Origin: Acidobacteriota bacterium
GTDB taxonomy: Bacteria > Acidobacteriota > Vicinamibacteria > Fen-336
Assembly (NCBI GenBank): GCA_003223555.1
Contig: QHVM01000083.1
Location: 1 to 59,935, forward strand
DNA length: 59,935 bases
Direction: 5' to 3'
Positions 1 to 59,935 of this stretch are shown here, piece after piece; within the stretch, counting starts at the first letter, position 1; each line of letters begins with the position of its first letter. Position numbers and translations under genes: made by a program. A model generated the notes under the pieces. That model did no database searches, had not been told where the DNA came from, and worked only from the letters and a program-made list of their open reading frames with translations.

Positions 1-1
1 C

Positions 2-580
2 GACGACCCCGTGCGGCGGGAGATGGAGGAGCTGGCCCGGCAGCGGAAGTTCCCCATCGTCGGCCCGCTCGTCGGCCGGCTGCTCCAGGTGCTGACCCGG
101 GCCATCGGCGGCCGGAAGGTGTTCGAGCTGGGCTCCGGCTACGGCTATTCCGCCCTCCACTTCGCCCGCGCGGTGGGCGAGGCGGGTGTTGTCCACTGCA
201 CGGAGCTGTCGGAGGAGAACGTGCGCCTGGCGGAGGGCTTCCTCGGCCGGGCCGGTGTCTGGAGCCGCGTGCGCTACCACCGCGAGGAGGCCACCGCAGC
301 TCTCCGGCGCGAGGGCGGCCCGTGGGACGTCGTCTACAACGACATCGACAAGGAAGGCTATCCGGACGTGGTGGACCTCGCCTACGCCCGCCTGAGGCCG
401 GGGGGACTGTTCATCAGCGACAACGTGCTGTGGTCGGGGCGGGTGCTGGAGGGAGAAAGTGACGGCTCGGCGGCCACCCAGGGCATCGTGGAGTTCACCC
501 GGCGGCTGTTCGCCCATCGCGGCTTCCTCACCGCCGTCAACCCCACCCGGGACGGCGTGGCGGTGGCGCTGAGGATCTGA
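2..580 (+). CDS. O-methyltransferase, class I SAM-dependent (5' truncated by window edge)
   Basis: Transfers a methyl group from S-adenosylmethionine to a hydroxyl acceptor. The reading frame is open to the left edge, and the residues before the first in-frame GTG (codon 11-13) continue the family's usual start (DPV..EMEELA), so the true start lies outside. Visible family marks are the PIVGPL segment, the glycine-rich SAM loop FELGSGYGYSA, an acidic residue ending strand 2 (TELS), the metal/catalytic-type YNDIDKEGYP and the SDNVLWSG block typical of the caffeoyl-CoA/COG4122 type. The stop TGA is at 578-580, 22 bases from the convergent sulfatase. The methyl acceptor cannot be inferred. Confidence 0.85.
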   Translation, partial: DDPVRREMEELARQRKFPIVGPLVGRLLQVLTRAIGGRKVFELGSGYGYSALHFARAVGEAGVVHCTELSEENVRLAEGFLGRAGVWSRVRYHREEATAALRREGGPWDVVYNDIDKEGYPDVVDLAYARLRPGGLFISDNVLWSGRVLEGESDGSAATQGIVEFTRRLFAHRGFLTAVNPTRDGVAVALRI

Positions 581-602
581 GGGCGCGATCTCGCGGTCCC
601 CG

Positions 603-2144
603 CTACTCCTCCCGCGTCCGGCAGGTGCCGTTGCCGCAGGTCTTCAGCAGCTCGAGCTGTTGCTCGAGCCGACGCCGCCTCGACAGGTAGGCCGGATCGT
701 CGTGGCGGCTGGCGACCTGGAACGGATCGACCTCCCGGTGGAGGTCGTACAGCTCGCGGGCGACCACCATGCCCGTCAGGTTGGTGGTCTCGCTGTAGAC
801 GAGATCCGACAGGTCCCCATCGGCGCCGGTGCGCACGGCGAAGAAGGGCGGGACGACGGACAGCCCGTCGGCGAGGTCGGGATCGTCGGCGGCCCGCTCT
901 TCGGCCCGGGGCGGGTAGGCGGCCAGGAAGCGCTTGCGCCAGGACCGGGCCGTCCCTTCGAGGAGCGGCAGCAGAGACCGGCCGTCCATGACGAGGCGCG
1001 GCGCCGACCCGGCGAGGGCGGCGATGGTCGGGGCGAGATCGTTGTTGAGGACGATCTCGTCGTCGACCGCCATCGGGCGGTGGACACGCGGCACGCGCAG
1101 GAGCAGCGGCACCCGGATGGATTCTTCGTACCCGAGGGTCTTCGCCTCCCACCGGTGCCGGCCGAGCAGGAAGCCATTGTCGGACGTGAAGACGAATGCC
1201 GTGCGGGGCAGCTCCCCGATGGCGCGCAGGGCCCCCCCGACCCGGCCGACGAGGTCGCCCACCGCGCGCAGCGACGCGATGCGCTGGTTGTAGAGGGTCG
1301 CGATCGCCGTCTCGTCCAGAAGCGGGAGGGCCTGCATCCAGGCCGGCTTGTCGCTCATGTCGGCCTCGTTGAAGGAGGGCGGCTCGGGCAGGGGCAGGGG
1401 CGGCGTCCCCCGATGGCGCGGGGCCGCGCGGACCCCCTCGACCCCGCAGAACCTCTCCCCGTGCGGGGCCAGGGGAGCGACGTTGAGGAAGAACGGCCGG
1501 GAGTCGGCCCCGGCGCGGCCGGCGAGGACGAAGCGCTCGGCCAGGGCGGCCAGGACGTCGGTCTGATAGTCCTTCACCGGCCGGTGTCCGTGGTGGACCA
1601 CGTGCCCGTTGTCGCTCAGGTCGTAGTCGTACATGCAGTAGGTGGAAGGACCGACGAGCGCCTGCCAGTCGTCCCATCCGCGCGGAACCAGCGTCCCGTC
1701 GACGTAGCCGTTCAGGTACTTGCCCACCTGGCCCGTGCGGTATCCGGCCGCCTGCAGCCAGAGGGCGAGGTTGTTGTCGCCGAAGGCGCGCATGAACCCG
1801 GCGAAGCCGCCGCGCGTCCCGCTGTTGCGCACCACGCCGTGGTTGTGCGGGTAGAGGCCGGTGAGGTAGGTCGAGCGCGACGGGCAGCACAGCGACTCCG
1901 AGACGAACGACTGGCGGAACTCGGTGCCCCGCGCGAAGAGCCGGCGGATGTGGGGCAGCAGCCCCGCCTCGAGCGCGGCGTGGAAGGAGACGCTGTCGAG
2001 GTCGTCCGTCATCACGACGACGATGTTCGGCCGCGAGCCGTCCGCCGCGGTCTCCGGGCCGCGGCCGGCGCTTCCTCCGCCCCCGGCCGCGGCCGGCGCG
2101 GCGAGCATCAGCGACAAGGCGATCGTCCTCGACCGTTGCGTCAT
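603..2144 (-). CDS. Secreted sulfatase (formylglycine-dependent)
   Basis: Hydrolyses sulfate esters, probably outside the cytoplasm. The 513-residue protein starts with a signal-peptide-like stretch (basic MTQRSR, then a hydrophobic Ala-rich segment to about residue 20). The metal-binding start of the alkaline-phosphatase fold is VVVMTDDLD, with Asp47 and Asp48. The sulfatase signature CCPSR at residues 86-90 makes Cys86 the residue to be oxidised to formylglycine. TSDNGFLLG further on is the usual second metal-site motif. Its length fits the family. It is divergent from the dipeptidase gene at 2216 with about 70 bases between. No formylglycine-generating enzyme is in this window. Substrate unknown. 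Confidence 0.88.
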   Translation of the reverse strand: MTQRSRTIALSLMLAAPAAAGGGGSAGRGPETAADGSRPNIVVVMTDDLDSVSFHAALEAGLLPHIRRLFARGTEFRQSFVSESLCCPSRSTYLTGLYPHNHGVVRNSGTRGGFAGFMRAFGDNNLALWLQAAGYRTGQVGKYLNGYVDGTLVPRGWDDWQALVGPSTYCMYDYDLSDNGHVVHHGHRPVKDYQTDVLAALAERFVLAGRAGADSRPFFLNVAPLAPHGERFCGVEGVRAAPRHRGTPPLPLPEPPSFNEADMSDKPAWMQALPLLDETAIATLYNQRIASLRAVGDLVGRVGGALRAIGELPRTAFVFTSDNGFLLGRHRWEAKTLGYEESIRVPLLLRVPRVHRPMAVDDEIVLNNDLAPTIAALAGSAPRLVMDGRSLLPLLEGTARSWRKRFLAAYPPRAEERAADDPDLADGLSVVPPFFAVRTGADGDLSDLVYSETTNLTGMVVARELYDLHREVDPFQVASRHDDPAYLSRRRRLEQQLELLKTCGNGTCRTREE

Positions 2145-2215
2145 GCGATTGACGGCCCGAGGGCGGGAAAGCTACCCTCCGCCGGCGGAGCGGGCAAGCC
2201 TCGCCGGGTCCCCGA

Positions 2216-3376
2216 TTGAAGACGGCTCTCGCCGGCTCGGCCGTCGCGCTCCTGATCCTGGCCGGCGGGTTCTTCTTCCTGGCCGCCCCCGAGACCGAGC
2301 GGCAAGCCAATCGGCTGATCCCGCGGCCGTCCTCCGTCGTATCGGAGGCCGCGCGGCGCCTCCACACAAGGCTCCTCGTCGCCGACCTCCATGCGGACAC
2401 GCTGCTGTGGGGCCGGGACCTCCTGGAGCGCTCCCGGCGCGGCCACGTCGACGTCCCTCGCCTGCGGGAGGGCAACGTCGCGCTCCAGGCCTTCACGGTC
2501 GTGACCAAGACGCCCCGCCACCTGAACATCGAGAGCAACGACGAGCGCAGCGACAACATCACCCTGCTGGCCATGGCCGAGTGGTGGCCGGTTCGGACCT
2601 GGTTCAGCCTGAAGGAGCGCGCCCTCTACCAGGCGCGCAAGCTCGACCACTCGGCGGCCCGGTCGGAAGGCCGGCTGACGGTCGTCCGGAGCCGGTCCGA
2701 CCTCGCCGGCTACCTGCGGCGCCGGCGCGCGGAGAAGGAGATCACCGCCGGCCTGCTCGGACTGGAAGGAGCGCACGCGCTGGAGGGCGACCTGGCCAAC
2801 CTCGACCTCCTGTTCCAGGCGGGATTCCGCATGGTCGGCCTGGTCCATTTCTTCGACAACGACCTCGGCGGATCCGCCCATGGCCGGGCCAAGGGAGGGC
2901 TGACCGACAAGGGCCGCGACCTGGTGCGGCGCATGGAGGAGCGGAAGGTCCTGCTGGACCTCGCCCACGCTTCGGAGCGCACGATCCGCGATGCGCTGGC
3001 GGTGGCCACCCGGCCAGTGGTCGTCTCCCACACCGGCGTGAAGGGGACCTGCGACAACGTGCGCAACCTCGACGACGACGCGCTGCGCGGCATCGCCCGG
3101 ACCGGCGGCCTGGTGGGCATCGGCTACTGGCAGACGGCGGTCTGCGGCACGGACGGCCGCGCGGTGGCCCGCGCCATCCGCTACGCGGCGGCCGTGGCGG
3201 GAATCGACCACGTCGCCCTCGGGTCCGACTTCGACGGCGCGGTGGCCGAGCCCTTCGACACCACCGGCCTCGTCGAGATCACCGACGCGCTGCTCGGCGA
3301 GGGCTTCAGCGAAGGCGATGTGCAGAAGGTCATGGGCGGCAACGTGCTCCGCCTGTTGTCGGAGACGTTGCCCTGA
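2216..3376 (+). CDS. Membrane dipeptidase (peptidase M19, renal-dipeptidase family)
   Basis: Zinc-dependent enzyme that cleaves dipeptides. The TTG start at 2216 gives 386 residues with an N-terminal hydrophobic anchor or signal (residues 6-23). The first zinc site HxD is His59-Ala-Asp61 in ADLHADTLLWGRD. GLEGAHAL holds the bridging Glu, and LVHFFDN, LAHASE, VVSHTGV and GSDFDG follow in the canonical order for M19. Length is normal. It converges on the OsmC-like gene, 8 bases away. M19 members act on varied dipeptides, including D-amino-acid dipeptides, so the exact substrate stays open. Confidence 0.9.
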   Translation: MKTALAGSAVALLILAGGFFFLAAPETERQANRLIPRPSSVVSEAARRLHTRLLVADLHADTLLWGRDLLERSRRGHVDVPRLREGNVALQAFTVVTKTPRHLNIESNDERSDNITLLAMAEWWPVRTWFSLKERALYQARKLDHSAARSEGRLTVVRSRSDLAGYLRRRRAEKEITAGLLGLEGAHALEGDLANLDLLFQAGFRMVGLVHFFDNDLGGSAHGRAKGGLTDKGRDLVRRMEERKVLLDLAHASERTIRDALAVATRPVVVSHTGVKGTCDNVRNLDDDALRGIARTGGLVGIGYWQTAVCGTDGRAVARAIRYAAAVAGIDHVALGSDFDGAVAEPFDTTGLVEITDALLGEGFSEGDVQKVMGGNVLRLLSETLP

Positions 3377-3384
3377 CGCCCGAT

Positions 3385-3801
3385 CTAGGCGGAGATCTCG
3401 AACGACGTCGTGAAGGCGATGTCCGGCCGCAGGGAGTGCCACACCGAGCAGTACTTCTCCCGGGAGAGGGCGATCGCGCGCTCGACGCGCTCCGACGGCA
3501 CCGCGCCCCGCACGAGGAAGCGCAGGTCGACCGTCACCAGCCGGTGGGGCTCCTCGCGGGCGCGCTCGGCGTCGAGGCGGGCGCGGAGGCCCTTCAGCTC
3601 GAGGCGCCCCTTGCGGAGGATGTGCACGACGTCGCTCGCCATGCACCCGGCCAGCGACAGGGCCAGGGCCTCGACGGGGGAGACCGCGGATCGCGAGTCG
3701 CCGTCGAGGCTCATCGCCCGCTCTCCGGCCCACCCGCGGAAGCGCATCCCGCCCTCCCACTCCATCTCGACCGCCAGGCCGGGACGCGGCTCGCTCGCCA
3801 T
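3385..3801 (-). CDS. OsmC/Ohr-family protein
   Basis: A 138-residue OsmC-superfamily protein; known relatives are thiol-dependent peroxidases acting on organic hydroperoxides. The two characteristic cysteines are present: Cys53 in SLAGCMASDVV and the second near residue 118 in REKYCSVWHSL. The pattern of Gly-Cys-Met-x-x-Asp at the start of the central helix and Lys-Tyr-Cys is typical of the YhfA/OsmC-like branch rather than classical Ohr. It lies 6 bases from the HtpX-like gene on the same strand, so the two may be co-transcribed, with HtpX first. Confidence 0.85.
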   Translation of the reverse strand: MASEPRPGLAVEMEWEGGMRFRGWAGERAMSLDGDSRSAVSPVEALALSLAGCMASDVVHILRKGRLELKGLRARLDAERAREEPHRLVTVDLRFLVRGAVPSERVERAIALSREKYCSVWHSLRPDIAFTTSFEISA

Positions 3802-3807
3802 CGACGG

Positions 3808-4644
3808 CTAGCCCCGCAAGGACATCAGGCGCTCTATGCGTTTCTCCAGCGGCGGGTGCGTGCTGAACAGCCCCGCCAGGGAACGACCCGACAGCGGGTT
3901 CACGATGAACAGGTGGGCGGTGGCCGGATCGGCGCTGCGCATGGGGATGCGCTCGGCCGCGGCCTGGAGCCGCCGGAGGGCGTTCGCGAGGCCCTCCGGG
4001 TGGCCCACCAGGCGCGCCCCGGACGTGTCGGCCTCGTACTCGCGCGACCGGCTCACCGCGAGCTGGATGAGCATGGCGGCGAGGGGCGCGAGGAGGAGGG
4101 TCAGGAGCATGACGAGCGGGTTGCCCCCTTCGTCGTCGCGGTCGCGGCCCAGGGGCATGAAGTAGGCCATGTGGGCGACCCAGGTGATCGCCCCGGCGAG
4201 GGTCGCCGCTACGGTGGAGGTGAGCGTGTCGCGGTTGATCACGTGGGACAGCTCGTGGGCCAGCACGCCTTCCAGCTCGTCGCGGCTCATCGCGCGCAGG
4301 ATCCCCTCCGTGGCCGCCACCGCGGCATGCGAAGGGCTGCGGCCGGTGGCGAAGGCGTTGAGCGCCGGATCGGGGATGACGTAGAGGCGCGGCATGGGAA
4401 TGCCCGCCCGGGCAGCCAGACCGTCGACGATCGCGTACAGCTCCGGCGCCTCCTGCGGTCCCACCGGCTGGGCGCGGTAGGAGGCCAGCACGATCTTGTC
4501 GCTCCAGAACCAGGCCGCGAAGTTCATCACCGCGGCGAAGAGCAGGGCCACGGTGATGCCCGAGCGGCCGCCGATCGCCTCGCCGACGAGGAGCAGCAGG
4601 GCGGTCATGGCCGCCAGGAGGACGGTCGTCTTCATCGTGTTCAT
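3808..4644 (-). CDS. htpX: HtpX-like zinc metalloprotease (M48)
   Basis: Integral-membrane zinc protease that helps degrade misfolded membrane proteins. The 278 residues hold two N-terminal membrane helices (about 6-24 and 29-47), the zinc motif HELSH at 130-134, two more hydrophobic segments (about 143-165 and 178-198), and REYEADTSG carrying the third ligand Glu. The C-terminal FSTHPPLEKRIERL is an HtpX hallmark. Length matches the family (280-300). The start MNTMKT has an alternative Met four codons in. It precedes the OsmC-like gene on the same strand, a stress-related pairing. Confidence 0.93.
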   Translation of the reverse strand: MNTMKTTVLLAAMTALLLLVGEAIGGRSGITVALLFAAVMNFAAWFWSDKIVLASYRAQPVGPQEAPELYAIVDGLAARAGIPMPRLYVIPDPALNAFATGRSPSHAAVAATEGILRAMSRDELEGVLAHELSHVINRDTLTSTVAATLAGAITWVAHMAYFMPLGRDRDDEGGNPLVMLLTLLLAPLAAMLIQLAVSRSREYEADTSGARLVGHPEGLANALRRLQAAAERIPMRSADPATAHLFIVNPLSGRSLAGLFSTHPPLEKRIERLMSLRG

Positions 4645-4685
4645 GATCGAAACTTAACCCCCGCGTCCTCCGCGGGCAAGCGGCC

Positions 4686-5006
4686 CTACTTGCCGGGCGC
4701 GGTCCAGCCGCAGACGTCGCAGCGGGTGGAGGCGGCGGGGATGAGGCTGCCGCAGGCCGGGCACTGCATGTTGGCCGCGGGGACGCCGCCGTCCTCCGCG
4801 GTGGCGGCGGGGGCCGGCCCCTGGGGAGAATCGCGGGTCTCGGCCAGGTAGACGTCGAGGGCGTTCTCCGCGTGCAGCTCGGTGAAGCCGCAATCGGCGC
4901 ACACCCGGGCCCGGAGGTGCGCAAGCAGGCCGGAAGCCCCCGCCGCGGTGACCGGCACCGGGGGTGAGATCCGTTCCGAGCCGCACTCCCGGCACTTGTG
5001 CTCCAT
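4686..5006 (-). CDS. Zinc-ribbon protein
   Basis: A 106-residue protein with four CxxC knuckles: CREC near residue 5, CADC near 36, CPAC near 82 and CDVC near 94. They fit two zinc ribbons, joined by an Ala/Pro-rich linker. No catalytic domain is visible. Such proteins often serve as nucleic-acid- or protein-binding adaptors, but nothing here fixes a role. It is read away from the amino-acid operon; its start lies 38 bases upstream of the -35 box at 5044. About 40 bases separate it from the htpX start. Confidence 0.7.
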   Translation of the reverse strand: MEHKCRECGSERISPPVPVTAAGASGLLAHLRARVCADCGFTELHAENALDVYLAETRDSPQGPAPAATAEDGGVPAANMQCPACGSLIPAASTRCDVCGWTAPGK

Positions 5007-5043
5007 CGCCCCCGGCCGCCCCGCGGGCTGAGCCTAGCACGGC

Positions 5044-5073
5044 TTGACACTCCCTCGGCGGCTCTTCTAGAAT
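5044..5073 (+). promoter_or_regulatory. Sigma70-like promoter of the aro-his-trp supraoperon
   Basis: A perfect -35 hexamer TTGACA at 5044-5049 is followed, after 18 bases, by TAGAAT at 5068-5073 (one mismatch to TATAAT). The predicted transcription start is near 5080, giving about 18 untranslated bases before the leader-peptide ATG at 5098. It is the best promoter-like sequence before the 21.6 kb operon, and its spacing to the attenuator is as expected. Confidence 0.8.
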
Positions 5074-5097
5074 CCGCCTTTGGCGCTGGAAGTCGAC

Positions 5098-5190
5098 ATG
5101 TTCTCCCGCACGCAGACCGCGACCACCGACCGAAGGGCGGCCTCCGTGCGTCGCTGGCGTCCGATCTTTCACCGCTACCACCGCACGTAG
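5098..5190 (+). CDS. Attenuator leader peptide rich in Trp, Phe, His, Tyr
   Basis: A 30-codon open frame, ATG 5098-5100 to TAG 5188-5190, preceded by GGAAG at 5088-5092 as a plausible ribosome binding site. The peptide is unremarkable until its end, where Trp20 (5155-5157), Phe24 (5167-5169), His25 (5170-5172), Tyr27 (5176-5178) and His28 (5179-5181) cluster within eleven residues. These are the end products of the genes downstream (trp, his, tyrA, chorismate mutase, DAHP synthase). In known his, trp and phe operons ribosome stalling at such codons controls a following terminator. Position between a promoter and an intrinsic terminator supports that role. No homologue comparison was possible, so function is inferred from composition and context. 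Confidence 0.75.
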   Translation: MFSRTQTATTDRRAASVRRWRPIFHRYHRT

Positions 5191-5228
5191 CGGCGCAGCC
5201 GGGAGGCCCGGCCGCGCGGCGGAGCGGG
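5172..5228 (+). other. Upstream leader RNA hairpins (candidate control stems)
   Basis: Several alternative stems can be drawn between the leader-peptide end and the antiterminator. CCGCTAC at 5172-5178 pairs perfectly with GTAGCGG at 5187-5193, spanning the Tyr and His codons and the stop. GCCGGG 5198-5203 pairs with CCCGGC 5207-5212. CCCG 5207-5210 and CCGC 5212-5215 can instead pair with 5219-5228, touching the antiterminator's 5' end. 5172-5184 can also pair with 5216-5227 with one bulge and one mismatch. This ladder resembles his-type leaders. Which stems form is not decided here. Confidence 0.5.
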
Positions 5229-5273
5229 TTTCCTGGAGAGATCGGACGGCAGTGAGGCCTCTTCAGGGAACCC
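5226..5273 (+). promoter_or_regulatory. Antiterminator pairing of the leader RNA
   Basis: GGGTTTCCTGGAGAG at 5226-5240 is complementary over all 15 bases to CTCTTCAGGGAACCC at 5259-5273, counting two G-U wobbles. The right arm is the same strand that forms the terminator stem, so the two structures exclude each other. This is the expected geometry of an attenuator switch. Confidence 0.75.
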
Positions 5274-5287
5274 TGAAGAGGCTTTTT
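5257..5287 (+). terminator. Rho-independent terminator (attenuator) before aroDE
   Basis: GCCTCTTCAGGG (5257-5268) and CCCTGAAGAGGC (5271-5282) form a perfect 12-bp inverted repeat with an AA centre, directly followed by TTTTT (5283-5287). It sits 67 bases after the leader-peptide stop and 26 bases before the aroDE start, so termination here would silence the whole operon. Confidence 0.9.
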
Positions 5288-5313
5288 CATTTGGACCGTC
5301 GGGATTCGAGCGC

Positions 5314-6786
5314 ATGACCCAGATCTGCGTCAGCCTGACCGAGGAGACGACCGCCGGGGTCGTCGAGCGCATGGCCGATCTGGCCGGCATCGCCGACCTG
5401 TTCGAGGTGCGGGCCGACTTCGTCCTGGACCTCGACCTGCTCACCATCCTGCGCGGGCGGACCCGTCCCATCCTGCTCACCTGCCGGGCCGCCTCGGAGG
5501 GGGGACGCCTGGCCGACGACGACCCCCGGCGGCGGATGACGCTGCTGGAGGCGGTCAAGCGCGGCTTCGACTACGTGGACGTCGAGTACCGCAGCGCCTT
5601 CGTGGACGTGATGGTGGAGAAGGCCGGCCGCGGCCTGGTCGTCTCCTACCACGACCTGAAAGGCACCCCGGAGGACCTCGACGGCTTCTACGCCGCCATG
5701 CGCGAGCGCGGGGCCGACGTGGTGAAGATCGCCGTCACCCCGCGCTCGATCCGGGACGTGGGGCGCCTGCTCGACTTCGCCGCCCGCACCGCGGCCGCCG
5801 GAGGTCCGCCCCTGGTCCCCATCGCGCTGGGACCGCTCGGCGTCGTGACCCGCATCGCGGCCGGGCGGTGGGGAGCGCCCTTCACGTTCGCCTCGGCGGC
5901 GCGCGGCGCGGAGACTTCCCCCGGCCAGATCCCGGCCGCCGAGATGGCCGACCTGTACCGGGCCCGCGACGTCAACCCGCTGACGAAGGTCTTCGGCGTC
6001 CTCGGCACGGACGTCGTCTGGAGCCTCTCGCCGGTCCTGCACAACCGGGCCTTCGAGGCGCGGCGGCTCGACGCCGTCTACGTGCCCCTGCAGGCCGACT
6101 CCCTGGAGGGCTTCCTGGAGGCGCTGCCCGCCCTGGCCCTCTCCGGCTTCAGCGTCACCCGGCCCTTCAAGGTGGACATCGTGCCCCACCTGCAGGAGGT
6201 GGAGGAGCCGGCCGCCCTCAGCGGAAGCGTCAACACCGTGGTCGTCCACGACGGCGCCCTGCGCGGGTCCACCACCGACGGCATCGGCGTCCTGGCTCCC
6301 CTCAAGAAGCGGCTCGACGTGAAAGGACGCGCGGTCGTGATCCTCGGTGCGGGGGGCGCCGCCCGGGCGGCCGCGCTGGCCCTCAAGCGCAAGGGAGCCC
6401 GGGTCACGCTCGTGGCCCGCCGGAGCGGGCAGGCCGCGTCGGTGGCCTCCGCCCTCGGCTGCGCCCACGCCGGGCTGCCGGATCTGCCTCGGCTCGCCTG
6501 GGACGTGCTCATCAACGCGACCCCGGCGGGGTCCGCCGCCCATCCCGACGAGAGCCCGTTCCCCGCGAAGCACCGGCCGGGCACGGTGGTGCTGGACATG
6601 GTCTACGAGCCGCTGGAGACGCGCTTCCTGCGCGACGCGCAGCAGGCGGGCTGCACGATCATCGACGGCCTCGAGATGCTGCTCGCCCAGGCGGTGGCGC
6701 AGTTCGAGACCTGGACCGGTCTCGAGGCCCCGCTGGACGTGATGAAGTCGGCCGCGCTCTTCCTGGCCCAGGAGCAGGAAGCGTGA
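5314..6786 (+). CDS. aroDE: Bifunctional 3-dehydroquinate dehydratase / shikimate dehydrogenase
   Basis: Catalyses shikimate-pathway steps three and four in one 490-residue chain. Residues 1-215 are a type I (Schiff-base) dehydroquinase, with EVRADF near the start, catalytic His113 in VVSYHDLKGTPE and Schiff-base Lys138 in VVKIAVTP. Residues about 225-490 are shikimate dehydrogenase: SLSPVLHN shikimate pocket (Ser237, Ser239), SVTRPFK with the catalytic Lys, STTDGIG, and the NADP loop ILGAGGAARAA. The AroD-AroE fusion is known from plants and some bacteria. First gene after the attenuator; its TGA overlaps the next GTG. Confidence 0.94.
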   Translation: MTQICVSLTEETTAGVVERMADLAGIADLFEVRADFVLDLDLLTILRGRTRPILLTCRAASEGGRLADDDPRRRMTLLEAVKRGFDYVDVEYRSAFVDVMVEKAGRGLVVSYHDLKGTPEDLDGFYAAMRERGADVVKIAVTPRSIRDVGRLLDFAARTAAAGGPPLVPIALGPLGVVTRIAAGRWGAPFTFASAARGAETSPGQIPAAEMADLYRARDVNPLTKVFGVLGTDVVWSLSPVLHNRAFEARRLDAVYVPLQADSLEGFLEALPALALSGFSVTRPFKVDIVPHLQEVEEPAALSGSVNTVVVHDGALRGSTTDGIGVLAPLKKRLDVKGRAVVILGAGGAARAAALALKRKGARVTLVARRSGQAASVASALGCAHAGLPDLPRLAWDVLINATPAGSAAHPDESPFPAKHRPGTVVLDMVYEPLETRFLRDAQQAGCTIIDGLEMLLAQAVAQFETWTGLEAPLDVMKSAALFLAQEQEA

Positions 6787-7802
6787 GCGCCGGCCGCTAC
6801 TCGCGCCAGGAGCTTTTCGCTCCCATCGGCCCCGAGGGGCAGGCCCGCCTGCGCCGCGCGCGGGTGGCCGTCGTCGGCTGCGGCGCCCTCGGCTCCACGC
6901 TGGCCGAGATGATGGTCCGCTCCGGCGTGGGCGCGCTCACCGTGATCGACCGGGACTACGTCGAGGAGTCCAACCTCCAGCGCCAGTCCCTCTTCGACGA
7001 GGAGGACGCGGAGCGCGGCCTGCCCAAGGCGGCGGCGGCGGAGAGGCGGCTGAAGCAGGTCAACTCCGAGGTGGCGGTGCGGGGCGTCGTGGCCGACCTC
7101 GCGGCCGACAACGCGGCCGAGCTGCTGCAGGGGGCGGACCTGGTCCTCGACGGTACCGACAACTTCGAGACGCGTTTCCTCCTCAACGACGTGTGCGTGA
7201 AGGGCGGCGTGCCTTGGGTCTACGGGGCCTGCGTCGGATCGTACGGGCTGGCCCTGCTCGTCCGGCCACGGGTGAGCCCCTGCCTGCGCTGCGTGCTGGA
7301 GGAGATGCCGGGCCCGGGCGGGCCGACCTGCGACACGGTGGGCGTGGTCGCCCCTGTCGTGCACGTGGTGGCGGGAGTGCAGGCGGCCGAGGGGTTGAAG
7401 CTGCTCTCCGGCCGCACCTCAGACCTGCTGCCGGGCGTGGTGAGCGTCGACCTGTGGCGGGGACGGTTCGAGGTCATGGACCTCGGCGGTCGCGCGCCGT
7501 GGTGCCCGGCCTGCACGGAGGGCCGGTACGACTACCTGGAGGCCGGGACGGGGACCGGCTCCGCCGTCCTGTGCGGCCGCGACGCGGTGCAGGTGCGTCC
7601 GCCGCGGGGGACGCGCGTGGACCTGCCGGCCCTGGCCGGCCGGCTGTCGGCCTCCGGCGACGTGGCGGCCAACGAGCACCTCGTCCGCTTCCGCGCGCCG
7701 GGAGCGGAGATGGTCGTCTTCGGCGACGGCCGCGCGATCGTCAAGGGCGTGAAGGATGCCGCCCAGGCCCGCTCGCTCTACGCCCGCTACGTGGGGAGCT
7801 AG
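6783..7802 (+). CDS. ThiF/MoeB-like E1-type adenylyltransferase
   Basis: A 339-residue ATP-dependent enzyme that adenylates the C-terminus of a small sulfur-carrier protein (ThiS, MoaD or a similar partner). RYSRQELF starts the fold, followed by the ATP loop VVGCGALGS, the ESNLQRQ arginine block, DGTDNFETRFLLND, and two zinc knuckles (CLRC near residue 175 and CPAC near 240). After the zinc site there is an extra C-terminal part of about 85 residues with no rhodanese active-site cysteine that I can see. The GTG start overlaps the aroDE stop (GTGA), so it is translationally coupled within an amino-acid operon, where no obvious sulfur-transfer step exists. It could serve thiamine, molybdopterin or an unrelated carrier; I cannot choose. 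Confidence 0.82.
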   Translation: MSAGRYSRQELFAPIGPEGQARLRRARVAVVGCGALGSTLAEMMVRSGVGALTVIDRDYVEESNLQRQSLFDEEDAERGLPKAAAAERRLKQVNSEVAVRGVVADLAADNAAELLQGADLVLDGTDNFETRFLLNDVCVKGGVPWVYGACVGSYGLALLVRPRVSPCLRCVLEEMPGPGGPTCDTVGVVAPVVHVVAGVQAAEGLKLLSGRTSDLLPGVVSVDLWRGRFEVMDLGGRAPWCPACTEGRYDYLEAGTGTGSAVLCGRDAVQVRPPRGTRVDLPALAGRLSASGDVAANEHLVRFRAPGAEMVVFGDGRAIVKGVKDAAQARSLYARYVGS

Positions 7803-7806
7803 GGCC

Positions 7807-8919
7807 ATGAACGGCGTGTCGCACCGGCTGGTGCAGGTCCCCCCGGGCGTGCAGTGCTTCGTGGGCGACGAAGCGCGGCGACGGCGGCAGATCGAGGCCG
7901 ACGTGATCGCGGTCTTCGAGGGCTGGGACTATGAGGAGATCATCCCGCCGCTCTTCGACTACGCGGACGTGTTCTCCAGCCGGGCCCTGCTGCCCAAGAC
8001 CTATTCCTTCGTGGGTCGCGACGGAAGCCTTCTCGCACTCCGTCCCGACTTCACGAGCCTGCTGGCCAAGATCGCCGCCGGCCGGCTGGCCGGCCGGCCC
8101 GCGCCGATCCGTCTCTATTACTCCGGGGAGGTCCTGCGCTACGAGCCGCCCCGGGCGGGGAGGCAGAGCGAGCTGTTCCAGATGGGGCTCGAGCACCTCG
8201 GCGGGGAAGCTCGCGCCGCCGACGCCGAAGTGCTCGCCATCGCGGCCGAGTGCCTCGACGGGCTGGGCGTGCGCGGCTTCGTCCTCGCCCTCGGGCACGT
8301 GGGCGTCTTCGGCGGGCTGCTGGCGGGGGTGGACCTCGATGCGGCGACGCTCGAGCGGCTGCGGGAGCGGGTGGAGGCGAAGGACCCGGCGGGGGTCCGC
8401 GACGCCCTGCCGTCCGGCCGGTTGCCGGAGCGGATCGCCGAGGCGCTGGTCCGGCTCGCGACGCTCTCCGGGGATGCGGGGGTCCTGGCCGATGCCGAGC
8501 AGGACCTGTCGTTCTGCCCTCCCGCCCGCGCCGCGCTGGCCGAGCTGACGCAGGTGATCGAGACGCTGCAATCCGCGGGACTCGGGCCCGGCCTCACGGT
8601 GGACCTGTCGGAGGTACGGGGCCTCGACTACTACACCGGCCTCGTGTTCCGCGCCTACGCGCCGGGCCTCGGCTTCGAGGTCGGAGGGGGAGGGCGCTAC
8701 GACACGCTGCTGGCCCGCTTCGGGCGGCCCATGCCCGCGGTCGGCTTCATGCTCGGCCTCGACCGCCTCGCTCTCCTGCTCGAGCGGCAGGGAGCGCGGC
8801 CGTCCGCGCCGCCGTCGCCGGCGGAGGTCGTGGGCGGCGGGGGTCTCGGGCGGGCCCTGGAGCGCGCCCGAGGCAAGCGGGCGGCCGGGACGCGCGTGCG
8901 GTTCGAGGGACGCCCGTGA
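7807..8919 (+). CDS. hisZ: ATP phosphoribosyltransferase regulatory subunit
   Basis: HisZ is a histidyl-tRNA-synthetase paralogue without aminoacylation activity. It forms a complex with short-form HisG and confers histidine feedback on the first step of histidine synthesis. The 370 residues show the class II fold: RPDFTSLLAKI, the motif-2 region YYSGEVLRYEPPRAG with QMGLEHLG, and LDYYTGLVFRAYAPG with GGGGRYD of motif 3. It lacks the anticodon-binding domain, as HisZ should. The ATG start at 7807 is four bases after the ThiF-like stop; the end overlaps hisG by GTGA. The short HisG next door confirms the assignment. Confidence 0.93.
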   Translation: MNGVSHRLVQVPPGVQCFVGDEARRRRQIEADVIAVFEGWDYEEIIPPLFDYADVFSSRALLPKTYSFVGRDGSLLALRPDFTSLLAKIAAGRLAGRPAPIRLYYSGEVLRYEPPRAGRQSELFQMGLEHLGGEARAADAEVLAIAAECLDGLGVRGFVLALGHVGVFGGLLAGVDLDAATLERLRERVEAKDPAGVRDALPSGRLPERIAEALVRLATLSGDAGVLADAEQDLSFCPPARAALAELTQVIETLQSAGLGPGLTVDLSEVRGLDYYTGLVFRAYAPGLGFEVGGGGRYDTLLARFGRPMPAVGFMLGLDRLALLLERQGARPSAPPSPAEVVGGGGLGRALERARGKRAAGTRVRFEGRP

Positions 8920-9533
8920 GCCTGACCATCGCCCTCTCGAAGGGCAAGCTGCTGGCGGGCACGGAGGAGCTGTTCCTCCGCGCGGGGCTGCCGTTCCCGG
9001 CCCGCGAGGGCCGGCGGCTCGTGGTGCCGGTCGACGGGCTCCGCTTCCTGCTCGTGAAGGACATGGACGTCCCGACCTACGTCGAGCACGGCGTCGCCGA
9101 CTGCGGCGTGGCCGGCCGCGACGTCCTGCTGGAGTTGGAGCCGGACGTCTACGAGCCGGTGGACCTCGGCTTCGGCCGCTGCCGGCTGGTGGTGGCCCGG
9201 AAGCGGGGAGCCGCCGCCGCGGCGGCGGCGTCCACCGTGCGCGTGGCGACCAAGTACCCGCGCGTCGCCTCCGCCCACTTCCTCGAGCGCGGCCGCTCCG
9301 TGGAAGTGGTGAGGCTGGCCGGATCGGTGGAGCTGGCGCCCGGCCTGGGACTGGCCGACTGCATCGTGGACGTGGTGGAGACGGGGCGGACGCTGGCCGA
9401 GAACGGCCTGGAGGTGGCGGAGGAGGTGGCGGCCTCGTCGGCCCGGCTCATCGTCAACCGCGCCAGCTACCACGCGCGGCGGGACGAGATGTCGCGCCTG
9501 CTGGGCGCGATCGCGAAGGCGAGGACCGCGTGA
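8916..9533 (+). CDS. hisG: ATP phosphoribosyltransferase catalytic subunit (short form)
   Basis: Condenses ATP with PRPP, the committed step of histidine synthesis. At 205 residues it is the short form, lacking the C-terminal regulatory domain, and so depends on HisZ upstream. Visible are the N-terminal IALSKGKL, the substrate-site GVADCGVAGRDVLLE, VATKYPRVASAHF, and the PRPP-binding GLADCIVDVVETGRTL. The GTG start overlaps the hisZ stop and the final TGA overlaps the hisD GTG. Confidence 0.95.
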   Translation: MSLTIALSKGKLLAGTEELFLRAGLPFPAREGRRLVVPVDGLRFLLVKDMDVPTYVEHGVADCGVAGRDVLLELEPDVYEPVDLGFGRCRLVVARKRGAAAAAAASTVRVATKYPRVASAHFLERGRSVEVVRLAGSVELAPGLGLADCIVDVVETGRTLAENGLEVAEEVAASSARLIVNRASYHARRDEMSRLLGAIAKARTA

Positions 9534-10819
9534 GGGTCGTGCGCTACGGCACGGCGGCCTGGCGGCGCTACCGCGAGGCTCGTCCGCGCGCCGGCCCGGC
9601 CCCGCCCGCCGTGGAGAGGGCCGTGGCCTCGATCCTCCGCCAGGTGCGGCGGGAGGGAGACGGCGCCCTCGTCCGGCTCTCGGCCCGCTTCGACGGGGTC
9701 CGGGTGCCGGCGCCGGAGCTGCGCGCCGCGCCAGCGGCGATCCGCGCGCTGGCCGGTCGGGCCGAGCCGGCCGTCGTCGCGTCGCTGCGCGCGATGGCGG
9801 CCCGGATCGAGGCCTACCACCGCCGCCAGCGTGACCGCGGCTTCCGCTTCCACCTCCGCGACGGCTCGCTCCTCGAAGAGCAGGTGAGGGCCCTCGACTC
9901 GGTCGGGCTCTACGTCCCGGGCGGCGCGGGCGCCTATCCCTCCTCGGTCCTGATGAGCGCGATCCCGGCCCGGGTGGCGGGCGTGCCCCGGATCCAGGTC
10001 GCGACGCCGCCCCGCACGCTGGAGGCGAGCCCGGTCGTGGCGGCCGCCCTGGTGCTCGTGGGCCTCGAGGGCTCCGTCTTCCGCGTCGGCGGCGCCCAGG
10101 CCGTGGCCGCGTTCGCCTTCGGCACGCGCACCGTCCCCGCGGTGGCCAAGGTCGTCGGTCCCGGAAACGCGTTCGTCGCCGAGGCCAAGCGGCAGGTGCG
10201 GGGGACGGTGGAGATCGACCAGCAGGCCGGGCCGAGCGAGGTGGTCGTCCTCGCCGACGAGACGGCCGATGCGGCCTGGGTGGCGGCCGACCTCCTGGCC
10301 CAGGCCGAGCATGGAAGCGGCGACGAGGCGGCCGTGCTCGTCACTCCCTCGGCGGCGCTGGCCGTCGAGGTACGGCGCCGGGTGGCCGCGGGCCTCGGCT
10401 CGGTCGCCAACGCCGCGGCCGCCCGGCGCGCGCTGGCGCGGTACGGCGCGGTGGTGCTGGTGCGCGACCTCGACGAGGCGGTGGCGGCCGTCAACGAGCT
10501 GGCGCCCGAGCACGCCGAGCTGATGGCGCGCGGCGCCGCGCAGCAGGCGCCGAAGATCGTGGCCGGAGCCGTCTTCGTGGGGCCGTGGGCTCCGGTGGCG
10601 GTCGGGGACTACGGGATCGGGCCCAACCACATCCTGCCCACCGGCGGCACCGCGCGGCGCTCCTCGCCGCTCTCCGTGCGGGACTTCCAGCGGCGGCAGA
10701 GCCTGGTGCGGATGACGCGATCCGGGCTGCGGCGGGCGGCGCCGGGCATGGTACGGGTCGCGACGGCCGAGGGGTTCCCGGGCCATGCGGAGAGCCTGCG
10801 GATACGGCTGAATAGATGA
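9530..10819 (+). CDS. hisD: Histidinol dehydrogenase
   Basis: Zinc enzyme that oxidises L-histidinol in two NAD-dependent steps to L-histidine. The 429 residues contain the NAD/zinc-site blocks GLYVPGGAGAYPSSVLM, VVGPGNAFVAEAKRQV, IDQQAGPSEVVVLAD, LLAQAEHGSG (zinc ligands Gln and His) and the catalytic EL.PEHAEL. Length is standard. The GTG start overlaps hisG (GTGA) and the stop overlaps hisC (ATGA), so the three genes are coupled. Confidence 0.95.
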   Translation: MRVVRYGTAAWRRYREARPRAGPAPPAVERAVASILRQVRREGDGALVRLSARFDGVRVPAPELRAAPAAIRALAGRAEPAVVASLRAMAARIEAYHRRQRDRGFRFHLRDGSLLEEQVRALDSVGLYVPGGAGAYPSSVLMSAIPARVAGVPRIQVATPPRTLEASPVVAAALVLVGLEGSVFRVGGAQAVAAFAFGTRTVPAVAKVVGPGNAFVAEAKRQVRGTVEIDQQAGPSEVVVLADETADAAWVAADLLAQAEHGSGDEAAVLVTPSAALAVEVRRRVAAGLGSVANAAAARRALARYGAVVLVRDLDEAVAAVNELAPEHAELMARGAAQQAPKIVAGAVFVGPWAPVAVGDYGIGPNHILPTGGTARRSSPLSVRDFQRRQSLVRMTRSGLRRAAPGMVRVATAEGFPGHAESLRIRLNR

Positions 10820-11910
10820 CGATGGAGCCCCTGCGCCACATCAAGCCGTCCGTGCGGTCGATCGCCGCCTACACGCTGGCCGCCCGCCCGGCCGCGGTGA
10901 AGCTCAACCAGAACGAGAACCCCTACGACCTGCCCGACGCGGTGAAGGAGCGCGTGGTGCAGAAGGCGCTGGCGCGGCCGTGGGCGCGCTATCCGGAGTT
11001 CGATCCCCGCGAGCTCATCGAGCAGCTGGCCGCCTTCGCCGGCTGGAGACCGGACGGCGTCCTGGCCGGCAACGGCTCGAACGAGCTGATCGAAGCGTTG
11101 CTGCTGGTGACGGTGGGACCGGGGACGCGGGTCGTCATACCGGAGCCGACCTTCACGCTCTACGCCCTCCTCACCAGGGTCCTGGGCGGTGAAACGATCC
11201 GCGTGGGACTGGGCCCCGAGCTGGAGTACCAGCCGGAAGAGCTGCGGAGGGTGCGCCGCGAGCTTTCGGCGCCGCTGACCGTGGTGTGCTCGCCCAACAA
11301 CCCGACCGGCGGCCTGCTCGCCGCCGACGAGCTGGCGCGGCTCTGCGAGGAGGCGGACGGGCTCGTGGCCGTGGACGAGGCCTACCACGAGTTCTCCGGC
11401 CAGTCGGCCGTGCCGCTCCTCGCGCGGCATCCCAACCTCGTCGTCCTGCGGACGTTCTCGAAGGCCATGGCCCTGGCCGGCCTGCGGGTCGGGTACCTGC
11501 TGGCGTCGCCCGAGATCGTCCGGGAGGTCAACAAGGCGCGCCTGCCCTACAACCTCGACTTCTTCTCCGAGGCGGCGGCGCTGGCCGCGCTCGCGGAGTG
11601 GCCGGTCCTGCGGGCCAACGTCGAGAAGATCGTCGGCGCCCGCGACGACCTGCTCCACCGCCTCTACCGCATCCCCGGCGTCCGCCCGTATCCCTCGAAG
11701 GCCAACTTCATCCTGCTCGAGCTGGCGGAGGCCGATCCCCGGACGGTGTTCGAGTCGGTGTACCGCCGCGGCGTGCTCGTGCGGGACGTGACCTCCTACC
11801 CGCGGCTCCAGCGCTGCCTGCGGGTGACGGTCGGCTCCGAGGCGGAGAACGAGACCTTCCTCTCCGCGCTCCGGCACGCCCTCGAGGAGCGGCGGTTCGC
11901 GAGGGCATGA
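10816..11910 (+). CDS. hisC: Histidinol-phosphate aminotransferase
   Basis: PLP enzyme converting imidazole-acetol phosphate to histidinol phosphate. In many bacteria HisC also transaminates phenylpyruvate or hydroxyphenylpyruvate, which would fit this mixed aromatic/histidine operon. The 364 residues show KLNQNENPY at the N-terminus, SPNNPTGG, VDEAYHEFSG (PLP pyridine Asp) and the Schiff-base lysine in RTFSKAMALAGLRVGY. Coupled to hisD and hisB by ATGA overlaps. Confidence 0.94.
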   Translation: MTMEPLRHIKPSVRSIAAYTLAARPAAVKLNQNENPYDLPDAVKERVVQKALARPWARYPEFDPRELIEQLAAFAGWRPDGVLAGNGSNELIEALLLVTVGPGTRVVIPEPTFTLYALLTRVLGGETIRVGLGPELEYQPEELRRVRRELSAPLTVVCSPNNPTGGLLAADELARLCEEADGLVAVDEAYHEFSGQSAVPLLARHPNLVVLRTFSKAMALAGLRVGYLLASPEIVREVNKARLPYNLDFFSEAAALAALAEWPVLRANVEKIVGARDDLLHRLYRIPGVRPYPSKANFILLELAEADPRTVFESVYRRGVLVRDVTSYPRLQRCLRVTVGSEAENETFLSALRHALEERRFARA

Positions 11911-12500
11911 TGGCGGCGCGGCAGGCCTCGATCGAGCGCAAGACGCGCGAGACGGACATCCGCCTGCGCCTCGGACTCGACGGCGAGGGAAGGAGCCGCA
12001 TCGCCACCGGCATCGGCTTCTTCGACCACATGCTCACCGCATTCGCGACCCATGGCCGCTTCGATCTCGACCTGCGCTGCCGGGGCGACCTCGACGTCGA
12101 CGCCCACCACAGCGTCGAGGACGTGGGGATCGTGATCGGACAGGCCCTGCGCCAGGCGCTGGGGGAGAAGAAGGGGATCGTGCGCTTCGGCCACGCGTAC
12201 GTGCCGCTCGACGAGGCGCTCTCCCGCTGCGTGGTCGACCTCTCCGGCCGCCCGTACCTCCACTACGACGTGACGTTCAAGGCGAGGCAGATCGGGGCCA
12301 TGCCCACCGAGCTGTTCGAGGACTTCTTCTGGGCCCTGGCCGACCACGGCCGACTGAACATCCACCTCGAGGCCATCCGCGGCCGCAACGCGCACCACGT
12401 CGCGGAGACCCTCTTCAAGGCCGTCTCGCGCGCCCTGGCCATGGCCGTGGCCCGTGACCCGAGAGTGAAGGGGATACCCAGCACAAAGGGCTCTCTATGA
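11907..12500 (+). CDS. hisB: Imidazoleglycerol-phosphate dehydratase
   Basis: Manganese enzyme of histidine synthesis, converting imidazole glycerol phosphate to imidazole acetol phosphate. The 197 residues hold the metal-binding histidine motifs GFFDHMLTAFATHG, DAHHSVEDVGIVIGQAL, and ADHGRLN with RNAHHVAE. It is the monofunctional form, with no N-terminal histidinol-phosphate phosphatase domain. Start ATG 11907 (a second ATG follows at 11910). Its stop overlaps the ATG of a small open frame, not directly hisH. Confidence 0.95.
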   Translation: MMAARQASIERKTRETDIRLRLGLDGEGRSRIATGIGFFDHMLTAFATHGRFDLDLRCRGDLDVDAHHSVEDVGIVIGQALRQALGEKKGIVRFGHAYVPLDEALSRCVVDLSGRPYLHYDVTFKARQIGAMPTELFEDFFWALADHGRLNIHLEAIRGRNAHHVAETLFKAVSRALAMAVARDPRVKGIPSTKGSL

Positions 12501-12655
12501 ACGCCGTTGGAGCGCCCGCAGGTCGGACCTCCATGCCGCCCGAGCGGAATCCACTTCCGCGAGGGCGGAACATCGATGGAGGTGTCCGACCGAGGACGCG
12601 GATTTCAGGCCCGACGCCGCGCGCTGGCTTTGGCGTCGGGCCGCGTTCAAATTGA
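12497..12655 (+). CDS. 52-codon open frame coupling hisB to hisH (palindrome-derived)
   Basis: The only sizeable gap inside the operon is entirely open in one frame. An ATG at 12497 overlaps the hisB stop (ATGA), and the frame runs to TGA at 12653-12655, two bases before the hisH ATG. The product is Arg/Pro/Gly-rich, with no recognisable domain, and is built from palindromic repeat sequence. It may be translated merely to carry ribosomes across the insertion, or not at all. No homologue is recognised. Confidence 0.3.
   Translation: MNAVGAPAGRTSMPPERNPLPRGRNIDGGVRPRTRISGPTPRAGFGVGPRSN
12504..12600 (+). repeat. Palindromic repeat element, copy A (hisB-hisH gap)
   Basis: Contains GCGGAA-TCCAC-TTCCGC at 12544-12560, nested in near-complementary outer arms at 12521-12532 and 12578-12591. 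It shares CCGTTGGAGCGCCCGC (12504-12519) exactly with 48696-48711, and GTCCGACCGAGG (12584-12595) exactly with 22081-22092. From 12514 on it aligns along its length with copy B in the chorismate mutase gene, at perhaps two-thirds identity by eye. Confidence 0.7.
12608..12642 (+). repeat. 11-bp perfect hairpin upstream of hisH
   Basis: GGCCCGACGCC at 12608-12618 pairs perfectly with GGCGTCGGGCC at 12632-12642 around a 13-base loop. No T-run follows, so it is not an intrinsic terminator. It directly precedes hisH, which lacks an obvious ribosome binding site. Possible RNA-processing or stability element, or part of the inserted repeat. Confidence 0.55.
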
Positions 12656-12657
12656 AG

Positions 12658-13308
12658 ATGATTGCCATCGTCGACTACGGCCTCGGGAACCTGGGCAGCG
12701 TGACCAAGGGCTTCCGTCACTCGGGCGCCGGGACCCGGCTCACGGGCGACCCCGACGAGCTGCGCTCGGCCTCCGCGCTCGTCCTGCCCGGAGACGGCGC
12801 CTTCGGCGCCACCATGGACGAGATCCGCCGCCGCGGCCTCGTGTCGCCCATCGAGGACGCGGTCGCGCGCGGCGTGCCGGTGCTGGGGATCTGCATCGGC
12901 ATGCAGGTCCTCTTCGAGGAGAGCGAGGAGCACGGCCGGCACGTCGGCCTCGGGCTCCTGCCCGGGCGCGTGCGCCGCCTGCCCGCCGGCCGGCCCGTCC
13001 CCCACATGGGCTGGAACGTCCTGCGGCCGAGGCGGGTCCATCCGCTGCTCGACGGGATCGCCTCCGGGGACTACGTCTACTTCGTGCACTCGTACTACTG
13101 CGAGGCCGCGCCGGCGGTGGTGCTGGCCGACACCGACTACGGCCTGGATTTCCCGGCCGTCGTCGGCCGCGGCTCCGTCCTCGGCATGCAGTTCCACCCC
13201 GAGAAGAGCCAGGCGGTGGGCCTGCGGCTCCTCGACAACTTCGTCCGCCTGTGCGGGGGAAAGGCAACCGTCACCGAAACGGCCGCGGTCACGGAGAGGC
13301 GGCCGTGA
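12658..13308 (+). CDS. hisH: Imidazole glycerol phosphate synthase, glutaminase subunit
   Basis: Provides ammonia from glutamine to HisF. The 216 residues are a class I amidotransferase: [11 protein letters not shown] start, nucleophile Cys79 in [26 protein letters not shown], and the His-Glu pair in FHPEKSQ. I take ATG 12658 as the start; an in-frame TTG at 12652 is the alternative, and neither has a clear Shine-Dalgarno, consistent with coupling from upstream. The C-terminus, after LCGG, carries about 14 extra residues. The stop overlaps the hisA GTG. Confidence 0.95.
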
Positions 13309-14023
13309 TCGTGGTCGCCGCGATCGACGTGCGGGGCGGCCGGGTGGTCCGCCTGAAGCAGGGCGAGCTTCGGGAGGAGCAGGTCTACGGGTCCGATCCC
13401 GCCGAGGCCGCCCGGCGGTGGGAGGCGGAGGGCGCGACGCGCCTGCACCTGGTCGACCTGGATGCCGCGATCTCCAGCCGGCCGCAGTTCGCGGCGATGG
13501 AGAAGGTCATCGCGGCGGTAAAGGTTCCCGTCGAGGTGGGGGGAGGCCTGCGCGCGCTGGAAGACGCGATGCGATACCGCGACCGCGGCGCCGACCGCGT
13601 CATCTTCGGCACGGCGGCCGTGGCCAACCCCGGCGTGGTGCAGGAGGCCGTGCGGCTCTGGCCGCAGGCGGTGGCGGTGGCCCTCGACGCCCGCGACGGG
13701 CGGGTGGCCGTGGCGGGCTGGAAGGAGATCACCACCCTCACGGCCGTCGAGCTGGCCCGGCAGGTCAAGGCCTGGTGCGTGCCGCGGATCCAGTACACCG
13801 ACGTCGTGCGCGACGGGACGCTGGTGGGGCCGAACCTGGCCGGCGTCGAGGAGCTCGCCCGCGCGAGCGGCCTGCGCGTCACCGCCGCCGGCGGCTTCTC
13901 GTCGCTGGAGGATCTGCGCCGGCTGCGGCCGCTGGAATCGGTGGGGGTCGACGAGGTCGTGCTGGGAAAGGCGCTCTACGAGAAGCGCTTCACCCTCGCC
14001 CAGGCCGCGGAGGCGGTGCGCTG

Positions 14024-14024
<1 letters not shown>
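13305..14024 (+). CDS. hisA: ProFAR isomerase (HisA)
   Basis: TIM-barrel isomerase converting ProFAR to PRFAR. The 239 residues begin [13 protein letters not shown], where the first Asp is the catalytic base position. VEVGGGLR is the phosphate loop, [15 protein letters not shown] carries the second catalytic Asp, and AAGGFSS is the second phosphate loop. Usual sequences read IDLKDG at the start, so IDVRGG is a mild variant. The GTG start overlaps hisH (GTGA) and the stop overlaps the hisF ATG by one base. Confidence 0.95.
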
Positions 14025-14802
<778 letters not shown>

Positions 14803-14806
<4 letters not shown>

Positions 14807-15413
14807 CCGTGGTCATGCCCGGATCGCTGGCCTTCGACGCGGCCGGCCTGCTCCCGGTCGTCGTCCAGGAGGCCGGCAGCGGCGACGTGCTCATGGTGGC
14901 CTGGGCGAACCGGGAGGCGCTCGAGCGCACCGCGGAGACGGGGCTGGCCCACTTCTGGAGCCGCAGCCGCGGCGCGCTGTGGCGCAAGGGCGAGACTTCC
15001 GGCCACCAGATGAGCGTGCGCGAGATGCGGGCCGACTGCGATCGCGACGCCCTCCTCATGGTCGTCGATCCGGCCGGCCCGGCCTGCCATACGGGGAGCC
15101 GCACGTGCTTCGGCGACGACAGCGCGACCGCGGCCGGCATCCTGGCCGAGCTGGAGCGCGTGATCGCCTCCCGCTCCGGCGCCGATCCCGCGTCCTCCTA
15201 TACGGCCCGGCTCCTGGCCCGGGGCCCCGACCAGGTCCTGAAGAAGATCGGCGAGGAGGCCACGGAGGTCGTGCTGGCCGCCAAGTCGGAGAGCGACGAG
15301 CGGCTGGCCGAGGAGGTGGCCGACCTGCTCTATCACCTGATGGTGGCCCTGGCCCAGCGAAAGGTGCCCCTCACCCGCGCGCTGGAGGTGCTGCGGGAGC
15401 GGAGGCGAGCGAG

Positions 15414-15417
<4 letters not shown>
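14803..15417 (+). CDS. hisIE: Bifunctional phosphoribosyl-AMP cyclohydrolase / phosphoribosyl-ATP pyrophosphatase
   Basis: Carries out steps two and three of histidine synthesis. The 204 residues contain HisI (about 1-115) with [29 protein letters not shown], the zinc-site DCDRDALLM and CHTGSRTCF, then HisE (about 118-204) with [15 protein letters not shown] and [15 protein letters not shown] 14803 overlaps hisF; ATG 14815 is an alternative start. The stop overlaps trpE by ATGA, joining the his and trp blocks without a gap. Confidence 0.94.
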
Positions 15418-16834
<1,417 letters not shown>

Positions 16835-16835
<1 letters not shown>

Positions 16836-17449
16836 TGGCGAGAAACGAGAAGGGCGCCGTCCTGCTCATCGACAACTACGACTCGTTCACATACAACCTC
16901 TATCAATACCTGGGAGAGCTGGGGGCGGAGACGGACGTGGTGCGCAACGACCAGATCAGCGTGGAGGAGGCGCTCGCGCGCCGACCGTCGGCCATCGTCA
17001 TCTCGCCCGGCCCCGGCACGCCCGACCAGGCGGGCATCACGCTCGACCTCATCCGGGCCGCCGCCGGACGAGTGGCGATCCTGGGCGTCTGCCTCGGCCA
17101 CCAGGCCCTCGGGCAGGCCTTCGGGGGCCAGGTCGTGCGGGCCCCGAAGCTGATGCACGGCAAGGTGTCGGAGGTCCGCCACGACGGGCGGACGATCTTC
17201 GCCGGGCTGCCGGGGCCCCTCACCGCCACCCGCTATCACTCGCTGGTGGTGGCGCGCGAGGGCCTGCCCGCCTGCCTGGAGGTCTCGGCGTGGACCGAGG
17301 ACGGCGTCGTCATGGGCCTGCGCCACCGGGAGCTGCCCCTCGAAGGCGTGCAGTTCCATCCGGAGAGCATCCTGACCACGGCCGGAAAGCAATTGCTCCG
17401 CAACTTCCTCGACGGGACGGCGCAGGGCGCGCAGGGAGCCGGGAGATGA
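16835..17449 (+). CDS. trpG: Anthranilate synthase component II (glutamine amidotransferase)
   Basis: Supplies ammonia to TrpE. The 204 residues show [16 protein letters not shown], the oxyanion SPGPGTP, nucleophile Cys86 in [26 protein letters not shown], and the His-Glu dyad in FHPESILT. The start ATG 16835 gives TGATG coupling with trpE; an in-frame GTG lies one codon earlier. Could also serve 4-amino-4-deoxychorismate synthase (PabA role), as amphibolic TrpG proteins do; no pabB is visible here. Confidence 0.95.
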
Positions 17450-18444
17450 AGCCGTACCTGGCCAAGGTCATCGGCGGCGAGCGCCTCACCGAGGAGGAGG
17501 CGGGAGCCGCGATGGCCACGATCATGGAGGGCGAGGCGACGCCGGCCCAGATCGGGGCGCTGCTGGCCGCGCTCGCGGTGCGCGGCGAGACGGAGGACGA
17601 GGTGGTCGGCTTCGCGCGGACGATGCGGTCGCGCGCGGTCCCCCTCTCCGCGCGGGGGGCGGTCGACACCTGCGGCACGGGCGGGGACGGGGCGGGCACC
17701 TTCAACATCTCCACCGTGGCCTCGCTGGTGGTCGCGGCGTGCGGCGTGCCGGTGGCCAAGCACGGCAACCGCTCGGCCAGCGGGAGCTGCGGCAGCGCCG
17801 ACCTGCTGGAGGCCCTCGGCGTGCGCATCGACGCCCCCCCCGCGACCGCCCAGCGCTCGCTCGACGAGGCCGGCTGGGCCTTCCTCTTCGCGCCCTCCTT
17901 CCACGCCGCCACCCGCCACGCGGTGGGCCCGCGCAAGGAGCTGGGCGTGCGCACCGCCTTCAACCTGCTCGGTCCCCTCACCAACCCCGCCCTGCCCACG
18001 GCCCAGGTGGTGGGCGTGCCCCGCCCGGAGCTGACCGGCTTCATTGCCCGCTGCCTGCGCAGGCTGGGGGTGCGGCGGGCGTGGGTGGCCCACGGCTCGG
18101 GCCTCGACGAGCTGTCGCTGTGTGGCCCGACCACCGTGGCCGCCTTCGACGAGAACGGGCACCGGACCTTCACCGTGCGGCCGGAGGACGCCGGGCTGGC
18201 CGCCTGCCCATCCGAGTCGCTGCGCGGCGGCGATGCGAAGGCGAGCGCCGCCATCGCCGACGAGGTCCTGCGCGGAGACCGCGGGCCGCGGCGCGACGTC
18301 GTGGTGCTGAACGCGGCCGCGGCCCTGGTCGTGGCCGGCCGGGCGGAGGACCTCCGGGACGGCGCGGCCCAGGCCGCGGCGGCCCTCGACGAGGGGCGCG
18401 CGGCCCGTCTGCTCGGGCGCGTCCGGGAGCTGTCGCGCTCGTGA
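17446..18444 (+). CDS. trpD: Anthranilate phosphoribosyltransferase
   Basis: Transfers the phosphoribosyl group of PRPP to anthranilate. The 332 residues show the PRPP-binding [18 protein letters not shown], the glycine-rich [44 protein letters not shown] and GLDELSL. Length is normal. Start and stop both overlap neighbours (ATGA with trpG, GTGA with trpCF). Confidence 0.96.
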
Positions 18445-19897
18445 GCGGCGGCAGCGACGTCCTCGCCCGCATCGTGGCCCGCACCCGGGAGAGGGTGCAG
18501 GAGCGCCGGCGGAAGCTCCCCATCGAGAAGATGCGCGCCACGTCCCCCCCGCCCGGCCTCCGCCGGCCGTTCGCCGCCGCCGCCGCGCGGGGGGGACGGG
18601 TCAACGTCATCGCGGAGTTCAAGCGGCGGTCGCCCTCGCGCGGGGTCATCCGCGAGGACCTGCATCCGGTCGAGGTCGCCCAGGCCTACGAGGTGGCCGG
18701 CGCAGCCGGCCTGTCGGTCCTCACCGAGGAGCAGTTCTTCGGAGGCAGCCTCGAGGACCTGAAGGAGGCCCACGCGGCGACGCTGCTCCCCACGCTGCGC
18801 AAGGACTTCGTCGTCGACCCCTATCAGGTCTGGGAGACGTGGCACGCGGGGGCAGACGCGCTGCTGCTCATCGCCGCCACCCTCGAAGACCGCGAGCTGC
18901 GGGAGCTGCTGGCCACGACGCGCGAGGCCGGCCTCGAAGCGCTGGTGGAGGTCCACGATCGGGCCGAGCTCGAGCGTGCGCTGGGCGCGGGGGCGCGCCT
19001 GCTCGGCGTCAACAGCCGCGACCTGCGCACGATGGAGGTCAACCTCCAGACCGCCCTCGACCTCGCGCCCCTGGTCCCCGACGACGTGGTGGCGGTGGCG
19101 GAGAGCGGCATCCGCGGACCGGGCGACCTCCGCCGCCTGCGCGAGGCCGGCTACGACGCGTTCCTCATCGGCGAGCGCCTGATGCAGGAGGCCGACCCCG
19201 GCGCCGCCCTCGAGGAGCTGATCCGCCAGTCTTCGATCCCGCGCTGGGAGGGCCGCGCCGCGCGGCGGGGACGAGTGGCGGTGAAGGTCTGCGGGATCAC
19301 CAGCATCGAGGACGGCCTGGTGGCGGCCCAGGCGGGCGCGGACGCGGTGGGCCTGGTGTTCTGGCCGGGCAGCCCGCGCCGGGTGGACCTGGCCGCCGCC
19401 CGCCGCATCGCCCGCGCCCTGCCTCCGTTCGTCCTCCGGGTGGGCGTCTTCGTCGACGCGCGGCGGGAGGAGATGGAGCGCGCGGTGACCGAAGTGGGCC
19501 TCGACCTGCTTCAGCTCCACGGCCGCGAGCCGCCGGAAGCGCTGGCCGACCTGCCGCGGCGGGCGGTGAAGGCGGTGGGGGTCGGGGAAGGCTTCACCGC
19601 CGAGCAGGCGCTGCGCTACGAAGGCCGGGCGGCCGGGATCCTCCTCGACACGCGCGCCGACGGCGGCGCGCCGGGCGGCACCGGGCAGAGCTTCGATTGG
19701 ACGCGGGTGCGGGACGTGCGCGAGAAGGCCTCCTTCCTGATGCTGGCCGGGGGCCTCAACGCCGGCAACGTCCATCGCGCGCTGACCGCGGTCCGCCCCG
19801 ACGGCGTCGACGTCTCGAGCGGCGTCGAGTCCGCGCCCGGCCGCAAGGACGCAGAGAAGGTTCGCGCGTTCGTGGCCGCGGTGCGGGAGGCGGAGAG

Positions 19898-19901
<4 letters not shown>
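18441..19901 (+). CDS. trpCF: Bifunctional indole-3-glycerol-phosphate synthase / phosphoribosylanthranilate isomerase
   Basis: Two successive tryptophan-pathway TIM barrels in one 486-residue chain. Residues 1-260 are Trp[14 protein letters not shown] with the catalytic Lys, [33 protein letters not shown] and AESGIRG. Residues about 275-486 are Trp[13 protein letters not shown] with the catalytic Cys, [45 protein letters not shown] and [11 protein letters not shown] order is the enteric arrangement; fusion is less usual outside proteobacteria. GTG 18441 overlaps trpD; TGA overlaps the trpB GTG. Confidence 0.95.
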
Positions 19902-21149
<1,248 letters not shown>

Positions 21150-21157
<8 letters not shown>

Positions 21158-21926
21158 GATCGGTGAGAGGTTCCGGCTCCTGAAGCAGCGCCGGGGCAAG
21201 GCGTTCGTGGCGTTCGTCACCGCCGGTGATCCGTCCCTCGACCGCACGGTGGAGGTGGCCGGAGAGATGGAGAAGGCCGGCGTGGACGTGCTGGAGCTGG
21301 GCGTGCCCTTCTCCGACCCGCTGGCCGATGGCCCCGTCATCCAGCGGGCCAGCGAGCGCGCCCTCGGCCGGGGCACCACGCTGGCCCGCGTGCTGGAGGC
21401 GGTCCGGCGCATCCGCGAGGCGAGCGAGCTGCCGCTGCTGCTCTTCAGCTACTTCAACCCGCTGCTCCGTTTCGGCCTCCCCGCGCTGGCCGCGGAGGCG
21501 AAGGCGGCCGGCGTCGACGGCGTCCTCGTGACCGACCTCCCGCCGGAGGAGGCGGACGGCTGGCTGGCACTCGCGCGCGCGGCCGGCCTGGACACCGTCT
21601 TCCTGGCTGCGCCGACGAGCCCCGACGACCGGCTGCGCCGGGTGGCCGAGGCTTCTCGGGGGTTCGTGTACGCGGTCAGCCGCACGGGGGTGACCGGCGA
21701 GCGCGACGCGCTCTCCGATGACGCCCGCCCGCTGCTGGCCCGGATCAAGTCCCTCACCGGCGAGCCGGTGGCGCTCGGCTTCGGCATCTCCACCCCCGCG
21801 CAGTTCGCGGCGGCGGCCTCGGTGGCCGACGGGGTGGTGGTGGGCAGCGCGCTGGTGCGCTTCCTCGAGGAGCACCCCGGTGGGGACGTCGCGGGTCAGG
21901 TGCGATGGCTCAGAAGCGCGACCTGA
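21150..21926 (+). CDS. trpA: Tryptophan synthase alpha chain
   Basis: Cleaves indole-3-glycerol phosphate to indole, which is channelled to TrpB. The 258 residues show [13 protein letters not shown], catalytic Glu in [21 protein letters not shown], catalytic Asp in [32 protein letters not shown] and [10 protein letters not shown]. Start ATG 21150 overlaps the end of trpB by 8 bases (in-frame upstream codons are spurious). The end overlaps the next gene by 22 bases. Confidence 0.95.
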
Positions 21927-22417
21927 AGGCCACCGCCGCGCCGCCCGCCGCCCCGCCGTCCAAGTCGGCGGAAGCGGCGATCGACGCGAAGCGTCGGCCG
22001 GCCGCCGACGCGCCCGAAGGGAGGGCCTCCGCTGCGCCCCGCGGGGATTCACTCCCCGCGGGGGAGGACGAAAGAGAAGCGTCCGACCGAGGGCGCGAGC
22101 GCCCGGCCACGCCCCGCGACCTGGCCGACATCGACGCTTGGCGTCGCCGCATAGATGCAATCGACGAGCAGCTCATGCGCCTGCTGAACAGCCGCTCCGC
22201 ATGCGCGGTGGAGATCGGCAAGGTCAAGCGCGCGCTGGGGCTCCCCGTGTACTCGCCCGAGCGCGAGGCGTGGATCCTGGAGCGTGTGATGCGCGAGAAC
22301 CCCGGCCCCCTGGATCCGACCGCGGTCAGGCGTGTCTTCGAGAGGATCATCGACGAGAGCCGCCGGCTGGAGCGAATGGCGGTGGACAAGGAAGGCCCCG
22401 CGCCGAAGAAGGAGTGA
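21905..22417 (+). CDS. Chorismate mutase (AroQ type) with repeat-containing N-terminal extension
   Basis: Converts chorismate to prephenate, the branch point to Phe and Tyr. Of 170 residues, the AroQ helical domain occupies about 73-160: DAWRRRIDAIDEQLMRLLNSR, EIGKVKR and PVYSPEREAWILE are the expected active-site helices (Arg and Lys positions). Residues 1-72 are Ala/Pro/Arg-rich and probably disordered; residues 36-66 are encoded by palindromic element copy B. There is no prephenate dehydratase or ACT domain, so it is a stand-alone mutase. Overlaps trpA by 22 bases; 7 bases before the DAHP synthase ATG. The real start could be downstream, because the extension has no family counterpart. Confidence 0.88.
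   Translation: MAQKRDLKATAAPPAAPPSKSAEAAIDAKRRPAADAPEGRASAAPRGDSLPAGEDEREASDRGRERPATPRDLADIDAWRRRIDAIDEQLMRLLNSRSACAVEIGKVKRALGLPVYSPEREAWILERVMRENPGPLDPTAVRRVFERIIDESRRLERMAVDKEGPAPKKE
21991..22100 (+). repeat. Palindromic repeat element, copy B (inside the chorismate mutase gene)
   Basis: An 8-bp inverted repeat GCGTCGGC/GCCGACGC (21991-21998, 22004-22011) is followed by CCCCGCGGGGA-TTCAC-TCCCCGCGGGG (22037-22063), an 11-bp perfect stem whose loop is the reverse of GTGAA seen in copies C and E. GTCCGACCGAGG at 22081-22092 is identical to copy A. The element keeps the reading frame open. Confidence 0.75.
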
Positions 22418-22424
22418 CGATTCC

Positions 22425-23474
22425 ATGGTCATCGTGATGGAGCAGGCGGCAACCGAAGCGCAGATCCAGAAGGTCATCGAGACGCTGGTGGAGGTCGGCT
22501 ACGACGTCCATCGCTCGACCGGCGTGACCCACACCGTCCTCGGCGCGGTGGGCTCGCCGCGGCAGGTGGTGGACCCGACCGCCCTGGAGCTGCTGCCCGG
22601 CGTGCGGGAGGTCGTCAAGATCTCGGAGCCCTACAAGCTCGTGGGCCGGACCTTCAAGTCGGCCGACACCGTGGTGGACGTGGGGGGCGTCAAGGTCGGG
22701 AGCCCGGAGGTGATCGTGATGGCCGGGCCCTGCTCGGTCGAGAGCCGCGAGCAGGTGGGCACGGTGGCCCGCGCGGTGCAGGCCGGCGGCGCGCGCGTCC
22801 TGCGCGGAGGCGCGTTCAAGCCCCGCACCTCGCCGTATTCCTTCCAGGGCCACGGCGAGCAGGCGCTGCGGTGGATGCGCGAGGCGGCCGACGAGCTGGG
22901 TCTGGCCGTGGTGAGCGAGGTCATGGACGTGCGCACGATCGAGATGATGCTCCGCTACGTGGACTGCCTCCAGGTCGGGGCGCGGAACATGCAGAACTTC
23001 GACCTCCTCAAGGAGCTGGGCCGCGTGCGCCGGCCCGTCCTCCTCAAGCGCGGGATGTCGGCCACGATCGAGGAATGGCTCCTCTCCGCCGAGTACCTCC
23101 TGGCCGGCGGCAACCACCAGGTCGTCCTCTGCGAGCGCGGCATCCGCACCTTCGAGAACGCCACCCGCAACACGCTGGACATCTCCGCCATCCCGGTGGT
23201 GAAGAAGCGCAGCCACCTGCCCATCCTGGTCGACCCCAGCCACGGCACCGGCCGGCGGGACAAGGTGATCCCGATGGCGCGGGCCGCGGTCGCGGCCGGG
23301 GCGGACGGTCTGCTCATCGAGGTCCACGACAACCCGGAGAAGGCGCTCTCGGACGGCGCGCAGAGCCTCTACCCGCACCAGTTCGATACGCTGATGGGCG
23401 AGCTGCGCGTGATCGCGCCCGTGCTGGGCCGCAGCCTGCCCCCGGCGCGGATCCCGGCCGCCGAGAAGAGGTAG
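22425..23474 (+). CDS. aroF: DAHP synthase, type I-beta with N-terminal regulatory domain
   Basis: First enzyme of the shikimate pathway, condensing phosphoenolpyruvate and erythrose 4-phosphate. The 349 residues start with a ferredoxin-like domain (about 1-75, VIVMEQAATEAQIQKVI...) as in the Thermotoga-type enzyme, where it mediates Tyr/Phe feedback. The barrel follows, with MAGPCSVESREQ, RGGAFKPRTSPYSFQG, VGARNMQNF, LLKRGMSATIEEW, and metal-site residues in VDPSHGTGRRDKV. Placing the entry enzyme near the end of an operon for all its products puts inflow under the same attenuator. Confidence 0.94.
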   Translation: MVIVMEQAATEAQIQKVIETLVEVGYDVHRSTGVTHTVLGAVGSPRQVVDPTALELLPGVREVVKISEPYKLVGRTFKSADTVVDVGGVKVGSPEVIVMAGPCSVESREQVGTVARAVQAGGARVLRGGAFKPRTSPYSFQGHGEQALRWMREAADELGLAVVSEVMDVRTIEMMLRYVDCLQVGARNMQNFDLLKELGRVRRPVLLKRGMSATIEEWLLSAEYLLAGGNHQVVLCERGIRTFENATRNTLDISAIPVVKKRSHLPILVDPSHGTGRRDKVIPMARAAVAAGADGLLIEVHDNPEKALSDGAQSLYPHQFDTLMGELRVIAPVLGRSLPPARIPAAEKR

Positions 23475-23492
23475 GCGGCGCCGCCGGCCCCG

Positions 23493-24293
23493 ATGAACGT
23501 CTTCGCGCGGCCAGCGCCGGAGGGGGCCGGCGACGCCATCGTGGTCCGCGGGCTCACCAAGCTCTTCGGCGGCCGGCCGGCCGTCGATCACGTGTCTTTC
23601 CGGGTGGCCCGGGGACGCTTCTTCGGCTTCCTGGGCCCGAACGGCGCGGGCAAGAGCACCACAATCAAGATGCTCACCGGCCTGCTGCGGCCCACCGAGG
23701 GCGAGGTGTTCATCGAGGGCCATCCGCTCGAGCGCGAGCTGCTGGCGGTCAAGCGCCTCATCGGGATCCTGCCCGAGGAGCTGCCTCTCTACGAGCGGCT
23801 GACCGGCGAGGAGTACCTCCACTTCGCGGGCCGCATGTACGGGCTCAGCCGCGAGGAGACCCGGCGGCGGACGGACGAGCTGCTGGCCTTCCTCTCCCTG
23901 GAGGAAGAGCGGGGCAAGCTGATCGTCGACTACTCGCAGGGCATGCGGAAGAAGACCGCGCTCGCCGCCGCCCTCATCCACAGCCCCCGGGTGCTCTTCC
24001 TCGACGAGCCGCTGAACGGGATCGACCCGGTCTCGGGCCGCGTGGTCACCGACCTCCTGCGCCGCCTGGCCCAGAAGGGGGTGACGATGTTCTTCACCTC
24101 CCACGTGCTCGACGTGGCCGAGCGGCTCTGCGACGAGGTGGCGATCATCGACCGCGGCCGCCTGGTCGCCCAGGGCACGCTGGCCCAGATCCGCGCCCAG
24201 CGCGAGGTGGCTCAGGACGCCTCGCTGGAGGACGTGTTCCTGAAGCTGGTGGCGGCCGACGTCAAGCGGCAGGACCTCTCGTGGATCGGCTGA
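23493..24293 (+). CDS. ABC transporter ATP-binding protein
   Basis: A 266-residue ATPase of the ABC-2/drug-exporter type. Walker A is GPNGAGKST, the Q-loop region is GILPEELPLYERLTGEEYL, the signature motif is the variant YSQGMRKK, Walker B is VLFLDEPLNGIDP, and the H-loop is FFTSHVLDVAERLCD. It starts 18 bases after aroF and its end overlaps the permease gene by 13 bases. An export or membrane-remodelling role is likely; the substrate is unknown. Its position among aromatic amino-acid genes invites the idea of an aromatic amino-acid or metabolite exporter, but that is inference only. Confidence 0.92.
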   Translation: MNVFARPAPEGAGDAIVVRGLTKLFGGRPAVDHVSFRVARGRFFGFLGPNGAGKSTTIKMLTGLLRPTEGEVFIEGHPLERELLAVKRLIGILPEELPLYERLTGEEYLHFAGRMYGLSREETRRRTDELLAFLSLEEERGKLIVDYSQGMRKKTALAAALIHSPRVLFLDEPLNGIDPVSGRVVTDLLRRLAQKGVTMFFTSHVLDVAERLCDEVAIIDRGRLVAQGTLAQIRAQREVAQDASLEDVFLKLVAADVKRQDLSWIG

Positions 24294-25882
24294 TCGCCCT
24301 CATCGTGACCCGGTGGCGCATGGAGCTGCGGACGATGCGGCGGGCGCGGGAGCGCGCGGTGGGCCTGGCCCTGCTGCTGCCCGGGCTCCTGTTCTCGTCG
24401 CTCCTGGGGGCGGTATTGGCCTACGGCGGCGTGCGAGCCGTGAAAGCCCACGACCCGGACCTGCTGCTGCCGCTGCTCAGCCTGGTGGCGACCGGCGTGG
24501 GACTCTCCTGGGTGCTGTCGCCGCTGCTCACGGGAGTGGCCTTCTCCGAGAGCCACGACGTATCCCGGCTGCTCCACTTCCCCCTGCCCCTGCCGACGCT
24601 GGTCGTCGCCTCCCTCGTCGGCAACCTGCTCCAGCCGATGGTGCTCGCGGCGCTGCCCATCCTCGTCTCGCTGTCGCTCGCCCTCTCGCGGAACCTGTTC
24701 GCGCTGCCGTTCGCCCTCGCGGGCAGCCTGCTGAGCCTGGCCTTCCTGCTCGCGGCGGCGCAGGCCGGCGCGCTCGTGCTACACGGCCTGTCGCGGCAGC
24801 GGCGGTTCCAGGACCTGGCGGTCTTCGTGGTGATCGGCTTCGGCTTCGTGATGAGCGTGCTCCCGGTCCTGCTGCTGTCGGGCGGAGCCCGGGTGCTCGG
24901 CACCATCGCGCGCGGCCTCGCGGCCGGGAACCTCGTGGCCCTGTCGCCGTTCGCGTGGGGCCTGCGGGCGGCGGTCCACGCCGGACGCGGCGACGCTCTG
25001 GGGTTCACGGGCTGGGCCACCGCCGAGGCCGCCGCGATCGTGGCCGCCGGCGGCCTGTCGGCGCGCCTCATCGAGCGCATCCACCGCGGCGAGCTGGAGC
25101 TGGGCCGCGGGGGGGCGGCCGCGGCGTCGACCCCGGCCGTGATGGCGCTCCCCGGGCAGGTGGGAGCGCTCCTGGAGAAGGACCTGCGGGTGGCGTGGCG
25201 GGACCCCGCCACCAAGGCCACGTTGTTCCTGAGCTGCGCGACCCCCCTCTTCTGGCTGCTCGTCTTCACCCGGACGAGCGGCGGCCTCTCCGCGGGAGGA
25301 CTGCTGGTCCTGTCGATGCTCGTCGGGGCATCCGCCTTCGGCAACGCGTTCGGGCTCGAGGGCCGAGGCCTCGGGCTGCTGCTCGGTTTCCCGGCCCCGC
25401 GGTGGCGCGTGCTGCTGGCGAAGAACCTCACCGGCTTCGCCCTGCGCCTGCCCGGCCTCCTCACGCTGCTCGTGATGGGGTCGCTGCTCGCGCCACCCGT
25501 GCTGCTGCCCGCGGCGGCCACCATCGCCGTCTGTACGTTCCTGATCGCCGCCGGCGGCGACAACTACGCCTCGATCCTCTTCCCCATCGTGGCCCCCCGG
25601 CCGGGCCGGAACCCCTACGGCGGCCCGGCCGCCGGAAGCCGGGGGCTGGCCGCGGCCGCCCTGGGCGCGCTCTTCTTCGCGGGGACGCTGGTCCTGGCCT
25701 CGCCCTTCGTCTTCCTGGGATGGCTGCCGATGCTGCTCGAGCGGCCGTCGCTCTGGCTCCTGAGCCTGCCCCTGGCCCTGGCCGGCGCCGCCGCGATGTA
25801 CGCGATGCTGGTGGCGGGGGCGGCGCGGCTGCTCGCCCGGCGCGAGCCGGAGCTGCTCGAGCGCGTCTTGAGCGAGGCGTGA
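24281..25882 (+). CDS. ABC-2-type permease, large
   Basis: A 533-residue integral membrane protein with about ten or more hydrophobic segments: two near the N-terminus (about 25-45 and 55-85), several in the middle (about 100-240) and a second set from about 320 to the end. The two-half layout suggests an internally duplicated permease, or an ABC-2 protein with one extra membrane block. It overlaps the ATPase gene by 13 bases, so the pair forms one transporter. The GTG start 24281 is followed by basic residues (RWRMELRTMRRARERA) typical of a cytoplasmic N-terminus. The stop overlaps the tyrA GTG. Confidence 0.8.
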   Translation: MDRLIALIVTRWRMELRTMRRARERAVGLALLLPGLLFSSLLGAVLAYGGVRAVKAHDPDLLLPLLSLVATGVGLSWVLSPLLTGVAFSESHDVSRLLHFPLPLPTLVVASLVGNLLQPMVLAALPILVSLSLALSRNLFALPFALAGSLLSLAFLLAAAQAGALVLHGLSRQRRFQDLAVFVVIGFGFVMSVLPVLLLSGGARVLGTIARGLAAGNLVALSPFAWGLRAAVHAGRGDALGFTGWATAEAAAIVAAGGLSARLIERIHRGELELGRGGAAAASTPAVMALPGQVGALLEKDLRVAWRDPATKATLFLSCATPLFWLLVFTRTSGGLSAGGLLVLSMLVGASAFGNAFGLEGRGLGLLLGFPAPRWRVLLAKNLTGFALRLPGLLTLLVMGSLLAPPVLLPAAATIAVCTFLIAAGGDNYASILFPIVAPRPGRNPYGGPAAGSRGLAAAALGALFFAGTLVLASPFVFLGWLPMLLERPSLWLLSLPLALAGAAAMYAMLVAGAARLLARREPELLERVLSEA

Positions 25883-26646
25883 GCGCGCGGCGGCGACCCA
25901 CGGTGGCCATCGTGGGGCTCGGCCTCATCGGCGGCTCGCTGGCCCGCGCCCTCACGCGCGCCGGTTACCCGGTCGTGGGAGTGGACCGGCCCGCGGTGCG
26001 GCGCCGGGCGCGGGCCGCGCGGGCGGTGGCACGGACCGTCGCGCGGCCGGAGGAGGCGGCGCGATCGGCGGACGTGCTCGTGCTGGCCGCGCCTCCCTCG
26101 GTCAACCTGCGCCTGCTCCGCCGGGTGGCCCGCCGGGCGCGCTCGGGCCTCGTCGTCACCGACGTCGGCAGCGTGAAGGCGCCGATCGTCCGCGAGGCCG
26201 ACCGGCTCGGGCTCGCCTTCGTCGGCGGCCATCCGATGGCGGGGAACGAGGGATCGGGCTTCCGCGCTTCTGAGGCCGGCGTCTTCCGTGGGCGCTCGTG
26301 GATCCTCTGCCCGGGCCGGCGGGGCGCCGGCCGGGCCCTGGCCGCCGTCCGCCGGCTGGCCCGCGCCGCGGGCGCGCGGCCGGTGCGCATGGACGCGGCC
26401 GAGCACGACCGGGTGGTCGCGTTCCTGAGCCACGTGCCGCAGCTCGTCTCGTGGGCGCTTCTCGACGCGGCCCGCGCCGATCCGCTCGCGGTCCGGCGCC
26501 TGACCGTCGCGGGCCCTGGCTTCGCCGGCATGACGAGGCTCGCCGCCAGCCCGCCCGGCCTGTGGCGGGAGATCCTCGCCGAGAACCGTCGCGAGACCGA
26601 CCGCGCGCTGGCCGGCTTCCTGCGCGCGCTGCGCCGCCGTCGGTAG
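25879..26646 (+). CDS. tyrA: Prephenate (or arogenate) dehydrogenase
   Basis: NAD(P)-dependent oxidative decarboxylation of prephenate (or arogenate) towards tyrosine. The 255 residues show the Rossmann loop [23 protein letters not shown], the catalytic-His segment [13 protein letters not shown], and the substrate helix [15 protein letters not shown]. It is short, lacking the ACT domain found in many TyrA proteins, so product feedback would have to come from elsewhere, for example from operon attenuation or DAHP synthase. The GTG start overlaps the permease stop. It is the last gene of the supraoperon and converges on a small gene 2 bases away. Confidence 0.9.
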
Positions 26647-26647
26647 G

Positions 26648-26890
26648 CTAGAGGCCGTCCTCGTCCCGCCGGCCCTTGTCGTCGGGGTCCGACCGGCCAT
26701 CGGCGGGCTCGCGGGTGGCGTCGTAGGGGGAGGACGGCACCGAGCCTTTCGTGGGCGCGCGGTCGGGCAGCGTCGCGGGGGGCGGCATGCGGGAGTCGCG
26801 CGGCGCGCCGGGAGGTCCGGGCTTCTGGGGATCGCGCGTCGGATCGAGGGCCGGCAGCCTCCGCTCGGGGGAGTCGATCGCTCGCGCCAT
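26648..26890 (-). CDS. Small acidic/Pro-rich hypothetical protein
   Basis: An 80-residue hydrophilic, probably disordered protein, not recognised. What makes it credible is an excellent ribosome binding site: on the minus strand AAGGAGG ends five bases before the ATG at 26890. The sequence is rich in Pro, Asp and Arg, with a C-terminal [12 protein letters not shown]. It faces tyrA tail to tail and is divergent from the CoA-transferase gene at 26960. Confidence 0.55.
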
Positions 26891-26959
26891 GGGGACCTCC
26901 TTTTCCTTCTGCTATCATCGCCCGGTCGGCGTCCTTGCGGGCCGCGGAGAGACTTTTCC

Positions 26960-28324
26960 ATGAACAAGTTGGTGAAGGACGCGGCGGAGGCGGTGCGCGA
27001 CGTCCCCGACGGCGCCTCCATCATGGTCTCCGGCTTCGGTCTGTGCGGGATCCCCGAGAACCTCATCGCCGCCCTGCGGGACCAGGGCGCCAAAGACCTG
27101 ACCCTGATGAGCAACAACGCAGGCACCAACGATTTCGGCATCACGTTCCTGCTCCAGAACCGGCAGGTCAGGAAGATGGTCTCGACCTACGTGGGCGAGA
27201 ACAAGGTGTTCGAGAAGATGTTCCTCGCCGGAGAGATCGAGGTGGAGCTGAACCCGCAGGGGACCTTCGCGGAGCGGATCCGGGCCGGGGGCGCCGGCGT
27301 GCCCGCCTTCTTCACGCCCACCGGCTACGGGACCGTCATCGCCGAGGGCAAGGAGGTCCGCTGGTTCGGCGGCCGGCCCCACGTGATGGAGACGGCGCTC
27401 CGGGCCGACTACGCCTTCGTGAAGGCCTGGAAGGGCGACCCGATGGGCAACCTGCTCTTCCGCCGCACGACCCGGAACTTCGCCCCCATGATGGCGATGG
27501 CCGCGCGCACCACGATCGCCGAGGTCGAGGAGCTGGTCGGGGCGGGCGGCATCGACCCCCACGCCGTGACCACCCCCGGCATCTTCGTGCGGCGGATCTT
27601 CCAGGGAAAGGGCTACGAGAAGCGGATCGAGAAGCGGACGCTGCGCGGCCAGGCGGCCGCCGAGACCGACACGAGGCGCGAGCGCATCGTGCGCCGGGCG
27701 GCGAAGGAGATGCGTGACGGCGACTACGTCAACCTCGGCATCGGCATGCCGACCCTCGCCTCGAACTACGTTCCCCCGGGGGTGTCCATCGTCCTCCACT
27801 CCGAGAACGGCATGCTCGGCGTGGGGCCCTACCCGGAGCCGGGCCAGGAGGACCCCGACCTCATCAACGCCGGCAAGGAGACGGTGACCGAGCTGCCCGG
27901 CACGTCGTACTTCTCGAGCGCCGACTCGTTCGCGATGGTCCGCGGCGGCCACGTCGATCTGACGATCCTCGGCGCCCTGCAGGTCGATCGCGAAGGCAAC
28001 CTGGCCAACTGGATGATCCCCGGCAAGATGGTCAAGGGCATGGGGGGAGCCATGGACCTCGTCTCCGGCGCGAAGCGGGTCGTGGTCACGATGGAGCACA
28101 CCGCGCGGGACGGAAGCCCGAAGATCCTCCACCACTGCACGCTGCCCCTCACCGGCCAGCGTTGCGTGGACCTCGTCGTGACCGACATGGCCCTCATCGA
28201 GGTGACGAACGACGGGCTGCTGCTGCGCGAGATCGCCCCCGACACGACGGTCGAGGCGGTGCGCAAGGCGACCGGGACGGCGCTGGTCGTTCCGGAGTCG
28301 GGCGTGAAGAAGATGGAGCCCTGA
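26960..28324 (+). CDS. Succinyl-CoA:3-ketoacid CoA-transferase, fused alpha and beta subunits
   Basis: Moves CoA between succinyl-CoA and acetoacetate or a similar 3-ketoacid. The 454 residues contain subunit A (about 1-230: [45 protein letters not shown]) and subunit B (about 240-454: [18 protein letters not shown] with catalytic Glu282, [15 protein letters not shown]). Most bacteria encode these as scoA and scoB; here they are one chain, as in the mitochondrial enzyme. With the thiolase at 31589 it would complete acetoacetate activation and cleavage. A butyrate/acetoacetate-type CoA-transferase is possible. Confidence 0.9.
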
Positions 28325-28359
28325 AGGTCCGCGAGCATTCCTCCAACTCCCTGACCCCG

Positions 28360-29553
28360 GTGGAGAGGGGCCGGTACACGACAGGCGTCCTCGCGCTCTT
28401 TCACGGCCTGGCCCTTTTCGTGGCCCTGAATGCCGTGGCCTGGCTGGCCCTCCAGGCGATGCCGGACGACCCCGTCACCTTCACCTACGGGCCGCGTTCC
28501 CTGGGGACCGTCTACCCCGGCCGCACGCGCGAGGAGGTGCGCGATCTGCTGGGTGAGACGTGGCACCGGCCCGCCGCCTTCAAGCCCTTCACGGTGACCG
28601 GCGAGCGCCGTTACCGGGGTCGCTTCGTCAACGTGGACGCCGCCGGCTTCCGGCAGTCGCGCGACCAGGGGCCCTGGCCGCCCGACCCGGCGCGGGCGAA
28701 CGTCTTCGTGTTCGGCGGGTCGACCACGTTCAGCTACGGAGTCGCCGACGACGAGACGGTCGTTTCGGGCCTGCAGGCCTGGCTCGGCCCCCGGCTGGGG
28801 CCGCGACGCCTCGCCTGCTACAACTTCGGGAGTGCGGGCTACTACTCCACGCAGGAGCGGATCCTCCTCCAGGAGCTTCTGGCCGCGGGCCACGTTCCCC
28901 ACCTGGCCGTGTTCATCGACGGCCTCAACGAGTTCGCCATCGCGGTGCCCTGGCCTTCCGCCATCCTGCGGCGGGCCATGGACGCGCCGGTCTCCTCGGC
29001 GATCAAGGTCCTCACCGGGGAGCTGCCCCTGGCCACGCTCGTCGAGCGCTGGAAGGCGAGGCGCATGCCCCGCCGCCGCCCGGAGGAGCTCGCCTCGGCC
29101 TACGACGATCCCGCCCTGCTCGAGCGCCGCATCGAGCGCTATCTCGCCAACCGGCGGCTGATCACCGCCACCGCCGCCGCCTACGGCGTGCCCGTGCTGT
29201 TCGTCGTGCAGCCGGTGCCGACCTATCACTACCAGCTCCGATACCACCTCTTCGGTGATTTCGATTTCCAGCAGAACAACTATTCGGCCTTCGGGTATCC
29301 CCGCCTGGCCGAGCGACTGCGGCGCGAGCCGCCCGGACGCGACCTCCTCTGGGCGGCCGACATGCAGGACAGGGTCTCGGAGCCGCTCTATGTGGACGAG
29401 ATTCACTACACGGCTGCCATGTGCGGACGCGTGGGAGAGGAGGTAGGCCGGGCGATCCTGGAACGAGGGCTGCTGCGCGGGCTCAGCCCGGGCCCCGGCC
29501 CGGCGGCGTCGGGCCCGGCCGCAGCAACTCGCCATCCCAGCGGTAGCGGGTAG
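28360..29553 (+). CDS. Membrane-anchored SGNH/GDSL-hydrolase-like protein
   Basis: About 397 residues from GTG 28360; a CTG at 28321, overlapping the previous stop and preceded by GGAG, is an alternative start. One N-terminal hydrophobic helix (VLALFHGLALFVALNAVAWLA) is followed by a hydrolase-like domain: FVFGGSTTFSYGV (block I Ser), NFGSAGYYSTQE (block II Gly), FIDGLNEF (block III Asn) and a C-terminal VDEIHYT with the Asp-x-x-His pair. Such proteins often remove or transfer acyl groups on cell-surface glycans. It runs 71 bases into the 3' end of the convergent membrane protein gene. Confidence 0.75.
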   Translation: MERGRYTTGVLALFHGLALFVALNAVAWLALQAMPDDPVTFTYGPRSLGTVYPGRTREEVRDLLGETWHRPAAFKPFTVTGERRYRGRFVNVDAAGFRQSRDQGPWPPDPARANVFVFGGSTTFSYGVADDETVVSGLQAWLGPRLGPRRLACYNFGSAGYYSTQERILLQELLAAGHVPHLAVFIDGLNEFAIAVPWPSAILRRAMDAPVSSAIKVLTGELPLATLVERWKARRMPRRRPEELASAYDDPALLERRIERYLANRRLITATAAAYGVPVLFVVQPVPTYHYQLRYHLFGDFDFQQNNYSAFGYPRLAERLRREPPGRDLLWAADMQDRVSEPLYVDEIHYTAAMCGRVGEEVGRAILERGLLRGLSPGPGPAASGPAAATRHPSGSG

Positions 29554-31132
29554 CGCGGATGGCGCCGATGACCTTCTCGCTCTCGGGAAAGTCCGGCCGC
29601 ACGTAGTAGTAATGAGCGTCGGTGGAGCGGGCGAACACCGCCGCCTGCACGTAGCCCCTCTGCTCGGCATACCGCTTGAGCGTCTCGACCATGGCCGACC
29701 AGGACGGCCCCAGCCCGCGCTCCCGGGTGTCGGAGGACTCCTCCACGCCGTCCGCGGTGAAGTAGGCGTGGAACATGATCACCTCGGGGCGGTAGCGGTC
29801 AAGGTACTGTTCGGTGATGCCCCCGTGGTGAGCGATCCAGGAATCGTTGAGGCCCCACGCATCGATGGCCCGCCAGCGCGAGTAGAGAGGCAGCAGGCCG
29901 GCCTCGGTGGTGGCGAGGGCGTAACTCCGGGAGCTGAGGGGCCGGAGCCGCAGGGCCACGTCGTAGAGGCCGATCCGCCGGGGCTCGATGCGGGCCGAGT
30001 GGCGCTCTTGGACTGCGACGACGCCGAGCGCGACGGATACGACCGCCGCCGCGAGCGTCGCCCGGAGCACCCGGCCCCTCCCTCGCAGACGGCGTAGGAC
30101 CCCTTCGGCAAGGTTCTCACCGACAGGAACGGCCGACACGAGGATGAGCGGCAGCACCGGGTAACGGAAGCGCATGAAGTAGTTCGTCTCGTCGGAGACG
30201 AGGACCCAGATCGCGCCGAAGGCGGCCACGGGGACGAGGGCGACCAGGCTGGCCCGCCGCGTCCGGCGGAAGAGGGGGCCCGCGGCCAGCACGGCCAGGA
30301 ACACTCCGCCCAGGCTGGCGATGTTCAGGAAGGCGCGCGCTAGCGCGTACCAGTGCGGCGCGCCGCCCGCCTTGCGGTAGAAGGGGTTCGGCAGCGGGTC
30401 TCCGAAGCAGCTCCAGTGCCAGGTGAAGCAGACGAGGCCCAGAGGAACGAAGGTGGAGCAAAAAGCCTTCAGGACGTCGTTCCGCTCGCCGCGGTCCCGG
30501 AGGAGCACCACGGTGGCGAAGCAGAAGAGTCCAAGCAACGCGCCTTCCGGGCGCGCCATCCCCAGCAGGGCGGTGCAGGCGCCGAGCAGGCGCGCCCAGT
30601 CCTGGGCGCCCTGGGGCGGGCTGACCTCCACCCGCATCGCCACCAGCCACGTCGCCAGGGCCAGCAGCGCGGTCAGCGGCGTCCCGTAGGACGCGGCCGC
30701 GTAGCGCAGGCCGGGCCCGACGGCGAGATAGGCAGCCGACACGGCGGCCGCGGCCCGCCGGCCGCCCGAGAGCGCCCGGGTCCCCAGGAAGATGCCCAGC
30801 ACGGTCAGCGTGTGGCAGACGAGCGCGGTCTCCTGGGCGGCGTGGGTGACGGAGAAGCCGGCCCGGATCAGGCATCCCACCACGATCATGAACAGGAAGT
30901 CCGTGGCCCCATCCACCGGCTTCTCCCCGACGTTCCACACCACCCCCTGCCCTTGCGCCACGTGCTCGGAATAGCGGAGGAGCATGGCGGCGTCCTCTTC
31001 GGGATAGTGGGAGAAGCTCACGAAGCGGAAGCTGTACCAGAGCACCATCACGACGAGCAACGCCGCGCACGCCAGGTCGAGAACGCCCAGCCCCCGACGG
31101 AGCGCGTGCGCCTCGGGGTCGTGCACCCGCAT
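29483..31132 (-). CDS. Polytopic GT-C-like membrane glycosyltransferase
   Basis: A 549-residue protein with about ten membrane segments. After the first helix comes the acidic loop SHYPEEDAAMLLRYSEHVAQ, followed by GQGVVWNVGEKPVDGATDFLF. This matches the pattern of GT-C enzymes in which the first external loop carries the catalytic acidic residues and a G-x-V-x-N-x-GE motif. Those enzymes use polyprenyl-phosphate sugars. A soluble region of about 150 residues follows the last helix. The acceptor and sugar cannot be told. The family call rests on topology and this loop only. Confidence 0.7.
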   Translation of the reverse strand: MRVHDPEAHALRRGLGVLDLACAALLVVMVLWYSFRFVSFSHYPEEDAAMLLRYSEHVAQGQGVVWNVGEKPVDGATDFLFMIVVGCLIRAGFSVTHAAQETALVCHTLTVLGIFLGTRALSGGRRAAAAVSAAYLAVGPGLRYAAASYGTPLTALLALATWLVAMRVEVSPPQGAQDWARLLGACTALLGMARPEGALLGLFCFATVVLLRDRGERNDVLKAFCSTFVPLGLVCFTWHWSCFGDPLPNPFYRKAGGAPHWYALARAFLNIASLGGVFLAVLAAGPLFRRTRRASLVALVPVAAFGAIWVLVSDETNYFMRFRYPVLPLILVSAVPVGENLAEGVLRRLRGRGRVLRATLAAAVVSVALGVVAVQERHSARIEPRRIGLYDVALRLRPLSSRSYALATTEAGLLPLYSRWRAIDAWGLNDSWIAHHGGITEQYLDRYRPEVIMFHAYFTADGVEESSDTRERGLGPSWSAMVETLKRYAEQRGYVQAAVFARSTDAHYYYVRPDFPESEKVIGAIRATRYRWDGELLRPGPTPPGRGPG

Positions 31133-31156
31133 CGGAGACCGCCCTCTCCACGCCCC

Positions 31157-31369
31157 TCAGCCGAGGCCGCACAAGCCGGCGACCGTCCGGTGGATGATCC
31201 CCCATGACGACGGCGCCGGGACGCAGACGCCACACGTGCCCGGAGTGGGCTCGAGCTGGACCTTGACCCCGCACCCGTACGAGTCGGCGAAGGACGGCAG
31301 CGGGGTTCCGCACGCCACGGCATATGCGGAAAGCCCGACCGTCAGGGCGAAGGCGAGAAAGCGCCGCAT
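31157..31369 (-). CDS. Small secreted cysteine-rich hypothetical protein
   Basis: A 70-residue protein from ATG 31369, preceded by GGTGAG on the coding strand. The N-terminus MRRFLAFALTVGLSAYAVAC is a classic signal peptide; the Cys at its end could be a borderline lipobox. The short mature part has further Cys residues in YGCGVKV, TCGVCVP and GLCGLG. No family is recognised. It lies just upstream of the membrane glycosyltransferase-like gene on the same strand. Confidence 0.5.
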   Translation of the reverse strand: MRRFLAFALTVGLSAYAVACGTPLPSFADSYGCGVKVQLEPTPGTCGVCVPAPSSWGIIHRTVAGLCGLG

Positions 31370-31509
31370 CAGCTCACCGCATGAATGCATGGTCTGGCGG
31401 GCCCGGGAAATCGACGACCAGCAATCGCGCCCTCATGAGCTGCGACGGTTCCTCCCTTTGCTTCGGTTCGGCCGGCGATTCTACGCCCCGGTGGACGCGG
31501 CGCCTCGGG

Positions 31510-31539
31510 TTGAGCAGAGCCGCATCGAAGGTCTATCCT
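31510..31539 (+). promoter_or_regulatory. Putative promoter of the thiolase gene
   Basis: TTGAGC at 31510-31515 and TATCCT at 31534-31539 are separated by 18 bases, each with two mismatches to the sigma70 consensus. It lies about 50 bases upstream of the thiolase start in a 219-base gap that otherwise holds nothing I can identify. Confidence 0.45.
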
Positions 31540-31588
31540 TCTCCGACGGACAGCCTCCGGCAAACTTCGTGAGCGGGGTGCTCTGCTT

Positions 31589-32776
31589 ATGGCCATGACC
31601 GAGGTCGTCATCCTTTCCGCGTGCCGGACGCCGATCGGCAGCTTCGGCGGCGCCTTCAAGGACGTCTCGGCGGTGGAGCTGGGGACGGTCGCGGTGCGGG
31701 AGGCGGTGCGGCGTGCGGGGGCGCGCCCCGACCAGGTCGACGAGGTGGTCCTCGGCTGCATCCTCCAGGCCGGGATCGGCATGAACCCGGCCCGGCAGTG
31801 CGCGATCAAGGCCGGGCTGCCCGAGACCGTCCCCGCCCATACCGTGAACAAGGTCTGCGGCTCGGGGCTGAAGGCGGTGATGCTGGCCGCGCAGGCCATC
31901 CGGTGCGGCGACGCCGAGGTGGTAATGGCCGGGGGCATGGAAAGCATGAGCGGCGCCCCCTTCCTCCTTCCCGGCGCGCGGTGGGGTGAGCGGCTCGGCC
32001 ATGGGAAGGTCGTCGACCACATGCTCCACGAAGGGCTGACCGACGCCTTCCACGACATCCACATGGGCGTCACGGCCGAGAACCTGGTCGAGCGCTACCG
32101 GATCAGCCGCGCGGACCAGGACGCCTTCGCCGCCGAGAGTCAGGCGCGGGCCGGGGCGGCCATCCGCGAAGGACGCTTCAGGGAGGAGATCGTCCTCGTC
32201 CCGGTCGCGCAGAAGAAGGGCGAGGTGAAGGCCGTCGACACCGACGAGTATCCGCGGCCGGGCACGACGGCGGAGGCGCTCGGCACGCTCAAGCCCGCCT
32301 TCAAGAAGGACGGCACCGTGACCGCCGGCAACGCGAGCGGGATCAACGACGGCGCCGCGGCGCTGGTCGTGGCGGGCGGGGAGAGGGCGAGGGGCCTCGG
32401 CCTGAAGCCGCTGGCGCGGATCGTCGCCTACGCGTCGGCGGCGGTCGATCCGAGGGTGATGGGCGTCGGCCCCGTGCCCGCGGTGCGCAAGGCGCTCGAT
32501 AAGGCCGGTCTGCCCGCCGACCGCATCGAGCTGTGGGAGTTGAACGAGGCCTTCGCCGCCCAGAGCCTGGCCGTCCTGCGCGAGCTGAGGCTGGACCCGG
32601 CGAAGGTCAACGTGAACGGCGGCGCCATCGCGCTCGGCCATCCCATCGGCGCTTCGGGCGCCCGCATCCTCGTCACCCTCCTCCACGCCCTGAAGGTGCG
32701 CGGGGCGCGCCTCGGCCTGGCCGGCCTCTGCATCGGGGGCGGTCAGGGCGTGGCCATGGTAGTCGAGCGCGCGTAG
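31589..32776 (+). CDS. Acetyl-CoA acetyltransferase (thiolase)
   Basis: Reversible condensation or cleavage between two acetyl-CoA and acetoacetyl-CoA. The 395 residues show [13 protein letters not shown], nucleophile Cys90 in [22 protein letters not shown], the [17 protein letters not shown] histidine motif and the second active-site Cys in LCIGGGQG. Length and motifs fit biosynthetic or degradative type II thiolases. ATG 31589 and 31595 are both possible starts. It is functionally paired with the CoA-transferase at 26960, though separated from it. Confidence 0.92.
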
Positions 32777-32796
32777 AGGCGGGCATGGACTGATCG

Positions 32797-34722
32797 ATGC
32801 GCCGGCGCGCCGAAGCCGTCTTCCTCGTCCTGGCCGTCGGGTGCTGGGCGGCCAAGGTGGCCGTGGACTCCGGCGCGCCGGCCGTGATCCTTACCGCCGT
32901 CTCCATCCTGGCCGCCCTGGCGGCGGTGGCCGCGGTGCTCCTGGGCGGCCCTCCCGCACGCTGGCTCGACGCCGGGCGGCTGTCGCTGGTCATGGTGGCG
33001 CTCGCCCAGCTCCCCGGGGTCTACTCCCGGCTGGGGGGCGACGGGTTCGAATACTACGTCCTGGACCACTCGCCGATCTTCGATCGCGACCTCGACCTGG
33101 CCAACGACTTCCAGGGCCTGGGCGCGCGGCCGGTCCTCTCGCCGCGAGGCCAGGTCACGAGCCGCGTCCCGATCGGCGTCTCGCTCGTGTGGCTGCCCCC
33201 GCTGCTGCTCGTCCACGCGGTGGTCGCGCTGGCCTCGCTGCTCGGCGCGCCGCTGCGCCCCGACGGGTTCTCGACGCCCTACCAGTCGGCGGTCACCTCG
33301 GCGACCTACGTCTACAGCGTGCTGGGCCTGGCGGTGCTGGAGGCCATGCTGCGCCGGCTCTACGGCCCGGCCATTGCGCTCCTCGCGACGCTGGCGATCT
33401 GGTGGGCGACGCCCCTCTTCTTCTACGCCATCGCCAACCCCTCCATGTCTCACGGCGCCTCGGCCTTCCTGGCCACGCTGTTCGTCGCGGCGTGGCTCAG
33501 GTTCCGGGGCAGCCCCCGACCGGCCCACTGGGCCCTCCTGGGCGCGGCGGGGGCCTTGTTGAGCCTCGTCCGGATCCAGGACGCCGTGTTGCTGGCCCTG
33601 CCGCTGCTCGACCTGGCGGTGGAGCGTAGGCGCGACTCGGGACGTCTCATCGCCGCTTTCGCCGCCGCCCCCGTGGGAGGGGCGCTCCTGCAGGCCGCCG
33701 TCTGGGCCCGTCTCTGGGGCGGCGACTTCGTGGGGGCGCTCGCCCGCCAGGGACCGGGCTTCAGCCTCCAGCTCGCGTGGCTCGAGCTGGTGCTGTCGCC
33801 ACGGCATGGGCTCTTCACCTGGACGCCACTGTATCTGGCCTCCTGCGCCGGCTGGCTGCTTTGGCTGAGACGTGACGCGCGCCTGGCCGCGTACTTCGTC
33901 CTGGTCTTCGTCCTGGCGGTGGCGGTCAACGCCTCCATGGGAGACTGGTGGGGCTCGGAGGCGTTCGGCCAGCGCCGCCTGCTGGGGCTGACGCCTCTGT
34001 TCGGATTGGGGCTCGGCGAGGCGCTGGCCTTCGTCCGCCGCCATCCGCTGGCGTTGGCGACGGGCGTCGTCGCCGTGCTGGTCCTTTGGAACCAGGGGCT
34101 GGCCTACATCTACAACGGCGAGCTGGTGGCGCCCCGCAGCCAGGCGCTCAGCCTGGAGCGACTCGCCCCCGCCCAGGTGGACGTGCTGTACCGGGGCCTG
34201 CTCGAGACCCGCCTGCTCCCGGCTCCGCTCTGGACGCTCGCTTACGACAGCCTGAAAGGCGTCTGGCTCGACGAGGGAGCGCGGTCCCTCGGGGGCGTCA
34301 TCGACCTCGGCAGCGAGCCGGCCGACCTGCCCATCGTCGTGGGCCACAACTGGTACCCCCCCGAGACGGAGGGCGAGACGACGTTCCGGCGCTCGAAGGG
34401 ACGGCGCTCGTGGCTGCGCGTCCCCATCCGGACGGTGGGGGACTTCGACGCCGCCCTTCGCCTCCGAGCCGAGCGGCCCGAGCTGCCGGTGAGGGTGAGT
34501 ATCGAGGTGAACGGCCAGGCCGTGGGAGACACGGCGGCACCGCCCGCGTGGGGCGAATACGCCTTCCGCATCCCGTCGTCGGCCGTCCACCCCGGCCTCA
34601 ACGACGTCGCGCTCGTCTACTCGGCGAGCCCACGCCAGGACCTCCCGGACTACCGGGGCAAGGACGCCGCGGTGGCGGTGGACTGGTTGAAGCTGCGGCG
34701 GACCTCGGGCCGCCCGCGATGA
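32797..34722 (+). CDS. Polytopic membrane protein with C-terminal beta domain, paralogue 1
   Basis: A 641-residue protein with about twelve membrane segments and a long soluble C-terminus. A characteristic loop near residue 80 reads GGDGFEYYVLDHSPIFDRDL, acidic and placed where GT-C enzymes have catalytic Asp/Glu. The last 110 or so residues (VSIEVNGQAVGDTAAPPAWG...LNDVALVY) look like an Ig- or jelly-roll-type beta domain. The protein at 43122-45074 has the same loop and the same tail, so the two are paralogues. Role in surface glycan transfer is inferred from topology; no specific substrate. Confidence 0.7.
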   Translation: MRRRAEAVFLVLAVGCWAAKVAVDSGAPAVILTAVSILAALAAVAAVLLGGPPARWLDAGRLSLVMVALAQLPGVYSRLGGDGFEYYVLDHSPIFDRDLDLANDFQGLGARPVLSPRGQVTSRVPIGVSLVWLPPLLLVHAVVALASLLGAPLRPDGFSTPYQSAVTSATYVYSVLGLAVLEAMLRRLYGPAIALLATLAIWWATPLFFYAIANPSMSHGASAFLATLFVAAWLRFRGSPRPAHWALLGAAGALLSLVRIQDAVLLALPLLDLAVERRRDSGRLIAAFAAAPVGGALLQAAVWARLWGGDFVGALARQGPGFSLQLAWLELVLSPRHGLFTWTPLYLASCAGWLLWLRRDARLAAYFVLVFVLAVAVNASMGDWWGSEAFGQRRLLGLTPLFGLGLGEALAFVRRHPLALATGVVAVLVLWNQGLAYIYNGELVAPRSQALSLERLAPAQVDVLYRGLLETRLLPAPLWTLAYDSLKGVWLDEGARSLGGVIDLGSEPADLPIVVGHNWYPPETEGETTFRRSKGRRSWLRVPIRTVGDFDAALRLRAERPELPVRVSIEVNGQAVGDTAAPPAWGEYAFRIPSSAVHPGLNDVALVYSASPRQDLPDYRGKDAAVAVDWLKLRRTSGRPR

Positions 34723-34732
34723 GATCGACCGC

Positions 34733-36796
34733 TTGAGGAGGGCCGGGCTCGTCGCCCTCGCCTACATCGCCCTCACCGCTCTCTTCACCTGGCCGCTGCC
34801 CTACTTCTTGTTCACCCATCACGTCGGCCAGAGCGGCGGCGACGCCCGCGTCTATCTCTGGAACCTGTGGTGGGTGCGCAAGGCCGTCGTCGAGCTGCAC
34901 ACGAGCCCGCTGCGCACGGACTGGATCTTCTACCCGGTCGGCGTCGGGCTCGCCCTCCACACCCTGGCCCTGCTGCACGGCATGGCGTTCATCCCGCTGA
35001 GCCCGCTCGTGGGGCCGGTGGCCGCGGCCAACCTGATCGTTTGCGCCACGTTCGTCGCCTCCGCCGTGGCCGCGTTCCTCCTGTGCCGCCGGCTCGGGGC
35101 GGGGCTGGAGGGGGCATTCCTCGCCGGGCTGGCCTTCGGATTCTGTCCTTACCGTCTGGCCCGGCTCGCGGGACACTACGACCTGCTCAGCACGGAATGG
35201 ATCCCGCTCTATGCCCTCGTCTTCGTGACCCTCATGCAGGCCCCGGGCCCACGGCTCGGCCTGGCCCTGGTCGCGGGCGTCGTGGCCGCGGCCTGCGGCT
35301 ACACGAACCTCAGCTACCTGGTCTTCCTCGCGCTCTTTTCGGTCCTCTTCGGCGGCTGGACGCTGGCGACGCGGGCTCGGCGGACGGGGACAGTCCTGCT
35401 CCGGGCCGCGGTCGTGGGTCTCACCGCGGGGGTGCTGCTGCTGCCGCTGATGATCGAGGCCCGCCGCGACCTGGCGTCCTGGCGCTACCTGCCCTATCCG
35501 GGGGCCGGCCGCTACGTGGCGGACCTGGCCGCCTACGTGCGGCCGGGTCCGGCCCAGAGTCTGCTTGGAGCGCGGATCGGCCGCGCCTTCGATCCCGACC
35601 TGACCGACACGACCGTCTTCCCGGGCTACTTCCTCCTCGCCGCCGGCCTCATCGCCGCGCTGGACCGGCGATCCCGCCGGCAGCTCGGCTTCTGGCTCCT
35701 GCTCGCCGCCTGCGCCTTCGTGCTGAGCCTCGGTCCCTCGCTGCGCGTGGCCGGGCGCGACACGGGCGTACGCCTGCCCTTCGTCCTCTTGCAGAATGTG
35801 CCGCTCCTCGAGCACCTCCGCGCGCCGTCGCGCTTCTCCATCCTGCTCGTGCTCGCCCTCGCGGTCCTCCTCTCCGCCGGCTGGACGTCGTGGATGGCCA
35901 GGGTGCGCGGCGGCTCCGCCCGCCTCGGTCTCACCCTCGGCGCTGCCGCGCTGATGGTGGCCGAGTACCTGGCGCTGCCGGTGCCGCTCTTCCGGGCCGG
36001 CGCTCCGGAGGCGTTCGCGCGCATCGCGCGGGAGCCCGGCGACTTCAGCGTGGCCGAGCTGCCGGGGATCGACCAGGTGCCGGGCCGGATCATGTACGAC
36101 CAGACGATCCACGGGAAGCGGATCTTCATCGGCACCGCCGCCCGCGTCCCGGTCGAGAAGATGAGCTACTTCTTCGGCCTCCCCCTCGTGCGCCCCCTGG
36201 TCGAGATGCGCAAGGGCCGGCTCGAGCTCGGCCGCGAGCTGCTCGAGCGCGAGAGGGTGGCGGCGCCACGGGTCGCGCGCTTCCTCGCCCTGCGCTACCT
36301 CGTCGTCGAGCGGTCGCTGGCCGACCGCGGCGTGCTGGATTATCTCCAGCAGGTGCTTCCGGTGACGCGGGTCCAGGACGACGGGGAGCGGTTGCTGCTG
36401 CGGGTCGAGCCGAGCGCGCTGCCAGCGTTGCCATGGCGGATCGAGGCCGGAGCGCCCGAGTCGCGCGTGTACTTCGAGAGCGGCTGGACGACGCCGATGC
36501 CGTCCGACGGCCGGACGTGGCGCGCGCCGAGCGCATCGCGCTCGACCGTGCTCTTCCGCCGGCCTTCGAGCGAGCCGCTGCGGCTCGTGCTCGAGGTCGT
36601 GGCCGTCGGCTCATCGGTGGCCCACCTGGATGGCCGCCGGCTGGATGATCCCCTGGTCGGCGCCGGCGAATTGTCGTGGGCCCTGCCCGCGGGCCTCCCC
36701 GACGCGGTCGAGCGCCTCGAGCTCACCTGGGCGGCGGCTCCGCCTCCGGCTCCTGGTCCTCGGCTGGCGGCTCTGCGCTTCGAGCCGGCGTCGTGA
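34733..36796 (+). CDS. Polytopic GT-C-like membrane protein
   Basis: A 687-residue protein from TTG 34733 (no good Shine-Dalgarno; an in-frame ATG only appears later). About ten membrane helices; the first loop contains GQSGGDARVYLWNLWWVRKA and DWIFYPVGVGLALH, which resembles the D-x-x-x-x-LW pattern of the convergent neighbour (36723-38405), suggesting distant paralogy. The soluble C-terminal 200 residues are of unknown fold. Starts 10 bases after the previous gene and overlaps its convergent neighbour by 74 bases. Confidence 0.68.
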   Translation: MRRAGLVALAYIALTALFTWPLPYFLFTHHVGQSGGDARVYLWNLWWVRKAVVELHTSPLRTDWIFYPVGVGLALHTLALLHGMAFIPLSPLVGPVAAANLIVCATFVASAVAAFLLCRRLGAGLEGAFLAGLAFGFCPYRLARLAGHYDLLSTEWIPLYALVFVTLMQAPGPRLGLALVAGVVAAACGYTNLSYLVFLALFSVLFGGWTLATRARRTGTVLLRAAVVGLTAGVLLLPLMIEARRDLASWRYLPYPGAGRYVADLAAYVRPGPAQSLLGARIGRAFDPDLTDTTVFPGYFLLAAGLIAALDRRSRRQLGFWLLLAACAFVLSLGPSLRVAGRDTGVRLPFVLLQNVPLLEHLRAPSRFSILLVLALAVLLSAGWTSWMARVRGGSARLGLTLGAAALMVAEYLALPVPLFRAGAPEAFARIAREPGDFSVAELPGIDQVPGRIMYDQTIHGKRIFIGTAARVPVEKMSYFFGLPLVRPLVEMRKGRLELGRELLERERVAAPRVARFLALRYLVVERSLADRGVLDYLQQVLPVTRVQDDGERLLLRVEPSALPALPWRIEAGAPESRVYFESGWTTPMPSDGRTWRAPSASRSTVLFRRPSSEPLRLVLEVVAVGSSVAHLDGRRLDDPLVGAGELSWALPAGLPDAVERLELTWAAAPPPAPGPRLAALRFEPAS

Positions 36797-38405
36797 GGCG
36801 TTCCCGGCGCAGCTCGTAGATCCGGTCTCCGTCGGCCGCTTGGGCGACGACGGCGAACAGCCGCGCGCGGTCGAAGGCGGCCGCCAGCCCCCGGAATTCC
36901 GGCTTGCGCACCGCGGGGATGATCACGTAGAGGGCGGGGAAGATGTCGGCCAGGTAGAGGCCGGGCTTGCTGGCGTCGACATCGGACGGCACCGCCCGCA
37001 CCCAGTGGTTCTCGACCAGCCGGGCGATGATGCGCGTCCCGGCGGGCACGAACGCCGAGCCCTGGCCGTTGACCACGGGCAGGCCGTGGCGGGCCGCCCA
37101 CACGAGCGTCTCGGGAGCGAAGACGGGAACCTCCAGGATTGGCGCCGGGGGCCGCTGCCGGACGAGCTCGTAGGCCGGGGGCACGCCGGCCGGGATCGCG
37201 CGCAAGAGCGGCGCGGGGCTCAGCGTCTCCCCGACTGCCAGCAGCACGACGAGGGGGCCCGCCCCCGGCCGGGCCGCCAGCCGCGACCCCGACCAGCCGA
37301 GGGCGGCGAGGACCGCGAGCACGAAGAGGGCGACCGCGGCGAAGGTGTACGGGTGGCGCATGCCGTCGAAGGGTGGCACCGCGAAGAGCCAGCGGTACGG
37401 CAGCGGGACGCTGCCCTCGCCGACCTCCAGCCTCGGGCCCAGCGACAGCAGGACGAGGACCAGGAAGGCGGCCCCATAGAAGAGCGCGCCCGGGCGGCGC
37501 CGCGCCACGGCCACCGCCCCCAGGCCGAGCGCGAGGAGGCCCGGGAAGAGGCGCTCGCCTTCCCGGGCCGAAAGCCAGCGGTAGGCATAGGCGTCGCTCG
37601 TCAGGTCCTCGCCGGGATGGAAGGCCATGGAAGCCGACATGTTGATGTTGCGCCGGAGTCCCTGCTCGCGGCTCGTGTCCAGGTAGGCGAGCAGGTAGGG
37701 AATGGTCAGCAGCGTCCCCAGCGCGGCGGCGGCGGCCAGCCCGGCGAGCGCCTTGGGGCGGGCGACCCGGCGCAGATGCACCGCTGCGAAGACGGCCGCG
37801 AGCACGAGGGCCGCGACGCCGTAGTAACCGCTCGACTGCGCACTGAGAGCGAAGCTCACCCCGGTGAGGCCCACGCTCGCGACCGTGGGCCGCTGCGCCG
37901 TGCGGTGCAGGCCGAGGAGGAAGAGGGCCAGCCAGCCCGTGGACAGCAGGTTGAGGTGATAGAGGTGCCGCATCTGGTGCGAGCTGAAGGCGGCGAGGAC
38001 GCCGCAGAGCAGGCCTGCCCACCGGTCGCCGGTGAGGACGTAGCCGAGGGCGTGGAAGGCCCAGCCGGCGAAGGCGAGCGCGAGCAGGACGGCCAGGTTC
38101 ACGAGGGGGACCGGATCGCGCACGAAGGGGCGGAACGGAAGCAGCAGGACCACGGTCCCCAGGGAGAGGTCCGAGTGGAGCACGGCGTGATGGGCGGGCT
38201 GGAATATGTTGCCCTGGAAGATCTGGCCCGGCTCGAAGAAGTGCGTGGTGAGCCAGTGCACGGTCCAGAGGTCGACCAGGACGTCGAGGTGGCCGAGCAC
38301 GTGCGTGCGGCCGAGGGCGACCAGCGGCCGGGTGGCCGCGATCGAAAGGGCGACGAAGAAGAGGGCGGCCAGCGCCTCGCGGCCGAGCGCGTGCTTGTCT
38401 CTCAA
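36723..38405 (-). CDS. Polytopic GT-C-like membrane protein
   Basis: 560 residues from a TTG start at 38405, where the Arg-Asp-Lys-rich N-terminus leads into the first helix (ALAALFFVALSIAATRPLV). The first loop HLDVLVDLWTVHWLTTHFF with GNIFQPAHHAVLHSD parallels the loop of the gene facing it. About eleven helices, then a short soluble tail rich in Glu and Pro. The open frame continues far upstream on this strand but that part is a shadow of the next gene. Divergent from the gene at 38484. Confidence 0.68.
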   Translation of the reverse strand: MRDKHALGREALAALFFVALSIAATRPLVALGRTHVLGHLDVLVDLWTVHWLTTHFFEPGQIFQGNIFQPAHHAVLHSDLSLGTVVLLLPFRPFVRDPVPLVNLAVLLALAFAGWAFHALGYVLTGDRWAGLLCGVLAAFSSHQMRHLYHLNLLSTGWLALFLLGLHRTAQRPTVASVGLTGVSFALSAQSSGYYGVAALVLAAVFAAVHLRRVARPKALAGLAAAAALGTLLTIPYLLAYLDTSREQGLRRNINMSASMAFHPGEDLTSDAYAYRWLSAREGERLFPGLLALGLGAVAVARRRPGALFYGAAFLVLVLLSLGPRLEVGEGSVPLPYRWLFAVPPFDGMRHPYTFAAVALFVLAVLAALGWSGSRLAARPGAGPLVVLLAVGETLSPAPLLRAIPAGVPPAYELVRQRPPAPILEVPVFAPETLVWAARHGLPVVNGQGSAFVPAGTRIIARLVENHWVRAVPSDVDASKPGLYLADIFPALYVIIPAVRKPEFRGLAAAFDRARLFAVVAQAADGDRIYELRRERLTTPARSAEPPAEDQEPEAEPPPR

Positions 38406-38483
38406 GTTCCGATGTTCGCGGCTGCGTAACCGGCATGGTAGTGTACACGGCCGGTGCAGCCGCAGGTCGGGCCTGCTCTGCGG

Positions 38484-39851
38484 ATGACCCGCCGCAGGAC
38501 GCTCCTCCTGGCGCTGGGTCTCCTCCTTCGTCTCGCCGCGCTGCCCTTGTGGGGCACGTTCGACACCGAGGTGCAGAAGGCCTGGGCCGCGCGCGCGGCC
38601 TCGGCCGGCCTGGCCGGCATCTACGGGCCCCCGGACCACGAGATGCTGCGCGTCGCCCGGGCCGAGACGGGGTCGGCGTGGGGACTCCTCACCGCGGCCA
38701 ACCTGCCCCGGACCCGCATCGATTGGGAGAACGGGACCTTCGTCGTCGACTACCCGCCGGGGAGCCTCCTCGTCCTGTGGGCGGCGGGCAAGCTTTACCG
38801 CGCGCTGCGTCCGGAGATGCCCAACCGGCCGCTCTTCAACGCGGTGATCAACCTGGCCCCGCTGCTGGGGAGCCTCGCCATCGCGGTGATGCTCGGTCGG
38901 AGCGCTCCGGACGACGACGGCCGCCGGCGCGGCCTCGCCTTCTGGCTCAACCCGGCCGTGCTGCTGGCGGCGCCCGTGCTCGGCTACCCGGACCCCGTCT
39001 TCGGCGCGTTGGCCCTGGCCGCCGTGCTCGCCCTCGCGCGCAAGCGATATGCCGCCGCCGCCGCGCTGGTGGTCGCGACGGGCCTGGTGAAGCCGCAGGG
39101 AGCGCTGCTGCTGCCGGCCCTGCTCTTCGTGATGGCCCGCGAGGCGCGCCCCCGGGACTGGCTGCGCGCCACGCCGGGGGCCTTCGGCGTGGCGGCGCTC
39201 GTCCTCCTCCCCTGGTGGAGCGCCGGGCACCTCCTCTCCGCGCTCGACGGCTGCCGCCGCACCGCGACCCAGAGCGCCCTCTCCGCCCAGGGCTTGAACC
39301 TGTGGTGGGCGGCCGGATGGGCGATGGACCGGACGCAGGAGGGACGGCGGCCGCTGGCCCGCATCCACTCGGCGGAGGAGTTCCGTGAGTGGGCGGGGTT
39401 CGACCCGCGTCCGGTCGCCCGGGCCGCCGTCCTGGGGGCCACCGCCGGCATCCTGCTCCTGATGCGGCGGTGGCCGGCCGCCGACCGCCGCATCATCCCG
39501 CTGTCGGTGATCCTCCAGGTCCACGCCTACGCCTTCTTCGCGACCAGCGTCCACGAGAACCACACGTTCCTGGCCGTGGTCCTGGCTCCCCTGCTGCTCG
39601 GCGCGTGGCCGCGGGCGCGCGCCCTCGTCGCCGCCGCGTCGGGGTTCCTCTTCCTGAACCTCTTCCTCGTCGCCGGCCTCGGCCGCCGGATCACCAGCCT
39701 GCGCTTCGTGGAGCAGCTCCGCCTGGCGCCCGGGTTCGACTTGACCATCCTGGTGGCGGTCCTCCACGGCGCGCTGCTGGTCGCCCTCTTCGCGTGGGCG
39801 GCGCGCCCACGGGGCGAGGCGGCCGCACCGGCGACGGCCCCCGCGGTTTGA
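38484..39851 (+). CDS. GT-C-like membrane mannosyltransferase-type protein
   Basis: 455 residues from ATG 38484 (GTG 38454 is in frame). About ten helices. The first loop has TFDTEVQKAWA, with an acidic pair, and the second has DWENGTFVVDYPPGSLLVLW. The DYPPG.L pattern recalls the DYPPL motif of ALG6/ALG8 and PIG-M type glycosyltransferases. HENHTFL later is also typical of that group. Substrate unknown. Its stop overlaps the next gene's TTG (TTGA). Confidence 0.68.
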   Translation: MTRRRTLLLALGLLLRLAALPLWGTFDTEVQKAWAARAASAGLAGIYGPPDHEMLRVARAETGSAWGLLTAANLPRTRIDWENGTFVVDYPPGSLLVLWAAGKLYRALRPEMPNRPLFNAVINLAPLLGSLAIAVMLGRSAPDDDGRRRGLAFWLNPAVLLAAPVLGYPDPVFGALALAAVLALARKRYAAAAALVVATGLVKPQGALLLPALLFVMAREARPRDWLRATPGAFGVAALVLLPWWSAGHLLSALDGCRRTATQSALSAQGLNLWWAAGWAMDRTQEGRRPLARIHSAEEFREWAGFDPRPVARAAVLGATAGILLLMRRWPAADRRIIPLSVILQVHAYAFFATSVHENHTFLAVVLAPLLLGAWPRARALVAAASGFLFLNLFLVAGLGRRITSLRFVEQLRLAPGFDLTILVAVLHGALLVALFAWAARPRGEAAAPATAPAV

Positions 39852-41245
39852 GCCGGACCGGGGCCGGCCTCGTCCGCGGCCTGGTCGAGGCCTCCCTCAC
39901 CTGTCTGCTGTCCCTGGCGATCGTCGGCCTGCTCTTCACGAACGGGATGCGGATGCTCGAGGAGCTCGGCCGCGTCTGGCTCTTCTGGCTGCCGATGCTC
40001 GTCGTCCTGGCCATCCTCGCCCGCGGTCCGCTGGCGGGGCCTGGCCTGGCCGGCCGCGGGCTCGTCCTCGGCCTGGCCACCTTCGCCGCCTCGGCGGTCG
40101 CCGCCGGCCTCGTCGGCGCCGCCCCCGGCCGGCTGGCCCGGCACCTCGCCCAGCTCGGGATCGTGTGGCTGCCGCTGCTCGCCCTCGTCTCCGCGCCTCG
40201 TCTCGTCCGCCGGTGGCGGGACCTGCTGGCGCTCGGCCTGGCCATCGCGGCTTGCCTGGCGGCGCTGGCCCTGGCCGGGCCCCTCCTGATGCGGCGGCTC
40301 GTCGTGCCGCTCTACTCCCTCGACGTCGACCACCGCCCGCGGCCGAACAAGGGCGGCGCCAACGAGGACGGCGTCTATTCGCGGCTCACCTCCCGCGAGT
40401 TCCGCAAGGACGACTTCAACGTCGTCTGCCTGGGCGACTCCTTCACCGCCAACCCCCACCTGCCCGAGGCGGAGCGTTGGCCGAGCTTGCTCGAGCACCG
40501 GCTCCAGGCTCGCTCGCCCGCCCGCCGCGTCCGGGTGGCGAACTTCGGGTGGGTGTCTTCCTCCCCGGTGCTGCAGGCGCGCCAGCTCCGGGCGATCGGC
40601 GCGAAGTACAAGCCCGGCCTGATCGTGCAGGGCTTCGACATGACCGACTTCCACGACGACCTCGTGGCCCGGCGGAAGCTGGAGAGGATGGGCGCGGACG
40701 GAGCGGAGGTCTCGATCTTCCGAGCCTTCGGCGTCGGGGCGAGCCTGGCCCTCGGGGTCGACGATTACGGGGCGTGGCTGCGGGAGCGCCTCCGCTGGGC
40801 GGGCAGCGAGCCGGCCTCCTCCGTTCCCGGCCCGCGCTATTTCTTCCTGTTCGAGCCGGCCGGGGTCTCCGAGCCGTACTTCAGCACGAGCTGGGAGGCC
40901 ATCCGGGAGACGGAGCGGGTGGCACGCGCGATGGGCGCCCGCTATGCCCTCTTCGTCTTTCCGCGCTACCAGCAGTACGACCCGCGAGAGGCGCCGCGGG
41001 ACCCCGAGCGGCGCGTCTTTCCCGCCGACGCCCCCGGCCTGCTCGTGCCCTTCGCCTACTTCGAGGGCCAGGCGCGCACGGTGAGCTTCCCGGTCCACTC
41101 GCTGCGCGAGAGCTTCCTCGCCGATCCTGCCTTTCCCAAGTGCCGCGACAACGACCCCCACTGGAATGCCGAGGGGAACCGGGTCGCGGCGGAGGCGATC
41201 GATCGCTGCCTGGCCGCCGACCGGCTGGCGCCGCCGTTGCCTTGA
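39848..41245 (+). CDS. Membrane-anchored SGNH-hydrolase-like protein
   Basis: 465 residues from TTG 39848, which overlaps the previous stop. The N-terminal half has about four helices (to residue 150). The C-terminal half is an SGNH-type domain: VVCLGDSFTANPHLPEAERW (block I GDS, with a typical W-P sequence after it), NFGWVSSS (block II), and DNDPHWNAEGN carrying the Asp/His pair before the end. Probably an O-acyl-modifying enzyme of an extracellular glycan, coupled with the glycosyltransferase-like gene before it. Resembles the gene at 28360 in overall plan but is not close in sequence. Confidence 0.72.
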   Translation: MSRTGAGLVRGLVEASLTCLLSLAIVGLLFTNGMRMLEELGRVWLFWLPMLVVLAILARGPLAGPGLAGRGLVLGLATFAASAVAAGLVGAAPGRLARHLAQLGIVWLPLLALVSAPRLVRRWRDLLALGLAIAACLAALALAGPLLMRRLVVPLYSLDVDHRPRPNKGGANEDGVYSRLTSREFRKDDFNVVCLGDSFTANPHLPEAERWPSLLEHRLQARSPARRVRVANFGWVSSSPVLQARQLRAIGAKYKPGLIVQGFDMTDFHDDLVARRKLERMGADGAEVSIFRAFGVGASLALGVDDYGAWLRERLRWAGSEPASSVPGPRYFFLFEPAGVSEPYFSTSWEAIRETERVARAMGARYALFVFPRYQQYDPREAPRDPERRVFPADAPGLLVPFAYFEGQARTVSFPVHSLRESFLADPAFPKCRDNDPHWNAEGNRVAAEAIDRCLAADRLAPPLP

Positions 41246-41252
41246 CAGGGGG

Positions 41253-41281
41253 TTGACAGGCTCCCCAGGGTTCACTATTGT
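41253..41281 (+). promoter_or_regulatory. Sigma70-like promoter of rho
   Basis: TTGACA at 41253-41258, a 17-base spacer, and TATTGT at 41276-41281 (two mismatches). It lies in a locally AT-richer stretch about 70 bases before the rho ATG. A second TTGACA at 41242-41247, inside the end of the previous gene, lacks a matching -10 box. Confidence 0.75.
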
Positions 41282-41349
41282 TACGTCATTCGTCACGTTT
41301 TTGCGGACGGCAGGTCCGCCTCCCCCTCGCACTTCTTCCGGGTTTCGCC

Positions 41350-42978
41350 ATGAGCCAAGAAGATCCGTCTTCGCCCCCCAAGACCCCCCCCCCACCCCGC
41401 CGCGGCCGCCCGCCGAAGGGGGACGGGTCGAGGAACCGTTCCCGCGAGGCGCCGGACGACGGCGCGGCCGGGGACGGGAACGACGTGGAGCCGCCTCCCG
41501 CCGGCGCCGCGGGCGCGGGAATCGTCGCCGAGCGAACGCACGATGACGATGCGCCAGCCGCGATCGCCACCGTGGAGCCTGACGGCGGCTCGGCTCCGGC
41601 CCCGGTCCCGGAGCCGCCGGCGGCCACCGCCTCCTCCGCCGCGCGTCCGGATCCTGCACCTGACCGGCCGCCGGTGAGCGCACCCCGGCCGGAGCCGGGA
41701 GCCGCGCTCGACCGCGGGGGCAGGCTGGACCTCGCCGAGCTCAAGGAGATGAACATCACCAAGCTCGCCCACGTGGCGAAGTCGCTCGACATCTCCGGAG
41801 CGGCGACCATGAAGAAGCAGGAGCTGGTGTTCCAGATCCTGCGCGCGCAGGCGGAGAAGGAAGGGCTCATCTTCTCGGAGGGCGTGCTCGAGATCCTGCC
41901 CGACGGGTTCGGCTTCCTCCGCGCCCCGGAGTACTGCTACCTGCCGGGCCCGGACGACATCTACGTCTCGCCCTCGCAGATCCGGAAGTTCGACCTGCGG
42001 ACCGGCGACACCATCAGCGGCCAGATCCGGCCCCCGAAGGAGGACGAGCGCTACTTCGCGCTCATCAAGGTCGACGCGGTCAACTTCGAGCCCCCCGACA
42101 AGTCGAAGGAGAAGATCTTCTTCGACAACCTCACGCCGCTCTATCCGATGCAGCGGATCAAGCTCGAGACGATCGCGGACGCCCTCTCGCCGCGCATCCT
42201 CGATCTCATGACGCCCCTCGGCAAGGGTCAGCGCGCCCTCATCGTGGCCGCCCCCCGGACGGGCAAGACGATGCTGCTGCAGGCCATCGCCAACGCCATC
42301 ACCACCAACCACCCGGAGATCGTCCTCATCGTGCTGCTCATCGACGAGCGCCCGGAGGAGGTCACCGACATGCAGCGGTCGGTGCACGGGGAGGTCATCT
42401 CGTCCACCTTCGACGAGCCGGCCGACCGTCACGTGCAGGTGGCGGAGATGGTGATGGAGAAGGCCAAGCGCCTGGTCGAGCACAAGAAGGACGTGGTGAT
42501 CCTCCTCGACTCGATCACCCGCCTGGCCCGCGCGTACAACACGATCGTTCCCCCGTCGGGCAAGGTCCTCTCCGGCGGCGTCGACTCCAACGCCCTGCAG
42601 CGGCCGAAGCGGTTCTTCGGGGCCGCCCGCAACGTGGAGGAGGGAGGCAGCCTGACGATCATCGCCTCCGCCCTCGTGGAGACGGGCTCCCGGATGGACG
42701 ACGTGATCTTCGAGGAGTTCAAGGGCACCGGCAACGCGGAGATCGTCCTCGACCGCAAGCTGACCGACAAGCGGATCTTCCCCTCCATAGACATCAACCG
42801 CAGCGGCACGCGCAAGGAAGAGCTGCTCGTCCCCAAGGACGAGCTGAACCGGGCCTGGATCCTGCGCAAGGTCCTCTCGGCCCTTTCGCCGGTCGAGGCC
42901 ATGGAGCTGCTGCTCGAGCGTCTCGGCAAGACCAAGAGCAACAAGGATTTCCTGGAGAGCATGTCGAGCGGCGGATAG
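41350..42978 (+). CDS. rho: Transcription termination factor Rho
   Basis: Hexameric RNA-dependent ATPase that ends transcription. At 542 residues it is longer than the typical 420: residues 1-125 form a Pro/Ala/Gly- and charge-rich disordered extension (including an AT-hook-like RRGRPPKGD). Then come the Rho N-domain ([20 protein letters not shown]), the primary RNA site with RNP1-like GFGFLR, and the ATPase: P-loop [18 protein letters not shown], Walker [18 protein letters not shown]-loop [20 protein letters not shown], and R-loop GKTKSNKDF. The P-loop differs slightly from the enteric APPKAGKT. It has its own promoter. Confidence 0.96.
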
Positions 42979-43121
42979 GCCGGCGCCCAGGCGCCGCTCT
43001 GCACGCCGTCCCCGAAGGGGGCCCTGCCCTCGAAGGCGTGAAACACGATGCCTTCCAGCCGGTCGCTGAGCGAGAGGTCAAGGCGCCTCGCGGGCGGTCG
43101 CTCGGCGGCCGGCGGTGTGCC
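42979..43121. other. Gap after rho with small inverted repeats
   Basis: 143 bases between two convergent genes. It holds CGGCGCC-CA-GGCGCCG (42981-42996) directly after the rho stop and GAAGGC...GCCTTC (43032-43037, 43050-43055). Neither is followed by a T-run. I see no convincing coding sequence here. Confidence 0.5.
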
Positions 43122-45074
43122 TCAGGGAAGCTGGACGCGGGCCACCGCGGCGGCGTAGCTGCCGTCCGCCTCGCCGGGGAGACTGCGCCCGAACTCGAAG
43201 CAAAGCACGTTGTCGCCGGGCACGAGGCGCTCGGCGGGGAGCGTGAAGGGCACGTCCGTCCATTCCGTGGCGACGGCGACCGTGCCCACGGGGGCGCCGT
43301 TGCAGACGATCCGCACCGACTGGTCCGGGAGCCGGCCTGGAGCGCGCAGCCGGATGAAGCTGCGCAGCGCGCTGGGCCCCTGCAGGGGAACACGCACGCA
43401 CGCTCGAGGGTAGAGGGCCCACCGGAAGGGCGGCCATCCCTCCCGCCGCTCGGGGCCCGACCATCCCTCGGCCAGCCAGGGGGAGTCGACCGCGCCGACG
43501 TCGATGGTCCCCGAGGGGTTGACGTTGTAGTAGAAGTACTCGCCCACCATGACGTCATAGACGAAGCCCCGCGCCCGCGGTCCGAGATGGCTCGCGGCGG
43601 CGTCGAAGAGGCGGTAGATCTGGTGGGCCTGCGCGCCGGCGAGACGCTCGAGGGGCGCCGCGTCCGTGAAGACGCGGGTCCGATAGAGCCGGATGAGCCC
43701 GGCGTTCCAGAGGGCGAAGGCGGCCAGCACCGCCGCCACCGCGGTCCACGGTCGCCTACGCAGCACGCCCGTCGCCGCCCGGGCGAGGGCGGCGAGCCCC
43801 CAGGCGACAAGCGGGATCGCCACGTCGAAACGACGCGCGGCGAAGGCGTCGCTGGCCTCCCAATCGCGCACGCCGCCGTTCACCCAGGCCGTGGCCGCGA
43901 TGACGGCCAGGCTCGCCCCGGCGAAGATCGGCATCGGGCCCGAAAGGAGCAGGAGCCCGAGGGTGCCGGCGAGCATCAGGGGCGTCCAGTCGAAGAACCC
44001 CCGCTCGGCGGAGAACAGGACGTTCACCAGATGCGGCGATGACCAGTCGACGTAGCCGGAACCCTGGGGCATCGTCAGCCAGCGGCCGAAGAGCAGCTTC
44101 CAGGCGAGTATCTGGGGCAGGAACGCGAGCACACCCAGGCCCGCCGCCGCCGCGATCCACGCGGGCCGGACGGCTCGCTGCCGGAGCTGGTGGACGGCGA
44201 GAGCGGCGGGCAGGAGGCCGACCAACACGCCTTGCCAGCGCATGAGCGCCACCAGGCCCACCGAGACGCCGAGCAGGCTCCAGCTCCGCAGGGTGGGCGC
44301 TCTCTCCGCTTCGCGCCAGGCCCACACGACGAAGCACGTCGCCGAGAAGGTCAGCGCGTGCGCCATGCCGGGGACGACGAACGTGTAGTAGGCGATCGAG
44401 GAGGTGAGGATGACGCCCAGCACGATCATCGAGGCCTGCCGGAGGGCCAGGTATCCGGCCATGGACCGGGCCAGCGCGTAGCCTCCCGCAGTGACGGCGC
44501 CGACGGAGCCGGCGGCCAGGGCGTTCAGGTACGGCCGGTCGTAGCCGTTCGGCGTCCATGGACGCAGGCCGAGCCAGTGCGTGACCAGCACGTACAGGTG
44601 GGCGACCGCGAAGAAGGGCGACCAGAACAGGGCCGGCCCGATCGGATAGAGGTTGGGCGGCCGGCCGGTCGCCGTGAGGGGGAGCGCGGGGAAGCCCCAG
44701 CGCGCCCATTCGTTGGCGAAGTCGAGGTCGTGGTCGAAGACGATCGAGCGCAGGTAGGCGTAGTAGCCCGGGGCGTCGGCGCGAAACTCGGGTCGCACCG
44801 CGGCGGCCGTGACGAACCCCGCGCCGGCCAGGGCCAACAGGACCGGCAGGTCGCCGGCCCCGCGGCTCCGGGCTGCCGCCGCGGCAACTACGGCGATTGC
44901 GAAGCCGGCCAGGCCCATCGTCCGGAGGCCGGGATCGATCAGGCCCAGCATGGCCACCGCGGTGGCCAGGACGGTGAGGGTGGTGAGCACGCGGTGGCGC
45001 GGGGTCGATCGGGAACCGCCGCCGGCGACAGCCGCACCCCTCACCCGAGCGTCGGACGACCGGACGACTGACAT
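43122..45074 (-). CDS. Polytopic membrane protein with C-terminal beta domain, paralogue 2
   Basis: 650 residues, about twelve helices, with the signature loop APGYYAYLRSIVFDHDLDFAN near residue 85 that matches DHSPIFDRDLDLAN in the protein at 32797. The tail again ends in a beta-rich domain (VRIVCNGAPVGTVAVATEW...GDNVLCFEFG), so the two are full-length paralogues on opposite strands, about 10 kb apart. A GT-C-type sugar transferase is the best guess from topology and the acidic loop. No operon partner on this strand. Confidence 0.7.
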   Translation of the reverse strand: MSVVRSSDARVRGAAVAGGGSRSTPRHRVLTTLTVLATAVAMLGLIDPGLRTMGLAGFAIAVVAAAAARSRGAGDLPVLLALAGAGFVTAAAVRPEFRADAPGYYAYLRSIVFDHDLDFANEWARWGFPALPLTATGRPPNLYPIGPALFWSPFFAVAHLYVLVTHWLGLRPWTPNGYDRPYLNALAAGSVGAVTAGGYALARSMAGYLALRQASMIVLGVILTSSIAYYTFVVPGMAHALTFSATCFVVWAWREAERAPTLRSWSLLGVSVGLVALMRWQGVLVGLLPAALAVHQLRQRAVRPAWIAAAAGLGVLAFLPQILAWKLLFGRWLTMPQGSGYVDWSSPHLVNVLFSAERGFFDWTPLMLAGTLGLLLLSGPMPIFAGASLAVIAATAWVNGGVRDWEASDAFAARRFDVAIPLVAWGLAALARAATGVLRRRPWTAVAAVLAAFALWNAGLIRLYRTRVFTDAAPLERLAGAQAHQIYRLFDAAASHLGPRARGFVYDVMVGEYFYYNVNPSGTIDVGAVDSPWLAEGWSGPERREGWPPFRWALYPRACVRVPLQGPSALRSFIRLRAPGRLPDQSVRIVCNGAPVGTVAVATEWTDVPFTLPAERLVPGDNVLCFEFGRSLPGEADGSYAAAVARVQLP

Positions 45075-45171
45075 CGCCCGATCACATCAAAAGTGTCGCC
45101 ATGGGGCAACCAGGCGCGCCGGGCCCAAGTGGCGCGCCGCCAGCCCCGCACGAGGAGCGGCAGCGAATTCG

Positions 45172-45570
45172 CTACAGTGCGCGGTCCCCGAGGCCGGGGC
45201 GGACGGTGATCCGAACGGTGCTTGCGGCCAGAGACTTGTTGGCCCCGGCCCGCCGGTATTCGTGCTCAGCGGTGAAGCGGCGTTCGAGCTTCGTACCGGT
45301 CACGAAGGGCGGGCAGTCGCCCTCTTGTACGCTCTTGCCACCGTCGTCCCAGTCCCATTCGAGCTGCGGACAGTAGTACTCCTCGACGTCGTCGCCGCCT
45401 TGCAGCTCCGCGATGAGGAAGATGTTCACCGGCGAGAACGCCATGCGGGGGGTCGCCCTCAACTCCAGATGGGGCTTTTTCAGCTTCGCTTCCTGTTTGC
45501 CCCCGCCGGCGGCGACCGGGAAGGCCAGGGCGGCGCCGATCACGACGAGGACGGCGCGGTCGGGGATCAT
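45172..45570 (-). CDS. Secreted PKD-like protein, paralogue 1
   Basis: 132 residues with a signal peptide (MIPDRAVLVVIGAALAFPVAAG) and a single beta domain with the PKD-type motif LEWDWDDGGK. Conserved Cys in EYYCPQ and GDCPPF may form a disulfide. GGAG precedes the ATG at 45570. It is clearly homologous to the protein at 46301-46717 (shared LRATPR..F, GGDD.EE.YCP, WDWDDGG, DCPPF, LERRF.AEH.Y). Function unknown; PKD domains usually mediate surface binding. Confidence 0.75.
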   Translation of the reverse strand: MIPDRAVLVVIGAALAFPVAAGGGKQEAKLKKPHLELRATPRMAFSPVNIFLIAELQGGDDVEEYYCPQLEWDWDDGGKSVQEGDCPPFVTGTKLERRFTAEHEYRRAGANKSLAASTVRITVRPGLGDRAL

Positions 45571-45634
45571 GGCTCTCTCCACCCGGGGCGGTGCCATTCT
45601 ATTCCAGCCCGCCGCCGGCGGATAGAATCGCGAG

Positions 45635-46287
45635 ATGCTGCGCCTCGGACCGAGCGCGGCCGCGAAGGAGAAGCGGCTGGCCGGGCTGCTCGATGGCCGC
45701 GACCCGGAGCGCCTGGGACTGGCCGATGCGGTGCAGGAGTCCCAGCTGACGTGCGCGCGGCGCGCCGCGGAGCGCCGGCCTCGGCGGCGGCGGCCGGGCT
45801 CGTCCGCGCCGTGGCCGCCGTGGATCCGCGCGCGGTCCTCACGGTCGAGGCGCTCCAGGCCTGGCACCGCGCCCTCGGCCTGGGTGCGGGATATCGCGCC
45901 CGTGACCGCACGAGAGCCGATGGGCCGGCTCCGGCCCCGGTGGAGTTCATCTCCAGCCGGCTGGCGATCCTCCAGGAGTGGCTGAGCGTCGAGAGCAGCC
46001 GGGAGCTGCGGCCGGCCCAGGCCGGCGCGCTGGTCCTGGCCCGCGTCGTCGAGATCGCGCCGTTCGAAGACGGTAACGGCCGCGTGGGGCGCCTCGCGGC
46101 GTCCCACCTGATGGTGCGGGCTGGCGCGCGGCCGCCCGTCCTCGTCGGCTCCGACCGCCCGCGGCTCGAAGCGTGCCTGCGCGCTGCCTTCCAGCTCAAC
46201 ACCGAGCCGCTGACCGCCCTGCTCGAGGAAGCCGCGGAGCGTGCCCTCGACATCATGCTCCGGGCGCTGCCCGGCCCGGAAGGCTGA
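45635..46287 (+). pseudogene. Fic-domain protein, frameshifted and lacking catalytic histidine
   Basis: Fic enzymes transfer AMP or related groups with the motif HxF[DE]GNGRxxR. Here the motif region reads EIAPFEDGNGRVGR, with Ala (GCG) where the catalytic His should be. The gene is also split. The N-terminal part from ATG 45635 (GPSAAAKEKRLAGLLDGRDP, then LGLADAVQESQLT) lies in one frame, and the rest (from about ASAAAAGLVRAV on to PGPEG) lies in the frame one base earlier, with the join near 45765-45800. Both defects suggest an inactive remnant; a sequencing indel could explain the split but not the His loss. It sits between two paralogous secreted-protein genes on the other strand. Confidence 0.7.
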
Positions 46288-46300
46288 CCGGGTCCGGCCG

Positions 46301-46717
46301 TTACTCGCCCGGCATGCCTCCGGGTCCGTGCACCGTGACGGTGGCGCTGGCCACGGCCAGCGGCTGGTTCGCGTGCAGCATGTGCACCGTCACGTTGTAC
46401 ACGCCCGGCCGGTAGTAGGCGTGCTCCGCGCTGAAGCGGCGCTCGAGCGGCGTGCCGGGCCGGAACGGCGGACAGTCGGCTTCATGGGCGCTGCGCCCGC
46501 CGTCGTCCCAGTCCCAGATGAGGGCGGGGCAGTAGAACTCCTCGCCGTCGTCGCCGCCGTTGAGCTCGGCGGTGACGAGCACGTTGGCGGGCGTGAAGCT
46601 GAAGCGGGGAGTGGCGCGCAGGCCCAGGCGCGGCTTGCGCGTCTTGGTGCGCTCGCCCGCCCCCGCGGCGGCGGCCAGGGCGGCGACGAGCAGGACGAGA
46701 GCGGCACGATCGGGCAT
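46301..46717 (-). CDS. Secreted PKD-like protein, paralogue 2
   Basis: 138 residues: signal peptide (MPDRAALVLLVAALAAAAGAG), then a PKD-like beta domain with LIWDWDDGGR, EFYCPA and ADCPPF, ending in VYNVTVHMLHA and ATVTVHGPGG strands. GAGGAG precedes the ATG at 46717. Homologous to the 45172-45570 product; the pair probably arose by local duplication, now with the Fic remnant between them. Confidence 0.75.
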   Translation of the reverse strand: MPDRAALVLLVAALAAAAGAGERTKTRKPRLGLRATPRFSFTPANVLVTAELNGGDDGEEFYCPALIWDWDDGGRSAHEADCPPFRPGTPLERRFSAEHAYYRPGVYNVTVHMLHANQPLAVASATVTVHGPGGMPGE

Positions 46718-46742
46718 CGAGGCTCCTCGGGTCAGGCCGGTT

Positions 46743-47105
46743 TCATGGCTTCCGATCCGGCACGTCGAGCTGGGCCCGGTGCCGATCGCGATCGTCCAGG
46801 ACCTCGGAGGTCGGCCGGAGCCGGCCACCGTCGGCGTCCTGCACCCCGTAGGCGCGGCCGATATCGTCCACCCGATCCTGGTCGGGGGTAGGAGCGCTGC
46901 CGCCGGGCGTTTCGTCGCCCACGTACGCGTTGTCGAGGGCGCTGTCGTCGGGGTCGCCCACGAGGAGCTTGTCTCCATCCCTGGGGATCTCGACCGGCCG
47001 CCGCGGTGCCTTCGGCGGAGGAGCCACTCCGGTGCGCAACGCCTCGGCGACCAGCGCGGTCGGGGACGGGGTATGGACTTCCCTCTTCCTACTCCGGTTG
47101 GCCAT
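46743..47105 (-). CDS. Small hydrophilic protein, DUF6335-like
   Basis: 120 residues, with a strong ribosome binding site (GGGGAGG five bases before the ATG at 47105). The N-terminus is basic; the second half contains GDETPGGSAPTPDQDRVDDI, GRAYGV and LDDRDRHRAQLD. From memory this pattern resembles the DUF6335 family, a group of unknown function, but I cannot verify the match. Same strand as, and 25 bases upstream of, the PKD-like gene. Confidence 0.6.
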   Translation of the reverse strand: MANRSRKREVHTPSPTALVAEALRTGVAPPPKAPRRPVEIPRDGDKLLVGDPDDSALDNAYVGDETPGGSAPTPDQDRVDDIGRAYGVQDADGGRLRPTSEVLDDRDRHRAQLDVPDRKP

Positions 47106-47266
47106 CGTTGCCTCCCCGGGTCCGGTCGGAACCCGGGTGGGGGCCAGTGCAAACCTCGTGCCTCGCCGGGGAGCTCGATCCCGGCGCGCTCGGCGCTTCG
47201 CCGGGCGCGGCCCGGGAGCAAGCCTTACAAGTCCGGGTGCCGGAAAGCGCCGTGCTAAGATCCCGC

Positions 47267-48688
47267 GTGAACCTCCCGATTCCTTCCGGCTTGCGCCAGC
47301 TCCTCGAGCGCGTGCGCGAGGCGGGCGGGCGGCCGCTCCTGGTGGGCGGGGCCGTGCGCGATGCGCTTCTCGGCCTGCCCGTGCAGGACTACGACGTCGA
47401 GGTCTTCGGACTCCCCGCCGAGTCTCTCCGGGCCAGCCTCTCCTCCCTCGGCCGAGTGAACACCGTCGGCGAGGCGTTCACCGTCTTCAAGCTGGCCGGC
47501 CTGGAGGGCGTCCCCGGCGCGGTCGACGTCTCGCTGCCGCGCCGCGACTCGAAGGTCGGGCCGGGCCATCGCGGCATCGCCGTGCAAGGCGACCCCACGC
47601 TTGCGCCCGAGGAGGCGGCGCGCCGGCGGGACTTCACGATCAACGCCGTCCTGTTCGATCCCTTCGCCTCGCGCCTGCTCGACTTCTTCGCCGGCCAGCG
47701 GGACCTGGAATCGCGCGTGCTGCGCGCGGTCGACCCCGCGCGCTTCGGAGAAGACCCGCTGCGGGCGCTGCGCGCCGTGCAATTGGCGGCGCGCTTCGAG
47801 CTGCGGGTCGATCCCGAGACGGCCCGGCTCTGCGCCTCGATGCCGCTGGCCGAGCTGCCGGCCGAGCGCATCTTCGGCGAGGTCGAGAAGCTGCTGCTGA
47901 AGGCGCGCCGGCCGTCGCTCGGGTTCGGGCTCCTGCGCGAGTGGCGGCTGCTGCCGGCCGTCGCGCCCGAGCTGGTCCCCCTCGCCGACACGCCTCAGGA
48001 TCCGGGCTGGCATCCCGAGGGCGACGTGTGGACGCATACGCTGCTCGCCTTGGACCAGGCCGTCCCCCTGGCGGCGGACCTCGACCGGCCGCGGGCGCTG
48101 GCCGTGATGCTGGCGACGCTGTGTCACGACCTCGGCAAGCCCTCCACGACGCGCTTCGAGGACGGCCGGCTGCGCTCTCGTGGCCACGAGGAGGCGGGGC
48201 TTTCCCCGACCGTCACCCTCCTCGACCGCTGGAACGTACACACCCTGATGGGCTACGACGTGCGGGGCCAGGTCCTGGGCCTGGTGGGAAACCACCTCAA
48301 GCCCGGACAGCTCTACGACGACCGCGACCGCGTCTCGGACGGAGCGCTGCGGCGCCTGGCCCGGAAGTGCGAGCCCGCCCTGCTGTACCGCGTGGCCCGC
48401 GCGGATTGCCTGGGGCGCACGGGCGATTTCCCGCCGTCGGCCATGGAGTGGTTCCTGGAGCGGGTGCGGCAGCTCGACGTGGCCGAGCGGCCGCCGTCCC
48501 CGCTGCTGAAGGGCCGGGACGTGGTGGCCCTCGGCGTGGCCCCGGGCCCGGAGGTGGGACGGATCGTGCGCGAGGTATACGAGCGCCAGCTCGACGGCGC
48601 GGTGACTACCATCGACGAGGCGCGGGAGGAGGCTCGACGGCTGTTGGAGCAGGGGTCCCACGACTCGTCGGCTCAGCCGAAGCCCTAG
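47267..48688 (+). CDS. cca: CCA tRNA nucleotidyltransferase / HD-domain protein
   Basis: Adds or repairs the 3' CCA of tRNAs. The 473 residues begin with the class II nucleotidyltransferase head LLVGGAVRDALLGLPVQDYDVEVFG (metal Asp residues in DYDVEVFG), then RRRDFTINAVLFDPF, the neck EDPLRALRAVQLAARF, and an HD phosphohydrolase domain with WTHTLLALD and CHDLGKPS. This plan fits CCA-adding enzymes and related tRNA nucleotidyltransferases; a poly(A) polymerase role is the main alternative. GTG 47267 is chosen; GTG 47252 is in frame too. Confidence 0.9.
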   Translation: MNLPIPSGLRQLLERVREAGGRPLLVGGAVRDALLGLPVQDYDVEVFGLPAESLRASLSSLGRVNTVGEAFTVFKLAGLEGVPGAVDVSLPRRDSKVGPGHRGIAVQGDPTLAPEEAARRRDFTINAVLFDPFASRLLDFFAGQRDLESRVLRAVDPARFGEDPLRALRAVQLAARFELRVDPETARLCASMPLAELPAERIFGEVEKLLLKARRPSLGFGLLREWRLLPAVAPELVPLADTPQDPGWHPEGDVWTHTLLALDQAVPLAADLDRPRALAVMLATLCHDLGKPSTTRFEDGRLRSRGHEEAGLSPTVTLLDRWNVHTLMGYDVRGQVLGLVGNHLKPGQLYDDRDRVSDGALRRLARKCEPALLYRVARADCLGRTGDFPPSAMEWFLERVRQLDVAERPPSPLLKGRDVVALGVAPGPEVGRIVREVYERQLDGAVTTIDEAREEARRLLEQGSHDSSAQPKP

Positions 48689-48690
48689 AC

Positions 48691-48722
48691 CCGCTCCGTT
48701 GGAGCGCCCGCCGGGAGGGCTT
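48691..48722 (+). repeat. Palindromic repeat fragment, copy D
   Basis: CGCTCC-GTT-GGAGCG (48692-48706) is a 6-bp hairpin, and CCGTTGGAGCGCCCGC (48696-48711) is identical to copy A's left end at 12504-12519. The following CCGGGAGGGC resembles copy B. It lies between the ends of the convergent cca and GGDEF-EAL genes and looks truncated. Confidence 0.6.
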
Positions 48723-48724
48723 CG

Positions 48725-50842
48725 TCACCCTCGGCCGTGGAGGGTCCAGGTCGTGAGCAGGCCGGGCGCTTCGTCGGCCGGCACCGGGCGCGAGAACAGG
48801 AAGCCCTGGGCATAGGGGCAGTCGAAGCTGCGGAGCTGGGCTTCCTGGGCCGCCGTCTCCACCCCCTCGGCGACCGCGGACACGCCCAGGTTGGCGGCGA
48901 GGGTCACGATGGTGCGGACGATCTCCCGGTCTTCGACCTCCACGTCCATGCGGCTGACGAAGGCGCGATCGATCTTCAGGGCGTCGATGGGGAAGCGGCG
49001 CAGGTAGCTGAGCGACGAGTAGCCGGTGCCGAAGTCGTCGACGTCGAGGTTGATGCCGAGCTGCTTGAGCTGGGCCAGCTTGGCCGCCGCGCCGGCCGGA
49101 TCGTCCATGAGCGCGCTCTCGGTCAGCTCGAGGCGCAGGCTGGGCGCGGGCAGCCCCGATCGTTCCAGGGCCTCCGCGACGAGGGCCAGCACGTCGGACT
49201 GCGAGAACTGGCGGGCGGACAGGTTCACGCTCACCGCGACCGGCGAACCGGGCGGGACCGACTCCTGCCAGCGCCGGGCCTCGACACACGCGCTCATGAG
49301 CACCCACCGCCCGAGAGCCGCGATGGCGCCGATCTCCTCAGCTAGGGGAACGAACTCGTGGGGCAGGAGCAGGCCCCGCTCGGGGTGCTGCCACCGGACG
49401 AGGGCTTCCAGGCCCGCGATGCGGCGGGTCTCCAGCGAGACGAGGGGCTGGTAGTGCAGCCGCAGCTCGTGACGCTCGAGCGCGCGGCGAAGGTCGGTCT
49501 CCATCTTGAGGCGCGTCGTGGCCAGGACGTGCATGGACACGTCGAAGATCTCGGAGCTGCCGCGTCCCCGCCGCTTGGCCCGGTACATCGCGATGTCGGA
49601 GTCGCGCAGCAGGTCCTCGGCGTCCGCGTAGCGCGGGCCGCTGCGGGCGATGCCCACGCTGGCGCTGGCGAAGACCTCGTGGCCGCGGACCTTGAGCGGG
49701 GGACGCAGCTCCTGGTGGATGCGGTCGGCGATGCGCAGGGCCTGGCTGACCTCGTCGACGTCCTCCACCAGGACGGTGAACTCGTCCCCGCCCAGGCGGG
49801 CCACCGTATCGCCGGGGCGCAGGCACGTCTCCAGCCGCCGGGCGAGCGCGACCAGCACCTCGTCGCCAGCCAGGTGACCGAGGCTGTCGTTGACGACCTT
49901 GAACTGGTCGAGGTCCACGTAGAGGACGGCGAACGAGTACTCCTCGCGGCGCCGGCTGCGGGCGAGGGCCTGGCGCAGCCGGTCCACGAACAACGCTCGG
50001 TTGGCGAGCCCCGTCAGCGAGTCGTGGAGGGCGTCGTGGAGCAGCCGCTCCTCGGCTTCCTTGCGGCGGCTGACGTCGGTCAGGGACCCGGCCATGCGAT
50101 AGGCCTCGCCCCGCTCGTCCCGCACGGCCAGGCCGCGGCTCAGCATCCAGCGAAACGTGCCGTCCCGGTGCCGCATGCGGCACTCGCACTCGAAGTGGGC
50201 GTCGCTGCCCCTGAGATGCCGGTCCAGCCTCTGCCGGAACTCCCCCGCGTCGCCGGGATGGATCCGGCCCAGCCATTCCTCGGGCGCGGAGCCGACCTCG
50301 TCCGCCTCGTGGCCCAGCATCGTCTTCCAGCGGGACGAGTAGTGGACGCGGTTGCGGCGGAGGTCCCAGTCGAACAGCCCGTCGTTGGCGCCGCTCACGG
50401 CGAGCGCGTAACGCTCCTCGCTCTCGCGCAAGGCCAGCACCGCGGTCTCCTTCTCGTTCTCGATACGCTGGCGCTCGAGGGCGGAGTCGATCGCCGGCGC
50501 CAGCCGGCCCAGCCGCTCCTTGAGGACGTAGTCGCTGGCCCCGGCCTTGATGACGTCAGCCGCGGTCTCTTCGTCGAGAGAGCCGGTCACCACGATGAAG
50601 GGGGTGCGAGGTGCGACCTTGCGCGCCAGCTCGAGGGCGGCGAGGCCGTCGTAGCCGGGCAGCTTGTAATCGGCGAGGATCAGGTCGAACGGAAACGTGC
50701 GGAGGGCGCGCTCGAAGTCCCCGCGCCCGGTGACCCAGGTCAGGGCCAACTGGCGGACGTGCTTCCGAACCTCGCGCTCGACGATCTGCTGATCGGCGGC
50801 ATCGTCCTCGAGAAGGAGGATCGAGAGGGGTTCATCGCGCAT
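48725..50842 (-). CDS. REC-PAS-GGDEF-EAL cyclic-di-GMP regulator
   Basis: 705 residues. Receiver domain 1-125, with acidic Asp13/Asp14, phosphoacceptor Asp58 in LILADYKLPGYDG and Lys108. PAS/PAC about 145-265 (HRDGTFRWM). GGDEF about 270-435 with intact ARLGGDEFTVL, and EAL about 445-700 with intact LEALVRW, LELTES, DDFGTGYSSLSYLRRFP and EGVET. Both catalytic motifs look active, so it may synthesise or degrade c-di-GMP, switched by phosphorylation and PAS ligand. No histidine kinase lies nearby. Two CRP/FNR-type sites lie 64-98 bases upstream of its start. Confidence 0.95.
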   Translation of the reverse strand: MRDEPLSILLLEDDAADQQIVEREVRKHVRQLALTWVTGRGDFERALRTFPFDLILADYKLPGYDGLAALELARKVAPRTPFIVVTGSLDEETAADVIKAGASDYVLKERLGRLAPAIDSALERQRIENEKETAVLALRESEERYALAVSGANDGLFDWDLRRNRVHYSSRWKTMLGHEADEVGSAPEEWLGRIHPGDAGEFRQRLDRHLRGSDAHFECECRMRHRDGTFRWMLSRGLAVRDERGEAYRMAGSLTDVSRRKEAEERLLHDALHDSLTGLANRALFVDRLRQALARSRRREEYSFAVLYVDLDQFKVVNDSLGHLAGDEVLVALARRLETCLRPGDTVARLGGDEFTVLVEDVDEVSQALRIADRIHQELRPPLKVRGHEVFASASVGIARSGPRYADAEDLLRDSDIAMYRAKRRGRGSSEIFDVSMHVLATTRLKMETDLRRALERHELRLHYQPLVSLETRRIAGLEALVRWQHPERGLLLPHEFVPLAEEIGAIAALGRWVLMSACVEARRWQESVPPGSPVAVSVNLSARQFSQSDVLALVAEALERSGLPAPSLRLELTESALMDDPAGAAAKLAQLKQLGINLDVDDFGTGYSSLSYLRRFPIDALKIDRAFVSRMDVEVEDREIVRTIVTLAANLGVSAVAEGVETAAQEAQLRSFDCPYAQGFLFSRPVPADEAPGLLTTWTLHGRG

Positions 50843-50905
50843 GGCAGCCGCGGTTTCCTAAGAACCGGGCGGTAACCATTTTCAGTCTAGGAATAACACG
50901 ATCTG

Positions 50906-50919
50906 GTGATGCGAATCAC
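50906..50919 (-). promoter_or_regulatory. CRP/FNR-type operator, site 1
   Basis: GTGA-TGCGAA-TCAC (50906-50919), extended on the right to TCACA; one base short of the full TGTGA-N6-TCACA palindrome. Its centre lies 20 bases from that of site 2, about two helical turns. It is upstream of the c-di-GMP gene on the minus strand. Confidence 0.6.
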
Positions 50920-50924
50920 ACGTC

Positions 50925-50940
50925 TGTGACCGAGATCACA
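50925..50940 (-). promoter_or_regulatory. CRP/FNR-type operator, site 2
   Basis: TGTGA-CCGAGA-TCACA (50925-50940) is a perfect match to the CRP consensus TGTGA-N6-TCACA. It lies between the two minus-strand genes, 83-98 bases upstream of the REC-PAS-GGDEF-EAL start, a position suited to activation. The regulator itself is not in the window. Confidence 0.7.
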
Positions 50941-50948
50941 CCTCTTGC

Positions 50949-52476
50949 TCAGCGTCCATACGCGGTCTCACTATCCAGGATATTCAGCGTCCGGAGGTAA
51001 AGCTCATCGACCTCTTCCCGGCTATTGGCGATCGCGGTGAGCCCTAGCTTCCCGAATTCCGACAGGGCCCCGATCAGGTGGAAGAGGACGCCCGATTCCG
51101 AGACGTGGTTGTAGTGGAGCTTGTTGTACGTGAGTATCTCGATGAGATCCTCGGGCAGCAGGCCCCGGTAGGCGTCGGACTTCAGGTTGTCCGTGGCCCG
51201 GTAGTACTTGGCGTGGCCGGACGGGGAGAGGAAGAGGCCGGTGTCGGGGTCCAGGGTTCCGCCGGTCAGGAACTGAAGGGCGAGATACGGGTGGGTGGTG
51301 CCACCCATGCGCAGGTTGATCTCCAGGGCGGAGATGCGCCACTCCTTCTCGCCGTGGTTGCGGTAGACCAGGAAATCCACGGAGAAGCGGCTCACCACGC
51401 CGTAACCGGCGAGGACGTGTCCGATCTTGACTCCGGTGTCCTGCACGAGCCGGCGGTACTCGTCCTGGGCGGGGAAGCTGCATCCGAGGAACACCTGCCC
51501 GGAGAGCCCGCCCAGGATCTGGTCGTGGGTGGAGATGATGACCACCTCCCCGGTCGGGCTGATGCGCATCTGGGCGCTGGGCGACGCCTTCTCCTGGGCC
51601 TCGATGTACTCCTCCACCGCCCATCCGCGCGAACTTGTCGAAATAGATCGCCGGCGTCTCGCTCGGCACCGAGAACTCCAGCTCCTTGAGCGCGGATTGG
51701 ATGTCGGCGCGGCGCTGGCCGTCGGGGAAGCGCAGGATGGCGTTGCCCTCCCCGGAGAAGCTCTCGTTGAGCTTGACGACCGCCCGCTTGATGCTCGGGC
51801 GCGCTTCCCTCAGCGCGAGCAGCGCGTTCTCGACCTCGTGCTCGGTCCGGAGGTCCTCGCTGCCGAGGGGCAGCTCCACCCCCGCCTCACGGAAGACCTT
51901 GCGACTGCCTGACTTCGTGCCCAGGTGGATGAGCTTGGGGTCCACTCCGTTCAAGGGGATGCCCAGCAGCACCGCGAGCTTCCGCTCCAGGGGCGTGGAG
52001 TTGAACACGGTCAGGTAGGCCCGGGAGGAGTCCTGGATGCCGGCGCGGATGCGCTCGAGAAGCCGCGGCCGCTCGAGTATCTTCTCGGTGAGGGACCGCG
52101 GCGAGCCGTCGTGAGCGCAGAGGAGCGTCAACCGCTGCCGGGCATGGCTGGCCGGGATGCCGGCCAGGAACTGGAAGTAGTACTCGAGGATCATCGGGTG
52201 GACCGGCTGGGAGGTGACGTACACCATCCGCGCATGGGGGTTGCGCAGTCGGATCAGGAGAAAGAGCAGGCGCTCCTCGTAGAAGTTCACTCCCGGCAGC
52301 TTCTTCAGCTCGCTCTGGTCGAGGGTGAGGGAGGGAACCACCACCGAGGTGTGGGGCTCCTCCTCCTGCATGAGGATGCTCTCCCACACCTCGTCCAGGC
52401 GCGGCTTGAGGCGCTCGTACTGCGCGATCTCGTCCTCGAGGGTCACGTCGCCCGGAAACGGAGGCTTGGGAATCAT
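50949..52476 (-). pseudogene. PGM1-like ATP-grasp peptide ligase, frameshifted
   Basis: ATP-grasp enzymes join a carboxylate to an amine via an acyl phosphate. The N-terminal part (from ATG 52476: MVYVTSQPVHPMILEYYFQF, LGIPLNGVDPKLIHLGTKSG, AVVKLNESFSGEGNAILRF) is in one frame and the rest (EEYIEAQEKASPSAQMRISP, FSVDFLVYR, ALEINLRMGGTTHPY with metal-binding Glu-x-Asn, VSESGVLFHLIGALSEFGK) continues in another. The break is near 51619, where a single base would restore a protein of about 508 residues. The order recalls the pre-ATP-grasp / ATP-grasp / PGM1-C plan of pheganomycin-type peptide ligases. Conservation on both sides suggests a recent lesion or a read error. Confidence 0.7.
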
Positions 52477-52555
52477 TCTTCGTCATTTTCGGGGGGGTGC
52501 GGAGTCAACGGAAGCACCTCCCCGCGCGCATTCGCGCTCCCCCCCAAGTCGCTCC

Positions 52556-52576
52556 GCGCCCGAGTGAATCGGGCGC
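52556..52576 (+). repeat. Palindromic repeat element, copy E
   Basis: GCGCCCGA-GTGAA-TCGGGCGC (52556-52576) is a perfect 8-bp stem with the same GTGAA loop as copy C; the core GAGTGAAT is at 52562-52569. The neighbouring GGAGCGCCCG (minus strand) matches copies A and D. It occupies the 150-base gap between the PGM1-like and amidotransferase-like genes, which also holds a Cys-free GC-rich stretch with no gene. Confidence 0.7.
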
Positions 52577-52626
52577 TCCGCTGCTACGTGCCTATCGCCT
52601 GCTGCCACTGAACCACCCGGCGGGCG

Positions 52627-53778
52627 TTAGTTCGGGCTCGCTTCCAGCGCGGCCGGCGTGTCCTCGCCCCCGGCGATCCGGCCTTCGTCCAGGTCCATCG
52701 GCAGGCCGAGGGCCTCGGCCCGTGCCCGTACCTGGCGGTAGAGGTAGAAGCGAAGCGGGCCCAGCAGCGTGTAGTCCGAGGTCAGGTGGAGGAGCCGGTC
52801 CCGGATGTCGTCGGGTTGGGTCTGGGTCATGATCCGCGCCCGCTCGTCGGACCATTCGGCCGTCACCTCGCCCCGCTCCCGCTTCTGGGCCAGCAGCATC
52901 ATCTGGCGCGTGCGGTCGACGATCTCCGGGTGGTGGTTCACGCCGAACACCCGGGGCATGACCCCGCCGCGGTCGCGGGCGAACTCCATCATCGTCAGCG
53001 CTTCGCCCGCCGGCCCGCCCAGGCCTCGTGCCTCGTACCCGATGGGCACGAACGTGGCCGGCAGCGCGCCGGGCGCCGGCATCAGGTCGAACAGTCGGTG
53101 GTCGACCACGCGCAGCCGGCGGCCGTCGGGCAGCTCGGCGGCCAGCTGCCTGAACCACGGATGCCGGCGGCCCTCTTCGGTGAGGATGTTCTCCTGGATG
53201 CCCGTGCTCTTCCCTTTCTCGGGCGGCCGCAGGACGGGCCGCGCCACCCCCGTCCAGCGGCACATGACCCCGAAGCTGTGGCAGACCGAGAGCAGCGCCG
53301 CCTCGGGGTCCTCCCGGATGGCGTCGAAGAGCCGGAAGAGCCCGGCTTCCCAGGAGGGATCTTCCGCGATCCCCTGGCTGCCCGGGGAAGACCCGTCGTT
53401 GCAACGGGGGTCGAGGTGGCCGGGGCCCCCGGTGCCGAGGTACAGCCCGTAGCGCCCGCGCGGAGCCTCGGGGATCATCCCGCTCTTGCGGACCTCGTAG
53501 GAGACGACCCGGATGCCGAGCCCGTTTTCCTCGAGGCCGGTCAGGATGTCGCACGCGGCGTCCATCACCGCGTGGACGAGGGAGTCGTGGCCGAGGTTCG
53601 GCCAGCCGTAATTCATGTCCAGCACGGCCACATCGATCGACCGCTCTTCGGCGGGCGGCACGTCACCGGGCCTCTCGACCCGGACGGTGGCGAAAGGGCC
53701 GCCGGGGCGCGGCACCGGGCAATCCGTGACGCAGAACTGTCGGCCCAGGCGGAGCTTGTTGCGACAAGCGATGGGCAT
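52627..53778 (-). CDS. Class I glutamine-amidotransferase-like protein
   Basis: 383 residues from ATG 53778 (the frame upstream is a shadow). GATase1-type features: LYLGTGGPGHLDPR (oxyanion glycine loop), the nucleophile elbow LLSVCHSFGVMCRW with a likely catalytic Cys, and a His-Glu pair in FGVNHHPEIVDR. No synthase domain is attached. Free-standing members deliver ammonia or act as peptidase-like hydrolases. It sits between two ATP-grasp genes on the same strand, which suggests an amide-forming pathway. The N-terminal 50 residues are not typical of GATases. Confidence 0.72.
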   Translation of the reverse strand: MPIACRNKLRLGRQFCVTDCPVPRPGGPFATVRVERPGDVPPAEERSIDVAVLDMNYGWPNLGHDSLVHAVMDAACDILTGLEENGLGIRVVSYEVRKSGMIPEAPRGRYGLYLGTGGPGHLDPRCNDGSSPGSQGIAEDPSWEAGLFRLFDAIREDPEAALLSVCHSFGVMCRWTGVARPVLRPPEKGKSTGIQENILTEEGRRHPWFRQLAAELPDGRRLRVVDHRLFDLMPAPGALPATFVPIGYEARGLGGPAGEALTMMEFARDRGGVMPRVFGVNHHPEIVDRTRQMMLLAQKRERGEVTAEWSDERARIMTQTQPDDIRDRLLHLTSDYTLLGPLRFYLYRQVRARAEALGLPMDLDEGRIAGGEDTPAALEASPN

Positions 53779-55104
53779 GCGAAACAAGTCTACAAGCGGG
53801 GCCGGGGGGCGTCTGCGGCTTCGGCAGCGCGCCGGCGCGCGAGGCGAGCGTGCGCAGCGTGGGCGGGGGCGAGCCCAGAGGGTAGAGGAGGTCGGTTCCC
53901 GGGACGATGGTGGCCTCGACGAGGTCGAGATAGGGAGTACGGCCGCCGTCGTCGCGGCCATCGAAGCCGGCCAGCCACGCGGTGGCTCCGGCCGTCTCGA
54001 GCCGGTAACCGATCGGCCGCCCCGTCACGACGTCGATCGGCCACTGGAGGCCCGATTCGGCCAGGGCCGCGCGCGCGTCGTGGGGCAGGCGGCCGTGGGC
54101 GAGCTGATAGGCGCGGCAGGCGGCCAGCATCCGGAAGCCGGCTCCGTTGGCGCGATCCACGTAGAGCAGGCGAGCAGGTCGGCTCAGGGGGGCGACCACC
54201 CCTTCCACGATGCGGGCGGCCATGTTGTCGACGAGGAAGAAGCTGCGCCACGACGAAGCGCGCGACCGCAGCGCCGCGGCCAGCCGCTCGTCGAGCCGCT
54301 GCAGGCCCGGGAAGTCCCAGGCCTCGAGCAGCGGCCGCGCCTCGTCGAGGACCGCGTCGTGCTGCTGGAGGAACCGGGCGAACCGGTGCCCAGGAAGCCA
54401 TCTTCCACCGTTCGATGGATGAGTCGCCACTCGGAGGCGGTGGCCTCCCCCGCGCCCGGCATCCGGTCGTCCTCCGCGGCCACCGCCCGCGCGGCGCGCG
54501 CGAGGGCCGGCGCGGACGCGGTGGCGAGCGATGCGAACAGCGCGGCGGCGGCGGTGCGGCGGCATCCGGCGGCGGTGAGCGGCAGCAACAGGCCGGCGTC
54601 GAGCTGGGCGAGGTCGGTCCCGTAGCGATAGGCGGCCGTCTCGAGGGCCAGGGCGGCGTCCGGATCGCCGGCGTCTTTCAGCCGCCGCGCTTCGGCGGTG
54701 GCCAGCTCCGCCAGGTGGCGCAGGGCCTGGAGGTCGGGCACCGGCGTCACGACCGTGGGCGCTTCCCGGAAATACTCGAAGCGCGTGCGAGCCGCGCCCG
54801 CCCGCAGGTGCGTCAGCGCGTCGGGATGGCGGGCCAGGTAGGCGTGCTCTTCGGGGGTCAGTGCCGCCGCCGCCGCCTCGCCGAGCCACCCCGGAGTCGT
54901 CTCCCGCCGCAGGTCGGCCAGCGCGCGCGAATACTCGGTCCAGGCGTTCTCGGTCGGAGCCGGCGCCGGCGGCCGCCGGCGGGCCTCCCGCGGCGGCATC
55001 CGCGCCGGAGGGACGAGCATCACGTAGACGAAGCCGAGGCCGCTCGCGGCGAGGCCGAGCAGGACGGCCATGGCGGCCACGCGCACCGACAGGCCGGCGG
55101 CCAC
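53663..55104 (-). pseudogene. Secreted/membrane-anchored hypothetical protein, frameshifted
   Basis: From ATG 55104, an N-terminal hydrophobic segment (VRVAAMAVLLGLAASGLGFV) leads into an Ala-rich helical protein (TENAWTEYSRALADLRRE, DLQALRHLAELATAEARRL). Near 54390 the sequence with coding character jumps frame: FLQQHDAVLDEARPLLEAWD, FFLVDNMAARIVEGVV, CRAYQLAHGRLPHDARAALA, PIDVVTGRPIGYRLE. One indel would give one protein of about 440 residues. The C-terminal part, with P.D..TG.P..Y, resembles pseudopilin-like tails of secreted hypotheticals in Acidobacteriota and Planctomycetes. The final stop is uncertain: 53663 overlaps the amidotransferase-like gene; 53790 is used in the third frame. Confidence 0.55.
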
Positions 55105-55107
55105 GCC

Positions 55108-56457
55108 CTAGCGGGGCGCCACGACGAAGGCCGGCACCTGTCCGCCCCCCGAGGTGACGTTGGCCAGGGAGGTGCCGGACAGCCGGGTCAAGATACCCCC
55201 CACCTCTCCCGCGAAGATGAAGGGATCGAGGTCCACGACGAGGTCGCGGGTGCGCAGCCCCTCCGGGCCCAGCTCGGGGAAGCTCTCGCGTCGCAGCTCG
55301 ACCTTGTCCTGCACCACGTACGACGAGCGCAGCGCCTCGGCCAGCGCCGCGTCCCAGTCCGCCGGCGACATCTCCGAGCCGATGAAGACGCCCTTGCCTC
55401 CGTACTCGTCGTTCGGCTTCATGACCAGAGCGTCCCGGTGCTCCCGGACGAAGGCGGGCAGGTCGACGTCCACCCCCGCGCGCGACGTCCGCTCCTCGCT
55501 CACCCGCCGCGTCCACGGCACGTGCCTCGCGATGGCGCTGCGCTCCTCGGCGGTGAACAGGCCCTGCAGCTCGTCGTCGGTGAGCACGGCGAAGATCGCC
55601 TTCTTGTGGAGCGGCTTGCAGCGGAAGGGATTGACCATCGTCACCGCCCGCTTGCGCGCCGCCTCCAGGAGCGGCTGCAGCTTGTCGACCCGTTCCAGGA
55701 ACTCATTGACGAGCAACCGCTTGTAGACGATGTCGATGAGCCTTCCCTCGTAGCGCAGCGCGCCCCGCTCGAAGGTCAGGTCGCGCGGATCGCACACGAA
55801 GGCGGGGTGGCCCTGCTCGGCGAAGAAGTCGCGGAAGAGGTGGTGCTCGGTGCGGGTCGGCACGTCCTCGTAGTCCACGATGGCGATCGTCGGGTGCTCC
55901 TCCTGGCCGCCGGCCTCGTGGTAGCAGGCGAGCAGGGTCTCCAGCAGCCGCTCCCGGGCGTGAAACCGCTCGACCGTCCACCGCTGCTGGAACTTGTGCA
56001 TGAGCGGGAGGTCGAGGAAGAGATCGCTCAGCGCTTCCGCGTAGGCGATGCCGGCCGGGCTCTCCGCGTTCAGCTCGACGAACTGGTAGGCGGACGGCGT
56101 CAGGAAGGCGTCGAGCCGCGCGGTGGGAGACGCGCGCCGGTAACCGGGCTCGATCGCCATGAGCTCCCGCTCCGGCGGCGTGAGGTCGACCCGGTCCCAC
56201 AGCTCCTCCGGCCCCAGCCGCTCGGCCGCCTTGTCGATCGCAGCCAGGATGCCGTGGCACACGCCGCGCACCTCGTCGTAGACCTCGGGAGAGACGAAGT
56301 TGGGCCGTACGAAGGGACACAGGAGGCGCCCACCGAAGGTGAGCTTCGCCTGACGCATCCTCTCGAAGAGCCGGTCCTCCATCTCCTCCACCAGCTCCTT
56401 CTCGTCCCGTAGCAGGCGGTCGTAGTCCTCGACGGCGCGGGCGGTGGCGGGGTCCAT
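55108..56457 (-). CDS. ATP-grasp-type carboxylate-amine ligase-like protein
   Basis: 449 residues from ATG 56457 (an earlier in-frame ATG at 56514 adds 19 atypical residues). LCPFVRPNFVSPEVYDEV and FVELNAESPAGIAYAEAL near the N-terminal half and ALVMKPNDEYGGKGVFIG near residue 370 have the look of an ATP-grasp fold: the latter with the phosphate-binding Lys and Gly-rich loop, and RDLVVDLDPFIF as the acidic strand. The arrangement resembles the glutathionylspermidine-synthase/circularly permuted ATP-grasp group. Four bases from the secreted-protein gene, so probably co-transcribed with it and the amidotransferase-like gene. Substrates unknown. Confidence 0.65.
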   Translation of the reverse strand: MDPATARAVEDYDRLLRDEKELVEEMEDRLFERMRQAKLTFGGRLLCPFVRPNFVSPEVYDEVRGVCHGILAAIDKAAERLGPEELWDRVDLTPPERELMAIEPGYRRASPTARLDAFLTPSAYQFVELNAESPAGIAYAEALSDLFLDLPLMHKFQQRWTVERFHARERLLETLLACYHEAGGQEEHPTIAIVDYEDVPTRTEHHLFRDFFAEQGHPAFVCDPRDLTFERGALRYEGRLIDIVYKRLLVNEFLERVDKLQPLLEAARKRAVTMVNPFRCKPLHKKAIFAVLTDDELQGLFTAEERSAIARHVPWTRRVSEERTSRAGVDVDLPAFVREHRDALVMKPNDEYGGKGVFIGSEMSPADWDAALAEALRSSYVVQDKVELRRESFPELGPEGLRTRDLVVDLDPFIFAGEVGGILTRLSGTSLANVTSGGGQVPAFVVAPR

Positions 56458-56562
56458 GGGGAGCCCTATTCTACTCTCCGGTCCGACGACGACCTGGCAC
56501 CGATGTTGCTTCAACAGGGAGTGGGGCAGTGTCGCCCCATTTCATCGGTGCTGGAGGTCGAT

Positions 56563-57699
56563 ATGCGGATTCATCGCATCTGGGCCATGGCCATGACGGC
56601 GGCCCTGGCTGTGCCGGTGGTGACCCTGGCCCAGGTCACCGCCGAGCGCGAGCGCCGCTTCCGGGAGCTGGACAAGAACGCAGACGGTGTCATCTCCCGC
56701 GACGAGTATCCGGGCCATCCGGGCAACTTCCGGGCGATGGATGCCAACGGGGACGGCGTGCTGAGCCACGACGAGTTCGTGAATCGTTACCGGGAAGACA
56801 ACGCGGCGGCCCCGCCCGAGGCGGCCGCTCCTCCGACGGTGACGAGCACGGCGCCGTTCACGCCGGCGGTGGATGTCTTCTCATCCATGGACCGCAACGG
56901 CGACGGCGTCCTCACGCGGTCCGAGTGGCGCGCCGATCTCGCTCCGGGGTCGTTCTCCCGCTTCGACCGGAACCACGACGGAGTGATCAGCCGCGACGAG
57001 TTCGCGAGCCCGCTGGCCATCGACAGCGCCGAGGCGCGCTTCGACCAGATGGACCGCAACGGAAACGGCGTCCTCACCCGGGGGGAATGGGTGGGGCAGG
57101 CCTTGTCTTTCGACGACGTGGACCGCAACCGTGACGGGCGGATCAGCCTCGACGAGTACATGAACGCCCGCGCGTCCGGCTACTACTCCGGGACCGGCTC
57201 CCTGGAGACCCGCTTCGCGCGCCTCGACCGAAACGGCGACGGCGTGCTCTCGCGCGGCGAATGGCGCGGGGAGCCGATGTCGTTCCGGCAGGCCGACCGC
57301 AACGGCGACGGGGTCGTCACCCTCAACGAGTACCTGAACGCCTCGGTCGTCAACGAGGTGCCGCTCGGATCCAGTTACGGCAACGAGTACGGTTATGGGG
57401 CCAACCCGCGCGCCGAGCGCTTCCGCCAGGCCGACCGGTACGGCCGCGGCTACGTGACCCGCTCGGAGTGGCCGTACGACCAGGTCCAGTTCGACGAGCT
57501 GGACCGCAACCACGACGGGCGCCTGAGCTTGTCCGAGTACATGAACACCCAGACGCTCAGCGACCGCTTCCGCCGACTCGACTACAACGGGGACGGGGTC
57601 CTGAGCCGCCGCGAGTGGAACGGGACCGCCCAGGACTTCGCGATGTACGACCGCAACGGCGACGGCGTCGTGAGCCTGGACGAGTACCTGAACCACTGA
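56563..57699 (+). CDS. Secreted protein with twelve EF-hand calcium loops
   Basis: 378 residues from ATG 56563, with GGAGGT four bases before it. A signal peptide (to about residue 25, ALAVPVVTLAQ) is followed by six pairs of EF-hand loops of the type DxNxDGxIxxxE. Eleven match the 12-residue consensus (for example DRNGDGVLTRSE, DYNGDGVLSRRE, DRNGDGVVSLDE) and one is degenerate (DRYGRGYVTRSE). The even spacing, about 30 residues per loop, suggests growth by internal duplication. Likely a periplasmic or extracellular calcium-binding or calcium-buffering protein. No enzyme domain. Terminator follows. Confidence 0.88.
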   Translation: MRIHRIWAMAMTAALAVPVVTLAQVTAERERRFRELDKNADGVISRDEYPGHPGNFRAMDANGDGVLSHDEFVNRYREDNAAAPPEAAAPPTVTSTAPFTPAVDVFSSMDRNGDGVLTRSEWRADLAPGSFSRFDRNHDGVISRDEFASPLAIDSAEARFDQMDRNGNGVLTRGEWVGQALSFDDVDRNRDGRISLDEYMNARASGYYSGTGSLETRFARLDRNGDGVLSRGEWRGEPMSFRQADRNGDGVVTLNEYLNASVVNEVPLGSSYGNEYGYGANPRAERFRQADRYGRGYVTRSEWPYDQVQFDELDRNHDGRLSLSEYMNTQTLSDRFRRLDYNGDGVLSRREWNGTAQDFAMYDRNGDGVVSLDEYLNH

Positions 57700-57721
57700 A
57701 CGCCGGCGATCGGGCGGCGCG

Positions 57722-57744
57722 GGGGGACCTTCGGGTCCCCCTTT
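57722..57744 (+). terminator. Rho-independent terminator after the EF-hand gene
   Basis: GGGGGACC (57722-57729), loop TTCG, GGTCCCCC (57734-57741), then TTT. An 8-bp stem with a very stable UUCG tetraloop, 23 bases after the stop codon. Confidence 0.85.
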
Positions 57745-57757
57745 CGCCTTATCCTGC

Positions 57758-57763
57758 TATGAT
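57758..57763 (+). promoter_or_regulatory. -10 box of the LeuA-family gene
   Basis: TATGAT (57758-57763) is one mismatch from TATAAT. No good -35 box is seen, as the spacer falls on the terminator stem. Transcription would begin near 57770, so ATG 57779 rather than GTG 57767 is the likely start, with a very short leader. Confidence 0.5.
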
Positions 57764-57778
57764 CGGGTGGCGCCGACG

Positions 57779-59179
57779 ATGGTTGATCTGCGCGAGCCCC
57801 TCGAGAGCCTGATCGCTCCTCCTTCCCGCTTCACTGCCGGGACCACCTTCCCCCGCGCCCGCGAGATCCGTCTCTACGACACCACCCTCCGCGACGGCGA
57901 GCAGACCCCCGGGGTGGCCTTCACGCCGGAGCAGAAGTACGAGCTGGCCGGCATGCTGTCCGACGCCGGCGTCCACATCATCGACATGGGCTTCCCCTCC
58001 GCCGCCCCCTCCGAGCGGCGGGCGCTGGAGCTGATCCTGGAGGGCAAGGCGAAGGGCCGCATCCGGCCCGACCTCGAGGTCATCGTGATGTGCCGCTCCA
58101 ACGCCCGCGACATCGACGTGACCCTGGAGACGCTCCGGCACATGGGGGCGAGGCCTTCCGACTGCACGTTCTTCATCTTCACCTCCGGCTCCGACCTCCA
58201 CCTCAAGTACAAGATCGGCAAGACGCTGCTGCAGCTCGAGGGCCGGCGGGTGGAGGAGTGGGAGAAGCTGCCGGTGTCGTTCTACCGGGAGGCCAACGTT
58301 CGCATGTCCACCGCCGCCATCCGGCATGCGCGCGAGCGCGGGGTGGCCCAGATCGAGTTCGGCGGAGAGGACGGCTCGCGGGCCGACGTCGACTACCTCG
58401 TCGAGCTGGCCCGGGCCTGCTACGAAGCGGGAGGCACCCGCTACTCGTTTCCGGACACGGTGGGCTTCTTCGCCCCCGAGGGCGTCGACTACTACATCCC
58501 CCGGCTGGTGGCGGCCTTTCCCGACAAGCCGCTCGTCGTCCACTTCCACAACGACTTCGGCCTCGGGGCCTACAACACCGTACGCGCGCTCCACCACGGC
58601 GCCACCATACCGACCTGCACCGTCAACGGCATCGGGGAGCGGGCGGGCAACGCGCCGCTGCACGCCACGGTGATGATCCTCAAGGAGCTCTACGGGGTGA
58701 CGATCCCCGGCTTCCGCTACGACATGCTCTGGTCGCTGCGCCGGAAGGTCGAGGAGTTCAGCGGCATCCCGGTGGGGGCGACCGAGCCGATCATCGGGCA
58801 CAACGTGTTCAGCCACGAGACCGGCATCCACACCGCGGGCATCACCATCCATCCCGCCATCTACCAGGTGATCGAGCCGGAGACGGTCGGAGGCCGGATG
58901 CGGTTCCTCTTCGGCAAGCACTCCGGAGCGATGGCGATCGAGGCGGTGCTGAACCGTCACCGGGAGGAGCTGGCCGCGGAAGGGATCGAGGTCACGCCCC
59001 GGCTGGTGCAGTTGCTGCTGCGGCTCGTCAAGGGGGTGCGCGAGAAGAAGGCCATGGTCTCGCAGCACCTCGACGGCGTACGCAACTACTACGCCCACCT
59101 CGAGCGCCTCGGCCTCACCGAAGAGGACCTGCTCGCCTACGCCCTCGTCCTCGGCCGCGGCGGGGAGCCGGGACCCTGA
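57779..59179 (+). CDS. 2-isopropylmalate / homocitrate / citramalate synthase family protein
   Basis: Condenses acetyl-CoA with a 2-oxo acid. The 466 residues show the DRE-TIM metallolyase signature LYDTTLRDGEQTPGVAF, MGFPSAAPSERR, HFHNDFGLGAYNTV with metal-binding His-x-His, and TVNGIGERAGNAPLH. After the barrel come GHNVFSHETGIHTAG and FGKHSGAMAIEAVL, but there is no full LeuA regulatory domain, so feedback by leucine is doubtful. Length and missing domain leave homocitrate, citramalate or Re-citrate synthase as alternatives. ATG 57779 is preferred to GTG 57767. A membrane-protein gene follows with a four-base overlap. Confidence 0.85.
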   Translation: MVDLREPLESLIAPPSRFTAGTTFPRAREIRLYDTTLRDGEQTPGVAFTPEQKYELAGMLSDAGVHIIDMGFPSAAPSERRALELILEGKAKGRIRPDLEVIVMCRSNARDIDVTLETLRHMGARPSDCTFFIFTSGSDLHLKYKIGKTLLQLEGRRVEEWEKLPVSFYREANVRMSTAAIRHARERGVAQIEFGGEDGSRADVDYLVELARACYEAGGTRYSFPDTVGFFAPEGVDYYIPRLVAAFPDKPLVVHFHNDFGLGAYNTVRALHHGATIPTCTVNGIGERAGNAPLHATVMILKELYGVTIPGFRYDMLWSLRRKVEEFSGIPVGATEPIIGHNVFSHETGIHTAGITIHPAIYQVIEPETVGGRMRFLFGKHSGAMAIEAVLNRHREELAAEGIEVTPRLVQLLLRLVKGVREKKAMVSQHLDGVRNYYAHLERLGLTEEDLLAYALVLGRGGEPGP

Positions 59180-59935
59180 CCACGCCGGCGGCGACGCGCC
59201 GCGACCAGGTCCGGTCTCCCGACGTCGACGCCGCTCCCGGCCCGGCCGGACCCGTCCTGGATTTGCGTGTCCGCTGGCGCGCGGGGCAGGCGGCGCTGGT
59301 GGTGGCCGGCCTGCTCGCCGTGGCCGCATGCTGGCGGCCGCTCGCCCCGGGGGCGCCGCCGCGGCTGCGGATCGCGGCCACCCTCCTGCTCGTCCTCGGC
59401 CTGGCCGCCAGCGGGCTCCTGGCCAGCTTGCGCGGCCGCGGCCGCGCCGAGCAGCTCGCCTTCTACGCCTTCCTCGTCCTCGGCCTCGACGGGCTCGGCC
59501 AGGTCGTGCAGCCGCTGGGTTGGCCGGTCTGGCCGGCCACCGCGCTCATGGTGGCCTCGATGGCGGTGGCGGAGGAGCCCCCGGTGGCGTTCGGCGTGGC
59601 GGCCCTGGCCGCGCTGCTTTCCGTGGCGGACGCCGCGGCCAGCTCGTTCCGGCCCTGGAAGGAGGCGGTGGCGGCGAGCCTCGGCTACGGCGCCCTCGTC
59701 CTCGGCGGGTACCACTCCCTGCGGGGGGAGAAGCGCCGGCTCGGCGCTGCGCGGGCGGAGCTGGCCCGGCTCCGGCACGGCATCGGCCAGCTCGACGACC
59801 GGGACGCGGCCGCCGGGCCCGCCCGTCTCACCGCCGCCGCCCTGACCCTGCGACAGGTCTCGGAAGAGGGCCGCCGGGCCCGCCAGCTCGATCGGGCGGC
59901 GGAGCTCGACGAGGCCCTCTCGCGGCTGGTGCGCC
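59176..59935 (+). CDS. Membrane protein with coiled coil, 3' truncated by window edge
   Basis: The frame is open to the right edge. The start is uncertain: CTG 59176 overlaps the previous stop (CTGA), and TTG 59263 comes just before the first helix. Five or so hydrophobic segments (AALVVAGLLAVAACW, IAATLLLVLGLAASGLLASL, AFYAFLVLGLDGLG, and two more) lead into a helical, charged region (LRGEKRRLGAARAELARLRH, then AGPARLTAAALTLRQVSEEG). This is the usual layout of a sensor with a membrane input domain and a cytoplasmic output domain that lies outside the window. Kinase, cyclase or NtrC-type regulator cannot be told. Confidence 0.55.
   Translation, partial: MTTPAATRRDQVRSPDVDAAPGPAGPVLDLRVRWRAGQAALVVAGLLAVAACWRPLAPGAPPRLRIAATLLLVLGLAASGLLASLRGRGRAEQLAFYAFLVLGLDGLGQVVQPLGWPVWPATALMVASMAVAEEPPVAFGVAALAALLSVADAAASSFRPWKEAVAASLGYGALVLGGYHSLRGEKRRLGAARAELARLRHGIGQLDDRDAAAGPARLTAAALTLRQVSEEGRRARQLDRAAELDEALSRLVR

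Follow-up and report, generated by a model that had tools for sequence, protein, structure and literature searches.

A putative ribosome-mediated attenuator with mixed histidine and aromatic control codons upstream of an acidobacterial aro-his-trp-tyr operon

The leader and the operon in the window

The window (the whole stretch of DNA analysed, 59,935 nucleotides, corresponding to positions 1 to 59,935 of contig QHVM01000083.1 in assembly GCA_003223555.1) derives from an Acidobacteriota bacterium of the GTDB lineage Bacteria; Acidobacteriota; Vicinamibacteria; Fen-336. It contains an aro-his-trp-tyr gene cluster preceded by a leader region at 5044–5313 (Table 1). The genes from aroDE to tyrA are all encoded on the forward strand and are tightly packed over approximately 21 kb; their co-transcription is inferred. 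The widest intergenic gap (151 bases, 12501–12651) lies between hisB and hisH. This gap could house an internal promoter, and its length in relatives ranges from none to approximately 250 bases. A single copy of hisD was found, with no second one in the genome. The ThiF-family gene and the ABC-type ATPase/membrane protein pair recur in the operons of relatives, and genes of both kinds also adjoin aroDE in genomes of the sister family in which his and trp genes are missing from that position.

Table 1. Features of the leader region and the downstream operon, in coordinates of the window.
Feature	Coordinates	Strand	Details
Sigma-70-type promoter, TTGACA-N18-TAGAAT	5044–5073	+	TTGACA 5044–5049, 18-base spacer, TAGAAT 5068–5073
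Leader peptide ORF, MFSRTQTATTDRRAASVRRWRPIFHRYHRT, then stop	5098–5190	+	ATG 5098, TAG 5188–5190, 30 codons
1' strand of long-range anti-antiterminator	5151–5167	+	Contains the Trp codon; pairs with 5239–5255
Control-codon segment (W20, F24, H25, Y27, H28)	5155–5181	+	Overlaps the stall positions predicted to give the antiterminator
1:2 hairpin around the stop codon	5172–5193	+	CCGCTAC 5172–5178 with GTAGCGG 5187–5193; visible in the sequence, not significant in the pairing test
2:3 hairpin	5193–5217	+	5193–5203 with 5207–5217; supported by the pairing test
3:4 hairpin holding the start of the antiterminator arm	5207–5228	+	CCCG.CCGC with GCGG..CGGG; not significant in the pairing test
Antiterminator 4:5	5226–5273	+	5226–5240 with 5259–5273, 15 pairs including G-U
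4' strand of long-range anti-antiterminator	5239–5255	+	Just 3' of the antiterminator arm; pairs with 5151–5167; altered in silico
Intrinsic terminator 5:6	5257–5287	+	Stem 5257–5267/5272–5282, T5 at 5283–5287
aroDE, fused 3-dehydroquinate dehydratase/shikimate dehydrogenase	5314–6786	+	Pfam DHquinase_I, Shikimate_dh_N, SDH_C
ThiF-family adenylyltransferase gene, within operon	6783–7802	+	Pfam ThiF
hisZ-hisG-hisD-hisC-hisB-hisH-hisA-hisF-hisIE	7807–15417	+	hisZ, hisG and hisD by Pfam; others named from translations
trpE-trpG-trpD-trpCF-trpB-trpA	15414–21926	+	trpE by Pfam; others named from translations
Chorismate mutase and aroF (DAHP synthase)	21905–23474	+	Pfam CM_2, DAHP_synth_1
ABC-type ATPase and membrane protein	23493–25882	+	Membrane protein without Pfam match
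tyrA, prephenate dehydrogenase	25879–26646	+	Pfam PDH_N, PDH_C

An earlier note, made from the sequence alone, had proposed a promoter, a leader ORF, its control codons, a terminator and an antiterminator in this region, and all of these elements held at the positions it had given. Two criteria for an attenuator are met: the leader ORF lies between the promoter and the first gene with codons for the end products of the operon clustered in it, and an intrinsic terminator sits between the leader ORF and the first structural gene. The C-terminal end of the leader peptide reads RRWRPIFHRYHRT before the stop codon, with control codons for Trp at 5155, Phe at 5167, His at 5170, Tyr at 5176 and His at 5179. 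A third criterion is also satisfied, in that the antiterminator and the terminator are mutually exclusive, the strand 5259–5267 being common to both. A short GTG-started frame (5252–5317) also crosses the terminator, and its TGA end overlaps the aroDE start (ATGA); no counterpart was seen in genome G009, and this frame may have arisen by chance.

A chance origin of the control-codon cluster was rejected: counting both strands, the window has 1011 open stretches with a length of 14 codons or more, and only the leader had five or more W/F/H/Y codons among its last 11, with all four kinds present. The Rfam scan of the whole window gave no match to a leader family (His, Trp or Phe) at the gathering score, and that of 5000–5330 at E ≤ 10 returned nothing relevant and no curated leader family. 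A T-box riboswitch was also rejected, as no covariance-model match was obtained in either scan.

Conservation, RNA pairing and predicted switching

Sequence comparison showed that 11 family members share one layout 5' of aroDE, consisting of promoter hexamers, a leader ORF, GC-rich hairpins, an antiterminator arm and a terminator; all of them (11/11) have a TTGAC/TA-rich hexamer pair 5' of the leader. Leaders with both Trp and His codons were found in all 11 genomes, and Phe/Tyr codons were also present in nine of them. The N-terminal part of the leader differs between genomes in length and sequence, and the C-terminal W/F/H/Y segment is conserved in kind, with ends reading RRWRATVHHHRYHA, IERWRPTFHHHRHYD, VRRWRPVFRHHRYHP, VRRWRTVFHYHWHP, VRRWRAVFHYWHP, VWAWRPFFHFRYHP, VFPWRGMFHSHYRHP, FWWRSTHHRRG and VWRGSVHHHRHHS (twice). 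Among these leaders, His, Tyr and Phe appear in shuffled order and the codons used also differ, with the mix being retained. In G006 and G011, the leader ATG lies only about 7–8 bases 3' of the −10 hexamer, and the mRNA there may be leaderless or almost leaderless.

Every listed pair of the terminator is kept in 11/11 genomes, with two pairs showing compensatory double changes, and the antiterminator arm is complementary to the terminator in every genome examined. The earlier note had suggested looking 5' of aroDE in relatives for W/F/H/Y leaders followed by a terminator, and had named a lack of conservation of the W/F/H/Y cluster or of the alternative stems as grounds for refuting its claim. 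Such leaders were found in the 11 family genomes and both the cluster and the stems were conserved, so the claim was not refuted on these grounds.

The pairings were evaluated with an alignment-free duplex test, in which the energy of pairing between a genome's own two strands was compared with that between strands from different genomes; the resulting permutation p-values are not corrected for kinship between genomes. This test was used in place of column-wise pair counting on the MAFFT alignment, which was unreliable for the 2:3, 3:4 and 1:2 hairpins because their GC-rich segments were misaligned. Support was obtained for the antiterminator (own −25.1 vs. cross −22.9 kcal/mol, p = 0.0012), the terminator (p = 0.0086), the 2:3 hairpin (−20.2 vs. 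−17.0 kcal/mol, p = 0.0002) and a long-range 1':4' stem (−18.5 vs. −16.1 kcal/mol, p = 0.014). By the same test, the 3:4 hairpin fell short of significance (p = 0.078; base changes on both sides are visible in the G004 and G003 alignments) and the 1:2 hairpin was not significant (p = 0.19). The ladder of hairpins suspected in the earlier note is present, with its 3:4 and 1:2 members short of significance, and the 1':4' stem, which the note had missed, was added by our analysis. This stem joins the Trp-codon region to the segment that follows the antiterminator arm, with a pairing energy of −29.3 kcal/mol in the window, and because it crosses the antiterminator, a nested structure can contain only one of the two.

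Folding with and without a ribosome on the control codons, as the earlier note had proposed, was carried out on the window RNA up to the terminator 5' arm, with the ribosome footprint held unpaired and several mask sizes. The predicted probability of the antiterminator was about 0.8–1.0 with A-site codons 18–27 at all mask sizes tried, and was usually high at His28 as well (0.04–0.98 with the smallest mask). For masks no larger than −16/+13, the predicted value did not exceed 0.03 at codons 11–14, at the stop codon or with no ribosome present; still larger masks blurred the limits of the permissive stretch. All five control codons thus fall within the predicted permissive stretch (approximately codons 17–28). 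When part of the 4' strand was altered in silico, the probability without a ribosome rose from 0.00 to 0.99. A model folding only the RNA 3' of the ribosome was rejected for the OFF state, since it formed the antiterminator even at the stop codon, which means that the OFF state needs either the 1':4' stem or kinetic trapping.

The window was predicted to switch, and relatives did so only in part. A clear switch was predicted for G000, G009 and G010, the latter two resembling the window, while G003, G002 and G007 were predicted to turn off just past the last control codon with the shorter RNA. In the equilibrium model, the antiterminator was nearly always formed in G005 and G012 and mostly not formed in G004 and G006. 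G011 was predicted to be on only at the later His codons, with no antiterminator when stalled at Trp. For other families, the model turned off one to three codons past the last aromatic codon in 16 of the 20 genomes. Overall, the predicted coupling that gives the OFF state is convincing for the window and only partly reproduced in relatives, and physical switching remains inferred. The mode of coupling is also predicted to differ, by direct masking of the antiterminator arm in other families and by a hairpin ladder with a long-range stem here, the terminator motif being common to both.

Codon content and gene content across the class

In 41 genomes belonging to 12 other families of the class, the operon reads aroDE-trp-(chorismate mutase)-aroF-tyrA and, within the limits of each contig, includes no his genes. 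The leaders in these families are of the Trp/Tyr/Phe type, e.g., AWWWYWYPAEGA or SWWWYYAFTSTGE (WWWY/F-type), and their scored segments contained 120 Trp, 86 Phe/Tyr and 7 His codons. Nearly every one of these aromatic leaders is accompanied by a terminator, and the antiterminator arm shares sequence with the end of the leader ORF. Separate hisG genes were surveyed in 20 genomes sampled outside the family and located in 16, of which 11 had a His-rich short frame 5' of hisG (e.g., MVSTLHHAHLHHHGHHAVRQ and APRHHHRHHHHSRS), followed by a terminator in 9 of the 11.

At least two His codons were present in the control segment in 9/9 genomes with his genes in the operon vs. 1/41 without (Fisher p = 4e-9). 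The nine genomes are the family members whose contigs reach the his genes, and the p-value overstates independence, as a single gain in one clade accounts for both the his genes and the His codons. The leaders of G006 and G011, which belong to one genus, have Trp and five His codons and no Phe or Tyr. In the G006 operon, trpA is followed directly by the ABC genes, and chorismate mutase, aroF and tyrA are absent there; the G011 contig stops at trpC, and whatever follows in its operon is not visible. No strong match to tyrA was obtained anywhere in the G006 or G011 genomes; this genus may make tyrosine another way or be auxotrophic.

No recognisable leader-terminator unit precedes aroDE in G014, G016, G030 and G040, in which neither trp nor a complete his set comes after that gene; G014 and G016 are relatives from the same order, whose aroDE has no trp or his after it and neither a leader nor a terminator there. 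Likewise, no recognisable unit was seen 5' of aroDE in G034, in which the arrangement is aroDE-thiF-his. As the window's family, the other families and the G006/G011 genus each match leader codons to operon genes, sequence comparison shows that the leader codon mix follows operon gene content across the class.

The hisG of the family is of the short, hisZ-partnered kind and is 63% identical to that of sister-family genome G014. Since it is only 30–37% identical to the hisG of most other families in the class, the his genes of the window's family may have a history separate from those of other families.

Interpretation and relation to known systems

The leader is likely a ribosome-mediated transcription attenuator that combines inputs from His, Trp, Phe and Tyr, as the earlier note had proposed. 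That reading is supported, and the action of each of the four amino acids as an input remains inferred, as no expression data are available. In the proposed mechanism, transcription would begin 5' of the leader ORF, and a scarcity of charged tRNA for Trp, Phe, Tyr or His would stall the leading ribosome within codons 20–28. The stalled ribosome would cover the 1' strand and block the long-range 1':4' stem, and the freed antiterminator arm (5226–5240) would pair with the terminator 5' arm, allowing the polymerase to read through the his-trp-tyr operon. With all four amino acids plentiful, the ribosome would reach the stop codon, where the 3:4 and 1':4' pairings would trap the antiterminator arm and the terminator would form.

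By inference, the arrangement probably originated when two operons merged whose counterparts in other families of the class have separate attenuators, one of the Trp/Tyr/Phe type and one of the His type. A bolder reading, which we favour by a modest margin only, is that the leader works as a four-input OR-gate, in which a stall at Trp, Phe, Tyr or His would each open the 21-kb operon; this gate would have been born of the merger of a His-attenuated his operon with a Trp/Tyr/Phe-attenuated aro-trp-tyr operon, with the codons later tuned as genes left.

The strongest rival is that the attenuator senses no more than two amino acids, His and Trp being the likeliest, and that the Phe/Tyr codons either act weakly or are left over from the Trp/Tyr/Phe leader found across the class. 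Attenuation sensitivity depends strongly on codon position, and the control segment in the window contains a single Phe codon and a single Tyr codon. Moreover, the Corynebacterium glutamicum aroR leader (Phe-Tyr-Phe) answers Phe and not Tyr, the Tyr codon between the Phe codons conferring no Tyr response (PMC11802643, second-hand, citing Neshat 2014). However, Phe/Tyr codons are kept in 9/11 family members despite the reshuffled order, they are absent only in the genus whose operon, as seen in G006, is without the Phe/Tyr branch genes, and all five control codons fall in the stretch predicted to be permissive. We consider this rival less likely, without dismissing it.

Much less weight can be given to the view that the leader works mainly via translation control of aroDE or Rho-dependent termination, with the terminator and antiterminator being incidental. 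Several relatives show no clean switch in equilibrium folding, and leaders without intrinsic terminators exist elsewhere (PMC1262725). Nevertheless, this view is very unlikely given the U-tailed terminator with compensatory changes in 11/11 genomes, its near-universal presence beside the leaders of other families and the complementarity of the antiterminator arm to the terminator in all genomes examined. It could also be argued that the W/F/H/Y cluster merely reflects a GC-rich sequence under constraint for RNA structure, as the control codons are themselves engaged in the 1:2 and 1':4' pairings. This explanation is virtually ruled out by the rarity of such clusters in the window (1/1011 open stretches) and by the relatives, which encode the same mix by other codons and orders, the mix shifting with operon content.

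The reading as an attenuator of mixed input can be compared with several known systems. The enterobacterial hisL attenuator has His codons in its leader ORF, an alternating hairpin ladder and an intrinsic terminator, as here; however, hisL reads His only, whereas in the present leader Trp, Phe and Tyr codons are mixed in and no Rfam leader family is matched. Escherichia coli trpL and pheL and C. glutamicum trpL and aroR (PMC11802643) likewise place aromatic control codons before aromatic biosynthesis genes and rely on stall-dependent antitermination, but the trpL, pheL and aroR leaders read one amino acid, or Phe with an inactive Tyr codon, lack His and precede far smaller operons. Single leaders with codons for several amino acids are known from E. 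coli ilvGMEDA and thr. In those cases, the amino acids share one pathway, whereas His and the aromatic amino acids are made by separate pathways, linked mainly via PRPP and hisC-type aminotransferases.

Among supraoperons, that of Desulfovibrio vulgaris (aroA'-aroB'-aroQ/pheA-aroF-tyrA-trp), for which an attenuator before the joined aromatic operon has been proposed, has no his genes and no mixed leader reported (PMC1173090). Of the described aromatic supraoperons for which an attenuator is suspected, it is the nearest, and it is closest in kind to the state in the other families of the class. The Bacillus subtilis aro-trp-hisC-tyrA-aroE supraoperon brings together trp, tyr and aro genes with one his-type gene (PMC1173090); however, it is controlled by the TRAP protein rather than by ribosome stalling, and it includes hisC only and not the full his pathway.

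Ribosome-mediated attenuation is a known kind of control, and for a mixed His/aromatic leader, which here apparently arose from merged operons, no description was found in the literature searched, although the search covered open-licence papers only and is weak evidence of absence. A 2010 survey of predicted attenuators listed almost none with an assigned function in Acidobacteria (PMC2965389); aromatic leaders are now listed for 41 genomes of one class of this phylum, and His-rich leaders for 11 of the 16 genomes checked. The mixed leader would extend attenuation to a case in which one RNA switch governs two separate pathways together, and the theory of multi-codon leaders becomes testable with respect to the number and order of inputs per stall window. 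The class may also serve as a natural experiment on attenuator evolution, since it contains unfused operons that each have their own leader, a fused operon whose leader is combined, and a genus losing Phe/Tyr genes together with the corresponding codons.
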